Below, piece by piece: positions 1 through 64,000 of a stretch of DNA of 64,000 bases (position 1 is its first letter; each line of letters starts with the position of its first letter). The notes below the pieces were generated by a model. That model had not been told where the DNA came from. It saw nothing but the letters and a program-made list of their open reading frames with translations, and did not search any database. Made by a program: the position numbers and the translations under genes. Source of the stretch: Roseibium aggregatum. Its GTDB lineage: Bacteria; Pseudomonadota; Alphaproteobacteria; Rhizobiales; Stappiaceae. Location of the stretch: positions 1,364,001 through 1,428,000 of the forward strand of contig NZ_JAEKJZ010000001.1 in assembly GCF_017309185.1 (NCBI RefSeq), written 5' to 3'.

Positions 1-2
1 AG

Positions 3-1172
3 AAAAATTACGATTATTTATTCTTTGTGTATTCTACTTGGATTTTTATTTGCATTTCAGTTAATACGAGTTTTGAGCATGTGTACAACGATATATTTGT
101 GTATATGTCATATATTACTGTGTATGCGTTGGTCCAGACGCAGTATAAAAATTTATACCAAGTAAGAAGTACAATATTTTTTATCTTCTTTCTCGTTATC
201 GTTCTTTTTGTTGTCGCTATACCGGAGTCGTACACGGGGAACAGGTTCCTTCCAAACTTTGCATCGAGCGTAACCGGGTCATATTATGCGTTTCGGAACG
301 ATATGAGAATGGGACTGTTTCGAGCGCAAACCGTGTTTAGCCACGCCATTTATCATGGTATATTTTGTGCGATTATTTTATCGTATATGTGGTATCTTGT
401 AAAAAATAATTTCGGGAAGATTTTCTCTGTCATTTTGATATTAGCGGCAACATTCTTTTCTTTATCGTCCGGTCCTCTGACTGCAATTGCAATCCAGATC
501 GTTATTATCGTGGTTGAGCGCTTGACTCGCGGAATCCATAATCGCGGCCGGAAAATCTCGTTTTTTCTGCTCTTTTCTTACATTTTTCTTGAAATTGCCT
601 CGAAAGGTCCCTTCATCAATTTCCTGGCACGAACTTTGTCCTTCAACATGGGATCCGCGTACAACAGAATTCTGATCTGGGAACATACTACCGACGATAT
701 TATGCGGCATCCGATATTTGGGTTTGACCCGTTCACCTGGACGCGACCGATCTGGATGGGGGGGTCGGTAGACAGCTACTGGTTGATTGCCGCCATGACC
801 GGTGGAATACCTGCCGTTATATTGCTTGGCCTGTGTATTATTTTTATCGTTCGTGGCCTGTTTGCCCGGAGCGATGAAACCGTGAACCCCGACTATGTCT
901 CAGTTCGCCGCGGCGCCGCCTTCACCCTGATTGCCCTCTGCGTCTGTGGAGCCACCGTCGACTTTTTCAGGGAAGCCGAACCGCTCTTCGTGTTCTACCT
1001 GGCGCTGGCCGCGTTTGTGGCACGTTTGTCGGACGATCCGGCTGTCTTATCCCGCAACGCTGCCTCCACGACAAATGAAGGTGTTTCTCGGCGCAGTAGT
1101 AGAATCGGCTACACAAGGCCACGACAGTCTTCCGGTTCCGCTGCGGCTGGGCTTCCGGGTCAAACGCCATAG
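3..1172 (+). CDS. O-antigen ligase/polymerase-like membrane protein, 5' end missing
   Basis: The reading frame is open to the left edge of the window, so the start lies outside; GTG at 27 is only the first internal start-like codon. The visible 390 or so residues contain many hydrophobic segments and features of the Wzy/WaaL O-antigen ligase superfamily: the HAIYHG stretch, the SLSSGPLTA segment ahead of a membrane helix, and NRILIWEHTTDDIMRHPIFGFDP, the usual loop in which the repeat unit is thought to bind. Such proteins polymerise or ligate lipid-linked polysaccharide units on the periplasmic face of the inner membrane. The first 600 bases are clearly more AT-rich than the later window, as is common for polymerases in laterally exchanged capsule loci. 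The last 40 residues are low-complexity. Polymerase versus ligase cannot be decided from sequence. Confidence 0.8.
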   Translation, partial: KNYDYLFFVYSTWIFICISVNTSFEHVYNDIFVYMSYITVYALVQTQYKNLYQVRSTIFFIFFLVIVLFVVAIPESYTGNRFLPNFASSVTGSYYAFRNDMRMGLFRAQTVFSHAIYHGIFCAIILSYMWYLVKNNFGKIFSVILILAATFFSLSSGPLTAIAIQIVIIVVERLTRGIHNRGRKISFFLLFSYIFLEIASKGPFINFLARTLSFNMGSAYNRILIWEHTTDDIMRHPIFGFDPFTWTRPIWMGGSVDSYWLIAAMTGGIPAVILLGLCIIFIVRGLFARSDETVNPDYVSVRRGAAFTLIALCVCGATVDFFREAEPLFVFYLALAAFVARLSDDPAVLSRNAASTTNEGVSRRSSRIGYTRPRQSSGSAAAGLPGQTP

Positions 1173-1400
1173 CGCCTGTCCGGGGGAGGGGAGGCTGCGT
1201 CGGGATCTAGACAAAACGCCTGAAAATTTGCCGCCAGAAAAAGCAGAATTAATCGGGAAAGCATTGATAAAACGTCTGGTTTGGTTCAAGTGCGTTGGGG
1301 TGAGTTCGACGTTGACGAAAAGAAAACAAGCAACGCATGTCTTGCGGTCACGTGCAAACTGATTAGTGAAAATAAGCTATCACATTCAAAGGTAAATTTG

Positions 1401-1853
1401 ATGCTCAGGTCTCTCAACCAGTTTATTCGCATACAAAGGGCGCTTGTCGCAATCAAGCGGTATTACCTCACAAAGATCTGGGGCATGGACATACATCCGA
1501 CGGCTTTGTTTTCATTGAGTGCCAGGTTGGATAAGACCCACCCGAAAGGAATACATATCGGGGAAGGTTCCTATATCGCATTCGATGCCGCTATTTTGAC
1601 GCATGACATGACGCGCGCACTCAGGCTGGACACGGTCATAGGGAAAAACTGCTTTATTGGAGCGCGCAGCATCGTTTTACCTGGCGTAACGATCGGCGAC
1701 GGATGTGTCGTGGGGTCGGGGAGTGTGGTTACCAAGGATATACCGAGCGGATGTGCGGTGGCGGGTAACCCTGCCCAGATAATTCGTCAAGGGATCGAGA
1801 CCTTGAGTTTTGGTCGCTTGAAAGACAGGATGCCTCCAAAGGCGCAGCAATGA
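1401..1853 (+). CDS. Left-handed beta-helix (hexapeptide) acyltransferase
   Basis: About 150 residues. The C-terminal half has the imperfect hexapeptide repeats of the LbetaH acyltransferase family (IGKNCFIGARSIVLPGVTIGDGCVVGSGSVVTKDIPSG) and the closing AGNPAQII motif seen in serine, sugar and maltose O-acetyltransferases. Likely acetylates a sugar of the polysaccharide with acetyl-CoA in the cytoplasm. The frame is open further upstream to 1281, but the 40 extra residues do not resemble the family, and ATG 1401 has a purine-rich AAGG at 1389-1392; I therefore prefer 1401. It follows the polymerase-like gene on the same strand and sits among glycosyltransferases, which supports a role in surface-glycan decoration. 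The exact acceptor is unknown. Confidence 0.8.
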   Translation: MLRSLNQFIRIQRALVAIKRYYLTKIWGMDIHPTALFSLSARLDKTHPKGIHIGEGSYIAFDAAILTHDMTRALRLDTVIGKNCFIGARSIVLPGVTIGDGCVVGSGSVVTKDIPSGCAVAGNPAQIIRQGIETLSFGRLKDRMPPKAQQ

Positions 1854-1942
1854 AAAGCACTGTTGAAAATACAAAATCTCAAAATTGATTGCGTTTGAAC
1901 TCAATACCTTTTTGAAGGCGGGCTTGGCTCATTTCGATCTGA

Positions 1943-2053
1943 CAGATTGGAGATGAAAACCGACGCAACCCGACCTTGCTACTGAATGATTGGATCGGAT
2001 TTGGCTGGAGTGTTCCGCAAGAAGTCCCTGATTGGGAAGAAGAGGTCAAGTAA
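1943..2053 (+). pseudogene. Possible 36-residue coding remnant
   Basis: Between the acetyltransferase and the FkbM gene an open stretch bounded by stop codons encodes a peptide with ordinary protein composition (DENRRNPTLLLNDWIGFGW, then an acidic tail) but has no plausible start. It may be the end of a decayed gene. I do not recognise the family. The rest of 1854-2101 shows nothing. Confidence 0.25.
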
Positions 2054-2101
2054 AGCCCTCATCAGCTCAATAGACCGATATTTCGACGTTGTAAATTTCA
2101 T

Positions 2102-3055
2102 TTAGGAGCAATGATACAATCCGCTGTCAGAGCAGGATTGAAGAAAATACTCCTTTTTTTCCAACGGCACCGCGACTTGATTCCGGTTCTCGCTGGTGTG
2201 AACGATTTTTTTAACCTGTGTGATGCTTTTGGGACCCATCTGGAAGGTTAGATATGAAAATTTTTGGAACATATCCTGTAATTTTCGCATCTCTATGTCT
2301 GGCAACACCTCGAAAAAAATGATCGGCCGCAATTTTTGAAGTGTTGCGACGCCGCCTTCCAGCACGGCTTCTTCATGACCCTCAACATCAATTTTTATCA
2401 AGTCGACGCGTGTAAGCGACCTTTTCTGAACAAAGTCGTCAATTGTTGTGATTTCAACAAAGTCTGTTTTTTCGTATTCCTTTCGACCCTTGTGATTTTT
2501 TACCAGAGTTTGACTTGTTTCAAGAAGATTATGAGTGTCCACAGGATAATAAAGTACAGCGGAGCCACTATGATCTGACAATGCAATCTCAGCTATTTCA
2601 AAGCCGTTGTCTCCAAGACTGTTTTTATCAATATTTATTTTAAAAAATGCTAGGGCATCTTTGGAAGGTTCAAAAGAATAGACAGAGTCAGGGCGATTTA
2701 GAGAAGCAAGCGCTAAGAGGGAATAATAACCGGAGTTTGCGCCAACATCGAAAAATACCTGATCACGCTTGAAAAGAGATTGCATGAGAAGAGGCATTGG
2801 TGCCTCGGGAGCATGCCATCCAATGGTCGCCGCAGCACGGGACATTTGATCTTTCCCGCCAGCGCAGTAAAACGTCAATTCGTCTCGCGAAAATTGTTTC
2901 TTAGGTAATTTTACAACGACATAATCTGGAAGAAAGTTCCCGACACTTTGTATTCTGTAGTATAATTCTTTTTTTCCAATTGTTAAAAATAGGGAGCTTG
3001 CAATATAGTTTGCAATTTTATTCTGAAGAACACTTTTTGCAGCCACCTTTATCAT
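2102..3055 (-). CDS. FkbM family methyltransferase
   Basis: A SAM-dependent methyltransferase of the FkbM type (317 residues from ATG 3055). The core motifs are visible: FFDVGANSGYYSLLA (SAM-binding motif I), SFEPSKDALAFFKIN (motif II acidic loop) and VDLIKIDVEGHEEAVLEGG, the hallmark C-terminal FkbM motif. FkbM proteins O-methylate sugars or small molecules; in capsule loci they usually methylate a sugar hydroxyl. ATG 3055 is preceded by AAAAGG with a 6-base gap; a TTG 33 bases further out lacks a ribosome site. It is AT-rich relative to the later window and faces the acetyltransferase end-to-end. Specific substrate unknown. Confidence 0.85.
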   Translation of the reverse strand: MIKVAAKSVLQNKIANYIASSLFLTIGKKELYYRIQSVGNFLPDYVVVKLPKKQFSRDELTFYCAGGKDQMSRAAATIGWHAPEAPMPLLMQSLFKRDQVFFDVGANSGYYSLLALASLNRPDSVYSFEPSKDALAFFKINIDKNSLGDNGFEIAEIALSDHSGSAVLYYPVDTHNLLETSQTLVKNHKGRKEYEKTDFVEITTIDDFVQKRSLTRVDLIKIDVEGHEEAVLEGGVATLQKLRPIIFFEVLPDIEMRKLQDMFQKFSYLTFQMGPKSITQVKKIVHTSENRNQVAVPLEKKEYFLQSCSDSGLYHCS

Positions 3056-3734
3056 AGTAAGCCTTTTCGGTATGAATAGTGTGTTCAATGTTGCAGAATA
3101 ATATTACCTTGTGCTGCCGTCGGTAAACTCCAGGAGACTGTCGTTGACCTCCTGCTCTTATCGCTTGAGCGACGTAGAGGGAGGTAAATAGTTATATAAG
3201 TAATAAAGAAGCTCCCAAATTATTGGGTCTATTTTATTGGTTTGTCAATAATTTTTGAAGCTTTTTTCTGTCGCTCAATTGATGAAGTTGTGTGGTTGAA
3301 TAATTAATTCCAACCGGGTTCTGGGCAACCAAAGATCTTGTACGCTTCCACGATCGTGGGACTTCTGACGCGGTTAGAGCCCTTCCCGGTCATATTGGAT
3401 CATTTGACTGAGACCAATTTGTCCGGCCCCAAGAGAATGATTTTTCGCTCGCTTTTGTCCAAATCGGGTGGCTTTTGACGGCCCGTCGGCAGCGTTGCGC
3501 CGCTTGCACAATGCACCGCATCGCACTTCGCGACGCGCCTTGCCGAGCGAGCCGTCAAAAGCCATCATATGGTTCAAGATGACCGGGAAGGGCTCTAGCC
3601 TTCGATAAGAGCGGGTATGGTCGTCCTTTGAGAAACGCTTTCTGTTTCATTTTCGTTTCGGTGGGAGCGATGGACAAGCATACTCACAAGATCTGAATAA
3701 GCGCATTTTTGGTTGTGATGGCGGGCCATTCACG
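3056..3734. other. Long intergenic region
   Basis: About 680 bases between FkbM and the next coding trace. The part next to FkbM (3056-3320) is AT-rich and must hold its promoter, but no clear -35/-10 pair stands out. The centre is occupied by the 223-bp inverted-repeat element. I see no gene that would be convincing on either strand. Confidence 0.5.
3375..3597. repeat. 223-bp element with 19-bp perfect terminal inverted repeats (MITE-like)
   Basis: The left end (3375-3393, TAGAGCCCTTCCCGGTCAT) is the exact reverse complement of the right end (3579-3597). A second nested inverted pair, GGCTTTTGACGGC at 3470-3482 and its complement at 3551-3563, sits inside. The outermost bases are TA on both sides, so a TA target duplication flanking a 219-bp element is possible. 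No transposase is encoded. The structure suits a non-autonomous miniature transposon or a RIME-like intergenic repeat of the kind common in Hyphomicrobiales. Confidence 0.75.
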
Positions 3735-3917
3735 TCATGCGGCGAAAAAGGGGTTTTGATGCCAGTTCATCGACATCCATTCGCAATGCCGGATCTGTTC
3801 CAAGAGTGCGGTGATGTGGCCATAGGGCCGAAAGGCTGTCCAGTTGGACAGGTCGTAAGTTGGAAGGCCGAGGAAAGGTGCTGGCACCAACTGATAGATC
3901 TCGCCAGTCTCAGTTCG
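3735..3917 (-). pseudogene. Coding-like 60-codon remnant downstream of the GT2 gene
   Basis: Reading leftward from a stop at 3918-3920, the frame stays open for 60 codons and gives a protein-like sequence rich in aromatic residues (GEIYQLVPAPFLGLPTYD, then NWTAFRPYGHITALLEQIRH) ending at TGA 3735-3737. There is no ATG near its beginning. It partly overlaps the end of the neighbouring glycosyltransferase in another frame. The composition suggests the tail of a formerly larger gene whose front was replaced by the current neighbour. I do not recognise the family. Confidence 0.35.
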
Positions 3918-4854
3918 TTAGCCACTCGCGGCGCCGTGTCCAGATATCTGACCATACCTTTCTGGAGGCCTGAGTGCTCGGCGAACGTTTAAAGAGACTC
4001 AAAACCGAAAAGCAGAAAAATCTGACGAGAACATGCAGGCGAAACAGCCATTCGCCGGCGCCTGCTTGATGACGGGGCCAGTGTTTTCTTAGGAAGTGAA
4101 CTTTCGCCTTGAGCAGGCGCACCATCTTGTCAGACCGCACGGGTTCTGAAGCTCCACCATAGTGAAGTATTGTTGCCTCTGGCGTAAAAAGGCCCTTTAG
4201 CCCTTGCTCTCGAGCCCGATAGCAGTAGTCCGCTTCTTCTGCGTACATGAAGAAATCGGTGTCGAAACCCTGCAAGCTCTCCCAAAGGTCACGTCTGGTG
4301 AGAAAGAAACAACCGGTGACGATCTCGATTTCTCTCACGGAGTCGCGCTTCCAGCCGCCATAGGCTTCCCAGTTGATCTTGTCGGAATTCTTGAAAATTC
4401 GTGATAGGCCAATGGCTTGCGTAAAGAGCGACCAAAGAGACATAAAACGCCAGCAAGAGGTGGGGTTCAACGAACCGTCTGCGAACACGGTCCTGCCTCC
4501 GTATATGCCGGCGCCGGGGTTTGCGCTCGCGAATGCCATCAAGTTGTCGACGGCGCCCTCTTTGCATTCTGTGTCAGGGTTCAACAGCAAAAGCCATTCG
4601 GAGTTTGAGTGCTTTATCGCTTCGTTGTTGCCTGCTGCAAATCCGATGTTTTCAGAATTTCTGATCAGTGTAGCCTGAGGAAACTCCGCTTCAATCCTGT
4701 CGGCGGATCCATCGTTTGAGTTGTTATCGAAAACGATAACCGAGAACTCGGTGTTCAAAGTTGTATCGTAAAGGGTCTTAAGCGCCTGCAGGGTAAGATC
4801 AGCAGTATTATAGCTGATTATGATTACGGAAAGTGGCGCCATGTCGCGTTGCAT
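3910..4854 (-). CDS. Glycosyltransferase family 2, rhamnosyltransferase-like
   Basis: 314 residues with a GT-A fold. SVIIISYNTADLTLQAL opens the domain, VFDNNSNDGSAD (41-52) is the nucleotide-sugar site, ENIGFAAGNNEAI (68-80) is typical of WbbL-like rhamnosyltransferases, and LLNPDTE (91-97) takes the place of the DXD metal motif. FMYAEEADYCYRAREQG carries the likely catalytic acidic pair. The C-terminus has one hydrophobic segment (FCFSVLSLF) that may dock it on the membrane. It should add a sugar to a lipid-linked repeat unit on the cytoplasmic side. Start ATG 4854 or ATG 4842 (MAPLSV); neither has a strong ribosome site. Donor sugar not determinable. Confidence 0.85.
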   Translation of the reverse strand: MQRDMAPLSVIIISYNTADLTLQALKTLYDTTLNTEFSVIVFDNNSNDGSADRIEAEFPQATLIRNSENIGFAAGNNEAIKHSNSEWLLLLNPDTECKEGAVDNLMAFASANPGAGIYGGRTVFADGSLNPTSCWRFMSLWSLFTQAIGLSRIFKNSDKINWEAYGGWKRDSVREIEIVTGCFFLTRRDLWESLQGFDTDFFMYAEEADYCYRAREQGLKGLFTPEATILHYGGASEPVRSDKMVRLLKAKVHFLRKHWPRHQAGAGEWLFRLHVLVRFFCFSVLSLFKRSPSTQASRKVWSDIWTRRREWLTN

Positions 4855-5035
4855 AGTGTTGTTCCGGCCCTTTTGATCTCGAAATATGCTTGTGTTGGAT
4901 GTTTAACGATTTGAAGTCACATGGATATCAAAATAATCACTGAACATTTTGCCGCGAATTTGTGCTGCAAGCCTGACAGGCTGTTTCAGATGCAGTTTTT
5001 CTCGGCATGAGGTTGGACCTCGTTGGTGGGGATAT

Positions 5036-5926
5036 TCAAGGTTTCTTGCGAAAGTAGTTCGAAAAATATTTTATCGCGCCGAAGCTAGCATAGGGCTGCA
5101 TCGTCAGAAATGTCTTAAACGCAAAATACATACGCGCAAGATTGCGCTGCAGCATCATCCGGGCAACTTCACTCGGAATAAATTGCCCATAGTAGGTTTT
5201 CCATCGCCGCTCTACTTGACGCAGAAACTCCGGGTCTTTCATCAAACCGGTGGGACCAAGGTGCTCTCGCAGAATAGCTATATGCTTGTTGTAGAGCTTT
5301 GCCGGGGAGCGTGTCTGTTGGTTCTGGTGTTGCCTGTAAGACATCACGACTTTTCCGTGGCAGTGACCGTTCGCTGCTGTTCCGAGCAATCGGAGGTTCA
5401 AATCGTGATCCGCGCCCATGCCGGCTTCCGGCTGAAAACCGCCGATCGACTGCAGGGCACTTCGACGATACATGCATTGCGAAAACGAGGGAGTGAAACC
5501 CATTGCGACATCGCGACCGGTGAAGCTCTTTTCTGGCAGGATATTCTCGCCGATGCGAGTTCCATTCTCATCAATCTTTTTGTTGGAACCGACCACCATA
5601 ACCGCGTCCGGATGAGCCTGAAAGGCTGCGAGGTGGTGCTTGATGGCATCGGGTTCAAGGATGTCGTCATGGTCAAGGAAAAGAACGAAGTCTGTGTTTA
5701 CGACCTTGAGACCGGCATTCCGGGCAGCCGAGTCACCGCTATTCGCCTGTTGAATGAGCGTGCCACTGGTTGTTTCTTGCACGACCTTGCAAGTCTCATC
5801 GCTGGAGCCGTCGTCGACAACCACGATATCGGGGGCAACATCAACCTGGTTGAGAACGCTTTCAAGCGTTTCGGCAATGAAGTTTTGCGCATTGTAGGTC
5901 GGTATAATAACACTGCATGTCGACAT
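5036..5926 (-). CDS. Glycosyltransferase family 2
   Basis: 296 residues. CSVIIPTYNAQNFIAETLESVL starts the GT-A domain, VVDDGSSD lies at 37-44, and LFLDHDD (82-88) is the DXD metal-binding motif. GGFQPEAGMGADHDLNLRLL contains the second acidic motif near the active site. The C-terminal 70 residues are basic and aromatic and may contact membrane or lipid carrier. It lies 65 bases downstream of a GT4 gene on the same strand, so both are probably co-transcribed. Role: one sugar-transfer step in assembly of the surface polysaccharide. Confidence 0.85.
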   Translation of the reverse strand: MSTCSVIIPTYNAQNFIAETLESVLNQVDVAPDIVVVDDGSSDETCKVVQETTSGTLIQQANSGDSAARNAGLKVVNTDFVLFLDHDDILEPDAIKHHLAAFQAHPDAVMVVGSNKKIDENGTRIGENILPEKSFTGRDVAMGFTPSFSQCMYRRSALQSIGGFQPEAGMGADHDLNLRLLGTAANGHCHGKVVMSYRQHQNQQTRSPAKLYNKHIAILREHLGPTGLMKDPEFLRQVERRWKTYYGQFIPSEVARMMLQRNLARMYFAFKTFLTMQPYASFGAIKYFSNYFRKKP

Positions 5927-5991
5927 GACTTTATCACCCGCTTACGATCAAGTCTGACTTCGCTTGTTCAAGCTTCGCGGACATCCCGCTG

Positions 5992-7110
5992 TCAAAACTG
6001 TTCAAAAAGTGCCGCAGCGCGCCGCGCACCAACTGAATCCCAATCGAAATAGCGTGCTTCCTTCTTTGCATTTTGCCCAAATCGCGCGCGCGTCGAAGTC
6101 CACAGCATTTGTTGCATGGCCTCGAAGAGAGCGTCACTATCCCTGGGTTCAACGACAATCATTGTGTCCGGCAGTTCGCTCAGGCGCCCGGCACCCATTG
6201 GTGAGGCAATGATGGGTAGGCCATGTAAAGCCGCTTCATAGGTCACTTGCGGACCTCCCTCCTCAAGTGACGGGAAAATAAAGACATCGGCCTTTTTGAA
6301 CCATTGATGCACGTCCTTGACAAAGCCCACCAACTCGACACGGCCGCTCTCCAAAACGTCTTTATACTTTTCCGCTAGGGCGGGTTCCACGTTGCCCACC
6401 AACTGGAGTTTGTGGGGAGGTGGCATGTGGCGCCAGGCATCCAGCAAAAGATGGACCCCTTTGCGCACGCAAGCGTAACCGCAGAACATGAAGGTCAAAC
6501 CTTCTTTGTCGTCATACGATCGATCAGGCACGGGAATTTTGGTGTTAACACCGTAACTCGCCGGCAAGATTTTCAGGTTTTCCGGCGCGTCTTCGAGCGC
6601 GAGCTCCACATTGCGATTGGGAGCGAAGATCGCGGAAGAGTATTTGTATTTTTCTTCTTCTTCCGCGATGCGTTCTTCCGTGATGCCGTGGGAGGGTAAT
6701 AGCCCTGCCGCATGATAGGCCTCATCCAGAATTTTCTTGGCGGACGCCATGCGTGTGTTGATTCCCTCCAGGACTACGGGGACTCGTCTCTCGTGAAGTG
6801 CTTTGTGCATTTCCAAAGACACTGCGGGCCACAAATAAGCTATGTCACCGGGTTGCACGGCGGCCATGAACGTTTTTTCCGATATGCGTGTGGCCTTTGC
6901 CTCAATGAATTTATATGGGAGCCAGGATAAGGGGCCTGGAAACGCTGTGCGGGTTGGAATGTCGAGCCACATCAAACGCCTGCGATTGACAAACAGCTCA
7001 ACATCATATCCCGCGCGCACCGCGCCACGTAAAATATTCAGGCAGGTGAAGCTCGGCCCAACGCCATCACAGGCCATTGGAAGTAGAGTTCTTATAACAG
7101 GCTTTCTCAT
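5992..7110 (-). CDS. Glycosyltransferase family 4
   Basis: 372 residues with a GT-B fold. The C-terminal Rossmann half has LTFMFCGYACVRKGVHLLLDAW, the entry strand of the donor domain, then FIFPSLEEGGPQVTYEAALHGLPIIAS, the E-x7-E motif of retaining GT4 enzymes that binds the nucleotide sugar. The N-terminal half (GVGPSFTCLNILRGAVRAGYDVEL) is the acceptor domain. It starts the leftward pair with the GT2 gene at 5036. A GGGAG lies 14 bases before ATG 7110, further than usual. Acceptor and donor unknown. Confidence 0.85.
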   Translation of the reverse strand: MRKPVIRTLLPMACDGVGPSFTCLNILRGAVRAGYDVELFVNRRRLMWLDIPTRTAFPGPLSWLPYKFIEAKATRISEKTFMAAVQPGDIAYLWPAVSLEMHKALHERRVPVVLEGINTRMASAKKILDEAYHAAGLLPSHGITEERIAEEEEKYKYSSAIFAPNRNVELALEDAPENLKILPASYGVNTKIPVPDRSYDDKEGLTFMFCGYACVRKGVHLLLDAWRHMPPPHKLQLVGNVEPALAEKYKDVLESGRVELVGFVKDVHQWFKKADVFIFPSLEEGGPQVTYEAALHGLPIIASPMGAGRLSELPDTMIVVEPRDSDALFEAMQQMLWTSTRARFGQNAKKEARYFDWDSVGARRAAALFEQF

Positions 7111-7634
7111 GCTATATACTCAATGCTCCCGAATCGAAAATACTTTTTATTGGAAATAAATTGTAGTTATAATTTGTCTTGGTCATGAAATTTTCGAGTA
7201 AAGGAGAATTAGAATCCATAATTTGTGCCTTCTATCATCGAGAGCAAATTTATCCTTAATCCCGAAAGCTATGCGCAAAGAAAGTATGAATATTAAACTG
7301 TTTTCGCAATTGAATAATTTCAGATCGAAGCAATGCGCCGGTCAATTCGATAACTTCTGTCTAATGTCCCAGAAACGGCTTCATGGAATGGACTTGATTT
7401 GATTGAATGAGAAAGTTCCTTGATGGTGTGAACCGATTGAGGTCGTACGGTTCATTGGTCTAGAGTAAAATTTATCCTTGGTCCATTGGCATGATCGTTT
7501 CGGAGGCTGGCTATTTGATGTTTGCCGCCCTCCTGCGATCGGTTGCCCTCGCGACGCTCTGATTCCTTTGGTGAATTGGAGGCGGTGGAGTTTCAAAAAA
7601 TCGGAAGGCGGCATTCATTTCACTGAAAGGCAGG
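7111..7634. other. Non-coding, AT-rich intergenic region
   Basis: 524 bases between the GT4 start and the SGNH-protein stop. I see no convincing gene. A short inverted pair GAACCG/CGGTTC (7430-7435 and 7448-7453) could form a hairpin but has no T-run. The promoter of the leftward GT4/GT2 pair must lie in the first part, which is strongly AT-rich. Confidence 0.5.
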
Positions 7635-8432
7635 TCAGCACTTCTGTTTTCCTGAAATGGCCTCCTTGAGGATCGGTAGCAGAAGCCTTCGCATGGTTTC
7701 GTCGGTTGGATGAAGTCCATCGGGAATAGCATCGCGCAGTTGGTTAGCGGAAAGTGTTCGCCAAACCGGCAACGTGTCAATGACATCCACACCATCGTAT
7801 TGGTCCGCGAGGTCATGATACAGCGCTTTGTACGCGGAAAGACCCGGCCTGACCCACTTTCGAGGGCCAAAGGCAGGAGCAAGAGTTGCCAACATCACAT
7901 GAGTTTTCGATTTTTGTGCCTGTGCAATAATTTCATCCAGATTGCGACGGCTCTGGTTCAAGGTAATTCCGCGGTGTAACGCGGCATCATTGGCTGAAAA
8001 GCCAACAATCAGGATGTCCGGCGCCTTTCGGTCAGGTGCAAAAATTTCCGCAAGTTGCTCAACTCCCCAGGTTGAGTTCTCGCCGGGTGTCGCGGTGACC
8101 GAAATTTGGTTTTTGGGGAGCGCGCCGGATGAGGCGTTGTGTTCAGGGTCGCCGCATTGATTGAGAGCGGTTTCGAGCGCGGCAAGCCACGTACCGCGCG
8201 AAAAAAGGCTTGCGCCGAGAAAATGGACGACGCGTGGACCCGCGTTTCGGTTGGGCAGGGTGGTTGCAACCGGTTGGTCGCCCGGTGATGCTGACATTGC
8301 TATGGCCGAAAAAACGCCGTGCGCCTTGAGATAGAGTGCCGACATCGTTGCCGTCGCGCAAATGACCGTAAAGAAAGCCAGGAACATGAGCCTCCAGGAA
8401 GAAATTTTTTGATAAGACGCGTGGAGTCTCAT
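7635..8432 (-). CDS. Membrane-anchored SGNH/GDSL-type hydrolase
   Basis: About 265 residues from ATG 8432. A hydrophobic segment (MFLAFFTVICATATMSALYL) follows a short basic N-terminus, so the catalytic part is probably periplasmic. SGNH blocks are recognisable: FLGASLFSRGTW (block I, Ser nucleophile), GFSANDA (block III Asn) and DGLHPTDE (block V, Asp-x-x-His). Such enzymes in glycan loci act as O-acetyltransferases or acetyl esterases. An upstream in-frame ATG at 8516 would add 28 residues with no recognisable feature; neither start has a strong ribosome site. It stands alone, divergent from the gene at 8632. Confidence 0.75.
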   Translation of the reverse strand: MRLHASYQKISSWRLMFLAFFTVICATATMSALYLKAHGVFSAIAMSASPGDQPVATTLPNRNAGPRVVHFLGASLFSRGTWLAALETALNQCGDPEHNASSGALPKNQISVTATPGENSTWGVEQLAEIFAPDRKAPDILIVGFSANDAALHRGITLNQSRRNLDEIIAQAQKSKTHVMLATLAPAFGPRKWVRPGLSAYKALYHDLADQYDGVDVIDTLPVWRTLSANQLRDAIPDGLHPTDETMRRLLLPILKEAISGKQKC

Positions 8433-8631
8433 AGTAGCTTGTAAGCCGAAAGCAGATGGGACGTTGCATATAATCCGGATGTGCAAAAGAAACACCTCAT
8501 GCAAAGAGTTGCACATTTCTTTGCTTCTTTGACCTGTGCCATACGACCGACTTGCATCCTCAAAAGGTAAGGGTTACGAATTTCGGCGATGAAATTGAAG
8601 TTATTCAAATAAAGAGCAACGCCTTCGGATC

Positions 8632-9507
8632 ATGATATTCAAAATACATATTGGTGTCCCTGCTTATATAAAAACAAAGCAGGCAATATTTTTTATAAAA
8701 AGAGTTTTGCGCCGAATCCGCCGCGGACTTCCGGGGCATGCACCGACGCCCTCCGTGCATGCCCTGCCGCGCCCGCTCCCGAAGCGGATTTGGATGTACT
8801 GGCACCAGGGTGAAGCAGAGGCGCCGCCACTTGTTCAACGATGTCTTCAATCCTGGAGAGACATGAATCCCGATTGGGAAGTGACAGTGCTCGATGCCAA
8901 GACACATCTCGATTGGATCGAAATGCCAGAACTTCCCGATACCATCGCCTTAAGTCACTATGCGGATGTTCTCCGTGTGAGCTTGCTGGAACGTTACGGA
9001 GGAGTATGGGTGGACGCGACAATCTTCTGCTCGCGTCCGCTGGAAGACTGGTTGCCAGTTCTGACCGCACAATCGGGATTCTTCGCCTTTTCCTGGATCC
9101 CGAAAGACCGGGATTTCATCAAGGGCGGCCCGAAACGTACAATCGGCAATTGGTTCCTGGCATCGGAACCCGCAGGGACGGTGATCTCCGCTTGGGCCTT
9201 GACCACGCGAAATTATTGGGTTGGCCGCAAAAAAGCCAAATACTACTTTTGGCATAACGATAGTTTCGAATGGCTGCTACTTGTCAATCGCGCAGTGCGG
9301 CAGGCTTGGGCACGCACACCGCATATGGGTGCCCTAGGCCCACATTTGGCGTTTCACTACCTGACAACGGGTAAGGATGACAAGGAGATGAGAGCCATCC
9401 TGACGAGCGGTGTAATTCCCTTGCATAAACTGAGTTGGCGGATGGAGACCCCAATAGAAGAGCTCGAGAGTTTACTCTTGGCAAATGCGCCTGAAAGGGA
9501 GGCCTGA
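8632..9507 (+). CDS. Capsular polysaccharide synthesis glycosyltransferase (Caps_synth type)
   Basis: 291 residues. KRIWMYWHQGEAEAPPLVQRC (51-71) is the family entry motif. SHYADVLRVSLLERYGGVWVDATIF (108-132) is the DXD-like sugar-nucleotide site common to Caps_synth and Gly_transf_sug proteins. SFRWMETPIEE-type C-terminal pattern is only loosely present (LSWRMETPIEE). The basic N-terminal 30 residues lack a cleavable signal. It is the only rightward gene between 3 and 12 kb apart from the first two, and is likely expressed separately. Expected role: transfer of a sugar during capsule assembly, at the membrane. Confidence 0.75.
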   Translation: MIFKIHIGVPAYIKTKQAIFFIKRVLRRIRRGLPGHAPTPSVHALPRPLPKRIWMYWHQGEAEAPPLVQRCLQSWRDMNPDWEVTVLDAKTHLDWIEMPELPDTIALSHYADVLRVSLLERYGGVWVDATIFCSRPLEDWLPVLTAQSGFFAFSWIPKDRDFIKGGPKRTIGNWFLASEPAGTVISAWALTTRNYWVGRKKAKYYFWHNDSFEWLLLVNRAVRQAWARTPHMGALGPHLAFHYLTTGKDDKEMRAILTSGVIPLHKLSWRMETPIEELESLLLANAPEREA

Positions 9508-9766
9508 ACAACCGGCAGGAGGCCCGGGCTCGGTCTTCAAGCGGACATGATGTGCCAGTTGTGTGTCTTTGGAAAAAGAGCGAAAAGCAGAAGAAGACCT
9601 TCGTTGATCTCACTCACGACCTGAGGATGTGCCAAGGTCTCATCCGTGAAAAGCTTTCAGGTCTGTTCTATCGTGCAAACTTACTAAAGGGTGTTTGACG
9701 GATTGTCGGATACCGATCTTGCGGCTCATGTGCAAAGCCAGCCCGGGGCAGTGGATTGCTCCCGAG

Positions 9767-10681
9767 CTATCGTTGCCAATCTGCTTCAAGCTTTGATGTG
9801 AAGGGAATGGCCACCCACAGCATGGTGCATGTCCTGTAAAGGCGGATCACAGTAACTGCTGCGGCGGCTAACATTTTCTCATGTATTGTTGCCAGTTCAT
9901 CAGATCTAACGACAGTGATATATTCTTTTGGGATCGAAAATGTTAGCGCAAAGCTACGTAGGACCCAGATGAGGTGTGACCGGATAGAAGCTGAGGCAGT
10001 GGTGTATTGATGTCCGATGATACGGTTCCATTTGCGCAGCATGTCCTTCATGTTTTCGCGCGCGGGATGAAAGACAAGCATGTCAGGCACGTACGTGGTG
10101 AAGAAGCCGAGAGTGTTTGCTCTTTCACCCCAGTCACGATCCTCCGCGATCGTAATTCCGCCAAAGCCTCCGACTTTCAAGAAAACGTCTCGTCGAAAAG
10201 CAAGGTTCAGAGTTGCGCTATATCCATCACGCTCGATATAGAGTTTTTGCCGAAAGGAAAAAACGCTTTCATAGGCTTCCGTCATAGACTTCTTCGCAGG
10301 ATTTTTGAGCGCGATACGCACATGTCCGCCGATGATCTGCAGCTCCGGGTTCTTGAAAGACGCCTCGATTGTTTCGAGCCAACGTGCATCAGCCATACAA
10401 TCTGAATCGATGCATGCAATGATGGGGGCGCGCGCGCATTCGACGCCCTTGTTGCGGGCAGGGCCCGGTCCTGGCGTCTCTTCTTCGGTGAGTTTAACGT
10501 TTTTGTATCGAGAGCAGATGTTCGTTGGCAATTCTTTCGAACCGTTGTCGACGACTATAATCTCGAAATCAGTCGTCTCCAGGGTCTGTTCGCCTAGCGA
10601 TCGAAGGCATTTTTCCAGAAAGTCTGGCTGGTTCAGATAGGGCACAATCACGCTGATGCGCGGAGCTGGTTTATTTTCCAT
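9767..10681 (-). CDS. Glycosyltransferase family 2
   Basis: 304 residues. RISVIVPYLNQPDFLEKCLRSL starts the GT-A domain; VVDNGSKE is at 43-50 and IACIDSDCMAD (88-98) holds the DXD motif. GGFGGITIAEDRDWGERANTLGF contains the ED motif of processive and non-processive GT2 enzymes. The C-terminal region is hydrophobic (SHLIWVLRSFALTFSIP and TVIRLYRTCTMLWVAIPF) and may include membrane-embedded helices. It begins only 8 bases after the end of the GT4 gene upstream, so they form one transcript. Donor unknown. Confidence 0.85.
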   Translation of the reverse strand: MENKPAPRISVIVPYLNQPDFLEKCLRSLGEQTLETTDFEIIVVDNGSKELPTNICSRYKNVKLTEEETPGPGPARNKGVECARAPIIACIDSDCMADARWLETIEASFKNPELQIIGGHVRIALKNPAKKSMTEAYESVFSFRQKLYIERDGYSATLNLAFRRDVFLKVGGFGGITIAEDRDWGERANTLGFFTTYVPDMLVFHPARENMKDMLRKWNRIIGHQYTTASASIRSHLIWVLRSFALTFSIPKEYITVVRSDELATIHEKMLAAAAVTVIRLYRTCTMLWVAIPFTSKLEADWQR

Positions 10682-10689
10682 CTTCGCCG

Positions 10690-11943
10690 TTAAACGCTTA
10701 CCGATTTTGCCACATCGCTGATCTGCTCTGATTTCAAGAGTGTGCGATACGCCTCGATCAGCGATTGTTTTTCGATTTCCCAGTGGAATTCCCGGCGAGC
10801 CCGTTCGCTTGCGTAAGCGGACATCTGATCACGTTTCTCGGGGTTCTCAAGCAGATCGGTCATGCCTTTCGCAAGTCCTTGCGGGGTCCTGTCCGGCACA
10901 ATCCAGGCGGCCTCTCCGGCATCGATCTTAGCCTGTTCGAGGTCGAACTGAACAAAAGGCATTCCGAGCGCCATATACTCGAACACCTTGTTCATCGACA
11001 ATTTGTCGTTACAAACGTTCGGCGGATCCGGGATTACACCGATGTCACAGGCAGACAGTTTCTCCAGGAGCGGAGCGCCGGAAAGATATCCGGTAAACTC
11101 CACATGCTCGTTCAGCCCGAGTTCGCTCGAGAGCGCACGCAGTCGGTCATAGTCGGGGCCGCTGCCGATGATGATGCAGCCGATGTCATCCCGACCCTCG
11201 ACATTGACGATGTGATCCATGGCCCGGACGAGGTATTCCACGCCATCCTGCTCGGCCATGATGCCGACATATCCGGCGAGATACTTACGGCCGCGCTTTG
11301 CTTCGGTACACGGTTCCGTTCGCTTGAACCGCTCGATGTCCGGAAAACTCCGAACGACCCAAACCTTGTCGGACGGCATTTTGCCGACATCATGGGCTCT
11401 CGTTTTGAGCGTCTCGTTCGTGGCGATACTGCCATCCGCCAAGCGGAAGGTGCAGCGCTCGAAAAACGTCAGGAGCTTGTGAAAGAAGCCTTTTTTTCCG
11501 AACTTCACCTCGTAAAGCTCGGGATTGATGTCGTGCTGGTCAAAAACGAATTTCTTGCCGAAAAACAGCTTGTGGAACAGCGCGACAAGAAAAATCAGAT
11601 CGGGCGGGTTACACGCATGAATAATGTCGAAGCCATGTCTACGCTGTACTCGCACCGACAGAACGAGCTCATGATAGAGGGCGGCAGCGTATTCCGCGAA
11701 ATAGCCGAGAACTCCGGAGGCTTCCAGAGGCAGGCTATGACGGTAGATGTTTATGCCGTCCAGCGTTTCCTCTTTCAGCGTATGTTTCTTGCCAACGGGA
11801 CAGATAACGGATACCTGATACCCTGCGTCACGCAGAGCCGTTGCTTCTTGCCAAACTCTGCGATCGAATGGAACGGGAAGATTTTCGACAATGATCAGGA
11901 CTTTCCCGACGTCAGCGGGCGGATTATTGTTTTCTGCAATCAA
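10690..11943 (-). CDS. Glycosyltransferase family 4 (WbuB/WsaF-like)
   Basis: 417 residues, GT-B fold. VENLPVPFDRRVWQEATALRDAGYQVSVICP is the conserved opening of this subgroup. FVFDQHDINPELY is the acceptor-side motif, GCIIIGSGPDYDRLRAL the donor-domain strand, and GMPFVQFDLEQAKIDAGEAAWIV lies after the E-containing nucleotide loop (NKVFEYMALG). The start is TTG 11943, supported by AGGAG eight bases upstream. It heads a two-gene transcript with the GT2 at 9767 and is divergent from the exosortase gene. Confidence 0.85.
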   Translation of the reverse strand: MIAENNNPPADVGKVLIIVENLPVPFDRRVWQEATALRDAGYQVSVICPVGKKHTLKEETLDGINIYRHSLPLEASGVLGYFAEYAAALYHELVLSVRVQRRHGFDIIHACNPPDLIFLVALFHKLFFGKKFVFDQHDINPELYEVKFGKKGFFHKLLTFFERCTFRLADGSIATNETLKTRAHDVGKMPSDKVWVVRSFPDIERFKRTEPCTEAKRGRKYLAGYVGIMAEQDGVEYLVRAMDHIVNVEGRDDIGCIIIGSGPDYDRLRALSSELGLNEHVEFTGYLSGAPLLEKLSACDIGVIPDPPNVCNDKLSMNKVFEYMALGMPFVQFDLEQAKIDAGEAAWIVPDRTPQGLAKGMTDLLENPEKRDQMSAYASERARREFHWEIEKQSLIEAYRTLLKSEQISDVAKSVSV

Positions 11944-12212
11944 CCGTTCGACTCCTAGTCCGCAATATCCAAATCAAATTTTGGCCGATATTGTTCGAAT
12001 GTGTTTGTGAGGTCAATTAGAGTTTGCGCGCCTGTTGCAAAAGTTCGGCACGGTGTTCAGGTATTGGCTTGTTTCGCTCGTCAGAACAAGGAGTTATTGT
12101 GTTTACCAACAAATTGATTACATAAAAACTCAAATCTTAGATATGTTACCCTGCGCTTGCTGGGTAGGGCTTTTTACGGGCAACCGAAACAAAATTTGCG
12201 GATTGTGCTTTC
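11944..12212. promoter_or_regulatory. Divergent promoter region with a weak terminator-like hairpin before the exosortase gene
   Basis: 269 bases separate the leftward GT4 and the rightward exosortase gene. A 5-bp stem, TACCC (12147-12151) with GGGTA (12162-12166), is followed by TTTTT at 12171-12175, resembling a weak intrinsic terminator or attenuator in the exosortase leader. No sigma-54 type -24/-12 element was found. Individual promoters are not resolved. Confidence 0.3.
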
Positions 12213-13829
12213 ATGAATGCAGACATTAGCAACACCGGACTGAATGTGCCGAAGGACCTCACTTCGTGGTGGCGCCGGGCGCTTCCCTGGATCGCGGTTG
12301 CCGCAGCCGGCGCCGCGGCTTTTTTCTGGGACGGGCTGATTTCCCTCGGGGCCGCCTGGGCGAGACCCGAATACAGCTACGGTCCGCTCGTGCCGCTCAT
12401 TACCGGCTACATGACGCTTAGGGAAATCCACAAGCATCCGGTCAAGCCCGACCACGGCAGCCGGGCCATCGGTCTGATCGTCTTCGCGCTTTCTCTCGCC
12501 ATCGGCCTGGTCGGAAATCTGGTCGAAATCCCTGATATTATAACCTACGGGTTCATTCTTTATATCGGTGCTCTGATCCTTTTGCTTGCCGGTACCCGCG
12601 AAGGCTTTCGGTTCTGGCCGGGTTGGCTGCATCTGGTTTTCATGCTGCCGCTGCCGCAGTTCATTTACCTGCAGGTTTCGACACAACTTCAGAGCATATC
12701 CTCCGTTCTTGGTGTTTCCTTTATCCAGTTCGTCAACATTCCGGTTTTTCTCGACGGCAATGTGATCGACCTTGGAGAATACAAACTCCTCGTCGCGGAA
12801 GCTTGCAGCGGGCTGCGCTATCTATTCCCGCTCTTCAGTTTCGGCTGGCTCATCGCCGTCCTTTACAACGGGCCGAATTGGCACAGGGTCGTCATTTTTC
12901 TGTCCACCATTCCGGTGACGGTTCTCATGAACAGTTTCCGGATCGGGATGATCGGTGTCCTGGTCAATCACTTCGGAATTTCTCAGGCGGAGGGCTTCCT
13001 GCACTTCTTCGAAGGCTGGGTCATTTTTATCTCCTGCACGGCGATCCTTTATTTCGAGGCCTGGATACTGTCCCGCTTCTTTTTGTTCGGTAGACCGCGC
13101 CCCGACTACGTTATCTGGATGGATTTCGAGGGGGTTATGACCCCATTGAAAAAGCTCCCCTCCATGAAGGCCGGGCCGGCGTTCATTGCCGCCTCCGTGT
13201 TCATTCTGCTCGCGGGCTGTCTCTGGCAACTGACACCATCGCAGGTTCCTGCCGCTGTCAGCCGCTCTCCCTTGGGCGTCTTCCCGATGCAATTCGATGG
13301 CTGGCAGGGGAGGGCCTCCATCCTCGACGCGAACATTGAGCAGGTTCTCGGCGCTGACGATTACCTGCTCGCCGACTACCAGAGGGACGGTCAGCAGGTT
13401 AATCTGCTGATGACCTATTACCGGTCCCAAACGGAAGGATCTGGCATTCACTCTCCTGAAATCTGCCTGCCCGGTGGGGGCTGGGAAGTCTCCAAATGGC
13501 GTCAGGAACCGGTGACCATCGATGTCGACGGAAAGCCAAGAACCCTGAATGTAAACCGCGCGATCATTCAACGAGGGCTTCAACGGCAGCTCGTCTACTA
13601 TTGGTTCGAGCAACGTGGGCGCCAGTTGACCAATGATTTCGAGGTGAAGTTTTCTTCGATGTGGGACACTGTCCGTATCGGCCGGTCCGACGGCGGGCTG
13701 GTCCGTGTCGTGACGCCGCTTGGAGATGCGGAGAGCGTGGAGCACGCAGAAGTCCGGCTGGAAAGGTATCTGCAGGATATTGTGCCTCAGTTGCCCGAGT
13801 ATTTTCCTGGAGCAGAGCTGGATAGCTGA
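12213..13829 (+). CDS. Exosortase fused to EpsI domain
   Basis: 538 residues. The N-terminal part (about 20-295) is a multi-pass membrane exosortase with the catalytic triad residues in expected contexts: Cys198 in AEACSGLRYLFP, Arg243 in NSFRIGMIGVLV and His264 in GFLHFFEGWV. The C-terminal part (about 310-538) is an EpsI domain (HSPEICLPGGGW, YYWFEQRGR). Exosortases cut and anchor proteins bearing a PEP-CTERM-like tail, and are tied to exopolysaccharide loci; fused EpsI forms include the alphaproteobacterial XrtD and XrtA groups, and I cannot tell which this is. No protein with a matching C-terminal sorting signal is encoded in the window. EpsI is thought to act in exopolysaccharide export or modification at the periplasmic face. 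Confidence 0.9.
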   Translation: MNADISNTGLNVPKDLTSWWRRALPWIAVAAAGAAAFFWDGLISLGAAWARPEYSYGPLVPLITGYMTLREIHKHPVKPDHGSRAIGLIVFALSLAIGLVGNLVEIPDIITYGFILYIGALILLLAGTREGFRFWPGWLHLVFMLPLPQFIYLQVSTQLQSISSVLGVSFIQFVNIPVFLDGNVIDLGEYKLLVAEACSGLRYLFPLFSFGWLIAVLYNGPNWHRVVIFLSTIPVTVLMNSFRIGMIGVLVNHFGISQAEGFLHFFEGWVIFISCTAILYFEAWILSRFFLFGRPRPDYVIWMDFEGVMTPLKKLPSMKAGPAFIAASVFILLAGCLWQLTPSQVPAAVSRSPLGVFPMQFDGWQGRASILDANIEQVLGADDYLLADYQRDGQQVNLLMTYYRSQTEGSGIHSPEICLPGGGWEVSKWRQEPVTIDVDGKPRTLNVNRAIIQRGLQRQLVYYWFEQRGRQLTNDFEVKFSSMWDTVRIGRSDGGLVRVVTPLGDAESVEHAEVRLERYLQDIVPQLPEYFPGAELDS

Positions 13830-14209
13830 GAGTAAGAAACCGTTTCGGGATGGTGCTGCGGTTCTTTAGAGCCTACCGCGTCTAATTGGAGAAATCGTGC
13901 GTTGTTTTTTGCGATGAAGCCTATGATCTCAGGCAGCAAAAAGCGTGTCCAATTAATGCGATTTGCTCTCGTGGCACCATACTGAACTCGCATGCTCGAT
14001 GTGTTCTTGTGCCGACTATCGGTCTAAGGACCTTGCGGTTCAAAGCCGGCATCCAAGCTCACCGAAAACCGCTGGGCGCAGCTGAGGCACGTTAGGCTGA
14101 CGTTGGTTGTTCCTGCACGCTATAGCCGGTGACTGCCGGGTATCATGGCGGCGTTCGAGGAACGGTGTAGGTTCGACGGGTCTGATCGCCGAGTTTTCGG
14201 CGCCTGAAC
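13830..14209. other. Non-coding region between exosortase and VOC genes
   Basis: 380 bases where two transcription units converge. I see no gene on either strand and no clear hairpin followed by a T-run. Confidence 0.45.
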
Positions 14210-14653
14210 CTAGGAATTCGGCTGGTCTAATAGCTCGACGAACTCAATCAGAATTCCCCGAGTTACAACTGGGCTCAAAAAATTGCAGATAAAGTTGCCC
14301 GCGCCTTTCACCGGTTCAGGTTTCAGCATGGGCATGTCTTTCGTCGCGAACTGACGTTGTAGTTCCACCAGGTTTTCTGTTTCGATCGCATAGTGATGAA
14401 GGCCGCCGGCGCCTTTATTGAATTTCGAGAGAGACCCACCGGTAGGGACCACCAGTTCCACGGCCGCTTGCCCGGCAGGTGCATGGCAAAACAAGCACCA
14501 GCACTCAAACTCGGGAACGAAGCCTCTATACTCTTCCTTATGGCCAAAGAGCGCCATGAAATGGTCCGCAGATTCCATATCGGGCATTACGATGCCCACA
14601 TGATGTATTTTGGGAGCGGCTAAAGAAAGTTCCGATATGAGCGTCGGGTTCAT
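14210..14653 (-). CDS. VOC-superfamily protein (methylmalonyl-CoA epimerase-like)
   Basis: 147 residues, a single vicinal-oxygen-chelate unit made of two beta-alpha-beta3 modules. Candidate metal ligands are His18 (IHHVGIV), Glu66 (AAVELVVP), His87 (LHHYAIE) and Glu137 (LIEFVE), the pattern of epimerase/glyoxalase-type members. Its ATG overlaps the stop of the membrane SGNH gene by four bases, so it is the last gene of the leftward operon beginning with the acyl carrier protein. In that context it may isomerise or epimerise the carrier-bound three-carbon acyl group. The substrate is inference; the fold assignment is firm. Confidence 0.8.
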   Translation of the reverse strand: MNPTLISELSLAAPKIHHVGIVMPDMESADHFMALFGHKEEYRGFVPEFECWCLFCHAPAGQAAVELVVPTGGSLSKFNKGAGGLHHYAIETENLVELQRQFATKDMPMLKPEPVKGAGNFICNFLSPVVTRGILIEFVELLDQPNS

Positions 14654-15717
14654 TGTGTCTTCTCGTCGGCAGAAACGGATTTTGGATCATTTTCGGGGGC
14701 AAGCGTCATGGCGATGCGATCTGCTATCCATTGAGCGATCTGGGGGAGTATACGGTCTGAAGCATGTGCGGCGTCGGAGTAATTGCGAGCGTCGTCCATC
14801 ATGAAATCCGCAGTAAAAACCGGACCGAACTGTTCCAGCCACGCCAAGTCACGAGGTTCGTTGTAGCCTTTGTAGAACGGCAAGAACACAAAAGCGACTT
14901 TGGTGCCGTTGGTTTCAGCAAGTTCGAGAATTTTCTTCACATAACTTCGAGAGACACCGAATTCCACCCATCCCAAACTGTCGGGTAAAATGGGGGGCCT
15001 GATCTGTCTGTGTCTTCTGCGCGACTCTTTTTCGAGTGCTTCTTTGTGCTCTGCGTCCGTAAGAGCGCCTTGTCCTGAGCCCCCTTCTTCATTTGGTTTT
15101 CCTGCTGGCCGATAGGATCCTTGATACGTCTCGGGATCGAAGGACGCGCGATAGCCGAATGCTTCCGGCACCAGAGTTGCGACACCGAGTTTGATTTGCC
15201 GCATCGGAAGCTGAATCAAGTTCAATGGAAGGTTCCGATTTACAATCGGCGGGCTGGTAAGGATTTGGGATGGTGTCGCAAGATCCCCGAAGGCCTGGTG
15301 ACCGTCACGCGGCAGGGCTTCGACCACTGGCAGGATAAGTAGCTTGACATCGCGAGTTCTGAACAGCTCTTCGGCTTCGGTATAGCGAATGTCCAGGCCG
15401 GATGCGGGTAGGGAAAGGTTGGCGACGCTATAGGACAGGCCCTTGGCCAAAAGATCCTTTTCAACCAGCCTGGAATCTATGCCTCGTCCCGCCCGCGAAG
15501 ACCCAATTATCACGACATCGATAGGCTTTTCGTCAAAATGAATTCGTTCATATACCCAAGTCAGGCGTTCGAAAATCGTGCCGCGAAAGGATTGATAGCG
15601 GATATACGGGTCCTGAGGAATGGCGCAGGTGATGATAAAGCAGGCAACGAAGGTCGCGGTCACCACAAGAGCAAACCAGCCTAGCGATATTGGACGTCCT
15701 ATCACGACAAGAGCCAC
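14650..15717 (-). CDS. Membrane-anchored SGNH-like protein, DltD/AlgJ-like partner of the MBOAT
   Basis: 355 residues, GTG start. One N-terminal transmembrane helix (residues 13-31) is followed by a periplasmic-type domain with IDVVIIGSSRAGRGID (GSS at 72-74, SGNH block I) and, near the C-terminus, DAAHASDRILPQIAQWIA, a D-x-x-H block V. This is the layout of DltD and AlgJ/AlgX proteins, which accept an acyl group from an MBOAT channel and place it on a polymer. It lies six bases after the MBOAT stop. The middle (about 190-235) is a low-complexity charged insert. Role as acyl-transfer partner is inferred from fold and neighbourhood. Confidence 0.7.
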   Translation of the reverse strand: MALVVIGRPISLGWFALVVTATFVACFIITCAIPQDPYIRYQSFRGTIFERLTWVYERIHFDEKPIDVVIIGSSRAGRGIDSRLVEKDLLAKGLSYSVANLSLPASGLDIRYTEAEELFRTRDVKLLILPVVEALPRDGHQAFGDLATPSQILTSPPIVNRNLPLNLIQLPMRQIKLGVATLVPEAFGYRASFDPETYQGSYRPAGKPNEEGGSGQGALTDAEHKEALEKESRRRHRQIRPPILPDSLGWVEFGVSRSYVKKILELAETNGTKVAFVFLPFYKGYNEPRDLAWLEQFGPVFTADFMMDDARNYSDAAHASDRILPQIAQWIADRIAMTLAPENDPKSVSADEKTQ

Positions 15718-15723
15718 CTTGAG

Positions 15724-17280
15724 CTAGAAATTAAAGTAGATGAATTCCGTTTGCGCGCGTGAAATGAAGGCAATACCGAGAAAGAGAACAATACCGGTCC
15801 AAACAGCCCACAACGCAGTCGGGCGCCAGGTCAACGGAATAACCGGCAAGGCAACTTTCCGCCAGCGTTCCCATTCCAAAACTGGACGATATCGGCTCAG
15901 GAGTTGCTGAGTGTTCGGTGCCAGTGCGACGATAAACACACAACACAAAACGAAGAGGAAGGGTTCGCTGAAAACCTCAGCCAAGGTTCCCGGAAACGCC
16001 TCCCACGCTCCAGTAATTTGGTTGATTTGAAACATTGCCGCCCAGATCGTCCAGGCATCCTGTGGGGTAACTGCTCGGAACATGACGTTGGCCAGCACAA
16101 CACAGGCAAGTGTGATCAGGTAGTAGACTGTAACGGTCAACTGACCGGGGCCACCACCACGTCTGCGTTTCTTTCGCATGAGCAGACGCCAGCACTCGTT
16201 TACGGCCAAGTATGTGCCGTGCATGAGACCGAAGAGAACAAACGTCCAGGCCGATCCGTGCCACAAGCCGATTATTATGAACACGAGCACAGTCGGCGCG
16301 GCGACCGTGACAAAAAAGGAGCCCCACTTCCCGTATCCCCGATCGACAGAAAACCGCGCAAGCGGAAGAACCAGGGGCTGATACATGTAGTTTACGATAA
16401 AGTGCTGCAAGGTTATGTGCCACCGCCGCCAGTATTCAATAATTGATCCTGCACGCAATGGCGAATGGAAATTTACCGGGAGCCGGATACCGAACATCCT
16501 CGCAAGGCCGATTGCCATGTCGGAGTATCCGGAAAAATCAAAGTAAAGTTGTATGGTGTAGCAACTTGCCGCTTTCCACCCCATCAAAAGATCAATCGGC
16601 TGGCCTGCGTGGGCTGCGTCAAATACCGGGGAGGCGAACGTGGCGGCGCTATCGGCTATAACTGTTTTCTTAAACAGCCCAATAGCAAAGATCGTGAGAC
16701 CCACAGCGAGATCGGCCCGCCAGAAGCGTCCGAGGTTCCGCCCGAAGAACTGCGGCATCATTTCCTTGTAGTGGACGATCGGGCCGGCGATGAGCTGAGG
16801 AAAAAATATGACGAAGGTGGCGTAGCGCCAAATTCCGCCCGCCTTTACTTCTCCGCGCGCGATGTCAACAAGATAGGCAATTTGTTGAAAGGTGTAGAAC
16901 GAAATCGCGAGAGGAAGAATGATGTTGTCGAGAGTCCATTGAGTGGATGTGACAGCATTTACGTTGTCTACAAAGAAGTTAGCGTATTTGAACCAGCCAA
17001 GGATAGCGAGGTTGCCGACGGTTCCGAGCAGCAAGCTTAGTCCATTGGATTTGTTTTTTTCCGCGCGGGTTTGGATGATTTTGCCGCAAACATAGTTTCC
17101 AAGGACGGAGCCTATGAGCAGAAACACATATGGCGGGTTCCAAACGCTGTAGAAGACCAAGGACGCGAAAACGAGAAATAGAAATATCCAGTCTCGTTTG
17201 CCGAAGTAAATCAGACCGTAGTATCCCGCGAGCGTGAACGGGAGAAACAGGAAGATAAACTGAAGGGAGCTGAACAGCAT
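15724..17280 (-). CDS. MBOAT family O-acyltransferase (AlgI/DltB-like)
   Basis: 518 residues with about ten membrane segments. The family core is clear: YFDFSGYSDMAIGLARMFGIRLPVNFHSP, EYWRRWHITLQHFI and IIGLWHGSAWTFVLFGLMHGTYL with the invariant histidine in the membrane. MBOATs of this class (AlgI, DltB, PatA) carry an acyl group across or within the inner membrane for esterification of an extracellular polymer. AlgI uses an unknown acetyl donor, DltB a D-alanyl carrier protein. Here an acyl carrier protein and an FkbH-like loading enzyme are in the same operon, so a carrier-protein donor is plausible. Start ATG 17280. Confidence 0.9.
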   Translation of the reverse strand: MLFSSLQFIFLFLPFTLAGYYGLIYFGKRDWIFLFLVFASLVFYSVWNPPYVFLLIGSVLGNYVCGKIIQTRAEKNKSNGLSLLLGTVGNLAILGWFKYANFFVDNVNAVTSTQWTLDNIILPLAISFYTFQQIAYLVDIARGEVKAGGIWRYATFVIFFPQLIAGPIVHYKEMMPQFFGRNLGRFWRADLAVGLTIFAIGLFKKTVIADSAATFASPVFDAAHAGQPIDLLMGWKAASCYTIQLYFDFSGYSDMAIGLARMFGIRLPVNFHSPLRAGSIIEYWRRWHITLQHFIVNYMYQPLVLPLARFSVDRGYGKWGSFFVTVAAPTVLVFIIIGLWHGSAWTFVLFGLMHGTYLAVNECWRLLMRKKRRRGGGPGQLTVTVYYLITLACVVLANVMFRAVTPQDAWTIWAAMFQINQITGAWEAFPGTLAEVFSEPFLFVLCCVFIVALAPNTQQLLSRYRPVLEWERWRKVALPVIPLTWRPTALWAVWTGIVLFLGIAFISRAQTEFIYFNF

Positions 17281-17379
17281 TTGATCTATGCCTACTTAGC
17301 GAACTTGCTGGCCTGCAAAACTTTTCAAAAAGAGGCAGCGTAAACAGCTCAAGTCGCAGCGTTTTTTGTGCCTACCCAC

Positions 17380-18330
17380 TTAAACAGCTGGAGTAGCGAG
17401 CATGCAGGCGGAAATGGAGACTTTTCGGCGCAATGCTTTGTCGATCGGGGTTCCTTTCGTCGCGTAGAAGTCCTCGGCGACAATCTTGAATCCGGTTTCA
17501 GTCAGCAGTGCGCGCGCATCGTCAAGTGTTTGCATGAGATACAAATGATCCGGAGACGGGCTATTTATCGGAACATTGACAAAAACGTAGGCGCCCTCGG
17601 TCGTTAAGCTGCGAATGTGTCGCATCGCGATCATTGGATCTTCGAGGTGTTCCAGAATTTCGCTTAGAACAATAAGGTCAAATTCCGCCTCGCCGGGGCT
17701 CAACTCCATGATGTCCCGGACGCCGAAATTGATATTGTCAAAGCCTAACAGGGAAAGTGCGTGTTTTGTCTGCTCTATCGAAACAGCCGACAAGTCCCAG
17801 GCCGTTGCAAAATCGAGGTCGAATTCCCGCAGGGCCAGATACATCATCAACCCATGACCCGGGCCGATTTCGAGGTATCGGCTTTTCGCGGGCAGGATCT
17901 TGGGGGTTGTGGTCAAAAAGAAATGGCAACTGGCTGCGTGATTGAACCAGAGGACCTGGCTGAACAAGAGGCCATCCATATATTTTTCCATATAGGCGGC
18001 GTTTGAATAGACTTCCTCGTTGGCCTCGGCGAAGGTTGAGAGACGGTAGCGGCCTTCCCGATGAAAAAACAGTTCTTCGTCTCTCAGCCGGTCACAGGTC
18101 CATCGGTAATGTGTTGCGATACGGTCGATTTTAGACCCTGCCAGCAACAATGCCGCGCTGGCTAAAGTTTCAGTGGTCTGCATCAACTCCGGGCTACGCT
18201 CGGACATGCTTTTTAAAATAAAGTCGTTGTGCTCGGGCCAGGCGCGCAACACCGCGCCGGCAATCTCTTTCGTGGCGGGAAAGGGATCGAGAAAACTATT
18301 CAGCTGGGCTGTTTTAGCGTTTTGGTTCAT
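17380..18330 (-). CDS. Class I SAM-dependent methyltransferase
   Basis: 316 residues. The SAM-binding motif RYLEIGPGHGLMMYLAL is at 151-167, the acidic loop ATAWDLSAVSIEQTKHAL follows, and FDLIVLSEILEHLEDP is motif IV of the small-molecule methyltransferase class. The 130-residue N-terminal helical region is longer than the minimal fold. Its ATG overlaps the stop of the FkbH-like gene by four bases, so translation is coupled. In methoxymalonyl-ACP pathways FkbH glyceryl-ACP is later O-methylated; by analogy this enzyme may methylate the carrier-bound acyl group or the sugar. That is inference. Confidence 0.85.
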   Translation of the reverse strand: MNQNAKTAQLNSFLDPFPATKEIAGAVLRAWPEHNDFILKSMSERSPELMQTTETLASAALLLAGSKIDRIATHYRWTCDRLRDEELFFHREGRYRLSTFAEANEEVYSNAAYMEKYMDGLLFSQVLWFNHAASCHFFLTTTPKILPAKSRYLEIGPGHGLMMYLALREFDLDFATAWDLSAVSIEQTKHALSLLGFDNINFGVRDIMELSPGEAEFDLIVLSEILEHLEDPMIAMRHIRSLTTEGAYVFVNVPINSPSPDHLYLMQTLDDARALLTETGFKIVAEDFYATKGTPIDKALRRKVSISACMLATPAV

Positions 18331-20255
18331 ATCGTTTCTGAAATCGGTTCTGGGTGTTGGTCAAAAAGAACGAGTTTCATCGGCAGGGTTGGAACCTCGT
18401 AGGTTTCAAGGTCCAAACGCCAAAGGGTACCGACCGGATCTGCTTCCCCATCGGCTTGAAAGCCGAGCTTCTGAAAGTGATTGGCCACCATTGCGTTCTT
18501 GGCAGTAGGCAAATATTCGCCTACCAGATATTTGGCTCCTGACTGCTTGGCCGCGGAGGCCACAACTGAAAGTGCGGCTTCTTCCACTCGCCGGCCTAAC
18601 ACTCTGCAGCTCATGAGCCAGCTGTCGCAGATCCACTCCTGACTTCCTTTCTTGAATATCAGGACAGAAATCATGCCGTTGTCCCCGAACTTGTCGACCA
18701 GCCTAACTTGAAGATCGAATATGTCGGGGTCCGTTTCCATAGAAGCGACCTGGGCTTCCGTATAGCGGCGCGTCGTGAGATTGAACTGATTGGACTTGTT
18801 GATCAGTTGCGCAATTCTCGTTCGGCCGACTTTGTCGAATTGTTGAAGCGAACACGTCATGTCCAAAGAAAGCAAGTAATCGTCGTAGTTGCCGATTTGC
18901 TCCAGTGCGACAGCGCGTTCTGCGTTGGCTTTGTATTGATCGGGGCGCTTTGCATCGTCTGCGGAAAGCCCGACCGTTTCAAAGTAGCCTGCATGCGCCA
19001 AGGCTGAAGGGTAGAACGCGGGGTCATCGGGCAGCTCCGGAACAGCAACCTCCGGAAGCATCTGCCTTACCCTTTGTCTTTCTGCGGGGTTGTCGTCCAG
19101 AAAGGCGAGGGCATCAGTTCCTATGTTCAGCGTTTTGGCGACGTGCTGGATGTTTGTGGCCTTGTCATTCCAGTTTGCAAGGAAAACGGCAATGTCATCT
19201 TCCTTCAGCAACATGTCCGGGTGCTCGCGGAACGGCAACCGGGCAGCAGCATCCTCGTTCTTGGAAACGACAGCCAAGACAATACCGCGTTTTTTAAGGT
19301 CGAGCGCAAATGACTGAATCGCGAGAAAGGCCTCACCGTCCGCGGAGCCTTGCCCCAGTCTGATGCCTTCCACTCCATCATCGCCGATGACACCGCCCCA
19401 ACATGTGTTGTCGAGATCCAGCACCAGACATTTGCGCGACTTCCCGCGTATAGCAGAAAGGACCCTCGAAACGTGGTCTGCATAAAGGGGGACATAGTCC
19501 ATGGAGAACGGCAATTTGGCTCGGTGCCAGTAGCTGTGATCGAACCAGCTGGATCGTCCTATCTGACCCGCGAGATTGGCCACGTCTAGAATAACCGCCG
19601 AACTTTCGCTGGCAAGTTCGAACAGCGCACGATTGAAGGCTTCGATCATTGAACTGATCGATCCGTCAATTCGACGGTCGTAGTTCCCGCACCAGGGTTC
19701 AGCCGGCGCGGGCATGGTCTGAAGAATTGTCGTCGTTCCCCGGTGCGCCAGCGCACGCACGATTGCCTGAATTTTTGACAGGGCAATTGCGACTGTTTCG
19801 CTCGCGCTTTCCGCCGAAAAGTGAGGGGAAGACATACCAAGGCTACGGTAGTCGGAAACCACCAGCGCGACCTCAGGATTGAACGCCGCCAGGCCGCTTT
19901 CCGGATCTAACGCTTCTTGCACAGCCTGACCGTACGCGGGCGCATAAACTTCAGCAACAAATCCGTGGCGCGGACAACTTCCTTCGATTGCGGGTATGAG
20001 GTGTTCAGTCGTTCCGTCCGATAGAAGAGCGACCTTGACTTTTGTCAGTGCCGCCAACTTTCCTGAATTTTCCAGCTTTTTGATTGTTTTGGAAAAAGCG
20101 GTGAGCTGATCGACGTTCATCGCGCAGGAACCGAGGCGAACGAGATCATTCGGCTGCACGTTTTCCTCGCCTTCAACGAGTGATTTGCCTCGCTTCCTGA
20201 AATCGTTTGGCGCCGGGGGAAGCCAGCTCAAGCCCTTGAGCGAAAAATCACTCAT
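18327..20255 (-). CDS. FkbH-like HAD-IIIC family enzyme, predicted glyceryl-ACP loader
   Basis: About 642 residues from ATG 20255 (AAAGAG six bases upstream; a TTG further out is less likely). The central HAD domain carries CLVLDLDNTCWGGVIGDDG, with the D-x-D-x-T motif near residue 282, and VVSKNEDAAA and AFLDDNPAERQRV as motifs II and IV. The N-terminal 250 residues are the SGNH-like region usual in long FkbH proteins, and the C-terminus is a GNAT-like domain (FNLTTRRYTEAQV, WLMSCRVLGRRVEEAAL). Characterised FkbH enzymes dephosphorylate 1,3-bisphosphoglycerate and load D-glycerate as thioester on a carrier protein. The acyl carrier protein gene lies directly upstream. Confidence 0.9.
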   Translation of the reverse strand: MSDFSLKGLSWLPPAPNDFRKRGKSLVEGEENVQPNDLVRLGSCAMNVDQLTAFSKTIKKLENSGKLAALTKVKVALLSDGTTEHLIPAIEGSCPRHGFVAEVYAPAYGQAVQEALDPESGLAAFNPEVALVVSDYRSLGMSSPHFSAESASETVAIALSKIQAIVRALAHRGTTTILQTMPAPAEPWCGNYDRRIDGSISSMIEAFNRALFELASESSAVILDVANLAGQIGRSSWFDHSYWHRAKLPFSMDYVPLYADHVSRVLSAIRGKSRKCLVLDLDNTCWGGVIGDDGVEGIRLGQGSADGEAFLAIQSFALDLKKRGIVLAVVSKNEDAAARLPFREHPDMLLKEDDIAVFLANWNDKATNIQHVAKTLNIGTDALAFLDDNPAERQRVRQMLPEVAVPELPDDPAFYPSALAHAGYFETVGLSADDAKRPDQYKANAERAVALEQIGNYDDYLLSLDMTCSLQQFDKVGRTRIAQLINKSNQFNLTTRRYTEAQVASMETDPDIFDLQVRLVDKFGDNGMISVLIFKKGSQEWICDSWLMSCRVLGRRVEEAALSVVASAAKQSGAKYLVGEYLPTAKNAMVANHFQKLGFQADGEADPVGTLWRLDLETYEVPTLPMKLVLFDQHPEPISETI

Positions 20256-20291
20256 CGCGATCTCTTTCGTCAATTCTCTGGCGCTAATACG

Positions 20292-20534
20292 CTAGCCGAG
20301 TTTGTCACTAATGGAATCTACGAGGTCACCCACGCACTGCATTTTCTCTATTTCAGCGTTGGAGAAGCGTATCTTGAAGCTACGTTCGACAGCGGCCACA
20401 AGCCTAACGTGACTGAGACTGTCCCATTCTTCGACTTCTTCCGCGCTTGTAGAATCCTGCAAGTCAAAGTCATCCAAATCCATTACGTCCAAAAAAATAT
20501 CAGAGAGCTGTTCAAATATAGAAGATCTGTTCAT
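20292..20534 (-). CDS. Acyl carrier protein
   Basis: 80 residues from ATG 20534 (an in-frame GTG at 20555 would add seven). The four-helix carrier fold is indicated by EEWDSLSHVRLVAAVE with the phosphopantetheine-attachment Ser39 in DSL, and by the acidic N-terminal helix (DIFLDVMDLDDFDLQD). It is not the fatty-acid AcpP, whose surroundings and DSLD motif differ, but a dedicated carrier like FkbJ or DltC. It opens the leftward operon; the FkbH-like gene follows within 40 bases. It must be activated by a phosphopantetheinyl transferase encoded elsewhere. Confidence 0.9.
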   Translation of the reverse strand: MNRSSIFEQLSDIFLDVMDLDDFDLQDSTSAEEVEEWDSLSHVRLVAAVERSFKIRFSNAEIEKMQCVGDLVDSISDKLG

Positions 20535-20848
20535 ATTATGTTTTGCCTTGCGCACTCAGTACTGAACACCAACTTATCTATGAAAGAAGTTGTGTTGGAA
20601 TGAGTGATAGTTCAACGTTAACTGGGTTGCAAATTCGAAGACATTCGATTTGCGGCGCAGTATGGCAATCCTTTGCGTTTGTGACAAGAGGTCAATTATC
20701 TCAGGCGAGCGATGTGCCTCTTGCTAAGGGTGGGTGGTCGGTCCAGCTTTTCAGCGGTTGTCGAATGCGTTTCCGGGGTCGGGGCTGCTCGACTGCCCAA
20801 TGCAGGCAGCGTGCGCTTATTTCAGCCATTTGGTCAGTCCGGATTGGG

Positions 20849-21742
20849 CTACTTGGAGTAGTCATACTGAGGGCCGGGGTGGATCGGGAAGACACCGAAG
20901 CGCCGTTTATCGTCCAGCACCCGTTTCACAATCTCGACTGTGATTTCGTCGCTTTCCGTCGCAAATCCGTAAAGCAGTGCGGTATCGCACAAGGTGTTTA
21001 TAAGGCGAGGGGTGCCCTGCGTTGCGTAAAAAACCAGATCGCAGGCTCCGGAGGTGAAGAGTGGCCTTGTCGCTCCGGCCACTTCCAGACGGTGTTCGAT
21101 GTATCCCTTGACTTCCTGCTGATCCAGAAAGGAAAGGTGAAAATCGGAAGACACCCTTTGGACAAACTGCCTCAGGCTGGGCGCGGCCAGGAGGGTCTTC
21201 AACTCGGGTTGACCGCTCAGGACAATCTGCAGCAACTCCCGCTCATGGGTGTTCAAGTTCGACAACATGCGCAACTCTTCGAGAGTTTCAGCCCCGAGGT
21301 TTTGCGCTTCGTCCACGATGAGGACGGTTCGCCGCCCAAGACTGTGTTGCTCTAGTAGAAAATCCTTGAAACGCTTGTAGAGAGCGACATGCGAGCCGGA
21401 TTCGAAGTCCTGGTCGAAAGCCATCAGGACCCATTCCAGCAGGTCGCCACCACCACCCGTGTTCGCGAGTAGACCGACTGCAACGTCGCCTGGAAGCTTG
21501 CTCAGCAGGTGCTGGATCAAAGTCGTTTTGCCGGCGCCAACTTCTCCGGTGATCACAGTGAAACCGGCGTGATTGACGATACCATATTCCAGCATGGCAA
21601 ATGCCATGCTGTGTGGCCCCGCCCAATAGATAAAACGTGGATCGGGGACCAGTGCAAACGGCTTTGTCAAGAGACCGTAATACGGCTCATACATCATTGT
21701 CCCCGGTGTCGGTGGAGGTTCAATTTTTAAGTTTGCTTGCAT
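20849..21742 (-). CDS. XrtA/PEP-CTERM-type ExeA-like AAA ATPase
   Basis: 297 residues. MMYEPYYGLLTKPFALVPDPRFIYW is the characteristic opening of the ATPase found in exosortase-linked polysaccharide loci. Walker A is GEVGAGKTT (66-74), Walker B is VLIVDEAQNL, followed by sensor 1 LQIVLSGQPELK and the arginine-rich HRLEVAGATRP region. Homologues relate to ExeA/GspA, which energise assembly of envelope complexes. The true start may be ATG 21697 or 21694, which follow a GGGG and give the usual MYEPYYGL beginning; the 5' extension is weakly supported. It is the right-hand neighbour of the tyrosine kinase on the same strand with a 515-base gap. Confidence 0.85.
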   Translation of the reverse strand: MQANLKIEPPPTPGTMMYEPYYGLLTKPFALVPDPRFIYWAGPHSMAFAMLEYGIVNHAGFTVITGEVGAGKTTLIQHLLSKLPGDVAVGLLANTGGGGDLLEWVLMAFDQDFESGSHVALYKRFKDFLLEQHSLGRRTVLIVDEAQNLGAETLEELRMLSNLNTHERELLQIVLSGQPELKTLLAAPSLRQFVQRVSSDFHLSFLDQQEVKGYIEHRLEVAGATRPLFTSGACDLVFYATQGTPRLINTLCDTALLYGFATESDEITVEIVKRVLDDKRRFGVFPIHPGPQYDYSK

Positions 21743-22257
21743 CGGCTTTTTTCAGCAAACCATATTACCTAATAAACAGACTTTGTTGCAGTGCAAGCGT
21801 TTTCCATTGATTGCACTAAGCAAGAGTTGGAATCATTGTTCAACAAATAACTCTAGGAATGGTAAATTCCCTGGCTGCAAATTTTGCCGGGCTTTTCAAG
21901 TGAAAACAATTTGCCGTCATCGGGTTTTAATCATCGCCTAAAGGATCATGGTAAGAGACGATTGCGGCAGAAACTCAGCAGGCGACCAGTTTTTGAAACA
22001 GGGTGCAGCTTCATCGTTCAATGATCTAGGCCGGAGCAGAAAACGACTTGTCCGGCTGATATTCCCTTTCGGTTCATTGGCCAGTAAATCTCAAATCTGT
22101 TCGAGCTGGTATCAATTAGAAATCAGCAACTTTTGGATCGGGACTCGAGGAGAGGGGTTTCTGCCTCGACGTTTTTCTTTCAAGAAAGGCAGTACTCAAG
22201 TCAATCTGATCCGATGCTGGAGCAAGGCTGTTTTTGTGAAGCACCCGAAGGGATCGA
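21743..22257. other. Intergenic region in the exosortase locus
   Basis: 515 bases between the ATPase start and the tyrosine-kinase stop, both genes reading left. The part next to the ATPase is AT-rich and should contain its promoter. I found no convincing gene. A near match to a -24/-12 sigma-54 element has a spacing one base too short. Confidence 0.4.
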
Positions 22258-23085
22258 TCAATAGTAGTATTCTTCAGTCGATGCGTTTTCACACTTGTTC
22301 AGAACCAGGCCGAGAAGCTTGTCCAGTTCGCTTATCTGCAATTCGCATTCGTCCACTTCGGTCGTTGTCGTCGTACCGGCGGCAACGACCAGTAATGCGG
22401 TATCTACACGTGGAAGGAAGGCCAAGGCGTCGTCGCTGCTCCGCATCGGCGGCAGGTCGAAGACGACGACATCGGGCGTCAGGGACGTCTGAATGAAACT
22501 GAAAAGGTCCAGCATGTTGGGAGCCTGAATCAGTTCCGATGACGACGGCGTGTGGCCGCTGTTCAAACCGACGATCAGATTTTCATCCACCTGAACGAAA
22601 CAGTCCTCGGGCTTCGCCCTTCCAAGCAGGAATTGAGCGATGGAGGACTTGGGCTCGACATTCAGCGTCGGAGCGATGGAAGGTCTCTTGAGATCCAGGT
22701 CGACCAGAACCGTTTTCAGGCCCGGCGACCGCGCCAGGCTGAAAGCCAGATTGAGGGATACCATGGTCTTTCCGCAACCGGGCGTCGGCGAGGTAACCGC
22801 AAGCGTCTTCCATTTGTTGTCGAACATTGCCTTCCTGACACGGGTTCGCAGCAAATTGAAGGCAATATGGTTCGGATCGCTCATCGACTGGGAAACGATG
22901 CGCTTCTTCTCCAGATGTTTTGGGTCAATTTTCACTGTGCGCAGAGCGGGGGGCGCCGTGTCCCGCACCTTCTGAGAGCTGGTCGGGCTGGGCTTGACCT
23001 GCACCGGTGTGACCGTTTTTTCCGCAGGCTGGTGGTTTTCACTCAGCACGCCGGCTTTTTGCAGAGCGCTTTTGATATGTTCCAC
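22258..23085 (-). CDS. Tyrosine autokinase of the CpsD/CapB type, exosortase-locus form
   Basis: 275 residues, GTG start with GGAG seven bases upstream. Walker A TSPTPGCGKT is at 98-107, Walker A' VLVDLDLKRP at 126-135 and Walker B VVVFDLPP at 206-213. The C-terminus ends in EEYYY, a short tyrosine cluster that is the expected autophosphorylation tail. Bacterial tyrosine kinases of this type cycle with a Wzz-like membrane activator to regulate polysaccharide polymerisation and export; here the activator is a separate protein encoded directly upstream (23378-24931). The unusual P-loop ending GCGKT rather than GEGKS is still a valid Walker A. Confidence 0.9.
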   Translation of the reverse strand: MEHIKSALQKAGVLSENHQPAEKTVTPVQVKPSPTSSQKVRDTAPPALRTVKIDPKHLEKKRIVSQSMSDPNHIAFNLLRTRVRKAMFDNKWKTLAVTSPTPGCGKTMVSLNLAFSLARSPGLKTVLVDLDLKRPSIAPTLNVEPKSSIAQFLLGRAKPEDCFVQVDENLIVGLNSGHTPSSSELIQAPNMLDLFSFIQTSLTPDVVVFDLPPMRSSDDALAFLPRVDTALLVVAAGTTTTTEVDECELQISELDKLLGLVLNKCENASTEEYYY

Positions 23086-23377
23086 TCATATTCTCCGATT
23101 CAGGCTGTCTAAAGCACGGTCCAAAAAACTCAGATTTGCGTCAAACCCGCAAAGGAGAGTGAGCGATCGTCTGCAGAGCAATGGGTGCGCAAAATGCAAA
23201 GGCTTTGCTCCAAATCTTCAGAGCCGGATCAGCGGCCTTCGGCTCGACCGGAAACCATGCGGCTCGTAAGCCGTAAAATTTCGAAAACCTTCCCGGTCTC
23301 CAGCTATTTCGAATCTTGAACACAGCCATTTCCCGATCGCCCCTAAAACTGAAGTTGTGATCCCGTGCTCTGGACTG

Positions 23378-24931
23378 TCAAGGTAGGCTGAGGTTTGGTA
23401 ACAGAGGCTGAATCTTTTCCAGAACACGTTCTGCAATCAGATCCAGCGGCAGCACAAAAACATGCACAAGTGCAAGCACGGCGGCGATTCCCGCGATAGT
23501 GATCACTGTTATCGAGAGCCGGCGCACCAATCTTGCCCGGCGCTCTTCTTCCGTCATCATGTAAGGAATAACTGCGATCGGGCGAAGTTGTAAACGCCGT
23601 TCCAGATCGCTCGCAGTGCGAATGCTTTTATCCAGAAACTCCAGAAGAAGAGCGAGCCCCACGCCAATCGCGACACCGCCGGCTCCGCCAGCAAGAACGA
23701 TCAGTTTCCTGTCTGGCTTGGAAGGCTTTTCCGGAACCGTGGCCTGTTCGAGCACTTCGAAACGCTCGGCCTGCCGGTCCTGTTCGAGTCGTTCTCCGAT
23801 TTGAGCGTCGGTCAGTTTCGCTTTCGTCTGGCTGTATTCCCGTTGCAGGTTCTCGTACTCGCGGTTCATCGCGGCAAGTTCAACTTCGATCACCGGCGTT
23901 GATGAAATGCTTTTCTTCAGATCGTCGGCTCTAGTTTTAAGTTCGTTCCGGCGCCCTTTGAGCAGTTCCATTCTGGTATTGGGATCAGCGGTATAGCCCT
24001 GCTGCGCCAGTTGAGCCTTGATTGCCGTGATTTCGATTTCGGCCTGGGCGATCTGCCGCTCAAGGTCAGCCATGGTCTTCTTGGACACATACCCTTTTTC
24101 GGCCAGAGGAGTAAGCAGCTCACGGCGTTCCACAAAAGCGTCGTAATTGAGTTGCTGGGACTGAAGCCGAAAGTCCAGCTGTTGAGTGCTCAGCTCATCG
24201 CTACCCGCGTCACCCGTGCTGATTTGTTCCGCGAGTCTGATTTCCTGATCGATTTGAGCGATCTGCGCATTGACTTCGCTAAGTTCGACACGGCGGTCAG
24301 TCAGTGTTTCTGGAAGTGCTGCTTCGTTTTCCCGTTTGAAGGACGCGATCTTGGCCTCAAGTGCGAGAAGGTTGGTTTCCAGTGTGCGCAGCTGCTGTTG
24401 GAAAAAGTTACTGGTTTCCGCAGCGCGGCCGAGCCGGGTTTCCAGGTTTCTGGAAAGAATTGAAGAGACCAGCTCGTTCGTGACCCGAGCGACGGTCGTT
24501 GCCTCCGGATATTGAAAGGAGACATTGAAACCGACTATTTCCGTATTTCTGCGCGATGCGGCGACATCGATTTGGTCGATCGTGATTGCGGCGCGCATGG
24601 CATCCACAATCGAGGTTGGAGAGGGAACCTCCTCTCCGTTTCGATAAAGGGCAAACTTGTCGGCAATACTGAGCAGGTTCTCGCGGGCCAGAAGACGCTG
24701 CTCGATCACCTTGATGCGTTCGCTCGGACTGGCCGTGACCGTGGAAGACGCCAACTCGCTCGGGATGCGTTGGGACTCGATCAGAATAACTGCCTTCGAT
24801 TCGTAACTGCGCGGCAGCATATAGGCGACGACAACCGTTACTGCGAAAACGACCACCGCAGGAAGAATTACATACAGGTATCGGCGTCGAACGATCGCCC
24901 AAATTCCATTTAGATCAAAGCTATCTTCCAT
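23378..24931 (-). CDS. GNVR/Wzz-type chain-length determinant of the exosortase system
   Basis: 517 residues. An N-terminal membrane helix (YLYVILPAVVVFAVTVVVAYML) follows the short cytoplasmic part; the periplasmic region (about 60-420) is rich in coiled-coil segments such as the stretch from ETSNFFQQQLRTLETN on. A second helix (LIVLAGGAGGVAIGVGLALLLEFLD) closes the Wzz unit and a third hydrophobic segment (VITIAGIAAVLALVHVFVL) lies near the C-terminus, as in XrtA-linked members. It lacks a kinase domain; the kinase is the next gene downstream. Together they set chain length and gate export. AGGA lies a few bases before ATG 24931. Confidence 0.88.
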   Translation of the reverse strand: MEDSFDLNGIWAIVRRRYLYVILPAVVVFAVTVVVAYMLPRSYESKAVILIESQRIPSELASSTVTASPSERIKVIEQRLLARENLLSIADKFALYRNGEEVPSPTSIVDAMRAAITIDQIDVAASRRNTEIVGFNVSFQYPEATTVARVTNELVSSILSRNLETRLGRAAETSNFFQQQLRTLETNLLALEAKIASFKRENEAALPETLTDRRVELSEVNAQIAQIDQEIRLAEQISTGDAGSDELSTQQLDFRLQSQQLNYDAFVERRELLTPLAEKGYVSKKTMADLERQIAQAEIEITAIKAQLAQQGYTADPNTRMELLKGRRNELKTRADDLKKSISSTPVIEVELAAMNREYENLQREYSQTKAKLTDAQIGERLEQDRQAERFEVLEQATVPEKPSKPDRKLIVLAGGAGGVAIGVGLALLLEFLDKSIRTASDLERRLQLRPIAVIPYMMTEEERRARLVRRLSITVITIAGIAAVLALVHVFVLPLDLIAERVLEKIQPLLPNLSLP

Positions 24932-24985
24932 TGATCCTAACCATTGTTGCCCAATCCGCGCATATTGAAGCCAGTATGAAACAGT

Positions 24986-27433
24986 TTAATTATTCTCTAC
25001 CGCCGACGGCGCGTTTTTCAGGTCATCCAAGTGTTTTTCCGCATTCGCCAGATCCTCTTCGGTCATCAGAGTTCTAAGCTCCAATGCCTTCTCAAAAGTT
25101 TCTATGGCTTGCTCGGTTTGGCCCGCAGCCGCGAGAACCATTCCCAGGTGGTATTGCGCCAAACCGAGATCAGGGAGCTTTTGAGCGGCCGACCGGAGCA
25201 GGGGAAGAGCAGAGGAGTATTCGCCTCTCAGATAGTAGATCCACCCAAGTGTATCGAGATATTGCGGGATTTCGGAGTTCCGGAAGCGCTGCGCGATCTC
25301 AAACGCACGCTCCAGCGACTGTTCGTCCCCACGGCGCTCCGAAAGCAGGCTGGCGAGATCGTTTGCGACAACGGTCGACTGCGGATCCTGTGCGAACATG
25401 TCTTCGTACTCGGCGATGGCCTCGTCGAAACGTTCCGTTTGTTGCATGATCGACGTCAGCATGAGGCGGAGAGCTGCGCTGCCGGGATCTTTTTTCATGC
25501 CGTCGCGTACCGCCTTTTCGGCTTCGTCGAGATTTCGGGTTGAGATATAAAACTGAGCGAGCGATGTGTCCCCGAGCGCGCCCTCGTCATTTGTGGCAGC
25601 CGCCTTGAACGCCTTCTCTGCTTCATCGATCCGACCCATGGACGTGTAAACCGAGCCAAGCAGGGTTTGCGCCAAAATGTTTGTGGGCTCGGTTTCCAAT
25701 ACCGATTCAAGGTGTGAGATAGCGGCTTCGTGCTGTCCGGATTGAACATAGGCCCTGATCAGAGAAGGCAAAATGTCTTGCTGGTTCTCAGTACTGGCAA
25801 ACGAATCCTCCAGAACCTTGAGACTGTCGGCGCGTCTGTCCAGACCCTCAAGTGCTGCGGCAGTAATCTTGTCTGCCGTTCCTGCCTCGCCGGACTCTTC
25901 AAGCTTGCGCAAGGTTTCTGCGACCTGTTGAGCGCCGAGCCAGTCCTGGGTCGCGAGTTTCAACTGGGCCAGAAGCTTGAGGGTTTCGACATTCGTCGGT
26001 GCATTTTCCCGAATTGCTTCCAGGACGCGATGCGCTTGCTCGACTTTTCCGTGCCTCAGGAGAAATTGCACCATCGGCAAGCCCGCCGTGGGTGAATTTT
26101 TGGTAAGGGCCAAGGCCTTGGCATATTGTTCTTCAGCCAAAGCCGAAGACCCGTTTCTCTCATAGGCGCTTGCCAGCATCCCGTTCAGTTGCGCGTTCTC
26201 GGGGGCCTCATTCAAAGCGACCAGAATATCGTCGACAGCAGAGGCGCTGTCGTTGGTCAAAAGCTTGACGGAGGCACGTAACCGCAAGGCGTCGACGTTC
26301 TTCTTGTCATTGGCGAGAACTTCGTTCGCCAGCTCCTCTGCCCGATCCAATTCTTCGGTGTCGACGAACATGGCGCCAAGGATATTCCGGACCCGGTTTT
26401 GAGTTTGGTCGTCCTTTGTATCTGTCAAGATCGATTGCATGAGGTCGATCGCTTCCGTCTGAGCGCCGGAAGTGAACAGCAAACGACCCAATGCTATGCG
26501 CAAGTCCAAGCTTTCACCGCTTTGTTCATCGCGTTGCTTGATAATTTTTTCAAGCTCATCACGCGCGGAATCCATGTCCTTGTACGTGTTGAGGAAGGCG
26601 ATCAGTTGGAGCTGTGCAGAATCGTTGGCCGGATTATTGGTTGCATATTGGCGAACGATGAGTTCCGCGTCGTCTTTACGATCCTTGCTCAAATACCATC
26701 TGGCCCAAGCCTGAGTGAAGGCAGGTTGCTCGGGATAAAGCTCAACCAGTTTGCCGAAAAGCTGTTCTATGCCCGGCTCGTCTCCCAAAGCGTCGAGAGC
26801 GGAAAGCCGCAGGACCTGCAGCCCGATGTCTCCCTCGCTCCTTTCGGGGGTCTTGGCGAGATATTCCAATGCTCCGGCCGGATCGGAAGCCATCATTCGC
26901 GAAGTGGCTAGGACGACCAGAGCGTCGACAAGTTCAGGGTCCGATTTGAGCGCGTCCTTAGCCAGGCGCTCGGCTTCTTCTCGTTTGCCGGTTCTCAAAG
27001 CGATTGCCGCCTGTGCGACAAGGGTTTCAGAATTGTCACTGTCGAGCGCGGTGACCTGATCGATGTATTTCTGAGCGGCATCAACCTGGTTCGCGGCCAG
27101 GAGCATGTAAATCAGCTTGAAGCGAACCGGCAGGTGTTCGGGATCTTGTTCAGCAACAGAGGTGTATATTCTGAAGGCCGGCTGGATTTCTCCCTGTCGC
27201 TCGACAACGTTTCCAAGGGCGTACAATGCTTCCACATTGTCTTTGTCGAGTTTCAGCGCGTTGCGGAATTCCAGACCGGCTTTGACGAACTCTCCCTGGT
27301 CCGCAAGTTCAACACCACGATCATAGTGAGCTTGCGCCCGTTCTTCGGAAGAACTGCAGCCGGCAAGGTACAATACACTAACTGAAAGGAAAATTGGGGT
27401 GACGACCTTGCGGAAACGAGGTGCCAGGCTCAT
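24986..27433 (-). CDS. prsT: PrsT-type TPR lipoprotein of the exosortase system
   Basis: About 815 residues from ATG 27433, which follows AGGAG by nine bases. A lipoprotein signal ends in LYLAGC, so the protein is exported and lipidated. The rest is a near-continuous array of tetratricopeptide repeats, for example HYDRGVELADQGEFVKAG and ALEALYALGN-like units through to ALPLLRSAAQKLPDLGLAQYHLGMVLAAAGQTEQAIETFEKALEL. Length and layout match the PEP-CTERM system TPR-repeat protein PrsT. TPR lipoproteins in polysaccharide loci act as periplasmic or outer-membrane scaffolds for synthesis and export. It heads the leftward run PrsT, chain-length protein, kinase, ATPase. Confidence 0.85.
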   Translation of the reverse strand: MSLAPRFRKVVTPIFLSVSVLYLAGCSSSEERAQAHYDRGVELADQGEFVKAGLEFRNALKLDKDNVEALYALGNVVERQGEIQPAFRIYTSVAEQDPEHLPVRFKLIYMLLAANQVDAAQKYIDQVTALDSDNSETLVAQAAIALRTGKREEAERLAKDALKSDPELVDALVVLATSRMMASDPAGALEYLAKTPERSEGDIGLQVLRLSALDALGDEPGIEQLFGKLVELYPEQPAFTQAWARWYLSKDRKDDAELIVRQYATNNPANDSAQLQLIAFLNTYKDMDSARDELEKIIKQRDEQSGESLDLRIALGRLLFTSGAQTEAIDLMQSILTDTKDDQTQNRVRNILGAMFVDTEELDRAEELANEVLANDKKNVDALRLRASVKLLTNDSASAVDDILVALNEAPENAQLNGMLASAYERNGSSALAEEQYAKALALTKNSPTAGLPMVQFLLRHGKVEQAHRVLEAIRENAPTNVETLKLLAQLKLATQDWLGAQQVAETLRKLEESGEAGTADKITAAALEGLDRRADSLKVLEDSFASTENQQDILPSLIRAYVQSGQHEAAISHLESVLETEPTNILAQTLLGSVYTSMGRIDEAEKAFKAAATNDEGALGDTSLAQFYISTRNLDEAEKAVRDGMKKDPGSAALRLMLTSIMQQTERFDEAIAEYEDMFAQDPQSTVVANDLASLLSERRGDEQSLERAFEIAQRFRNSEIPQYLDTLGWIYYLRGEYSSALPLLRSAAQKLPDLGLAQYHLGMVLAAAGQTEQAIETFEKALELRTLMTEEDLANAEKHLDDLKNAPSAVENN

Positions 27434-27469
27434 TAATCCATGCTCCTGCAATTTAGAAATACGAACCAT

Positions 27470-27773
27470 TGTTAAATACGCCTTGTGTTGGCGAAGTTCG
27501 AGTAACGATTTTTTAATACTGGGATTAGGGTTAAAACGCTAGAAGCCAATATATTGAGGCTGTTTTTAGGCGGCAAGCCTTTCAGAATTTTTAAAAAACC
27601 GATCGTTTCGCCACCCGGATGTTGCAGATGACTGTTTCGTGAATTCAAGTAGCAGCACGAGAGGGCGAAAACGACTTGTAAAAGCGATGGTTTTAACCGC
27701 GCCCGGTGCGGCTATCGCCATTTGGCCCCGGTCCTGGTCCAAACTGCCTTGTGCCGGGTCCGGAAACGCAGCA
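27470..27773. other. Non-coding region upstream of prsT
   Basis: About 300 bases, AT-rich near prsT and GC-rich further right. It must contain the promoter of the leftward prsT unit; no clear motif or gene is seen. Confidence 0.4.
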
Positions 27774-28004
27774 TCAGGTTGCGGTTTCGATCTTTTTCGT
27801 TGTTGAGCCTTGAGAAGCCAGAACCAAAAGCACGATCGAAACCAGTGATACGCTGAGCGGCCACCCGCAAGCGGTCACCAAGGCAACTACCAACCGGCCG
27901 GTGCTGCTTCGGTTGGTCTCGACCAGTTCCATTGCGCTCAGTGCGAAGAACAAAAACGCTATGAAAAAGTAAAGCCCAACGAGAACAATATATGACAAAA
28001 ACAT
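27774..28004 (-). CDS. Small two-helix membrane protein
   Basis: 76 residues. Two hydrophobic segments, SYIVLVGLYFFIAFLFFALSAM and LSVSLVSIVLLVLASQG, flank a short polar loop, so a hairpin in the inner membrane is likely. A GGAG lies about a dozen bases before ATG 28004. No family is recognised. It stands between the exosortase locus and the diguanylate cyclase, on the same strand as both. Support is composition and the ribosome site only. Confidence 0.5.
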   Translation of the reverse strand: MFLSYIVLVGLYFFIAFLFFALSAMELVETNRSSTGRLVVALVTACGWPLSVSLVSIVLLVLASQGSTTKKIETAT

Positions 28005-28321
28005 ATTTCACCCGCTCCGGGTCGTTTATGACAAATTGACTATGCGAATCTGAAAACCGAAGCCTTAAAGATATTACGATAGGTGCGTGTTGAAAAGGAC
28101 AAGCTGGTTGTTTTTTTAGCCCAGTAGAAGAATTTTCGAGCCAGGGACGCGGAGTGACCAAGCGTCATGGATTGACAGACGAGCTTGTTGTCTGGCCTGC
28201 CTGCCGCACCGACGTGGCGAATGCCGCGTCAGCCTTTCGAGGTTCCGCGCCTGGGAAATGGAGCTTGGCAAAGCATCCGGCCGCTCGCGTTCCGGATGCG
28301 GACGGAGTTGAGGAAGGCGGC
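28005..28321. other. Intergenic region before the diguanylate cyclase stop
   Basis: About 317 bases without a convincing gene, RNA or terminator. Several short open frames exist but none has a protein-like composition with a start. Confidence 0.4.
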
Positions 28322-30919
28322 TCAAGCACAAGAAGCGAGGCTGAAGACACGGAAACCATCTCTGCCGTTCCGCTTAATCTCGTAGAGTGCATCATCCGCC
28401 TGCTTCATGACCTGAACCGGATCTTTGTTTTCAGTGTTTATTTCGGTAATTCCGATACTGACACCAATAGACACTGTCGCGCCATCGACGGAGTAGGGCT
28501 GGCTGATCGTCTGTACCATGCGCTCGGCAAGCTCTGCCAGACGTGGGTTTCCACGGCCGAAACCCGAAAGGATGATCGCAAATTCGTCACCGCCGATGCG
28601 AGCAACCGTGTCAGTGGTCCTTACACAGTCCTTGAGGCGACTTGCGACCTTGCTCAGAACTGCATCGCCGACGGCGTGACCATGAATGTCATTGACTGGC
28701 TTGAAGCCGTCCAGATCGAGCAACATCAATATGTGAGCCGAATCTTGCTCGTCGAGATGAAACATGAGTTCATCGAGTTGCTCGTTGAAGAAGGCTCTAT
28801 TGGCCAAACGGGTAAGGGAATCATGATGCGCTGCGTAGGCGATTTTTTCCGTGGCCTGTTCGCGAAGAGTTACGTCTTCATGGGTACCGATCCATCCGCC
28901 TCCCGGCAGCGGTGTGTGTACGGAAGATATGACCTTGCCATTCGCATGGCGGAACATTGAGTGCACATTCTCACCTTCGCTGAGTGAGTGCATCAGGTCG
29001 GCTACGTGCTTTTCTACGTTCCCCTCGAACTGATCACGCTCTTTCTCGGCGTGTATGAGTTCCGTAAGCGTCTTGCCGACTTTCACCTCGCCCAGCGGTT
29101 TGTCGAAAATCTCGATGTATTTCTGGTTCCAGAGTGCAAGCTTGCCCAGTCCGTCGAACACACTGACGCCCTGGTTCATGTTTGCCAGAATAACTTCAAG
29201 TTCCAGTGACTTCTCGCGTGCTTCCCGTTCGCTTTCAATCAAGCGCGTTTCAATCCTCTTGCGCTCGGTCACATCATAAAACGTACTGATCATTCCGCCT
29301 TCAGGAAGTGGCGTCCTCCGGATCTCCAGAACGGTCCCGTCGGGTTTGCGCCGTTCATAGGAGTACCGTTTGGAAAGGTCGAAGCTTTCCATTCGATGCT
29401 GCGCAAGTTCAGACGGGTCTCCGTTGCCGTATTCGCCGTTTTCCGCGAGCAATGTCAGGTATTCACTGAAGTGTAGCCCCTCCTCAAGGCATTCCTCGGG
29501 AAGGTCGGTAAGTTGAGCGAATTCTGGGTTGTAAGCGCTCAGCCGCATTTCACTGTTATAATAGGCGACGCCGCCGGGATAGTTCTCGAAGATCGCCTTC
29601 AGCGTTTTGGCCTGGGACATCGTGTCGGTTACATCCACCACCGAGACGACCACGCCACCAAGTCCTCCGACGCCGGCATCTTGAACGGGCCGCGCATTCA
29701 GTTTTACCCAGCTGACCGATTTCCTCCGAGGAACCGACAGTCCGACAACACGGTGATTCAGTTCGTCCGGTTGCTCCGCGGCGAGTGCAAACAGGTTGTC
29801 GAGCGGCGTCTTTTCGCTGTCGTCGGTCCAGAAAGTGACGTTCAGGTCCTTTGCGTTCAGTCCCTGCATGTCGTCCCGGGTGCAATTGAGCAACTCTGCC
29901 GCCGGTTGATTGCTGCTGCGGATCGTTCCGTCAGGATCAATCAGGAGAACACCCTCATCGAGCGATGCAAGGATACTTCTGTTTCGCATCTCCGAATGCT
30001 TGATCAATTGATCGAAGTCTTTGCGCGCAGTGACATCCTGAAAGGCACCGACAATTCGCACGACTTCATCGTTTTCGCAGATCGGACGCCCAAAGGCCCG
30101 AACCCAGCGGTTGTTGCCCTTTGCAGTGATGAATGGAACTTCCAGATCCCACTCCGATCCGCCGCGCATGGCATCCTCGATGGTATCTTCAAGTCGCTTG
30201 CGAACTTCCGCGGGGTAGAATGATAGCGCCTTCTCCAAGGTTGGAACGTAGTCTGAAGGTACCTCGTGCACTTCCTTGGTCTTTTCGGTCCAGACGACTT
30301 CCTGCGTAACGCAGTCCAGTTCCCAGCCCCCGATACCGGAAAGGTCCGTAATGGATTGCATCAGCTCCTTGTCGCGCAAAGAATTGCGCTGCTGCGCTTC
30401 CAGTTGCGAGACGGCGGCGCCGATCATCTCGTTATAGCAGTGCGCCTTCAACAGACCCGTTGCAATCGTCCCCAGCAACCGCAGTTGCTCCAGTTGCTCT
30501 TCGGTCGGCTCCCGCGGTTCGCGGTCGATGACACACAGCGTGCCGATGTTGTGAACACCGTCGACCGACAGGGGAACCCCGGCGTAGAAGCGTATTCCGG
30601 GCTCACCCGTGACCAGTGGGTTCTCGCAAAAGCGCGGATCCTTGGATGCATTTCGAACAACCAGCATCTCGTTGTGCAATATGGTGTGCTGACAAAACGA
30701 CACATCGCGCGAGGTGGCATCGATTTCCAGACCAACCTTTGCCTTGAACCATTGCCGGGTCTTTTCCACCAGGGGAAGAAGCGCAATCGGGCAATCCAGA
30801 ATCGACGCGGCAGACTTCACGACGGCGTCAAACTCGGGCGTTCGCTCTGAATCAATGATGTTGAGAGCTCTCAGTGCGGCGAGGCGCTGTGATTCATTCG
30901 GCGGAAAAGGCTGGGTCAT
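28322..30919 (-). CDS. Diguanylate cyclase with GAF and multiple PAS sensor domains
   Basis: 865 residues with no membrane segment. A GAF domain occupies about 22-170 (FDAVVKSAASILDCPIALLPLV, FYAGVPLSVDGVHNIGTLCVID). At least three PAS units follow (about 180-300, 310-430, 435-560) and a fourth near 575-690 (VILANMNQGVSVFDGLGKLALWN). The C-terminus is a GGDEF domain with intact active site ARIGGDEFAIILSG and an inhibitory I-site RTTD five residues before GGDEF. There is no EAL domain. It should synthesise cyclic-di-GMP in response to cytoplasmic signals, with product feedback. Its place beside two exopolysaccharide loci fits c-di-GMP control of biofilm matrix, but that link is inference. Confidence 0.93.
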   Translation of the reverse strand: MTQPFPPNESQRLAALRALNIIDSERTPEFDAVVKSAASILDCPIALLPLVEKTRQWFKAKVGLEIDATSRDVSFCQHTILHNEMLVVRNASKDPRFCENPLVTGEPGIRFYAGVPLSVDGVHNIGTLCVIDREPREPTEEQLEQLRLLGTIATGLLKAHCYNEMIGAAVSQLEAQQRNSLRDKELMQSITDLSGIGGWELDCVTQEVVWTEKTKEVHEVPSDYVPTLEKALSFYPAEVRKRLEDTIEDAMRGGSEWDLEVPFITAKGNNRWVRAFGRPICENDEVVRIVGAFQDVTARKDFDQLIKHSEMRNRSILASLDEGVLLIDPDGTIRSSNQPAAELLNCTRDDMQGLNAKDLNVTFWTDDSEKTPLDNLFALAAEQPDELNHRVVGLSVPRRKSVSWVKLNARPVQDAGVGGLGGVVVSVVDVTDTMSQAKTLKAIFENYPGGVAYYNSEMRLSAYNPEFAQLTDLPEECLEEGLHFSEYLTLLAENGEYGNGDPSELAQHRMESFDLSKRYSYERRKPDGTVLEIRRTPLPEGGMISTFYDVTERKRIETRLIESEREAREKSLELEVILANMNQGVSVFDGLGKLALWNQKYIEIFDKPLGEVKVGKTLTELIHAEKERDQFEGNVEKHVADLMHSLSEGENVHSMFRHANGKVISSVHTPLPGGGWIGTHEDVTLREQATEKIAYAAHHDSLTRLANRAFFNEQLDELMFHLDEQDSAHILMLLDLDGFKPVNDIHGHAVGDAVLSKVASRLKDCVRTTDTVARIGGDEFAIILSGFGRGNPRLAELAERMVQTISQPYSVDGATVSIGVSIGITEINTENKDPVQVMKQADDALYEIKRNGRDGFRVFSLASCA

Positions 30920-31174
30920 CGGCGCTGTTTACGGGTTGGTCCAACACATGCTCGAAATTTATGATGTCAACGATCACAAATGATTAACGAAAGGAATTCG
31001 CTGTATAGGCGGTTTTCACAGTGTCGGGATTGCGTCTGGCCGTGAATGGAGGAGGTTCTCGCGGGGACGGGAAGCCGGCGGTCCGGATAAAGGGCGAATT
31101 TGAGGGAGGGGAGAAGCGCGGCGTGAGGGAGAGCGCAGCTTTGCGAACAGGACACTGCGCAGTCTGTCTTTTTG

Positions 31175-32824
31175 TTACTCCTGATACCGCCACAGGGAGG
31201 CACGGTTAAATGGGTCCATGACCAAGTCGCTGACGGCATCACGACCGGCGCCACGCCAATCGCTTGCGGCCACTGGCTCGGCCTGCATCAACATCGAGAT
31301 CCGGGTGTCACCGTTGTAAGGCAGCCATTCAGGCAGCCGGTCATTGTTCGGGTCGCCGTTTCGCGCGAAAGCGACAAAGGCCGACATCATGTTGAGTGCC
31401 GTCTCATGCGCGGCATCACCGGTTCCGATCATGGCACCCGCCGCATCGAGCGTACCGAAAGCAAAAGGAATGTCGACAGCATGAGGCGAGCCGAGTTCGC
31501 CATCGTCACGCGGGATTTCCCAGGCGAAGTTATATATCCAGACAGGGGCTTGCCCGTCGGTGGAAGACCTGGTCACGGCCGCATTGGTCAGCGGCAGGCG
31601 GAATTGCACGTCGCTTGTGATGGCGAAGAGAATATCCGAAGGCGTCATGTCGGCATCGGCCTCGTGATAGCCTGCGATAATTTCGTCCACCTTGGAATCG
31701 TCAATCCCGAAGCCGGCCTTCAGGCGGCTGCGCATCTGTTCCTCGGTGATGTCGAAATTGCGCATGTCGCTGCGCATGAACAGGGTGGATTCGGTTTTGG
31801 TATGACCGAACATGAGGGGCACGTCGGCGTGAAGAGCCATGCCTTCGGGTGACATGCTCTGGTAGAGGATATGCTTGCCGTCAATAGCGGGACGGGCACC
31901 TTCAAACGTGTCGCGGACGGCACGCATACGCGCATCCAGCACGAAGTCCGTGGTCAGGTGCTGGGCCGTGCTGAGCTCATCGGGGGTGAGACCAAGTTCA
32001 GCGAGGAAGGCGTCAGCATATGGTTGCAATTCTTCCTGCGGATCGAGGTTCAGGCCAGCTGCGCCACTCATGCTGATGGCCTTGTGGAAGAGGCCCTGGG
32101 CTCCGGGCATCGCGATCAAAGACATGATCTTGGAGCCACCACCCGACTGGCCGAAGAGAGTGACGTTGTTCGGGTCGCCGCCAAACGTCGCGATGTTGTC
32201 ACGCACCCATTCCAGCGCCGCGATGATATCCAGATGACCGGCATTCACTGCGTCACCAAAATTTTCGGAATCCAGATGCGACCATGCGGTGTAGCCGAAG
32301 GCATTGAGGCGGTGGTTGATCGTCACGACGACGACATCGCCATAGCGCGCCAGGGGACCGCCGTTCAGACCTGTCCCGCCGCCAGATCCATTGATGTAGC
32401 CACCGCCATGGATGTAAAACATCACCGGCCGCCCAGCATTCTGATCCAGATCGGGCGTGTATACGTTCAGAACCAGGCCGTCCTCGCCCATTTGCTGGGG
32501 CTGATAATACCATTCAAACATCGGATCGTTGAACCCCAGCGTCGATCTTATCTGCGGAACCATGTGGCCATATTCGCTGGCATCGATGGCGCCTTCCCAG
32601 GGCGTCACAGGCTGTGGCGCCTTGAAGCGGTTGGCGCCGGATGTGTCGGCTGCGTAGGGGAGGCCCCGAAACGCCATCGATCCATTCTCGACCACACCCT
32701 GTGCGTTGCCGCCAGTCACTTTCACAAGAGGGCGGTCCGCTGCAAAGGCAGGAAAGTTGCCGGTCAGGCCAACGGCACCGACAATGACAGAAGTGCTGGC
32801 TAGAAAGCTGCGACGAGAGATCAT
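31175..32824 (-). CDS. Secreted type-B carboxylesterase, twin-arginine signal
   Basis: 549 residues. The N-terminus ISRRSFLASTSVIVGAVGLTG is a twin-arginine signal, with probable cleavage after AFAA. The alpha/beta hydrolase motifs are those of the carboxylesterase/cholinesterase family: HGGGY (oxyanion hole), LFGQSGGGSKI with the nucleophile Ser in G-x-S-x-G, and PFAFGTLDAAG-type C-terminal region. It is likely exported folded to the periplasm and cleaves carboxylic esters. AAGGG lies just before ATG 32824. It is divergently transcribed from a LysR regulator 98 bases away, which probably controls it. Confidence 0.9.
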   Translation of the reverse strand: MISRRSFLASTSVIVGAVGLTGNFPAFAADRPLVKVTGGNAQGVVENGSMAFRGLPYAADTSGANRFKAPQPVTPWEGAIDASEYGHMVPQIRSTLGFNDPMFEWYYQPQQMGEDGLVLNVYTPDLDQNAGRPVMFYIHGGGYINGSGGGTGLNGGPLARYGDVVVVTINHRLNAFGYTAWSHLDSENFGDAVNAGHLDIIAALEWVRDNIATFGGDPNNVTLFGQSGGGSKIMSLIAMPGAQGLFHKAISMSGAAGLNLDPQEELQPYADAFLAELGLTPDELSTAQHLTTDFVLDARMRAVRDTFEGARPAIDGKHILYQSMSPEGMALHADVPLMFGHTKTESTLFMRSDMRNFDITEEQMRSRLKAGFGIDDSKVDEIIAGYHEADADMTPSDILFAITSDVQFRLPLTNAAVTRSSTDGQAPVWIYNFAWEIPRDDGELGSPHAVDIPFAFGTLDAAGAMIGTGDAAHETALNMMSAFVAFARNGDPNNDRLPEWLPYNGDTRISMLMQAEPVAASDWRGAGRDAVSDLVMDPFNRASLWRYQE

Positions 32825-32922
32825 TGAAGGGCCCTTACTATTTGTGTGCTTAAAAAAAAGGGGCTTTCAATTAACCTGATTAGATCATAATTCCCGGAAG
32901 GGTTCAGAAGAGTTTCTAATCA
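32825..32922. promoter_or_regulatory. Divergent promoter/operator between esterase and LysR regulator
   Basis: 98 AT-rich bases. A short dyad ATTA-N5-TAAT lies at 32879-32891 in the middle and could be part of a LysR binding site, although it is not a classical T-N11-A box. This is the only space for both promoters. Confidence 0.4.
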
Positions 32923-33816
32923 ATGTCAGAAAAATATCTCGACGATCTTGCCGCATTCATTGTCGTCGCGCGTGAGCAGAGCTTTACGAAAGCGGCCCGC
33001 AAGCTGGGCGTTTCGCAGTCGGCACTGAGCCAGACCATCAAGGCGTTGGAAGAGAAACTGCAAATGCGATTGCTTTCCCGAACGACGCGCAGGGTGTCTG
33101 CGACGGAGCTTGGCCAGAGTGTCCTGGATAGCATTTCGGGGCGATTTGAGGCGATAGAAGAGGAGCTTGCCCTCTTAAGGGGACAGGGGCAGCGCCCCTC
33201 TGGAATCATTCGTATCACGGCAAGCGCCCTTCCTGCCGAGACAATTGTTTGGCCCAAACTGGAGCCACTGTTGGCGGAATACCCCGAACTGCAGCTCGAG
33301 ATCAGCTCAGATACTTCTCTTACGGATATTGTGGCGGACAGATTCGACGCGGGCGTCCGTTTGGGGGAAGCCATTGAGAAAGACATGATTGCATTGCCCA
33401 TCGGACCGACTGTGCGAATGCGTGTCGTCGCATCAAAAACCTATTTGGAAAGGTTCGGAACGCCCGAGCATCCCTCGGACCTTACGTCTCATGAATGTTT
33501 GCAGATCCGCATGCCAAGTTCAGGCGTCTGTCTGCCTTGGGAGTTCGAAAAAGATGGTGAGGATTTGCGTGTGAAGGTGGACGGGCGCCTGGTTTGCAAC
33601 AGCAGGAAGGTGCAGCTTGACGCGGTCGAACGAGGGCTGGGTCTGGCCTGGGTTCTGGAGGACACAGTCCGCGATAGGATCGACGCAGGCCGCGTCGTTC
33701 CCGTTCTCGAGGACTGGTGCAACTTCTTTCCAGGATTCCATCTTTACTATCCCAGCCGCCGGCAGCACTCGAAGGCTTTCAGTTTGGTCATCGAGGCGCT
33801 GCGGTACCGCGGCTGA
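32923..33816 (+). CDS. LysR family transcriptional regulator
   Basis: 297 residues. The N-terminal winged helix-turn-helix is standard: LAAFIVVAREQSFTKAARKLGVSQSALSQTIKALEEKLQMRLLSRTTRRVS. The periplasmic-binding-like effector domain (about 90-295) follows, with RFDAGVRLGEAIEKDMIALPIG and KVQLDAVERGLGLAWVLED, close to the subgroup that controls short-chain dehydrogenases and esterases. An AGAAGAG precedes ATG 32923. It is divergent from the carboxylesterase gene, the classic arrangement for a LysR activator and its target. The effector is unknown. Confidence 0.9.
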   Translation: MSEKYLDDLAAFIVVAREQSFTKAARKLGVSQSALSQTIKALEEKLQMRLLSRTTRRVSATELGQSVLDSISGRFEAIEEELALLRGQGQRPSGIIRITASALPAETIVWPKLEPLLAEYPELQLEISSDTSLTDIVADRFDAGVRLGEAIEKDMIALPIGPTVRMRVVASKTYLERFGTPEHPSDLTSHECLQIRMPSSGVCLPWEFEKDGEDLRVKVDGRLVCNSRKVQLDAVERGLGLAWVLEDTVRDRIDAGRVVPVLEDWCNFFPGFHLYYPSRRQHSKAFSLVIEALRYRG

Positions 33817-33884
33817 GGGTGTTGGGAAGGCGGATCCATTCGGACTGAACCGCGCCGGATTTGCCGGAGGCCATTTGTTTTAAC

Positions 33885-34001
33885 TTATGCGGCCACGGCC
33901 GTTTGATGCAGCATGGTGTAGTATTGTTCCTCCGCTTCAGCCGGAGGGATGTTTCCGATCGGTTCCAGCAAGCTGCCTGATCTCCTGAAGTCCCATGGAC
34001 C
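33885..34001 (-). pseudogene. C-terminal fragment of an IS3-family transposase
   Basis: In reverse, the last 38 codons read SLLEPIGNIPPAEAEEQYY and end TAVAA-stop, the familiar C-terminus of OrfB transposases of IS3-type elements. A stop codon at 34002-34004 breaks the frame upstream and nothing else of the element is recognisable, so this is a remnant. It lies about 100 bases from tRNA-Pro. Confidence 0.65.
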
Positions 34002-34097
34002 TCATGCCCCGGTACACGTTGCAACGGGAGACGTCGAAGTCTTGCCGTTGAAACGCCATGCGAAACAGGGTGGAATCGAACCGAAATGTCAGGAAAA

Positions 34098-34174
34098 TGG
34101 TCGGGCAGGCCGGATTTGAACCGACGACCCCTTCACCCCCAGTGAAGTGCGCTACCAGGCTGCGCTACTGCCCG
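34098..34174 (-). tRNA. tRNA-Pro (anticodon GGG), CCA encoded
   Basis: On the reverse strand the cloverleaf is complete: acceptor CGGGCAG pairs with CTGCCCG, the D-arm reads AGCGCAGCCTGGTAGCGC, the anticodon stem CTTCA/TGAAG closes a 7-base loop CTGGGGG with anticodon GGG, the T-arm carries GGTTCAAATCC, and the gene ends A-CCA. The first 23 bases overlap the end of the upstream polysaccharide-polymerase gene on the same strand. Confidence 0.95.
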
Positions 34175-35522
34175 AACGGGACCTACCTATCGTGTTCGCA
34201 TTCCAAGCGCAAGCGGCTTGTGGCGGGGCAATGTGGTTTTGTCCCGCCTTACGGGTCGACGGGAGGCCAAGGGCGAACCGCCGGGCCAAAAGGCGCTTCC
34301 GCTCGATCTTGTCGGTCGCGATCAGGCCCCAGGCCAGGCCGTAGAACATGTACATGTGGCGCCAGTGGTCCGTGTCGATGATGACCGACAGGATCAGATG
34401 CGCGGCGAAGACGGCGAAGAGGCTCTGAGTGAAAGCCGTCCAGGGGCGCGACTTGAACAGAAGCGGGACAAGCGCGGTCAGCGTCCAGAGCGCAAGCCCG
34501 ATGTAGACGGTGCCGCCCAGCCAGCCGTATGTGGTGAAACCCTTCAGGTAGACGTTGTGCTCGTCTTCCGGAAAATGCTTGTTGAACTCAAGCGCGCCGA
34601 GGCCCAGCGGGTAGTCCATCACCATCTGAAAGCCGAGTGAGTAGCGGGCGAAGCGGCCAAGTCGTGAGCCGTCGTACTCCTGAACCAGCCGGGCGCGCTG
34701 CGCGAACATATCCGCGACGGAGTCGATGGAAAGGGCTGCGGCGAGAAGGCCGGCGGCCGCCAGGACGCCGCCGATCCCGAGCAGGATCAGCCGCCCGCGG
34801 CGGCGGGGGCTCGGCTCCGTCACCAGGGCAAGAAAATAGACGATAAGCACTCCGGCGAAGAGAACGAACCACGCTCCGCGCGAGAAACTCAGGAAAATGG
34901 CGAGGAGCAGGACCGCGATCGGTGGCAGCAGATGGAGATTTTTCAGTACCGAGTTGCGCAGAAGCGTTTGGATCAGGAGCAGCGTCGGCAGCACGAGAAA
35001 CGGGCCGAAGACATTCGGATCCTGAAACGTGCCGCGTGCGCGGTCGTAGAGCGTGAAGTAGTCGGCCCCCGGAAAGAGGTGGAAATAGCCGGCAATGCCG
35101 ATGGCGGCGACAAAAATCGAGCTGATGGTGTAGCCGCTCTGGATGATGCGAAAACGGTCCGGATCGTCGGCCAGGATCGCGGCGTAGAATATGGCCGTGA
35201 TCGCCAGGAAACCGGAAACGGCGATATACATGATCGCGTCGCCCTGGACCTCGGCCATGGGGATCGAGGCGATGCCGCCCGCGATATAGAGCATGAGGCA
35301 GACGATCAGCGGGCCGAACTCCCGGCGGAGCTTCAGGCCGCACGCGAGCCAGACCACCGAAAGTCCGGCCATATAGAGCTCGTAGGGCGCCGGCTCTCTG
35401 ATCACGAAACCGGACAGAAAGGCGGCCAGCCACAAGGCCCCGTCGCCCAGGCGTTTGACCGGCAGGCCATACGGCACGCGCGCGATCGGCGCGCTGCCAA
35501 ATGGGACCGCCAGCTGGTTCAA
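34152..35522 (-). CDS. O-antigen ligase/Wzy-type polymerase
   Basis: 456 residues from TTG 35522, which overlaps the stop of the upstream sugar transferase (TTGA) and has CGGAG eight bases before it; an in-frame ATG further upstream lies deep inside the neighbour. About ten membrane segments are seen. Family features are ARGTFQDPNVFGPFLVLPTLLLI, IFLSFSRGAWFVL and the loop GFQMVMDYPLGLGALEFNKHFPEDEHNVYLKGFTTYGWLGG, the large periplasmic loop of the O-antigen ligase/polymerase superfamily. It probably polymerises the repeat units made by this locus. Its last seven codons lie inside tRNA-Pro, whose D-arm TAG supplies the stop. Confidence 0.88.
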   Translation of the reverse strand: MNQLAVPFGSAPIARVPYGLPVKRLGDGALWLAAFLSGFVIREPAPYELYMAGLSVVWLACGLKLRREFGPLIVCLMLYIAGGIASIPMAEVQGDAIMYIAVSGFLAITAIFYAAILADDPDRFRIIQSGYTISSIFVAAIGIAGYFHLFPGADYFTLYDRARGTFQDPNVFGPFLVLPTLLLIQTLLRNSVLKNLHLLPPIAVLLLAIFLSFSRGAWFVLFAGVLIVYFLALVTEPSPRRRGRLILLGIGGVLAAAGLLAAALSIDSVADMFAQRARLVQEYDGSRLGRFARYSLGFQMVMDYPLGLGALEFNKHFPEDEHNVYLKGFTTYGWLGGTVYIGLALWTLTALVPLLFKSRPWTAFTQSLFAVFAAHLILSVIIDTDHWRHMYMFYGLAWGLIATDKIERKRLLARRFALGLPSTRKAGQNHIAPPQAACAWNANTIGRSRSGSSAAW

Positions 35523-37126
35523 TAGGCGTTCTCCGTGTTGAGCAGCCGGAACGGCGTCAGGAACAGGATCTTGAGATCGAACAGGATCGACCAGTTCTCG
35601 ATGTAATAGACATCGCATTCGACGCGGTTCTGGATCTTTTCCGGCGTGTCGACTTCCCCGCGCCAGCCGTTGATCTGCGCCCAGCCGGTAACGCCCGGCT
35701 TGACCTTGTGGCGGGCGAAATAGCCGTCCACGACGTCGTCCCAGGTCCGGTCGTTCGTATGCGCGTTGACCGCATGCGGACGGGGTCCGACCAGCGACAG
35801 GCTCCCCGCAAGCACGTTGAACAGTTGCGGCAGTTCGTCGATCGAGGTCTTGCGGATAAAGCGGCCGACCCTTGTCACCCGCGGATCGCCCTTGGTTACG
35901 ACCTTCTTGGCATCCGGGTCGGCCATCTCGGTGTACATGGAGCGGAATTTCAGGACGTCGATGATCTCGTTGTTGAAGCCGTAGCGCTTCTGTTTGAAGA
36001 GAACAGGCCCCTTGCTGTCGAGCTTTATGGCGATCGCTGTTGCAACCATCACCGGAAACAGGGCGACGATCGCGAGTGTCGCAAACACGAGATCGAAAAT
36101 CCGTTTGCCCAGCATGTCCCAGTCGGCGATGGGTTTTTCGACAACGTCGACAAATGGCACGGTGCCGATGAAGGTGGTGCCGCGATCCCGGAACCGGACC
36201 TTGTCGGTATGGGCGGACAGGCGGATATCCACGGGCAGGACCCAGAGCTTCTTCAGAAGTTGGAGAACCCGCTGCTCGGCGCGCAGCGGAATGCAGACGA
36301 TGAGCATGTCGATCCGGGCGAGGCGCGCAAATTCGACCAGCGCGGAGATATTGCCGAGTTTGGGATAGCCGGCGACAACCGGCGGCGACCGGTCGTTGGA
36401 GCGGTCGTCGAAAATTCCGCAGATCCGGATGTCGTTGCCGGGCTGGGCCTCAATGTCGTGGATCAGTTCCTGCGCGGCCGTGCCTCCGCCGACGATCACC
36501 GCACGCCGTTCGAGGCGTCCGGAGGTCATCCAGCCGCGCACCAGGGCGCACAGGACAAGACGGGACAGGCACAGAGCCGTCAGACTGAGGGCATACCAGG
36601 ATCCGATCCAGGATTCGGAGAACCCGGCACCGACCCCGGTGGTCGACCTGAGCACAGCGAACATGGCGAACACCAGCGTCCAGCCGGCGGCCACCCTGCC
36701 AAGCTGGGAAAGACCCTGGCGCATGACCGGCGTCTGATAAACGTCGGCGGCCTGAAAGAATGCGAGCGCGAACAGGATCGCGGTGCCGACGACAAAGAGA
36801 TGCATCAGGCTGAAAACGGGCGTCTCGGCACCCGCGAGCGCGGCGGCGAGCGAGGTCGTCGCGATGATCAGAACATCGCTGAGGCGGACCAGACCTGTCA
36901 GAACCGGCAGGGAAATACCCTTGCCGCCCAGACCGCGCGCGATTTCCAGGGCGTCCGGGGACAGGCTGGAATTGGCCTGGTTCAAAGTCTCGATATTGGG
37001 GGTCCCGGCGATACCGTGGACGGACTGCCGCAGATGCATGGCGAGCCGCTGATCGAGACCGGACTCGGTTCTCTCGAAGACGGCCGGGTCGGCCGGTTCG
37101 GTTGGCTTGTAGGCGGGGGTGCTCAT
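35519..37126 (-). CDS. Polyprenyl-phosphate hexose-1-phosphate transferase (WcaJ/PssA-like)
   Basis: 535 residues. The N-terminal half has four to five membrane helices (about 75-185) and a CoA-binding-like Rossmann domain ([19 protein letters not shown]). The C-terminal catalytic domain (about 335-535) holds [52 protein letters not shown] and [12 protein letters not shown], the defining blocks of the bacterial sugar transferase family. It starts repeat-unit synthesis by moving a hexose-1-phosphate, probably glucose, from UDP-sugar to undecaprenyl phosphate. It overlaps its upstream GT4 by one base (TAATG) and the polymerase downstream, so the three are translationally coupled. Confidence 0.93.
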
Positions 37127-38355
37127 TAGCGGTTGCTCGATCTGGCGTAAGCGGTGTGAATGCGGGAGGCGGCTTGGCGACCGTTCGAGGCTGAGGGGAC
37201 AAGATCGTCCTGCGGGTCAATGCCCCGCAATTCCTTGTAAAGCGCCGTTATGCGATCGCTCATAAGGTCAACGGAGAACGTTTCGGCCAGACAGTGGCTC
37301 AGTTCCTTCGCGTTCGCCTCCATTTTCTCGGGCTTGTCGAGGGCGTCCGCCATGGCAAGCGTCAATTTGCCGATATGACCCGGTTCGACCAAGCGGTTCG
37401 CGTAGCGGCCGAAAATTTCAGGTATGCCGCCGACGCGCGTTGCGATCAGCGGGCGCTGCGCGGCAACCGTTTCCAGGATGATATACGGCATGGCCTCGGC
37501 CCTGGACGGCACGACGACGGTTCGCGCCAGCTTGAAGGCCTCTCTTGCAGGCATGGCGCCGTGGAAGGTGACGGATCTGTCGAGACCCAGATTTGAGACC
37601 ATGGCGCGGTAGCGCTCTTCGTCCGGTCCTTCGCCGACAATATGGGCCTTGGGCGCGGTGCCCGTCTTGAGGCGAATATTGTAAAGCGCCTCGATGAACA
37701 GGTCGGGGCCTTTCAGGTCGCGCAGCATGCCGATGTAAAGAAAGTCCGCGGCGTCGCTGTCCACATCCACCGGGCGGAACTCTTCCGGCCTCAGCCCGTT
37801 GTAGACGATCCGGGTCAGGGCATGCGGGTGGCCGACCTTGCTCTCATAGGCGGCAGCTTCGTAGTCGGACACGAAGATCATTCCGTCCGTGATCCTGCCG
37901 AGCAGGTTTTCCAGGGTGTGGTAGACGCGGCCCTCGAAGCGGTGCGGATCGTAGTGCAGGCTGCCGCCGTGAGGGCAGTAGACACGGTCGACCTTTTGCC
38001 CCCTGAAACGCAGGGCCGAACCGATCAGCCGGGCATAGGCGCCGCCTTTCGCGCCATGGCCATGGAGAATGTCGGGTTTCAGGTCCCGGATGTGGCGGTA
38101 CAGGGTAAGGGTTGCCGAAAGGTCCTGAACGGTCAGGTGGCGCTGCATCGGAAAGCGCGCCAGGCCGAGCGAGAGGGCCGGACGCAGCTCGTCCACGTGC
38201 TGGTTGTCGTATGCGCTGCCGGTGCTGCTGTCGCAGATAAGGCCGACCTCGTGTCCTGCCTCTGCCTGGCACGTCGCCAAATCGCGGATGTGGCGAAAGA
38301 TCCCGCCTATAGGCGAGCGGACGCAATGCACGATCCGCAAGGGAGTCGATGTCAT
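37126..38355 (-). CDS. Glycosyltransferase family 4
   Basis: 409 residues with a GT-B fold. LRIVHCVRSPIGGIFRHIRDLATCQAEAGHEVGLIC is the acceptor-domain opening; ILHGHGAKGGAYARLIG follows. The donor domain has LYIGMLRDLKGPDLFIEAL, HIVGEGPDEERYRAMV and VPSRAEAMPYIILETVAAQRPLIAT, including E-x7-E. It resembles enzymes that add early sugars in succinoglycan-like loci. It is the first gene of the leftward trio GT4, sugar transferase, polymerase. ATG 38355 lies about 100 bases from the Wza-like gene's stop on the same strand. Confidence 0.88.
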   Translation of the reverse strand: MTSTPLRIVHCVRSPIGGIFRHIRDLATCQAEAGHEVGLICDSSTGSAYDNQHVDELRPALSLGLARFPMQRHLTVQDLSATLTLYRHIRDLKPDILHGHGAKGGAYARLIGSALRFRGQKVDRVYCPHGGSLHYDPHRFEGRVYHTLENLLGRITDGMIFVSDYEAAAYESKVGHPHALTRIVYNGLRPEEFRPVDVDSDAADFLYIGMLRDLKGPDLFIEALYNIRLKTGTAPKAHIVGEGPDEERYRAMVSNLGLDRSVTFHGAMPAREAFKLARTVVVPSRAEAMPYIILETVAAQRPLIATRVGGIPEIFGRYANRLVEPGHIGKLTLAMADALDKPEKMEANAKELSHCLAETFSVDLMSDRITALYKELRGIDPQDDLVPSASNGRQAASRIHTAYARSSNR

Positions 38356-38462
38356 GGTGCAGTTTCCCTGTTTCCGCCCCCAGGTTTCTTAACCGAACCT
38401 GTCGGGCACTGGAACCGCACACTAGCAAAGGGAGGTGAGTTCTCCGTTAATTGACGGAGGGT

Positions 38463-39020
38463 CTAGAAATAGCGCTCCCGGACGTAAATCGTGTCACCGG
38501 GGCGGATCGGGTCCGAAATGGGAACACGGCCGTTTAGAATTTCTCCGTTGATCTGCCGGGTGATGTCGACAGTTTGCTGCTGGGCGCGGGAGCTGAAGCC
38601 TCCCGCGGTCGCGATCGCGTTCTGGACGGTCATGCCGGCGACATAGTTGTATTGGCCCGCATTTTGCACTTCACCCATGACGAAGATCGGCCGGTAGGTA
38701 TCGACTTCAACCGAAACGTCCGGATCTCGGATGTATCCCTGGCGCAGCCGGGCGGCGATTTCCTTCGCCAGACCGTGCTCCGTTTTACCGCGCGCGGCAA
38801 CGCTCCCGACCAGTGGGAACGAAATATATCCAGCCTGATCAATGATATAGGTGTTCGATAGGTCGTCCTGCCCGAATACGATAATCCGCAGCCTGTCGCT
38901 GGAATCCAGACGATAGGGCTGGGTCAGCGTTTCGTGAAACGCGGTTGGGGGCTGCCGGTAGCCGCTGCAGGCGGCAAGACCAAGGCACAGGCATAGAACG
39001 AGAAGTGCTCTCATTCGCAT
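38463..39020 (-). CDS. Short Wza-like polysaccharide export lipoprotein
   Basis: 185 residues. A lipoprotein signal ends at LAAC (lipid anchor Cys18). YRLDSSDRLRIIVFGQDDLSNTYIIDQAGYISFPLVGSV is the Poly_export domain and PIFVMGEVQNAGQYNYVAGMTVQNAIATAGG an SLBB domain. This is about half the length of E. coli Wza and lacks its C-terminal barrel helix, as is usual in alphaproteobacterial forms; the outer-membrane pore may need a partner. GGAG stands eight bases before ATG 39020. It diverges from the GumC-like gene, with 197 bases between them, so both parts of the export apparatus share a promoter region. Confidence 0.92.
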   Translation of the reverse strand: MRMRALLVLCLCLGLAACSGYRQPPTAFHETLTQPYRLDSSDRLRIIVFGQDDLSNTYIIDQAGYISFPLVGSVAARGKTEHGLAKEIAARLRQGYIRDPDVSVEVDTYRPIFVMGEVQNAGQYNYVAGMTVQNAIATAGGFSSRAQQQTVDITRQINGEILNGRVPISDPIRPGDTIYVRERYF

Positions 39021-39217
39021 CGACGACTCTCCTACAATTCGCAGGACAGCATCGCGTGTTATGGTTAATCGAGGGTGAAGAGAGCAATCGCGGCGGCATC
39101 CGGTCCGTGAACGGGGAAATGTCTTGGTTAATCGACGGGGCCGCGCAATTTCGGGAAGTTTAACCGATCGCTTACCCTAATTCGACATAGTTTGTCGGAA
39201 TCTGGAGTTTCGAAACG
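39021..39217. promoter_or_regulatory. Divergent promoter region of the export genes
   Basis: 197 bases between the starts of the Wza-like and GumC-like genes. It is the only space for both promoters. Specific -35/-10 elements were not resolved. Confidence 0.35.
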
Positions 39218-41692
39218 ATGCAATCTGACCGGCAAGCCCTTTCCGAAGACGATATGGCGCTGGACCTTGGCGGCCTGCTGCGGGCGATCGGCCGGTCCTT
39301 GACCTGGCTTTTGCCCCTGACCCTTCTTGTCGCGGGCGCCGTTTTCATCGGCCTGCAATTCGTTCCGCCCAAATACAAGGGCGAAGCCCGCATCCTTATT
39401 CAGAGCACGGACACCAAGTTTCCGGGTGAAGCCCGGGGTGTCGAGGAGGAGAGGGCGCTTCTCGACAGTGAGGGCGTGGCAAGCCAGGCGCAATTGCTGA
39501 TGTCCTCCGACCTCGCGCGCCGGGTGGCCCGAAAACTCGACCTGGCCGCAATCCCCGAGTTTGGCGCCAGGGACGATGCCTCCCTGCTTGGAAGCCTGCT
39601 GTCGATGGTCGGGCTGGGCGGCGAACCGGAAGGCGGCAGCGCGGAAGACCGGGTCCTCAAGCACTACTACCAGAACCTGGACATCTATCGTCTCGAGGGG
39701 TCCAGGGTCATTGCCATCGATTATTCGGCGGAAAATCCGGTTCTGGCGGCAAAGGTCGCCAATACCATTGTCGATGAGTATCTCTCGCTGCAGTCGGACT
39801 CCAAACGGCAATCGACGGAATTGGCTTCCGCGGCCTTGCAGCCTCAGATCGTCGAATTGCGCAAGGAAGTCCAGGCCGCAAGGCAAGCGGTCGCCGATTT
39901 CCGCGCCCGGTCGGATCTCCTGATCGGTTCGGGCAACACGACCTTGAACCAGCAACAGCTGACGGAGACGAGCAGCGACTACTCCGCTGCCCAGGCCGAC
40001 AAGGCGGAAGCACAGGCAAAGGCGGATCTGATCCGCGAATTGCTGAACTCCGGCGGTTCCCTGGAGACGGCGAGCGAAGTCTTGAACTCGACGCTGATCC
40101 AGCGGCTTCGGGAACGGCAGGTCGAGATTCAGTCCACCATTGCGGAATTGTCCATCACCCTGTTGCCGAACCATCCGCAACTCAAGGCTCTGCAGTCCCA
40201 GCTCAGGGACTATGACCGGCAGATCAGAACCGAGGCCCGCCGCATTCTGCAGGGGTTGGAAAATGACGCCAAGGTGGCGAACCAGCAGGCGCTTGCCCTG
40301 GAAAAGCGCCTTGAGGACCTCAAGACCGCCGCTGCGCGCTCCAACGCGGACCAGGCGCGGTTGAGCGAATTGGAACGCGAAGCCAACGCCAAGGCGGTTC
40401 AGCTCGACCAGCTTCTGCAGAGCTATCAGGAGGCGGACACAAGGCTGCGAGCGCAGATCCTGCCTGCCGATGCAAGGATCATATCCCAGGCCAGCGTTCC
40501 GGCCGAGCCCTATGCGCCGAAAGTCATCTCAAGCACCATTATCGCAGGGCTTGTAACCTTTATTCTTGGCTGCACCTTCGTTTTGATGCGCGCGTTTTTA
40601 TCCGGAAACGCGCTTTACAGCCTGAACGGCGCCGGCGTTGCCGAAGACGGGCAGATCCGCGCCTATGGCGCGCCGGACCATGTGCGAGGGCCGACCGCTC
40701 CGCCATCTGGCATTGGAGAAACGCTTCACCCGCAAACGCCGGTCTCCTCGGCAAGTTTCGGCTGGGGCGGAGGCTATGGCGAGAGCGTCTCGAATTACCG
40801 GATGGAGACCGCACCGGAAAACGATTTCCCGGGCGGGCTGCCGGAAACCCCGCGAGAGCCGGAAAGTCCGATGGCCGGCGGTCCTGCGCAAACCGAACGT
40901 TTCGCCCCCGAAGACGCCGGCGACACGCGCGATGGAGAAGACATGGCCGGAAGGATCAGGGCCGCCCGGTACGACCGCGATTTTGCGCCGGACTGGCTGC
41001 GCGGCTCCGCCGGTTCACGGATGGAGGAACCTGGCGAAGAGGTTTTTGAAGCCGTTCCCGCTCCCGCTGCTGCCGCCGCGGACGAGACGCAGCCGGAAGA
41101 CGAAGAGGCTGGAGCCGGCCTTCAGGCCGCAAGCGCCGATACCGTGGCGGCTGAAGGACGCATCGTCGTTTTGAGTGTCGATGACGAAGCCCTCTCCCAT
41201 GACCTAGCGTTCGATCTGGTGCGCAGGGCCGCCAGGTCCGGCAAATCTGCCCTGATCCTGGAAGTCTTTCCCGAACAGTCGAACCCCAAGGCGGCGGAAG
41301 GATTCTCCGATATCGTGTCCGGCAGGGCTCCGTTCGCGAAAGTTGTCTACCGGGATGCGGGCTCCAAGGCCCATATCATTGAGGCAGGACGCGTGGCGAT
41401 CACGGACGAGATGGTCAATTCCGATCGCTTCAAACTGGCGCTCGATGCGGTCAAATCCACCTATGAGACCGTCGTGGTCGATCTCGGTGCCATTGACGGC
41501 ACGCTGGCCAGCGCTCGCATGCTGAGCTTCGCCGACCGGGTGCTGATCGCGGCGAATTCCGCCGACAGCAGCCATGAACTTCACAGCGCGGCGAACCTGC
41601 TCTCCTATAACACCGGCGCCAGGGTCGATGTTGTCATTTCCGGAGGACAGGGGCCGGACCCGCGCCGCAACGGCGACGGTCACGCGGCCTAG
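39218..41692 (+). CDS. Wzz/GumC-like copolymerase with degenerate kinase-like C-terminal domain
   Basis: 824 residues. Membrane helix 1 is at about 28-50 (LTWLLPLTLLVAGAVFIGLQFVP), the periplasmic Wzz/GNVR region with long coiled coils spans 55-430, and helix 2 (STIIAGLVTFILGCTFVLMRAFL) is near 440-462. A 180-residue acidic, proline-rich linker follows. The last 180 residues have the fold pattern of a BY-kinase/MinD domain (RIVVLSVDD, SALILEVFPEQ, YETVVVDLGAIDG) but no Walker A GxxxxGK[ST] and no tyrosine cluster, so catalysis is unlikely. It should control chain length and link synthesis with export through the Wza-like protein. GGAG lies ten bases before ATG 39218. Confidence 0.88.
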   Translation: MQSDRQALSEDDMALDLGGLLRAIGRSLTWLLPLTLLVAGAVFIGLQFVPPKYKGEARILIQSTDTKFPGEARGVEEERALLDSEGVASQAQLLMSSDLARRVARKLDLAAIPEFGARDDASLLGSLLSMVGLGGEPEGGSAEDRVLKHYYQNLDIYRLEGSRVIAIDYSAENPVLAAKVANTIVDEYLSLQSDSKRQSTELASAALQPQIVELRKEVQAARQAVADFRARSDLLIGSGNTTLNQQQLTETSSDYSAAQADKAEAQAKADLIRELLNSGGSLETASEVLNSTLIQRLRERQVEIQSTIAELSITLLPNHPQLKALQSQLRDYDRQIRTEARRILQGLENDAKVANQQALALEKRLEDLKTAAARSNADQARLSELEREANAKAVQLDQLLQSYQEADTRLRAQILPADARIISQASVPAEPYAPKVISSTIIAGLVTFILGCTFVLMRAFLSGNALYSLNGAGVAEDGQIRAYGAPDHVRGPTAPPSGIGETLHPQTPVSSASFGWGGGYGESVSNYRMETAPENDFPGGLPETPREPESPMAGGPAQTERFAPEDAGDTRDGEDMAGRIRAARYDRDFAPDWLRGSAGSRMEEPGEEVFEAVPAPAAAAADETQPEDEEAGAGLQAASADTVAAEGRIVVLSVDDEALSHDLAFDLVRRAARSGKSALILEVFPEQSNPKAAEGFSDIVSGRAPFAKVVYRDAGSKAHIIEAGRVAITDEMVNSDRFKLALDAVKSTYETVVVDLGAIDGTLASARMLSFADRVLIAANSADSSHELHSAANLLSYNTGARVDVVISGGQGPDPRRNGDGHAA

Positions 41693-41715
41693 AAAATCTG
41701 CCGGGCGGGCCGCTG

Positions 41716-42963
41716 CTATTGCGCGCGTTTTCCCGCCTCCGCGCGCCATTTCCGGAGGCGGCGGACCAGAGGCCAGAGCGTTTGGGAATTGCGGATCGCC
41801 GCCTTTGTCCTGATCTTCGTCTTCTCGAGGTCTCCGAGAAGCCGGCCTTTCCAGGTGGCGGCAAACAGGCTGTCATTGAGCCGGACCGCTTCGGCCCAGT
41901 CGGTCTTGTAGCGTTCTTCGCCGAGACCGAGGTCGATCGTGTCGAGGTGCGGCGCGGCGCAGGCGTATGCGATGATTTCCTTTACCAGGACGATACCCGG
42001 ACTGTACTGCAGGAGTTCGTCATGCGCGATGCTGTTGGAATAGGTGTAGATCGTTCCGGAACGTTCGGCGCACAGGTATGTGGCACGGATCGCCCCGCCT
42101 GTCTCGAGGTACCAGAGGTCGAGCGAATGGTCCCCGGGCGCAGCCTCGCTCGACCTCAGGCCGAGCAGGCGTTCCAGAAACTCCTGTCCCTCCGGGTCGC
42201 CGAAGGCGTTCGGTATGCCCACGGTCGCGGCCCGTTTCGCTCTTTGATCCAGAAAGGCCGCAAGACCGTTGCGGATTTCTTCCGCCGTGCTTGCCTTGAC
42301 CACCTTGTACTCCGAAAAGGCCTGCAGGTGTCTCTGCTTGCGCAAGAGGGACTTGCGCGAGGATTTACCGTGCGTTTCGCGGAACAGCTCCTCAAAGTCC
42401 GAAGGCAGTGAGCGGACGAAGATCGGACTTGGGCTCTGTGTCGCCGTTTCGAGGACCAGAGGGTGCGGGCGCCCCTGCCAGACTTCGGGAACGTTGTGCA
42501 GTGTCACGAGGTCGGCGCCGGCGCGACGGCAGATTTCCGACAAGAACGCGTTGATCTGGGTGGAAGTGACGCTTGCATAGAATTCGGCGTCCCAGACACC
42601 GGTGTTCTGGTTGCCGTTCTGGTGACCCAGGAAGGACAGCCTGGCGATACCGGCTGTCCGCTCCAGCGCAAGAGGCAGGATGACGACTGTGGCGTCACCG
42701 AGGCTGCCGATCGCAATCACGATGTCGAGGCCGTATTTCTTGCCGAGCGTCCGGCTCCAGGAATCAAGCCAATGAGGTGTTCCGAAAGGAATGACCGGAA
42801 GCGCGCTGGAAAGCTCTTGTTCAAATGGGGAACAGGTGTCGAAACTCGAACACAGAATAACCTCCAGAAAGGAGTCCTGTGTCGCCGTCATCCCGTCGCG
42901 CCGCGGATGGTCCACACTTTGAACGGTGTTGTGAACATCGGATAAACCATTTTGCATCAACAT
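41716..42963 (-). CDS. CelD/BcsL-type GNAT (FemAB-like) acetyltransferase
   Basis: About 415 residues. The C-terminal GNAT-like block of the Acetyltransf_6 family is seen: SRKSLLRKQRHLQAFSEYKVVKAS, ALFLDQRAKR-like AAFLDQRAKRAATVG, and GGAIRATYLCAERSGTIYTYSNSIAHDELLQYSPGIVLVKEIIAYA, ending DTIDLGLGEERYKTDWAE. Such proteins are found in exopolysaccharide and cellulose loci and are thought to acylate sugars or link amino groups. Start is uncertain: ATG 42963, ATG 42957 and ATG 42891 are all in frame without a clear ribosome site. It converges on the GumC-like gene. Confidence 0.8.
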   Translation of the reverse strand: MLMQNGLSDVHNTVQSVDHPRRDGMTATQDSFLEVILCSSFDTCSPFEQELSSALPVIPFGTPHWLDSWSRTLGKKYGLDIVIAIGSLGDATVVILPLALERTAGIARLSFLGHQNGNQNTGVWDAEFYASVTSTQINAFLSEICRRAGADLVTLHNVPEVWQGRPHPLVLETATQSPSPIFVRSLPSDFEELFRETHGKSSRKSLLRKQRHLQAFSEYKVVKASTAEEIRNGLAAFLDQRAKRAATVGIPNAFGDPEGQEFLERLLGLRSSEAAPGDHSLDLWYLETGGAIRATYLCAERSGTIYTYSNSIAHDELLQYSPGIVLVKEIIAYACAAPHLDTIDLGLGEERYKTDWAEAVRLNDSLFAATWKGRLLGDLEKTKIRTKAAIRNSQTLWPLVRRLRKWRAEAGKRAQ

Positions 42964-43082
42964 GGCAGACAACCGTGGGAACGAGCGGACAAAGCGTGTG
43001 AACGCTCGTTAGAACTAGCAATAATTGTTAAACAAACCGTGCGTTACTGGCAGTCCGGTAAAAAAATGAGCATTTGAGCCAG

Positions 43083-44183
43083 ATGGGTATGCGGCAAAAA
43101 GCGTTTTCTCGTGCGTTCTCGATTTTGCAAGGAACAGGGCTGGGCAAGGTGCTCGCGCCCTTCACGCGGGGCTGCGGCGCGATTTTCATGTTGCATCGTG
43201 TCGGTCCGGCCCGGACCGCCGAGTTCCAGCCCAACGGTCATCTGGAAATCACGCCGGAATTTCTGCGTCAGGCCGTCGAGAGGATCAGGGCCAACGGCTA
43301 CGAGATCATTTCTCTCGACAAGGCGGTGGATCTACTCAAGTCCGGGTACGGACACCATCGCTACGCGGTTCTGACCTTCGACGACGGATACCGGGACAAT
43401 CTGGAAATCGCCTATCCGATCCTGAAGGAGATGGATGCACCCTTTACCGTCTTCGTGGCAACAGGCCTCGTCGAGCGACAGAGCGAAATCTGGTGGGTCG
43501 CGCTCGAACGCATCATCGCGGAAAATGACGAGATTGCCTTTTCAAGGACGGTTGCGCCCGACGCCATTCCCTGCCGGTCCACTGCGGAGAAATACGCTTG
43601 TTTTGAAAAGCTGGCGGACTACCTGACGCTCGAAATGGGCGAGTTGGACCAGCGCAAGGTTATTCGCGCGCTGGCGGAAGATTACGGTCTCGATCTGGCG
43701 GCCTTGGCGGACGAACTTATGATGAGCTGGGACGAAGTCCGGCGGCTCTCGTCCGATCCTCTGGTGACGATCGGTGCGCATACGCACGATCATTTCGCCA
43801 TGGCCCGGCTTGAGTCGTGCGCCGCCCGCAAGGATGTGCTGAGAGGCATGGAGCTTCTGGAAAGGGAACTCGGAAGGCGTCCGAAGCATTTCGCCTATCC
43901 CTATGGCAAGTCTCACGCGGTGAGCCTGCGCGATGCGAACCTCCTCCGGGACATCGGCTTTGCCTCTTCGGTGACGACGATGCCGGGCGTCCTGCAGTCG
44001 GTCAACGCACGCGATCCGATGATGCTGCCACGGGTTTCCCTGAACGGCCTGTTCCAGGATCCCGCGGTTGTGGATCAATATCTGACAGGCGCGCCCTTCG
44101 CGCTCTATCGCATGGCCCGCTGGGCAACGTCGGGCTTTGGTGTCAGGGCCGGGGTTTCCCGCCTCTTTCCATCCACCAGATGA
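43083..44183 (+). CDS. Polysaccharide deacetylase (NodB homology)
   Basis: About 366 residues. The NodB domain has YAVLTFDDGYRDNLE (catalytic DD near residue 100) and VTIGAHTHDHFAMARLE, the H-x3-H metal motif. KHFAYPYGKSHAVSLRDANLLRDIGFASSVTTMPG is the later RxxxYP-like region. It lacks a signal peptide, so it may act on lipid-linked or cytoplasmic sugar precursors. Start ATG 43083 or 43092; TTG 43074 is in frame too. Its 3' end overlaps the convergent DUF2842 gene by 41 bases. It marks the right edge of the second polysaccharide locus. Confidence 0.87.
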   Translation: MGMRQKAFSRAFSILQGTGLGKVLAPFTRGCGAIFMLHRVGPARTAEFQPNGHLEITPEFLRQAVERIRANGYEIISLDKAVDLLKSGYGHHRYAVLTFDDGYRDNLEIAYPILKEMDAPFTVFVATGLVERQSEIWWVALERIIAENDEIAFSRTVAPDAIPCRSTAEKYACFEKLADYLTLEMGELDQRKVIRALAEDYGLDLAALADELMMSWDEVRRLSSDPLVTIGAHTHDHFAMARLESCAARKDVLRGMELLERELGRRPKHFAYPYGKSHAVSLRDANLLRDIGFASSVTTMPGVLQSVNARDPMMLPRVSLNGLFQDPAVVDQYLTGAPFALYRMARWATSGFGVRAGVSRLFPSTR

Positions 44184-44358
44184 TTGCCCCGGCCGGCAGT
44201 ACCCAGACGAGCCCGGCAATCGCGAAATAGACGAAGCGGACCGTGTGGGAGGACTGCTGCAATGTCATGTCGCCGATGACCATGGCGGTGAGCGCGTAAA
44301 CCACCACGAAGACCACCAGCAGTACCATGCCGACAAATTTGCGAAACGATGGAACCAT
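44143..44358 (-). CDS. DUF2842 membrane protein
   Basis: 71 residues with two hydrophobic segments (FVGMVLLVVFVVVYALTAMVI and FVYFAIAGLVWVLPAGAIIWWM). Length, the RKF start, and the WVLPAGxIIxWM ending match DUF2842, a family confined to alphaproteobacteria and often found beside heme A synthase genes, as here. Function unknown; an inner-membrane protein by composition. It converges on and overlaps the end of the deacetylase gene. Confidence 0.85.
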   Translation of the reverse strand: MVPSFRKFVGMVLLVVFVVVYALTAMVIGDMTLQQSSHTVRFVYFAIAGLVWVLPAGAIIWWMERGGKPRP

Positions 44359-44536
44359 TTTCAGGGCGCGTCCGTTGACCTTGTCTGAGGATAGGCTTTA
44401 ACGGGAGCCTATTTGCTGATTTTGAGCCGAAAGTGGGCCGCAAAGAGCTCTTCCCCGCTTGCCGTTCGTTCTTTGCACCTATATCTCCCCAAGCCAAAGG
44501 TCAAACCTGCTTTCGAGAATCACCTGGAAACGGTTC

Positions 44537-45637
44537 ATGTCAATATCCGCATACGGCGTTCAAGAAGGGCAGGGAGCCATACTCCCGGCCAGACTGGAAA
44601 GGATCCGCAGAAACAGGACGCTCATCCGCTGGTGGCTTTACGGCGTGTGCGCACTGATCCTGGCCATGGTTGTTGTCGGCGGTGCGACGCGCCTGACGGA
44701 ATCCGGTCTGTCCATCACCGAGTGGAAGCCGATCCATGGCGTCATTCCTCCCCTGAGCGAAGCGGAGTGGGAAGAAGAGCTCGAAAAATACCGGCAGATC
44801 CCGGAATATCAGCTGATCAACAAGGGCATGAGCCTGGACGAGTTCAAGTTCATCTTCTGGTGGGAATGGGCGCATCGGCTTCTCGGCCGCTTCATCGGCG
44901 TGGCCTTTTTCGTGCCCATGGTTGTTTTCTGGGCAGCCGGGCGTATTGAACCCTGGCTGAAGCCGCGCCTGGTCGTCGGGCTGGCCCTGGGCGGATTGCA
45001 GGGCTTCGTCGGCTGGTGGATGGTCGCTTCGGGCCTGGTTGAGCGGGTTGACGTGAGCCAGTACCGGCTCGCGACCCACCTGACCCTGGCCCTGTTCATT
45101 TTCGCCTATCTCTTCTGGATCGCCCGCAGGCTTACCCCACTGTCGGACACCGATGCGCACGAGCGGAAGCGGTTGGGCGGCCTGAGCAGGCTGGTTCTGG
45201 CCCTGGCCTTCCTCCAGATGTTTCTTGGCGGGCTCGTCGCCGGGCTGAACGCGGGCCTGACCTTCAACACCTGGCCGTTGATGGACGGCAGGCTGGTCCC
45301 GAACGGACTTTTGGTCATGCAGCCGGTGTGGCTGAACTTTTTCGAAAACGTCATGACCGTTCAGTTCCAGCACCGGATGACCGCCTATCTTCTGGTCGTC
45401 GCCGGTCTGGTGCTGACCTTTGCCACCTTCCGGGTGAGCAAGAGGGGAGAAGTGCGCCGCGCCGGGGCTCATGTCGGCGGCTTCATCGTTCTTCAGGCGA
45501 TTTTCGGCATCGCGACCCTGGTCATGCACGTGCCCCTGTCGGTCGCTCTCCTTCACCAGGGCTTCGCGGTCGTCGTCCTTGCGGCCTGCGTGGATCATCT
45601 GGCGGTGCTGAAGGGAAGCTTCCCGGTGCGCGGGTAG
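44537..45637 (+). CDS. ctaA: Heme A synthase, COX15/CtaA type 2
   Basis: About 366 residues from ATG 44537, preceded by GGAAA; the frame is open for 26 codons upstream without family likeness. Eight membrane helices are expected. VVVGGATRLTESGLSITEWKPIHGVIPP is the family signature, WWEWAHRLLGRFIG contains the first conserved heme-ligand histidine, and FQHRMTAYLLVVAG and LLHQGFAVVVLA hold further ones; ATHLTLALFIFAYLFW has another. It oxidises the C8 methyl group of heme O to give heme A for cytochrome aa3 oxidase, in the inner membrane. Transcribed away from the polysaccharide locus. Confidence 0.95.
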   Translation: MSISAYGVQEGQGAILPARLERIRRNRTLIRWWLYGVCALILAMVVVGGATRLTESGLSITEWKPIHGVIPPLSEAEWEEELEKYRQIPEYQLINKGMSLDEFKFIFWWEWAHRLLGRFIGVAFFVPMVVFWAAGRIEPWLKPRLVVGLALGGLQGFVGWWMVASGLVERVDVSQYRLATHLTLALFIFAYLFWIARRLTPLSDTDAHERKRLGGLSRLVLALAFLQMFLGGLVAGLNAGLTFNTWPLMDGRLVPNGLLVMQPVWLNFFENVMTVQFQHRMTAYLLVVAGLVLTFATFRVSKRGEVRRAGAHVGGFIVLQAIFGIATLVMHVPLSVALLHQGFAVVVLAACVDHLAVLKGSFPVRG

Positions 45638-46072
45638 TCGCCTCCTTTATTCCTCCGTGCCGTTCCGGACTTGGTCCAACAGGCGCAAACTCTTGCCTTT
45701 TGGCAAGGCATTCCCCCTTGGCGGTCACCCCGGACGGAGCCAAGCGGAGAACCGAGGCCCACTCATTTCCAGATCCAAACAATTCAAAAAAAGCCCTGCC
45801 ACAACGATAGGCGAGTGGGTCCCGGCTCTCGCTCTGCTCGGCCGGGATGACACCGAAAATAATGGCAGGCTCCCCAGCCCCGGATCTCCGCTGCGCTCCG
45901 TCCGGGAGGCTGTGGAGAGGGCATCCAACGGGTCAAAGTCAGCGCTATGGGACTTCATCCGGGGCCGCTCCTTTGATGCGTGGAGGAGGTCCCGGCTCAA
46001 GGCCGGGACGGCGGGGAGAAAATCCCGAGCTACCGGTGTAAATCGGTTTTGGGAGTGGCTTTCAAACGTTTC
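45638..46072. repeat. Intergenic region with long imperfect inverted repeats
   Basis: 435 bases without a gene. CCCGGACGGAGC at 45728-45739 begins an arm of about 30 bases that is repeated in reverse at 45877-45906 (ending GCTCCGTCCGGG) with a few mismatches. Two further GTCCCGGC/GCCGGGA hairpins lie at about 45818-45847 and 45990-46013. These GC-rich palindromes between convergent genes resemble the dispersed REP/RIME-type repeats of alphaproteobacteria and may help end transcription. Confidence 0.6.
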
Positions 46073-47353
46073 TCACCCGGAAAGCGCCTGGTCGAGATCG
46101 GCGATGATGTCGTCCACATCCTCAATACCGACGGATACGCGCACCACATCCGGTCCAGCGCCTGCCGCGGTTTTCTGCTCGTCGGTGAGCTGGCGGTGGG
46201 TGGTGGACGCCGGATGAATGATCAGGCTGCGGGTGTCGCCGATATTGGCAAGGTGTGAGAACAGCTCGACCTTGGAGACAAGCGCGACGCCCGCATCGTA
46301 GCCGCCGTCGACGCCGAAGGTGAACACCGCCCCCGCGCCCTTGGGCATGTACTTCTGTTGCAGCGCGTGATGCGGGTCTTCCGGAAGGGCCGCGTAGGAT
46401 ACCCACTTGACCTTGTCGTGGCCGGACAGATGCAGGGCGACCTTCTTGGCATTGTCCGAATGCCGCTGCATGCGCAGGGGCAGGGTCTCGATGCCGGTCA
46501 GGATCATGAAGGAGTTGAACGGGGAGATCGCCGGTCCCAGGTCGCGCAGACCGAGCACCCGGCAGGCGATGGCGAAAGCGAAATTGCCGAAGGTCTCGTG
46601 GAGCACGATGCCCTGATATTCCGGGCGCGGCTGGGACAGAAGCGGGTAGTTGCCGCTGGCCGACCAGTCGAAACTGCCGCCGTCGACGATGATGCCACCC
46701 ATGGAGTTGCCATGGCCGCCCATGAATTTGGTCAGCGAATGCAGAACGATGTCGGCGCCGTGCTCGATCGGGCGGCACAGGTAGGGCGTTGCCATGGTGT
46801 TGTCGACCACGAGCGGGATGCCTTTCGCCTTTGCAATGGCCGCGATGCCTTCCATGTCGGTGACGATGCCGCCGGGATTGGCCAGGCTTTCGATGAAGAT
46901 CGCCCGCGTTCTGTCGTCTATGGCGGCCTCGAAGGAGCCGAGATCGGCCGGGTCGGCCCATTTCACACCCCAGCCGAAGCTTTTGAAGGAATGATTGAGC
47001 TGATTGATCGACCCGCCGTAGAGCTTGTTGGCGGCGACGATGTTGTCACCCGGCTGCATCAAGGTGTGAAAGCACAGAAGCTGCGCGGAGTGGCCGGAGG
47101 CCGTGGCAAGGGCGGCCGTTCCGCCTTCCAGCGCCGCGACACGCTCTTCCAGGACGGCGGTCGTCGGATTGGTGATGCGGGTATAGATGTTGCCGAAGGC
47201 CTGCAGGCCGAACAGGGAGGCGGCGTGATCCACATCGTCGAACACGAAGGACGTGGTCTGGTAGATGGGGGTTGCCCTGGCGCCCGTTGACGGATCGGGT
47301 GCCGCACCGGCATGAATGGCAAGAGTGGAAAAACCCGGAATAATTTCGCTCAT
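46073..47353 (-). CDS. metY: O-acetylhomoserine sulfhydrylase (Cys/Met PLP enzyme)
   Basis: 426 residues, a fold-type I PLP enzyme. [29 protein letters not shown] is the N-terminal signature; [22 protein letters not shown] follows; the PLP lysine is in [17 protein letters not shown]. The length (about 425) and the GYPQ-like region ([21 protein letters not shown] here [13 protein letters not shown]) fit MetY rather than the shorter cystathionine enzymes. It makes homocysteine or methionine from O-acetylhomoserine and sulfide or methanethiol. GGGAGG is seven bases before ATG 47353. I looked for a SAM-II riboswitch in the leader and did not find a convincing one. Confidence 0.93.
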
Positions 47354-47468
47354 ATGGAAGCCTCCCTATTTTTACAAATGGCGGCCAGTGTGACCGATGC
47401 GAAGGGGCAGGTCAAAGAAGCTTTTTCGGCAATTGCCGGGGAATGGAAAAAATAAATTTCTCAAGGGG

Positions 47469-47672
47469 TTAATGATGCGAGGCTTTTCCCTCGCGCTCGG
47501 GCGACAGCTTGATCGGGGCATGTTCGTCCCGGGACCGGCGCTCGTCGCGTTCGGCAAAGGGCAGGTCCGCCTCATCCCGCTGAACGAGGGCGAAGAGCAG
47601 CAGGCAGACGAGCCCGGCCATCGCCATAAGCACCCATTCGAAACTGGTGAATAAGACAGGGTCCTGGGTCAT
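47469..47672 (-). CDS. Small single-helix membrane protein
   Basis: 67 residues: one hydrophobic helix (WVLMAMAGLVCLLLFALVQ) then a highly charged cytoplasmic-type tail (RDEADLPFAERDERRSRDEH). A GAGG stands very close to ATG 47672. No family is recognised. It lies between metY and the CoA-binding protein on the same strand. Support is moderate. Confidence 0.45.
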   Translation of the reverse strand: MTQDPVLFTSFEWVLMAMAGLVCLLLFALVQRDEADLPFAERDERRSRDEHAPIKLSPEREGKASHH

Positions 47673-47785
47673 GTCCCTCGCTCGCGACTTCCGGCGGACG
47701 CCGGCCGTTCCTGAAAACGGTTAACGGGTATAAAGCGAGGGTTGCGCGAAGCTGGTGGCAAGGCCGGTTTAAAAGGACTTTGCTG

Positions 47786-48316
47786 TTATTTCTTGCCGTC
47801 TCCGGCAAGGCCCCGGTGCTGGAAACCGGATTTCAGCGAAGGACGTTTGGAGGAGAGCGTTCTGGAATTGACGCCGGCCCAGCCGATCTCGCCGGAAAGA
47901 CGGCCGTATTCGATCTTCGGGCAGCGGTCCATGACGACCTTGATACCGGCGTCTTCGGCCTTTTTCGCGGCGTCGTCGTGGCGCACTGTGAGCTGCATCC
48001 AGATGACCTTGGGCAGCCGACCGCTTGTCAGCACCTGCTCGACGATCTGGCCGGCGGCTTCCGAGTTGCGGAAAATGTCGATCATGTCGGGAACTTCGGC
48101 AAGCGCGTCGAGGGAGGCATGAACGGTTTGTCCGAGGATCTCCTTGCCCGCCTGGCCCGGGTTGATCGGCCAGACGTCGTATCCCTTGGACAACAGATAT
48201 TTCAGCACGAAATAGGACGGGCGGACGGTGTTCGAGCTTGCGCCGACCATCGCAACGGTTTTGACCTCGTCGAGGATGTCCTTGATGTATCTGTCCGAAT
48301 AGGTGTCGTGATTCAT
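47786..48316 (-). CDS. CoA-binding domain protein (YccU-like)
   Basis: 176 residues. VKTVAMVGASSNTVRPSYFVLKYLLSKGYDVWPINPG is the Rossmann nucleotide-binding motif of the CoA_binding_2 family, and VVMDRCPKIEYGRL is the conserved C-terminal motif. Family members bind CoA; their cellular role is not settled. The gene is in a leftward run of enoyl-CoA hydratase, CoA-binding protein and metY, an order often kept in alphaproteobacteria. GGGGGA is 11 bases before ATG 48316. Confidence 0.88.
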   Translation of the reverse strand: MNHDTYSDRYIKDILDEVKTVAMVGASSNTVRPSYFVLKYLLSKGYDVWPINPGQAGKEILGQTVHASLDALAEVPDMIDIFRNSEAAGQIVEQVLTSGRLPKVIWMQLTVRHDDAAKKAEDAGIKVVMDRCPKIEYGRLSGEIGWAGVNSRTLSSKRPSLKSGFQHRGLAGDGKK

Positions 48317-48368
48317 GCGCGAAAGATCCCCCGGGGAGCCGGTTGCTTCAAGTTGACGAAAAGTAGGG

Positions 48369-49190
48369 TCAGCTATCGGTCCATTCCGGCTTGCGCTTTT
48401 GCAGGAAGGCGGAAATGCCTTCCTCCGCGTCCCGGGCCATCATGTTTTCCACCATCGTCTGGGCAGCGAAGTCGTAAGCCTCGGAGAGCGGCATCTCAAG
48501 CTGGCGGTAGAAAGCCTCCTTGCCCATCTTGACCGTCTTGGAGGATTTAGAGGCGATGGTAGCGGCATATTTCTGGACGACCTGTTCCAGATAGTCGCCA
48601 GGCACGATCCGGTTGATCAGTCCGAACTCCTTGGCAGTGGAGGCGTCGATGCTCTCGCCGGTCAGAAGCATTTCCATCGCCTGTTTCGGCGCGACATTGC
48701 GCGACAGGGCGACCATGGGCGTGGAACAGAACAGGCCGATGTTCACGCCGGGAGTGCAGAAGGTTGCCGTATCGGTTGCGATCGCCAGGTCGCAGGAGGC
48801 GACGAGCTGGCAGCCCGCGGCCGTGGCCACGCCGGTCACGACGGCAATCACCGGTTTCGGCAGGCGGACGATCTGCTGCATCAGGTTCGAGCATTGGTGC
48901 ATGATCGCTTCGTAGGTGGCCCTGCCGCCGTCTTCTTCCGCGCGCGCGGCCGTGAGTTCCTTCAGGTCGTGGCCCGCGCAGAATACCTTGCCCTCGGCGC
49001 CGAGGAGAACGACGCGGATGTCCGGATCGTCTTCGGCTTTCCTGAGCTCGGCGGAAAGGGCGGCCATCATGTCCCGGGACAGGGCGTTCATGCGCTCCGG
49101 GCGCTGCATCACGATCCGGTAGACCCCTTCGTGCAGAAAGGTTGCGAGCATCGGTTTCGGGGCGGCGTCAACGGCGGCGGTCTCTGACAT
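48369..49190 (-). CDS. Enoyl-CoA hydratase/isomerase family protein
   Basis: 273 residues of the crotonase fold. RPERMNALSRDMMAALSAELRKAEDDPDIRVVLLGAEGKVFCAGHDLKEL holds the first oxyanion loop, and PVIAVVTGVATAAGCQLVASCDLAIATDTATFCTPGVNIGLF the second. The catalytic glutamates of true hydratases are not obviously in place (GCQLVAS, CTPGVN), so the reaction may differ, as in carnityl- or ECHDC3-like members. AGAGGA is eight bases before ATG 49190. It precedes the CoA-binding protein gene by 52 bases. Confidence 0.88.
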   Translation of the reverse strand: MSETAAVDAAPKPMLATFLHEGVYRIVMQRPERMNALSRDMMAALSAELRKAEDDPDIRVVLLGAEGKVFCAGHDLKELTAARAEEDGGRATYEAIMHQCSNLMQQIVRLPKPVIAVVTGVATAAGCQLVASCDLAIATDTATFCTPGVNIGLFCSTPMVALSRNVAPKQAMEMLLTGESIDASTAKEFGLINRIVPGDYLEQVVQKYAATIASKSSKTVKMGKEAFYRQLEMPLSEAYDFAAQTMVENMMARDAEEGISAFLQKRKPEWTDS

Positions 49191-49349
49191 GTGGCGCGTC
49201 CTCTTCGTCTGGTTTTCCGTGCCTTATACCGGAAACGGGCCTGACTGCGATAGGCGGACTGAAGTCGCACGCCCTGCGATCACGGATCGTTTATCCGCTT
49301 CTTCTGTCATCCGGCTGGCGGAACGCCCGGGATCGGATATCCTCTTGCC

Positions 49350-50174
49350 ATGTGGATGCCGTTTCGTTTCACTTTCCGGACCGCCGTCTTGCTGGCTTGT
49401 CTTCTTCCTCCGGTCGGCGCGGAGGCGGCGCAACCCGTCGATGTCGCGCTTGTCCTGGCGGTGGACGTGTCGCGGTCCATGTCTCCCGAAGAACTCCAGA
49501 TCCAGCGCAAGGGCTACGCGGCAGCCGTTTCCAGCCCCGAGGTGGTCAATGCGATCGGCATGGGCGTTCATGGCCGCATCGCTTTGATGATGTTCGAATG
49601 GGCCAACGACAGCCACGCCCGCGAGATCGCCGGATGGACGATCATCGAGAGCAAGGCCGATGCGGAGGGGTTCGCTGAAAAAATCCTGTCGGACACGACG
49701 TTCGGTCAGCGTCGGACCTCCATTTCCGGCGCGATACGGCATGCGACCGGTTTTCTGGAAGACGTTCCCTTTCAGGCCGACCGGCGGGTGATCGACGTCT
49801 CCGGCGACGGGCCGAACAATCAGGGGCTTCCCGTCACCGAAGCGCGCGACGCAGCCCTTCAAAGCGGGATTGTCATCAACGGTCTGCCGCTGATGACGAC
49901 CGGTGGCATCGGATTTCAGTTCAATATCCCGGATCTGGACGTCTATTACCGGCGTTGCGTGACCGGCGGCCCGGCAAGCTTCGTGCTGCCGGTCGTCGAC
50001 TGGGAGCAGTTCCCCGACGCGGTCCGGCGCAAGCTGATCCTCGAAATCGGCGGCTGGTCGCCTCAAGAACCGAAGCTCGTTCCGGCACAGTTCACCTTCG
50101 AGGAGCCCTACGACTGCCTCGTCGGAGAGAAGATCTGGCAGAGACTGCGGGAGCAGAATTTCTGGAACCAATGA
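49350..50174 (+). CDS. DUF1194 protein with VWA-like fold, secreted
   Basis: 274 residues. A signal peptide (TAVLLACLLPPVGAEAA) is followed by VDVALVLAVDVSRSMSPEELQIQRKGYAAA, a VWA-type MIDAS D-x-S-x-S motif, and ALMMFEWAND, QRRTSISGAIRHA and RRVIDVSGDGPNNQG, the blocks typical of DUF1194. The C-terminus has the paired cysteines (YYRRCVTGG, YDCLVGE) of the family. It is periplasmic; function unknown, probably metal-dependent protein binding. It is monocistronic and divergent from the hydratase gene. Confidence 0.88.
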   Translation: MWMPFRFTFRTAVLLACLLPPVGAEAAQPVDVALVLAVDVSRSMSPEELQIQRKGYAAAVSSPEVVNAIGMGVHGRIALMMFEWANDSHAREIAGWTIIESKADAEGFAEKILSDTTFGQRRTSISGAIRHATGFLEDVPFQADRRVIDVSGDGPNNQGLPVTEARDAALQSGIVINGLPLMTTGGIGFQFNIPDLDVYYRRCVTGGPASFVLPVVDWEQFPDAVRRKLILEIGGWSPQEPKLVPAQFTFEEPYDCLVGEKIWQRLREQNFWNQ

Positions 50175-50409
50175 CCGGCGAAAGGATCACGCCGAGGTGA
50201 GGGGGCCGGCAAACGCAGCGGCCCGATTTGAAAGCGCGTCTGATTACGACTGATCGTCCGGGAAGTTTCGGCCGAGGAAAAGTATTCGGCGAAAGAAATT
50301 AAATACAATTTACCTGTAAAACTAGGTCCAAAGGAGAGTGCCTTTGGGTCCGTACCCTTGCGTATCGACGCGCTGAAGGACGCCAGACGTGTTTTTTCAG
50401 GGAGATTGC

Positions 50410-51540
50410 ATGAAGCCTGATGCCAAACAGAGCTTGCTGACCCATGCATCGAGATGTTCAAGCCGAGAGATCGGCGATCGCGAGGTCCTAAAGGACAGTT
50501 TGAACGTCAACAAGCTCCTGCTGCTCATCCGGTATTTCTATGACGATGTCGGCGTCGAGCTCGACGTGAACAGTTTTTACATCTGGCAGACCATTCATTC
50601 TCTTGCCAAGGCAGTCGAAAGAAACCGCGCGCTGGAAATCCCGAAGCTGCTCACGTTGAAGGAAGGCGATCCTGCGAAGGCGCTCGTCGTCTACGCCGGA
50701 GGCGTCAATTGTTTCCTGGAAATCAAAAGTGTTCTGGAAGGCATTGACTACGACGGGGTTATCTACGGGATGTGCCTGACGGATTTCGACCGTCCGCACG
50801 GCGAGCCTGCAAGCGTTGCCGATGAAGTCGAGGCGAGCCTCGATGAATTGGCTAGACGGGGCGTTACCGGTCAGGTCAATCTTCTCGGTTATTCTTTCGG
50901 TGGAGTGTTTGCGCTCGAACTGGCCCGAAAACTGCGGGAAACCGGTCGCGATGTCGGTTTCGTCGGCCTCATCGACACCCCTCAGAACGAACATGCCTGG
51001 CCTTTACCGGTCTGGCTTGGCTTCGTCGCGAAGCGGATACGCCGCAAGTTGAAACGTCTGACCGCCAGAAGGTCATCACAGGGGTCTCAGAGCATACCGG
51101 TCGACGGCGTCTGGAGCGGAGACGTACAGAAAACCTTTCTCCATCGCCTGAAACCTCTGGTGTTCCGGTTCCTGAGGCCGGACTTCAAGATCTATCCCGA
51201 ACTCGCTCCTGAATGGGTCGGGAACTACACGCCGGACTACGCGCGTGCCGGCAGGCAACTCCTGCGGATGAAGGGGCTTTTTAGACCGAAGCGGTATGAC
51301 GGCAAGGTCGTCTTCTACAGGGCGTTGGGCGGTTCTCCGATCGACTGCGATCCGAAACGCGTCTGGCCGCGTTATCTGCCGAACGCTGAATGGGTCGACA
51401 TCAAGGGCAACCACCTGAGCGCCGTTGTGGGCCGGAACGGTGTGGCGCTGGGCGAGAACGTAGGCGGACGCCTGCGAGCGCTCGATACCGTCAAGCCCCC
51501 ATCCGCAGCTCCGGCCACAGTTGAAGCCAATGTAGCCTAA
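50410..51540 (+). CDS. Thioesterase-domain (alpha/beta hydrolase) protein
   Basis: About 376 residues from ATG 50410, which follows AGGGAG by five bases. ALVVYAGGVNCFLEIKSVLEGIDYDGVIYGM opens a type I thioesterase fold; VNLLGYSFGGVFALELARKLRETG carries the nucleophile in G-Y-S-F-G, as in NRPS/PKS thioesterases; the likely catalytic His is in IKGNHLSAVVG. The N-terminal 90 residues and a basic insert (about 200-230) are specific to it. No peptide or polyketide synthase is in the window, so it is an orphan. Its stop overlaps the convergent RamA-like gene by four bases. Confidence 0.8.
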   Translation: MKPDAKQSLLTHASRCSSREIGDREVLKDSLNVNKLLLLIRYFYDDVGVELDVNSFYIWQTIHSLAKAVERNRALEIPKLLTLKEGDPAKALVVYAGGVNCFLEIKSVLEGIDYDGVIYGMCLTDFDRPHGEPASVADEVEASLDELARRGVTGQVNLLGYSFGGVFALELARKLRETGRDVGFVGLIDTPQNEHAWPLPVWLGFVAKRIRRKLKRLTARRSSQGSQSIPVDGVWSGDVQKTFLHRLKPLVFRFLRPDFKIYPELAPEWVGNYTPDYARAGRQLLRMKGLFRPKRYDGKVVFYRALGGSPIDCDPKRVWPRYLPNAEWVDIKGNHLSAVVGRNGVALGENVGGRLRALDTVKPPSAAPATVEANVA

Positions 51541-53573
51541 TTTCGCCGGCGCCGGCGCCGGGGCCTTTCGCCGCCGTCTCCGATTGCGGTCTGCGGGTCT
51601 TTGCGCTCCGGCAGGTCGACGGCGGCTCTCAGGTTCGGGAAGGGATCGACCTTGTTCGGCAGCGCCATGGCGTTGACGAAATGCTCCTGGAACTTCGGCT
51701 CCAGCGCGGTTTCGATCTTCTCGATATCCCGAACGGTTTGCTCGATCTCCCGCCGGTAGCCCCGGTTGAGAAGCGCCATGCGCGCGCCGGTGCCGGCGGC
51801 GTTGCCGACACCTGAAACGCCTTCCAGCGGGCAATCAGGGAGAAGCCCCAGGACCATCGCGTATTTCGGGTCGATATAGCTGCCGAAGGCACCGGCCAGA
51901 CGGATGCGGTCAAGCCGGGACGTGCCAAGCTTGTCCTGCAGAAGCTTGACGCCCGCATAAAGCGCGCCCTTGGCGAGCTGGATCGCGCGGATATCGGTCT
52001 GCAGGATGGATATCTCCACATCCGCGTCGGCGATCAGATAGGAAAACGTCCGGCCCTCGGAGCGGATGCGCGGTGTGCGGGCGGCCATGGCCCCGTCGAC
52101 AACGCCATCCTCGGTGATCAAGCCGGCCAGATACATCTCGGCCACCGCTTCGATGATGCCCGAGCCGCAGATGCCGGTGACGCCGACGCTGTCGATTTTT
52201 TCGCCAAAGCCGTCCTCGTCCGACCATTCGTCGACACCGATCACCTTGAAGCGCGGTTCCAGCGTCTCCTTGTCGATGCGGATCCGTTCGATGGCGCCGG
52301 GGGCCGCGCGCTGGCCGGAGGAGATTTCAGCACCCTCGAAGGCCGGGCCGGTGGGGGAGGAGGCCGCCAGAAGCCGGTCCCTGTTGCCGAGCACGATCTC
52401 CGCGTTGGTGCCGACATCGACCAGAAGGGTGATCTCGTCGAGCTTGTAGGGACTTTCCGCGAGCGTCGCCGCGGCGGCATCGGCGCCCACATGGCCGGCG
52501 ATGCAGGGCAGCATATAGACGCGGGCACCGGGGTTCAGCTCGAGGTCCAGATCCCGGGCGTTCAGCACCATCGCGTCGGAGACGGCCAGGGCGAAGGGAG
52601 CGCCGCCGAGTTCCACCGGATCGATGCCCAGGAACAGATGATGCATCACCGGGTTGCCGACGAAGGTGGCGTCGAGCACATCAGAGCGCTCGGCGCCGAC
52701 ATCGCCCACGAGCTTGCCGATCAGAGAATTGATCGCGTCGCGGACAGCCTTTGTCAGCTCAGGCAGCTTCGACGGGTTCATCTGCACATAGGAGACCCGC
52801 GACATCAGATCCTCGCCGAAGCGGATCTGCGGATTTGAGGTGCCGGCGGAGGAGACGGTGCGGCCGTTTTGAAGGTTGCAGAGGTGGGCCGCGATGGTCG
52901 TGGAGCCGATATCGACGGCCAGACCGTAAACGGCCTCTTTCTCGCCCGGCCACAAGGCGGTCAGCGAGGGCGGCGCCTCCCGGTCCTGGTGGATCGCCGC
53001 TGTCACGGTCCAGTTGCCCTTGCGCAAAACGGTCTGGACACGCGGCAGCAGGATCGGGTCCGTCGTCAGGTCCGCAAGTCCGGTTTTTTCGACCAGGGCT
53101 TCTCTGAGCCGGTCGATGTCGCCGCGCGGGGTTTCCATGTCCGGTTCGGCGATGGTCACCGTCACCAGGGAAATGGCGCTGTCCGGGTCGATCTGCCGGG
53201 CCTCGGCGCGCTTGCGCACCACCTGCCGGTTGGTCTGGGCATCGGTCGGAATGTCGATCACCAGGTCGCCCAGGATCTTCGCCTGGCACGAAAGACGCCG
53301 GTCGGCGGGCAGGCTGCGCAACGTGGCGTAGCGGGCCTCCGCTTCCGTCGCCGCGTCGAGGTGGTCCTTGGAACTGGTCAGGTTCTCCTTGGCGAAGGTG
53401 CCTTCGGAGACAGCCACCTGGCAGCGCCCACAGATGCCGCGTCCGCCGCAAACCGATTCCACATAGACCCCGAGTGAACGCGCCGCGTCGAGCAGCGGCG
53501 TTCCGACAGGGAAAGTCCCACGGCGGCCACTGGGCTGGAAAACGACTTTGGCGAGTTTGGCGGTTTCTGTCAT
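51537..53573 (-). CDS. RamA-like corrinoid activation protein (2Fe-2S + ASKHA, DUF4445)
   Basis: 678 residues. An N-terminal [2Fe-2S] ferredoxin domain has Cys42, Cys48, Cys51 and Cys96 (VCGGRGICGRC, LSCQAK). The rest is an ASKHA-fold ATPase: YGLAVDIGSTTIAAHLCNLQNGRTV is the phosphate-1 motif and EITLLVDVGTNAEIVLGN the phosphate-2 motif. Proteins of this family reduce Co(II) corrinoid back to Co(I) with ATP, keeping corrinoid methyltransferases active. It is downstream of the methyl-THF:corrinoid methyltransferase with a 191-base gap. The basic RRRRRRN tail is unusual but not interpreted. Confidence 0.92.
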   Translation of the reverse strand: MTETAKLAKVVFQPSGRRGTFPVGTPLLDAARSLGVYVESVCGGRGICGRCQVAVSEGTFAKENLTSSKDHLDAATEAEARYATLRSLPADRRLSCQAKILGDLVIDIPTDAQTNRQVVRKRAEARQIDPDSAISLVTVTIAEPDMETPRGDIDRLREALVEKTGLADLTTDPILLPRVQTVLRKGNWTVTAAIHQDREAPPSLTALWPGEKEAVYGLAVDIGSTTIAAHLCNLQNGRTVSSAGTSNPQIRFGEDLMSRVSYVQMNPSKLPELTKAVRDAINSLIGKLVGDVGAERSDVLDATFVGNPVMHHLFLGIDPVELGGAPFALAVSDAMVLNARDLDLELNPGARVYMLPCIAGHVGADAAAATLAESPYKLDEITLLVDVGTNAEIVLGNRDRLLAASSPTGPAFEGAEISSGQRAAPGAIERIRIDKETLEPRFKVIGVDEWSDEDGFGEKIDSVGVTGICGSGIIEAVAEMYLAGLITEDGVVDGAMAARTPRIRSEGRTFSYLIADADVEISILQTDIRAIQLAKGALYAGVKLLQDKLGTSRLDRIRLAGAFGSYIDPKYAMVLGLLPDCPLEGVSGVGNAAGTGARMALLNRGYRREIEQTVRDIEKIETALEPKFQEHFVNAMALPNKVDPFPNLRAAVDLPERKDPQTAIGDGGERPRRRRRRN

Positions 53574-53764
53574 GCGTTCGGCGGTTTGCGTCTTTCAACT
53601 CATCTTGGGCGACGGGTTTTACCCCCAATATCAATAATAGCGGACACTTGCTCCAGGGAACCTCGCCCAAGGAGAGAGGGAGCTTGGCCGTGCCAAGTGC
53701 GATTGCCCTGCGCACAAGGGGGCGAAGTGCTGGCGCTTTATGACGACCTGGCCGCCAGCCGCAT

Positions 53765-54721
53765 TCAGACGGCGCCGCGCCGTGCGGCGCGTCCGCCCCG
53801 GCGGCGGCCGCCGGAAGGTGCCGCGGCTTCGCCGGAAGCGGGAGCGGCGCCCGCGGCCGCCGGCTGATGATCCCGATAGGTCATGATCCAGTTCTGGCAA
53901 TTCGGATCGGTTCCGTTGAGAACGTTGGCCGCGCGCACGGCTTCCATTTCCTGCGGCCGGCAGGGGTTCATGATCGCGGATGTCATGCCGGCGCCGATCA
54001 CCATCGGGATGAACCCGGCATTGATGCCGTGGCGATGGGGCAGGCCGAAGGAGATGTTGGACAGGCCGCAGGTGGTGTTGACCTTCAGTTCCTCGCGCAG
54101 ACGGCGCAGCAGCCTGAACACTTGCTGGCCCGCGGTGCCCATGGCTCCGATGGGCATGACAAGCGGGTCCACGACAATATCGTGCGCGGGGATGCCGTAG
54201 TCGGCGGCGCGCTCGACGATCTTCTTGGCGACCGCGAAGCGCACGTCCGGATCCTCGGATATGCCGGTCTCGTCGTTGGAGATGGCGACCACAGGCACAT
54301 CGTATTTCTTGATCAGGGGCAGGATCGCTTCCAGCTTTTCCTCTTCGCCGGTCACCGAATTGACCAGCGGCCGGCCCTTGGCGACTTCCAGACCTGCCTG
54401 GATCGCCGCCGTAACAGATGAATCGATCGATAAAGGAACGTCCGTAAGTCCTTGAACAATTTCGATTGTCTTGACGAGCAACGGGGGCTCTGTCTCGTTC
54501 GGGTTGACCGCGGTCACGCCCGCGTTGACGTCGAGCATGGTTGCGCCCGCCGCGACCTGGGCGAGGGCGTCGGCCTTCACGGTCTCGAAGTTGCCCTCGA
54601 CCATCTCGGCCGCCAGCTTCTTGCGGCCGGTCGGGTTGATCCGCTCGCCGATCACGCAGAACGGCTGGTCGAATCCGATGATGATTTCCTTGGTGGCGGA
54701 GGCGACGACAGTACGGGTCAT
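53765..54721 (-). CDS. Methyltetrahydrofolate:corrinoid methyltransferase
   Basis: 318 residues, a TIM barrel of the pterin-binding family. FCVIGERINPTGRKKLAAEMVEGNFETVKADALAQVAAGATMLDVNAG is the N-terminal signature; PLSIDSSVTAAIQAGLEV and NSVTGEEEKLEAILPLIKKY follow, and NTTCGLSNISFGLPHRHGINAGFIPM is the later pterin-site motif. It moves a methyl group between a corrinoid protein and THF, as MtgA and AcsE do. In this cluster the direction is likely corrinoid to THF. The last 35 residues are Ala/Arg-rich. Its ATG directly abuts the stop of the MetF-like gene. Confidence 0.93.
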   Translation of the reverse strand: MTRTVVASATKEIIIGFDQPFCVIGERINPTGRKKLAAEMVEGNFETVKADALAQVAAGATMLDVNAGVTAVNPNETEPPLLVKTIEIVQGLTDVPLSIDSSVTAAIQAGLEVAKGRPLVNSVTGEEEKLEAILPLIKKYDVPVVAISNDETGISEDPDVRFAVAKKIVERAADYGIPAHDIVVDPLVMPIGAMGTAGQQVFRLLRRLREELKVNTTCGLSNISFGLPHRHGINAGFIPMVIGAGMTSAIMNPCRPQEMEAVRAANVLNGTDPNCQNWIMTYRDHQPAAAGAAPASGEAAAPSGGRRRGGRAARRGAV

Positions 54722-55615
54722 TTAGGCGCTCTCGTTAGCGGTCAGGGTGGAGGTCAGGTTTTGAAAGGACCAGCTCCCGCGTCCGTGCAGCCAGTCGGCT
54801 GTCTTCTGGACACCGCCGAACGGGTAGACATGGATCTGGGCAAGCTGGGACGCCGGCTGGCTGGTGACGCGGGTTTCAAGCGGCTCGACCGTTGTCTCGG
54901 GATCGTAGCCCGCCAGCATGGAGACCACCGCCCCGCCGCGCTTCTTCAAAAAGTTGAGCGAGTTTTCGACCCCGGCGAAGGCCGCGTATTTCAGGAGCGT
55001 GGTCATCTTGGCCGGGCCGGCAACGCCGACATGGACCGGAAATTCGTTGCCCCATGCGCGCAACTCGTCGAGCCACAGGCTGACCCGGTGCGGATCGAAG
55101 CCGAACTGGGTCACGATCCGGAACTCCGCATCGCTGTTTGCCGCCAGCTCATGCTTGCGCATCAGAAAGGACCTGATCGTTTCCGGCTTGATGTCGGGCG
55201 CGCCTTCCGGATGACCGGCCACCGCGATCCTGGCGATCCCGAGACTGTCGAACAGGCCCGTCTCGATCATCTTGACCGAGCAGGTGAGGGGGCCGGGCTT
55301 TTCCGCTTCACCGGCTATCGCCAGAACCTCGGTCGCACCGGCTTCGCCGGTCAGGCGCCTGATGCGGCGCTCGAACGCCTCGACCGACGGATAGCGGCGC
55401 GCAGCCATATGTGGTACGGCGACCAGACCGTTGTCCTTCAGGAGGCGGCAGGCGCTGACGATCATGTCTTCCGGCGCATTTCCCAGATCCGTGACATAGA
55501 CCTGGGTCCCGGCTGGGATGCTGGCCAGAAGCTCGGTCTTTTCGACCACCTGGCGGGGGGACATTTCAGTCGAGGCGGCAAGTCGCCCATTGGCCAGAAG
55601 GCGCTGATCGGTCAT
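54722..55615 (-). CDS. Methylenetetrahydrofolate reductase, MetF-like
   Basis: 297 residues with the FAD-dependent (beta/alpha)8 MetF fold. Motifs include TEMSPRQVVEK near the N-terminus (MetF Glu that protonates the flavin), AVPHMAARRYPSVEAFERRIRRL (the VPHLTxx-like segment), and IAVAGHPEGAPDIKPETIRSFLMRKHEL. It interconverts methyl-THF and methylene-THF. Here it probably runs oxidatively on methyl-THF made by the neighbouring methyltransferase, feeding one-carbon units to formate. Its ATG overlaps the upstream 'virulence factor' gene's stop by four bases. The assimilatory metF of the cell is likely elsewhere. Confidence 0.9.
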   Translation of the reverse strand: MTDQRLLANGRLAASTEMSPRQVVEKTELLASIPAGTQVYVTDLGNAPEDMIVSACRLLKDNGLVAVPHMAARRYPSVEAFERRIRRLTGEAGATEVLAIAGEAEKPGPLTCSVKMIETGLFDSLGIARIAVAGHPEGAPDIKPETIRSFLMRKHELAANSDAEFRIVTQFGFDPHRVSLWLDELRAWGNEFPVHVGVAGPAKMTTLLKYAAFAGVENSLNFLKKRGGAVVSMLAGYDPETTVEPLETRVTSQPASQLAQIHVYPFGGVQKTADWLHGRGSWSFQNLTSTLTANESA

Positions 55616-55908
55616 TCCGTCCCTCCATTCTCAAGCAGGGTTTTCAGTCTCTCTCTCGGATAGGCGGCGACCAGGTCGTCCAGGGCCGCGTCGGCTTCCG
55701 TTTCCAGGTCGTCGGAGACGTCAACCGGGTCGGCGCGGCGCCACTCCGCCATGTAGGCGTCGCTGTCTTTCGCCCCGACCCGCATGGCGCAGGCGTCAAT
55801 CGCTTCCATGAACACGGACGGCAGTTCCCTGCGGGCGGATGTCCGCCCTTTCTTCACCAGGATCTGCGCCGGGATGTCCCGCCAGTAAACGATGATCTTC
55901 TGTGCCAT
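55612..55908 (-). CDS. 'Virulence factor' family protein (PF13769-like)
   Basis: 98 residues from ATG 55908 (MAQKIIVYWRDIPAQ); GGAAGAG precedes it, and an ATG five codons further up is less well supported. KIIVYWRDIPAQILVKKGRTSARRELPSVFMEAIDACAMRVGAKDSDAYMAEWRR is the family core. Despite the family name there is no evidence of virulence; it occurs in corrinoid one-carbon clusters with MtbC, DUF1638 and MetF-like genes, and its role is unknown. It is coupled by overlap to the MetF-like gene. Confidence 0.8.
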   Translation of the reverse strand: MAQKIIVYWRDIPAQILVKKGRTSARRELPSVFMEAIDACAMRVGAKDSDAYMAEWRRADPVDVSDDLETEADAALDDLVAAYPRERLKTLLENGGTE

Positions 55909-56021
55909 TTGCGTCTCTTCCACTGAACATCATGATTGTCGGAAGCTTGCCTTTTCAGGCCGCTCGATAGCGGCACGGGAACGTGAAAATCCGACTTGTG
56001 CGCAGTCGTTTTTCCGCGCGC

Positions 56022-56690
56022 TTACGTTTGGGAGCCGCCCCCCAGAAATGGGGCCAACAGGCCATAGCCGGTCCGCCGGATTTCCAGCGGAAGGTCGAGC
56101 CGTTTCGCCGCCAGCCGCGCGGCGTCTTCAAGCGAAGGGTCGTCGGTTTGCGCCAGGTAGAGAACCCGCGTGTAATGGGCGAAATACATGTCCCTCAGGT
56201 GCGGGTGCCAGTCGAGGCCGAGCGGTTCGATCACCATGGTCTGGAAGTGCCGGGCAAGGAAATCGGTCAGATAGAAGGAGCCGAGCTGGTCTTCTTCCAT
56301 CTCGTCAAAAGCGTCCAGCCCGGTGAAGAACGCGTAACAGTGTGCCCCTTCGATCCGGCGTGTTCCGGTCTCTTCCAGCACCTTGTCCAGAAGCCCGCCC
56401 GTGCCGCAGTCGCCATAGGCGACCAGAATTTCGGAATAGACGTCCCTGTTCAGGAGGATCGCTTTGCGGACAGCGTCGGGGATCTTGTCCGGCGTGTTGT
56501 GCAACTGCGCCGGCAGGCAGGTAAGGTCGATGTGATCGAGGCCGTTCTTGTCGCGCAGGGCGACGATTTCGCGGGCGAGCGCGCCACAGGCGATCACGAG
56601 CACGCGGCCGACCTTGGCCTGCGTGCTTTCGTCCGGTTCGATGGGGAAAAGAGGCTCGCCCGCCTGCATGTCGGCAGCCTCCTCGAACAC
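56022..56690 (-). CDS. DUF1638 protein
   Basis: 222 residues. VGRVLVIACGALAREIVAL and DHIDLTCLPAQLHNTPDKIPDAVRKAIL (C-L-P-A-x-L-H-N-x-P) are DUF1638 features, and ILVAYGDCGTGGLLDKVLEETGTRRIEGAHCYAFFTG has the conserved cysteine and glycine pattern. Members occur next to MtbC-like corrinoid proteins. The conserved Cys and His residues suggest metal or corrinoid handling, but function is unknown. Its start is four bases after the corrinoid-protein stop, so the two are co-translated. Confidence 0.85.
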   Translation of the reverse strand: MFEEAADMQAGEPLFPIEPDESTQAKVGRVLVIACGALAREIVALRDKNGLDHIDLTCLPAQLHNTPDKIPDAVRKAILLNRDVYSEILVAYGDCGTGGLLDKVLEETGTRRIEGAHCYAFFTGLDAFDEMEEDQLGSFYLTDFLARHFQTMVIEPLGLDWHPHLRDMYFAHYTRVLYLAQTDDPSLEDAARLAAKRLDLPLEIRRTGYGLLAPFLGGGSQT

Positions 56691-56694
56691 CGGC

Positions 56695-57399
56695 CTAGCC
56701 TTTTCCGGCGAGCATGTTGTGGCGCCGGGCGATCAGGTCCTTCGCCATTTCGACGGCGACCGCCGCATCCCGGCAATAGCCGTCCGCCCCCACGGCCTCG
56801 CCGAATTCCTCGTTGAGCGGCGCGCCGCCGACGAGCACGATATAATCGTCCCGGATGCCCTTTTCCTTCATCTCGTCGATGACGACCTTCATGTAGGGCA
56901 TGGTGGTGGTCAGGAGGGCGGACATGCCGAGAATGTCCGGCTTGTGTTCCTCGATGGCGGCCAGATAGTTTTCGACCGGGTTGTTGATGCCGATGTCGAT
57001 CACCTCGAACCCGGCGCCTTCCATCATCATGGAGACGAGGTTCTTGCCGATGTCGTGAATGTCGCCCTTGACGGTACCGATCACCATCTTGCCGACCTTC
57101 GGCGCGCCGGTCTCGGCAAGAAGCGGGCGCAGGATGCCCATTCCCGCCTTCATGGCGTTGGCCGATAGCAGCACTTCCGGCACGAACAGGATACCGTCGC
57201 GGAAGTCGACGCCGACGATGCGCATGCCTTCGACAAGTGCCTTGGTCAGGATGTCATAGGGTGCCCAGCCGCGTTCCAGGAGGATGTTGACGGCTTCGGT
57301 AATTTCATCCTGCAGACCGTCATAGAGGTCGTCATGCATCTGCTCGACGAGTTCGTCGTCGGACAGCGAGGCGAGGTCGATATCGTCTTCGTCGGACAT
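56695..57399 (-). CDS. MtbC-like corrinoid (B12-binding) protein
   Basis: 234 residues. The N-terminal helical cap (about 10-100) precedes the cobalamin domain with VKGDIHDIGKNLVSMMM, the D113-x-H115-x-x-G118 motif whose His ligates cobalt, then DILGMSALLTTTMPYMKVVIDEMKE and VGGAPLN (190-196). It shuttles a methyl group between a substrate methyltransferase (for example of the MttB family) and the methyl-THF:corrinoid methyltransferase downstream. It is the first gene of the leftward cluster. No cobalamin riboswitch is visible upstream. Confidence 0.93.
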   Translation of the reverse strand: MSDEDDIDLASLSDDELVEQMHDDLYDGLQDEITEAVNILLERGWAPYDILTKALVEGMRIVGVDFRDGILFVPEVLLSANAMKAGMGILRPLLAETGAPKVGKMVIGTVKGDIHDIGKNLVSMMMEGAGFEVIDIGINNPVENYLAAIEEHKPDILGMSALLTTTMPYMKVVIDEMKEKGIRDDYIVLVGGAPLNEEFGEAVGADGYCRDAAVAVEMAKDLIARRHNMLAGKG

Positions 57400-57607
57400 G
57401 GCAGCTCCAGGGCGCGCAGGAAAAGCAACACTTCAGTGTAAAAGCTTATGCCTCAAGCTGATTTTGCCGATAGTCTCAATACGACATGGCAAGTCGTTTT
57501 CGCGACAGGGTGGGGGGAGTGCTTACCGGCCGTCTCCGGTTCTATCCATTGCATTTGCAAAGACACTGCATTTAGATCGGGGCGTTCGTAACGACTGGAT
57601 TTCTCAA

Positions 57608-58096
57608 ATGGCAAGCTTCCGGCTGGCTCACCTGTTCCTCACCGCCGCCCTTGTCCTGACCGCCTGCCAGACGCTTGGCGGCTCGGTCCATATGGTGCAC
57701 AAGACTGGATCCACGGCCGAGCAGCGTCGCAATGCCATCGATGCCTGTCAGGTTTCGGCGCTTGAAAAAGTGCCGCCATCCTACAAGATCCGGTCGTTCG
57801 GTGGCTACTACGGTGGTTTCGGTCCGGGCTTCTGTTCCGGTCCGGGCTGCTACGGCTATGGCGGCTACGCCTATCCGCGCCAGATCACAAGTTACGATCC
57901 GAACGACGCCCTGAGAGCCAGGGAATTCAACCGGTGCCTTTCCCGCAAGGGCTACACGGTTATCTTCCGCCCGGTCTGCACGTCGGAACAAGATGCGCTT
58001 GCCTACAAGAGCACCAGGAGACAAGCCCCTTCGGGGCAAATTGCCTGCGTGTCGGGCGAGCCGCGCATCGAGAGCCGCTGGCTCAGGACGCGGTAA
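57608..58096 (+). CDS. Small lipoprotein, glycine/tyrosine-rich
   Basis: 162 residues from ATG 57608; the frame is open further upstream but the lipoprotein signal starts here (LAHLFLTAALVLTAC, lipid Cys near residue 20). The mature part has FGGYYGGFGPGFCSGPGCYGYGGYAYP, a Gly/Tyr-rich stretch with two cysteines, and more conserved-looking cysteines later (FNRCLSRKGYTVIFRPVC, IACVSGEPR). No function is recognised; it should be anchored in the outer or inner membrane. It lies between the one-carbon cluster and fhs on the opposite strand. Confidence 0.75.
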   Translation: MASFRLAHLFLTAALVLTACQTLGGSVHMVHKTGSTAEQRRNAIDACQVSALEKVPPSYKIRSFGGYYGGFGPGFCSGPGCYGYGGYAYPRQITSYDPNDALRAREFNRCLSRKGYTVIFRPVCTSEQDALAYKSTRRQAPSGQIACVSGEPRIESRWLRTR

Positions 58097-58174
58097 GGTT
58101 CTTTCCCTCTTGGCCTGAGTGAGCGGCTGGGCGGTTTACGTGGTGCCGGCTTCGAGCCGTCGGCCGGGAAATGT

Positions 58175-59845
58175 TCAAAACAGCCCTTCGATCTGCCCGC
58201 TTTCATCCAGCCTTATGTGATTGGCGGAGGGCACGCGGGGCAGGCCGGGCATGGTCATGATCTCGCCGCAGATGGCGACGACGAAGCCGGCGCCGGCGGA
58301 CAGGCGAACCTCGCGGACCGGAACGCTATGTCCGGTCGGGGCGCCGCGCAGGTTCGGGTCGGTGGAAAAGGAATACTGGGTCTTGGCCATGCAGACGGGC
58401 AGATTGCCGAAGCCGTCGGCCTCCCAGCGCCTGAGTTGATCGCGCACGGACTTGTCGGCGAGCACTTCGTTGGCCCGGTAGATCCGCTTGGCGACGGTTT
58501 CGATCTTTTCAAACAGCGGCAGGCCGTCCTCGTAGAGCGGCGCGAATTGAGAAACACCGCTGTCGGCGAGCTCCGCCACGCGGATGGCCAGGGTCTCCGT
58601 CCCCTTGGAGCCGTCCGCCCAGTGGGTCGCCAGGATCGCATCGACGCCCAACTCCGCGCAATAGGCCTGGACGGCGCGGACTTCCGCTTCCGTATCGCTC
58701 GTGAAGTGGTTGATCGCGACAACGGCCGGAACGCCGAATTGCTTGACGTTCTCGATGTGCCTGCCGAGATTGGCGCAGCCCTTGGTAACCGCGTCGACGT
58801 TTTCTGTCCCGAGATCGTCCTTGGCGACACCACCATTCATCTTCAACGCCCGGATTGTGGCGACGATGACGACCGCGTCCGGATGCAAGCCGGCCTTGCG
58901 GCATTTGATGTCGAAGAATTTTTCAGCCCCGAGATCCGCCCCGAAACCGGCCTCCGTGACCACATAGTCGGTCAGTTTCAGCGCGGTCTTGGTGGCTATG
59001 ACCGAATTGCAGCCGTGCGCGATGTTGGCGAAAGGGCCGCCATGAACGAAGGCCGGATTGTTTTCCAGCGTCTGCACCAGGTTCGGCTGCATGGCCTCCT
59101 TCAGCAGTACGGTCATGGCGCCGTCTGCCTCAAGATCCCGGGCGGTGATCGCGCTGTGATCGCGGCGATAGGCAACGATGATATTGCCGAGCCGCTGCTG
59201 CAGGTCTTCGAGGCTGTCGGCAAGGCAGAGGATCGCCATGATTTCCGAGGCGACCGTGATGTCGAAACCGGCCTCGCGCGGAAAGCCGTTGGCCACGCCG
59301 CCCAGCGAACAGACGATCGAGCGGAGCGCCCGGTCGTTCATGTCGAGGACGCGCCGCCAGGTGACCCGGCGCTGGTCGATGCCGAGGTCGTTGCCCCAGT
59401 AGATATGGTTTTCGATCAGGGCGGCCAGCAGGTTGTGGGCGGACGTGATGGCGTGGAAGTCGCCGGTGAAATGCAGGTTGATGTCTTCCATGGGCACGAC
59501 CTGCGCATGGCCGCCACCGGCCGCGCCGCCCTTCATGCCGAAACAGGGGCCGAGGGAAGGTTCCCGCAGACAGATCATGGCATTCCGGCCGATCCGGTTG
59601 AGCCCGTCGCCCAGGCCCACTGTCGTGGTTGTCTTGCCTTCGCCCGCCGGTGTCGGATTGATCGCGGTGACCAGGATCAGCTTGCCGTCCTTGCGTCCGT
59701 TCAGGCGCGCGATGAAATCGGCGGAGATTTTCGCCTTGGTGCGGCCGTAGGGCAAAAGCGCGCCTTCGGGAATGTCCAGCCGCGCACCGATCTCCGAGAT
59801 CGGCTTCATACGGGCGGCACGGGCAATTTCGATGTCACTGGCCAT
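58175..59845 (-). CDS. fhs: Formate-tetrahydrofolate ligase
   Basis: 556 residues, the usual family length. The ATP loop is [18 protein letters not shown], followed by [42 protein letters not shown] and [24 protein letters not shown] (here [14 protein letters not shown]). It joins formate to THF with ATP, or in reverse releases formate and ATP from formyl-THF. Beside the methyl-transfer cluster the dissimilatory direction, yielding formate and ATP, is plausible. GGAG lies eight bases before ATG 59845. I found no ZTP riboswitch in the leader. Confidence 0.96.
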
Positions 59846-60086
59846 TTGGGTTTCTCCGGAGCGTTTCCCTTGATGTCACGGTTTTCCCGCGATCGTTCGG
59901 CGTCGATGCTTTGACGCTAGGGGAGGGGGCGGTGCAGCAAATGTCGCGAATGCGACCTGCAGGTGAAAGTAACCGACCGATGTGTATTCCTGTCGAGAGA
60001 CGAGGTCAAAGTGAACGATCTTTCAGCCGGGTTGCTAGGTCTTAAAAAACAATCCATGATTACATCTTCCGTAAGGGGAGGTTGTG

Positions 60087-61844
60087 ATGGTCAAGCAAAT
60101 TAAAATCCTATGCGTCCACGGCTTGGGCAATCATACGGATGGAACCTGGGAAGGGCGTTGGGAAATCGCAGTCAGGCAGGCGTTTCACCTCCCGGAGGAT
60201 CATGAGCTCAAGTTCGAGTTTCTGAATTATGATCATATTTTTCTGGACGTTGATCTGTCGTTTTTCGAAACGATGGAGGCCGCGGTCAAACTCGGTTGGA
60301 GCGGCCTGACCTCGGTTTTCCGGCCAAAGCGCGGCCTGTTGTCCGGTATTACGGACCGCATTCGCTGGACCGCAGGTTATGTCGTCGCCTGGTGTGCCGA
60401 TGACGATTTCAAGAAGCGGTCGAGGGAGTTTATTCTTTCGGAAGTGGCCGACAAGAAGCCGGATATCATTCTGGCGCACAGCCTCGGCTCGCTGCTCACC
60501 TATGATGCCTTCGCGCATAAGGACGCGGAAGCGGACGCGATCAGGAAGGTGCTCAGGAAAGCCGTTTACGTGACGTTCGGGTCCCAGCTCAACAACCCGT
60601 TCGTGCTGAAAAACCTGACAAACGGCCGTATCGGCGAACTCGGTGTCGAGTTCTGGCATCATCTCTTCAATCGGCATGACGATGTCTTTACCCGGCCGAT
60701 CGTCAACACCGGCGCGAACAATTTCCGCCAGACGCTGACGCCGTTCGACATCGAGGGGATCGCCGACCACGACGCCACCGAATATCTCGGCCATCAGCAG
60801 ACCGTCGCCGATGTCTGGATGCCTTATGCCGCTCTTCTCGGCGCGAACAGGCGAACCGTGAAGTCGGTGCGCGGCATGACCAGAAAGCGTCAGAAGGTGC
60901 AAAAGGCTCTTCTGGTCGGGATCAACGACTATCCCAATGAAGGCGACCGGCTGGACGGATGCGTCAACGACGTTTTCACCATGAGCGAGGTTCTGCAACG
61001 TGGGGGCATGCCGGCCTCGTCGATCCGAACCTGTCTCGACAGCAGGGCGACCGCGAAGGGTATTCTGGAGCGCATGGCCTGGTTGCTGGACGATCCGGGC
61101 CCCGGCGACGAACTGGTCTTCTATTACAGCGGGCATGGCGCGAGATATCCGGAGTACGGGCCGGACGGGGAGCCTGATCGCTACGTGGAAACGCTGGTGC
61201 CGTGGGACTTCGACTGGAGCGAGGAAACGTCAATCGCCGACAGGCAGATCTACGACTTGTACAGCCAGCTTCCCTACGACTGCCGCCTGGTCATGATCTT
61301 CGATTGCTGCAACTCGGGCGGCATTCACAAGAACGGCAAGCCCGCGATCAAAGGCATTACCCCGCCGGACGATATCCGGCACCGTGAACTGAAATGGGAC
61401 ATGAAAACGAACACCTGGGTGCAGCGCTCGTTCACCCGGATCAACAAGGACTTTACATCGAACACGGAAATCGCCGGCAAATACTTCGGGCCGCAGGGCG
61501 CGACCGAACGGATCGGACGCGCCTCCATGATACGCGGCCTTACGGAAAAGCAGTATGATGCGTTGAAAAAGAAGGACGTGGAGGCCGCCGAAGGGGCCTA
61601 TCTGCCCGTCATCATCGAAGCTTGCAGGGCGGAGCAATACTCCTACGAATACAGGCACGGCGTCACCAGTCACGGCGCCTTCACGTTCAACATTGCCAAG
61701 ATCCTTCGCGAAAGAAAGAGGATTTCCTTCGAGGATCTTGTCGTTGAAACACGAAAGGAACTGGCCGATCTCGGCTTCGATCAGGAGCCGAGCATCCTCG
61801 GACCGTCCGAAATCGTGAAGAGCCACGTACCGTTCGCGGATTGA
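60087..61844 (+). CDS. Esterase-like/caspase (peptidase C14) fusion protein
   Basis: 585 residues. AGGGGAGG precedes ATG 60087. The N-terminal half is alpha/beta-hydrolase-like: ILCVHGLGNHTDGTWEGRW (oxyanion-type HG) and IILAHSLGSLLTYDAFAH with candidate nucleophile Ser132; a candidate His lies in EYLGHQQT. From about residue 270 a caspase-fold p20 unit follows: KALLVGINDYPNEGDRLDGCVND, ELVFYYSGHGARYPEYG with catalytic His350, and RLVMIFDCCNSGG with catalytic Cys408. The C-terminal EACRAEQYSYEYR and HGAFTFNIAKIL segments match the p10 region of orthocaspases. No signal peptide, so cytoplasmic. Cleavage specificity and role are unknown. Confidence 0.88.
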   Translation: MVKQIKILCVHGLGNHTDGTWEGRWEIAVRQAFHLPEDHELKFEFLNYDHIFLDVDLSFFETMEAAVKLGWSGLTSVFRPKRGLLSGITDRIRWTAGYVVAWCADDDFKKRSREFILSEVADKKPDIILAHSLGSLLTYDAFAHKDAEADAIRKVLRKAVYVTFGSQLNNPFVLKNLTNGRIGELGVEFWHHLFNRHDDVFTRPIVNTGANNFRQTLTPFDIEGIADHDATEYLGHQQTVADVWMPYAALLGANRRTVKSVRGMTRKRQKVQKALLVGINDYPNEGDRLDGCVNDVFTMSEVLQRGGMPASSIRTCLDSRATAKGILERMAWLLDDPGPGDELVFYYSGHGARYPEYGPDGEPDRYVETLVPWDFDWSEETSIADRQIYDLYSQLPYDCRLVMIFDCCNSGGIHKNGKPAIKGITPPDDIRHRELKWDMKTNTWVQRSFTRINKDFTSNTEIAGKYFGPQGATERIGRASMIRGLTEKQYDALKKKDVEAAEGAYLPVIIEACRAEQYSYEYRHGVTSHGAFTFNIAKILRERKRISFEDLVVETRKELADLGFDQEPSILGPSEIVKSHVPFAD

Positions 61845-61952
61845 GCTCGAACCGCCCGGCAACAGCCGGCAGGCCTAGTTTGTTCAGCGCTGGAGAACGG
61901 GTTCGCCGAAACAGGAGTTGCAATATCTGTCTGAACGGATTTTAGTTCCGTC

Positions 61953-62513
61953 ATGACAGATGCAGATATTCTAGCCCGCCTTCCAGAGCGGCTGAAAAAG
62001 GCGCGTCGCGCGCAGGGGCTTTCCCTCGAAGCGGTCGAGAGGCTCTCCGGCGTGTCGCGTTCCATGGTCAGCCAGATCGAACGCGGCGAATCCAATCCGA
62101 CGGTGGCGACGCTGTTCAATCTGACCCGCGCGCTGAAGGTGGATTTCGCCGGCCTCCTGGGGGAAGAGACAGCCGAAGACCGCGTGGAAATCGTGCACGA
62201 GGACCAGACCCCGGCACTGGACCGGGCTGGCGACGGCTGCAGGATCCGCATTCTTTCACCGCCCCAGGACACGGGGCGCTTCGAGGTCTACGAACTGATT
62301 TTCGCGGATGGTGGCAGGCTGGAAAGCAAGCCGCACGAGCGCGGCACGCGCGAACAGCTGATTGCCGAAGAGGGCGCGCTGGAAGTGACCTCCGGCGTCG
62401 CCAAGGGAACAATCTCAAAGGGCGGCACGGCCCGCTACGCCGCGGATGTGCCGCATTGCATCGAGGCGCTGGACGGGCCCGCAAGGGCCATCTTGATGGT
62501 GGTCAAGTTTTAA
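61953..62513 (+). CDS. XRE-family regulator with C-terminal cupin
   Basis: 186 residues. The helix-turn-helix is RLKKARRAQGLSLEAVERLSGVSRSMVSQIERGESNPTVATLFNLTRALKVDFAGLL. The C-terminal cupin (about 85-185) has GRFEVYELIFADGGRLESKPHERGTREQLIAEEGALEVTSG and CIEALDGPARAILMV; small metabolites usually bind here. Such regulators often precede kbl-tdh in alphaproteobacteria; here the operon begins 124 bases downstream on the same strand, so it is the likely controller of threonine degradation. Confidence 0.9.
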   Translation: MTDADILARLPERLKKARRAQGLSLEAVERLSGVSRSMVSQIERGESNPTVATLFNLTRALKVDFAGLLGEETAEDRVEIVHEDQTPALDRAGDGCRIRILSPPQDTGRFEVYELIFADGGRLESKPHERGTREQLIAEEGALEVTSGVAKGTISKGGTARYAADVPHCIEALDGPARAILMVVKF

Positions 62514-62637
62514 CCTGGGAATGCCCCATGGTTTGCGGCCTCAAGGATCACGTTTCGGTCATGGGTCAGCGATTTCTTTTATTTCGAATGAAATTCCGGT
62601 ATAATGGAAAAATATCCATGGAACCGGAGGAGCCGAC

Positions 62638-63825
62638 GTGGCCGACGCCTTTCTGTCGCATATTGCCGAAACCCTGAAGGAGATCGAGGCCGAGGGGCTT
62701 TACAAGCGCGAGCGGCTGATCACCTCGCCGCAAGGCGGGCATATCACCGTCGGCGGCCGGGAGGTGATCAATCTCTGCGCCAACAATTATCTCGGCCTTG
62801 CCGACCATCCGGCGCTGGAAGAGGCGGCCATGAAGGCCCTGAAGCCCAAAGGCTACGGTATGGCCTCCGTGCGCTTCATCTGCGGCACCCAGGACATTCA
62901 CCGGGAGCTGGAGCAGCGTCTGGCGAAATTTCTCGGCAAGGACGATTCCATTCTCTTCGCTGCCTGTTTCGACGCCAATGGCGGCCTGTTCGAACCGCTG
63001 CTCGGGCCGGAAGACGCGATTGTATCGGACGCGCTTAATCACGCCTCGATCATCGACGGCATCCGCCTGTGCAAGGCGAAGCGCTACCGCTACGCCAACT
63101 CCGACATGGCGGACCTGGAAGCAAAGCTGAAGCAGGCCCGCGCTGACGGATCCCGTCACATCATGATCGCGACCGACGGCGTGTTTTCCATGGACGGCTA
63201 TCTGGCGAAGCTTCCCGAGATCACCGTCCTGGCCAGGCAATACGATGCGGTGGTCATGGTCGACGATTGCCACGCGACCGGCTTCATGGGGCCGAAGGGA
63301 GAGGGAACACCGGCCCATTTCGGGGTCGAGGTCGATATTCTGACCGGCACGCTCGGCAAGGCGCTGGGCGGCGGCATAGGCGGCTACATCGCGGGGCCTC
63401 AGCCGGTCATCGACCTTCTGCGCCAGCGGGCACGGCCGTATCTCTTTTCCAATTCCCTGCCACCGGCGGTGGTCATGAGCGGCCTTGAGGCGATCCGGCT
63501 GGTGGAGGAGGGCGACGATCTGCGCGGGTCCCTGTTCGAGAACACACGGTACTGGCGCGCCGGTCTTGAGAAACTCGGTTTCACGTTGTTGCCCGGTGAA
63601 CATCCGATCGTCCCGGTCATGCTGGGTGAAGCGACGCTGGCCCAGGCGATGGCTTCGAAACTCTTCGAGGAGGGGGTTTATGTCTCAGGCTTCTTCTTCC
63701 CCGTCGTGCCGCGCGGCGAGGCGCGTATCCGCACCCAGATGAACGCGGCGTTGACGAGAGCGGAGCTGGACCGGGCGCTGGCCGCGTTTGAAAAGGCCGG
63801 CAAGGCGACGGGAGTTCTGACATGA
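62638..63825 (+). CDS. kbl: Glycine C-acetyltransferase (2-amino-3-ketobutyrate CoA ligase)
   Basis: 395 residues, GTG start with GGAGG seven bases before it. A PLP enzyme of the alpha-oxoamine synthase family: [35 protein letters not shown] and [18 protein letters not shown] are standard, [16 protein letters not shown] holds the cofactor-binding Asp, and [15 protein letters not shown] the Schiff-base lysine. It splits 2-amino-3-ketobutyrate with CoA to glycine and acetyl-CoA. Its stop overlaps the tdh start by four bases. Confidence 0.97.
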
Positions 63826-64000
63826 CCAGCAACCGGATGAAGGCTCTGTGCAAGTCGGAGCCCAGGGAAGGCCTCTGGATGGTGCGTGCCCCGGTGCCGG
63901 AAATCGGTCCGGACGACGTCCTGATCAGGATCAACAAGACCGGGATCTGCGGTACCGATATCCACATCTGGAACTGGGACGACTGGGCGTCCCGAACGGT
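63822..64000 (+). CDS. tdh: L-threonine 3-dehydrogenase, 3' end beyond window
   Basis: Only the first 59 codons are present. [51 protein letters not shown] is the N-terminus of zinc-dependent threonine dehydrogenase; the Cys in GICGTD is the catalytic zinc ligand. It oxidises threonine to 2-amino-3-ketobutyrate with NAD, the step before Kbl. The start ATG 63822 overlaps the kbl stop, so translation is coupled. Confidence 0.96.

Follow-up and report, generated by a model that had tools for sequence, protein, structure and literature searches.

What does a six-gene operon headed by an acyl carrier protein gene contribute to the exosortase (XrtD) polysaccharide locus of Roseibium aggregatum in which it sits? 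We analysed this operon within a 64,000-nucleotide stretch of contig NZ_JAEKJZ010000001.1 (the window), and the results suggest that it probably serves to acylate the polysaccharide made by this locus, as an MBOAT-SGNH system that draws on a carrier protein. The operon spans positions 14210-20534 on the minus strand, where six open reading frames encode, in this order, an acyl carrier protein (ACP), an FkbH protein, a methyltransferase (MT), an MBOAT, an SGNH protein and a VOC protein. The features of the operon and its surroundings are as follows.

20292..20534, minus strand: stand-alone ACP (PP-binding 23.7 bits, Pfam cut-off 20.8)
18327..20255, minus strand: FkbH (HAD-IIIC), presumed glyceryl loader (start at ATG 20255 or TTG 20273)
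17380..18330, minus strand: class I SAM methyltransferase with a helical N-terminal domain (Methyltransf_23 58.5 bits, cut-off 27)
15724..17280, minus strand: MBOAT (PF03062 77.5 bits, cut-off 27)
15727..15744, minus strand: FIYFNF acyl-shuttle motif with Tyr515, the last six MBOAT residues (from sequence)
14650..15717, minus strand: SGNH protein, a single membrane helix at its N-terminus (fold match and residues)
14210..14653, minus strand: VOC protein (Glyoxalase_4 48.5 bits, cut-off 27)
12213..13829, plus strand: exosortase XrtD, VPLPA-CTERM type (TIGR04152 583.1 bits, cut-off 400)
9767..11943, minus strand: GT2 and GT4 glycosyltransferase genes (family matches)
20849..27469, minus strand: Xrt-type ATPase, tyrosine autokinase and chain-length determinant (each below cut-off) and PrsT TPR protein (above cut-off)

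The first-pass annotation had described six leftward genes with small gaps or overlaps. Their order, strand and ends were confirmed, with the VOC stop at 14210 and a possible ACP ATG at 20534 (a longer GTG frame begins at 20555). Frames overlapped by 4 bases at the FkbH/MT and SGNH/VOC junctions and were separated by 6 bases at the MBOAT/SGNH junction and by 18 bases (to TTG 20273) or 36 bases (to ATG 20255) between ACP and FkbH. However, the gap between MT and MBOAT measured 99 bases, so one gap in the operon is not tiny. The exosortase locus that had been proposed around the operon was borne out by the XrtD family match and by an empty site in a congener (G013), whose XrtD locus carried 1.2 kb at the site of the window's 7 kb, with the ATPase, autokinase, chain-length and PrsT genes in identical order and no operon. 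Homologues of the glycosyltransferases adjoined the operon in two relatives (GT2 in L011; GT2 and GT4 in L012), and in Ruegeria the operon block once more lay beside XrtD and GT2 homologues.

The carrier half of the operon consists of an FkbH domain above its curated cut-off with a carrier adjoining it. FkbH scored 284.6 bits on TIGR01686 (cut-off 146.65) and 63.2 bits on FkbH_N PF21211 (cut-off 27), and residues D286, D288, K338, D393 and C556 (648-aa frame) were conserved in 81/81 sequences. The W-D-S motif of the ACP, with the phosphopantetheine serine, was conserved in 65/65. In described pathways, as far as the available text goes, FkbH and a stand-alone ACP form glyceryl-ACP (PMC7489565), and OMT-FkbH-PCP modules are proposed makers of O-methylglycerate (PMC10143770, PMC13122637).

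The MBOAT, the sole one found in the genome, had DltB (8jem and 6bug) as its closest PDB sequences, and H288 and H341 were conserved in 65/65 sequences. On the DltB model TIGR04091 it reached 164.2 bits, under the cut-off of 375. Y515 and F518 of its tail were conserved in all 64 complete MBOAT C-termini. According to the accessible part of PMC12148441, a C-terminal FXYXXF is the acyl-shuttle motif of PatA-type MBOATs, and the shuttle mechanism has been demonstrated for PatAB and Dlt. We presume that the MBOAT of the window moves an acyl group from acyl-ACP across the membrane.

The SGNH gene had no noteworthy family match: its single Pfam match was irrelevant and under the cut-off, NCBIfam gave none, and a PDB sequence search was empty up to E 1. 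When its predicted model (mean pLDDT 63.5, low confidence) was compared with the PDB, DltD 6pfx ranked top (E 2e-3, probability 0.99), and no match reached E 0.001. The G-S-S-R and D-x-A-H motifs (S73/S74, D315, H318) were invariant in 6/6 members. On this fold match to a predicted model, the SGNH protein is presumed to be the last transferase.

The predicted MT model (pLDDT 92.2) gave natural-product methyltransferases (including RdmB, DnrK and MmcR) as top PDB matches, and MT is presumed to be an O-methyltransferase of the ACP-bound acid. The VOC protein scored 53.2 bits on methylmalonyl-CoA epimerase TIGR03081, under the cut-off of 114.95, and was rejected as a canonical methylmalonyl-CoA epimerase. 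In its group, the positions aligned with what we take to be the metal ligands of that enzyme (H, E, H, E) were conserved in 9/9 members, and Glu occurred in 3/9 where the epimerase has what is presumably its second catalytic Glu. VOC presumably isomerises or epimerises the acid bound to the ACP.

In the mechanism that we propose, FkbH would transfer a glyceryl group from 1,3-bisphosphoglycerate to the phosphopantetheine of the ACP, and on the carrier MT would O-methylate the acid and VOC would invert C2. The MBOAT would then take the acyl group off acyl-ACP and carry it across the membrane to Tyr515, in the FIYFNF tail at its own C-terminus, and the SGNH serine would accept it and esterify the polymer in the periplasm. 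The sequence data show the content and order of the genes, their conserved residues, their recurrent linkage and their insertion in a polysaccharide locus; from these we infer the identity of the acyl group (glycerate), how it is edited, which way each transfer runs and the acceptor (an exopolysaccharide).

We assessed linkage in the best 80 of 115 relatives, ranked by similarity to the window's FkbH. ACP was present in 72/80 of these loci, MBOAT in 63/80 (none was found adjoining FkbH in the other 17) and both in 60/80, and an SGNH-type gene adjoined MBOAT in 57 of the 63 MBOAT loci. The complete six-gene set occurred in only three of the 80 (L011, L012 and L026). The expected linkage in relatives therefore held for the ACP/FkbH/MBOAT/SGNH core, which was widely linked across phyla, but not for all six genes. 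Because loci picked by FkbH similarity form a biased sample, a class-wide sample served as an independent check: 15 of 31 FkbH genes lay within 10 kb of an MBOAT, compared with 0.2 expected (an expectation that ignores contig ends), and no MBOAT was found near the other 16. This count left out the sub-cut-off FkbH matches G300 and G389 and counted two G153 pieces once. G300 carried an MBOAT on the same contig as its sub-cut-off match. The gene set is more than a chance assembly, as it recurs among loci and FkbH is linked to MBOAT in the independent sample.

The SGNH-type genes counted above comprised five families adjoining MBOATs, the window's own being the fifth. When the other four were searched against Pfam, one scored above the GDSL cut-off, two scored below it and one was matchless. 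All five consensus sequences contained a G-x-S, followed further on by D-x(1,2)-H or a related pattern, and a simple pattern search recovered block I unevenly over the families (25/28, 2/10, 6/6, 2/6 and 2/5). For family F37, from loci without MBOAT, BLASTP against a WcbI protein and a Pfam search gave nothing; Pfam likewise returned nothing for the 439-aa protein of L100.

The remaining genes varied among the best 80 of 115 loci. MT occurred in 5/80, VOC in 20/80 (L028 and L079 being weak matches) and MaoC and/or SDR in 20/80 (L022 being a weak match and L032 having SDR only); seven of the MaoC/SDR loci had a separate MaoC at E 1e-13 to 1e-16. Methylation and isomerisation are thus optional among such systems, and plain glycerate is not necessarily the cargo of all of them. 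VOC and MaoC/SDR shared no locus, a pattern to be expected if they replace one another in editing a single carrier-bound unit; with L028 and L079 removed, 18 VOC and 20 MaoC/SDR loci still shared none, at a naive P of 0.003, which kinship makes too small. MT, VOC and MaoC/SDR would be editors of ACP-bound glycerate, giving O-methylation, epimerisation and, in relatives, lactate formation. For FkbH with a dehydratase giving lactate, the bryostatin loading module would be a precedent; no published description of this combination turned up in the accessible texts that we searched.

The window's FkbH is represented in the PDB solely by its closest sequence, the untested structure 3slr, and to our knowledge rather few members of the family have been tested. 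Both points favour a reading that we consider unlikely, in which the relay is the same but the cargo of this branch of FkbH is some other small hydroxyacid and no glycerate derivative; a TIGR01686 score of twice the cut-off, the conserved HAD residues and the MaoC/SDR and VOC partners, which suit chemistry on a hydroxyacyl thioester, argue against it. There is an appreciable chance that the core stands but that the acid on the carrier is the substrate of neither MT nor VOC, with MT methylating the glycan or another acceptor, VOC acting otherwise, or neither being needed. The low counts of both genes point this way, and since MT adjoins the core in just five of the 80 loci, its role is poorly tied; moreover, VOC occurred without MT in L015 and L016, and the epimerase base was not conserved. 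Conversely, MT and VOC adjoined ACP and FkbH on plasmids even without MBOAT, and in Tistrella MT lay between ACP and FkbH on the opposite strand. On a quick FkbH tree (25 of 81 inner branches open) MT changed at least seven times, which suggests a module tied to the core.

The acceptor could instead be a lipid, the glycan of a sorted protein or another envelope polymer, which we regard as somewhat unlikely. The core lies in different settings elsewhere, for example in Tistrella, and in Paroceanicella an ACP-FkbH-MT-VOC set without MBOAT adjoined mprF, so those four genes can serve another transferase. In the window, however, the operon is inserted into an exosortase polysaccharide locus, and in L011 and L012 it again adjoined XrtD or the same glycosyltransferase families. 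A role in a polyketide or peptide pathway using methoxymalonyl-ACP or glyceryl-ACP is highly improbable, although such clusters combine FkbH, ACP and a methyltransferase (PMC7489565, accessible part). The six genes include no dehydrogenase, and hence neither of the two glyceryl-ACP-oxidising enzymes of methoxymalonyl-ACP operons; MBOAT and SGNH have no role in such a pathway, and no listed open reading frame of the window exceeds 865 aa, so the window holds no modular synthase. A methoxymalonyl or tetronate cluster was rejected on gene content.

A bolder reading, tentative but with a fair chance of being right, makes the operon one member of a third and widespread class of systems that acylate polymers across the membrane. 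This class would combine an FkbH-charged carrier, interchangeable C3 editors (VOC for D- to L-glyceryl, MT for methylglyceryl, MaoC and SDR for lactyl) and an MBOAT acyl-tyrosine shuttle delivering to an SGNH transferase. If true, this class would account for L-glyceryl and lactyl esters on bacterial polysaccharides, perhaps including the L-glycerate of gellan. A second carrier-protein class, fed by a glycolytic intermediate and editable on the carrier, would widen the exported acyl repertoire, serve as a genomic marker of polysaccharides decorated with glycerate and perhaps lactate, and allow a direct test of where glyceryl esters such as those of gellan come from.

Among known systems, Dlt (DltA-DltC-DltX-DltB-DltD) is the only MBOAT-SGNH system described with a carrier protein in the accessible part of PMC12148441. 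The operon had been called Dlt-like; the carrier protein as presumed acyl donor agrees with this, as do the DltB-like MBOAT and the tentatively DltD-like SGNH protein, but the membrane half follows the PatA design, with the shuttle motif on the MBOAT itself. FkbH stands where Dlt has the DltA ligase, and no DltA-like domain was found among the six genes. Dlt has a separate DltX, whereas the 6 bases between MBOAT and SGNH leave no room for one at that junction (99 bases precede the MBOAT), and the setting differs, being a Gram-negative type polysaccharide locus. Dlt membership was rejected, with no DltA-type ligase among the six genes and the MBOAT score under the DltB cut-off. PatA-PatB, AlgI-AlgJ/X and similar MBOAT-SGNH O-acetyltransferases share the C-terminal FXYXXF MBOAT and SGNH partner (PMC12148441); they are described with acyl-CoA and no carrier, whereas this operon includes an ACP and a loading enzyme. 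With a carrier-protein donor and a built-in shuttle, it is therefore neither Dlt nor Pat/Alg. FkbH loading in tetronate and methoxymalonate pathways and the OMT-FkbH-PCP modules of suomilide and varlaxin have FkbH, a carrier and a methyltransferase in common with the operon (PMC7489565, PMC10143770, PMC13122637, each as far as available), but the operon lacks synthase and oxidation genes, and its unit would go to a membrane transferase. The available portions of the gellan papers (PMC9104527, PMC9737242) name no gene for glyceryl transfer that we could find; they report that native gellan carries an L-glyceryl ester, and the product of the operon would be of the same kind, a glycerate ester on a polysaccharide.

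The six minus-strand genes described in the first-pass annotation were confirmed:

14210-20534, minus strand: six-gene operon encoding an acyl carrier protein (ACP), FkbH, a class I methyltransferase (MT), a membrane acyltransferase (MBOAT), an SGNH protein and a VOC protein

The junctions had been described as tiny gaps or 4-base overlaps; two such overlaps and one 6-base gap were present, but 99 bases separated the MT and MBOAT genes. In profile searches, FkbH scored twice its NCBIfam cut-off, and MBOAT, Methyltransf_23 and Glyoxalase_4 exceeded their Pfam cut-offs, as the ACP narrowly did. FkbH and MBOAT each had a single match in the source genome. The SGNH gene was identified by fold and residues only: the best PDB match of its predicted model (mean pLDDT 63.5) was DltD (6pfx, E 2e-3), more DltD chains stood within the first 11 fold matches, and no PDB match reached E 0.001 or better. 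G-S-S-R and D-x-A-H were invariant in the six family members. FkbH residues D286, D288, K338 and D393, which we take to be the HAD catalytic residues, were kept together with C556 in 81/81 aligned rows.

We assessed gene linkage in the best 80 of 115 FkbH relatives from a collection scan. ACP was found in 72/80 loci, MBOAT in 63/80 and both in 60/80, and an SGNH-type gene directly adjoined MBOAT in 57 of the 63 MBOAT loci; record titles included Proteobacteria, Acidobacteria, Myxococcales and Bacteroidota. The predicted co-occurrence in relatives thus held for the ACP, FkbH, MBOAT and SGNH core, but the complete set occurred in 3/80 loci only (L011, L012 and L026). Because these loci were chosen by similarity, an independent sample of 289 genomes from the same class (taken as Alphaproteobacteria) was analyzed, yielding 31 FkbH genes above cut-off. 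MBOAT lay within 10 kb of FkbH in 15/31 cases (14/30 without the window), against 0.2 expected by chance from genome sizes and MBOAT numbers. No MBOAT was found beside FkbH in 16/31 cases of the class sample and 17/80 loci, some on short contigs.

Downstream of the operon stood the exosortase XrtD (583 bits, cut-off 400) with GT4 and GT2 genes, and upstream a PrsT gene above cut-off and an Xrt-type ATPase, a tyrosine kinase and a chain-length determinant, each under its cut-off. The XrtD-locus polysaccharide is probably the acceptor. This exosortase was present in 2/30 other genomes searched, both congeners. One (G013) kept the order of the GT4, exosortase, ATPase, kinase, chain-length and TPR genes, with an exosortase-ATPase interval of ~1.2 kb versus 7 kb in the window, an empty site for the operon; G016, the second congener, had the upstream genes inverted. 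FkbH was scarce among kin (9/121 genomes at E 1e-20, source genome counted), with a best identity of 38% outside the source genome. This rarity and the empty site make the operon look like a mobile unit. Ruegeria atlantica (L011) had all six genes together, flanked by a GT2 homologue and, on the other side, an XrtD homologue (49%); in L012, GT4 and GT2 homologues preceded them. Rhodobacteraceae bacterium SC52 carried ACP-FkbH-MBOAT-SGNH-VOC on a 60-kb plasmid, near sulfotransferase and glycosyltransferase genes.

Other genes of the window were also recorded. A hexapeptide-repeat acyltransferase (1281-1853, plus strand), 12 kb from the operon, had homologues in both congeners and, at 56-57%, immediately after VOC in two FkbH loci (L015, 13051-13467; L099, 12385-12801); it may work together with the operon. 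The operon's locus also held a second GDSL/SGNH-type protein (7635-8516, minus strand; PF13472 above cut-off), possibly a de-esterase or transferase, and an FkbM-type methyltransferase (2102-3088, minus strand; PF05050) distinct from the operon's MT. A second polysaccharide locus (37126-44183) contained a glycosyltransferase, Poly_export, an exopolysaccharide transport protein and a PgaB-like deacetylase match; two of its genes had a G+C of 0.62-0.63, higher than the operon's 0.45-0.54.

VOC and MaoC dehydratase and/or SDR reductase (fused or separate) each occurred in 20/80 loci, VOC in two sequence groups, and never together (0/80; 5 expected; naive P 0.001, or 0.003 after dropping two weak VOC matches). 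An FkbH tree with 84 rows required at least 19 changes of VOC/MaoC state and at least 7 of MT. Our reading is that VOC and MaoC/SDR stand in for one another in modifying a single C3 unit on the carrier: MaoC would strip its 3-OH, giving an enol or pyruvyl unit, which SDR would reduce to lactyl. Such a conversion has a precedent in the bryostatin loading module, although no printed source was found in the literature searched. VOC enzymes such as glyoxalase I and methylmalonyl-CoA epimerase act at a metal adjoining a thioester, so a natural guess is that VOC inverts C2 of the carrier-bound acid. In the window's VOC group, four aligned ligand positions were kept in 9/9 members, and the epimerase's second-Glu position was Glu in 3/9 only; VOC was therefore rejected as a canonical methylmalonyl-CoA epimerase, and its role is the weakest link, with C2 epimerization slightly doubtful. 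Inversion would agree with gellan, which bears L-, not D-, glycerate according to PMC9104527 and PMC9737242, both citing Kuo 1986.

For MT, the nearest precedent for action on carrier-bound glycerate is the OMT-FkbH-PCP modules, which PMC10143770 and PMC13122637 propose as the source of O-methylglycerate in suomilide and varlaxin; we lean slightly toward MT acting on the ACP-bound acid. Its homologues occurred in 5/80 loci and on two plasmids. On the Tistrella plasmid, MT lay between ACP and FkbH on the opposite strand, MBOAT ended in EFIYAGF and the next gene had SGNH-like motifs. The Paroceanicella profunda plasmid (L100, 9687-14789) carried ACP-FkbH-MT-VOC followed by an unclassified gene of 439 aa and then mprF. 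This stretch contained no MBOAT; here the charging and editing half appears to serve a different transferase. FkbH also occurred without MBOAT alongside an unclassified ~295-aa family, F37 (L065, L067, L068, L078), and on a Niveispirillum plasmid (L102) with ACP, SDR and a WcbI polysaccharide acetyltransferase gene; in these loci the acyl-ACP may go to transferases of other kinds. Sinorhizobium meliloti 1021 pSymB (L103, 5315-10463) had MBOAT (ending FLYQGF), an unclassified 409-aa ORF, ACP and FkbH in a row, the FkbH match being split over two reading frames here but running unbroken in several further records of the species. At 71500-73119, the phage record MT835480.1, which is unannotated and comes from human faeces, encoded a relative of FkbH (37.8% across 83% of the query).

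The operon very likely acylates an envelope glycan by a carrier-protein-dependent MBOAT-SGNH route, with an acyl group that likely derives from glycerate. The window MBOAT ended in FIYFNF. Among 66 MBOATs (loci and window), 39 had a strict FxYxxF ending, and the 64 whose C-terminus was complete all ended in Y-x-x-F. No description of an FkbH-ACP-MBOAT family was found among the matches listed in the literature searched, most subscription journals lying outside it; the papers naming both FkbH and MBOAT dealt with cyanobacterial peptides. According to PMC12148441, PatA acetylates the Tyr of such a C-terminal hexapeptide and PatB takes the acetyl from it, whereas the Dlt motif sits on a separate protein, DltX. 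The FkbH-MBOAT family thus combines a presumed donor of the Dlt kind (a carrier protein) with a shuttle of the Pat kind (on the MBOAT C-terminus). The Dlt-like reading of the first-pass annotation stands in its main line and is altered in its shuttle: the operon works similarly to Dlt yet falls outside it, and is a new variant of MBOAT-SGNH acylation.
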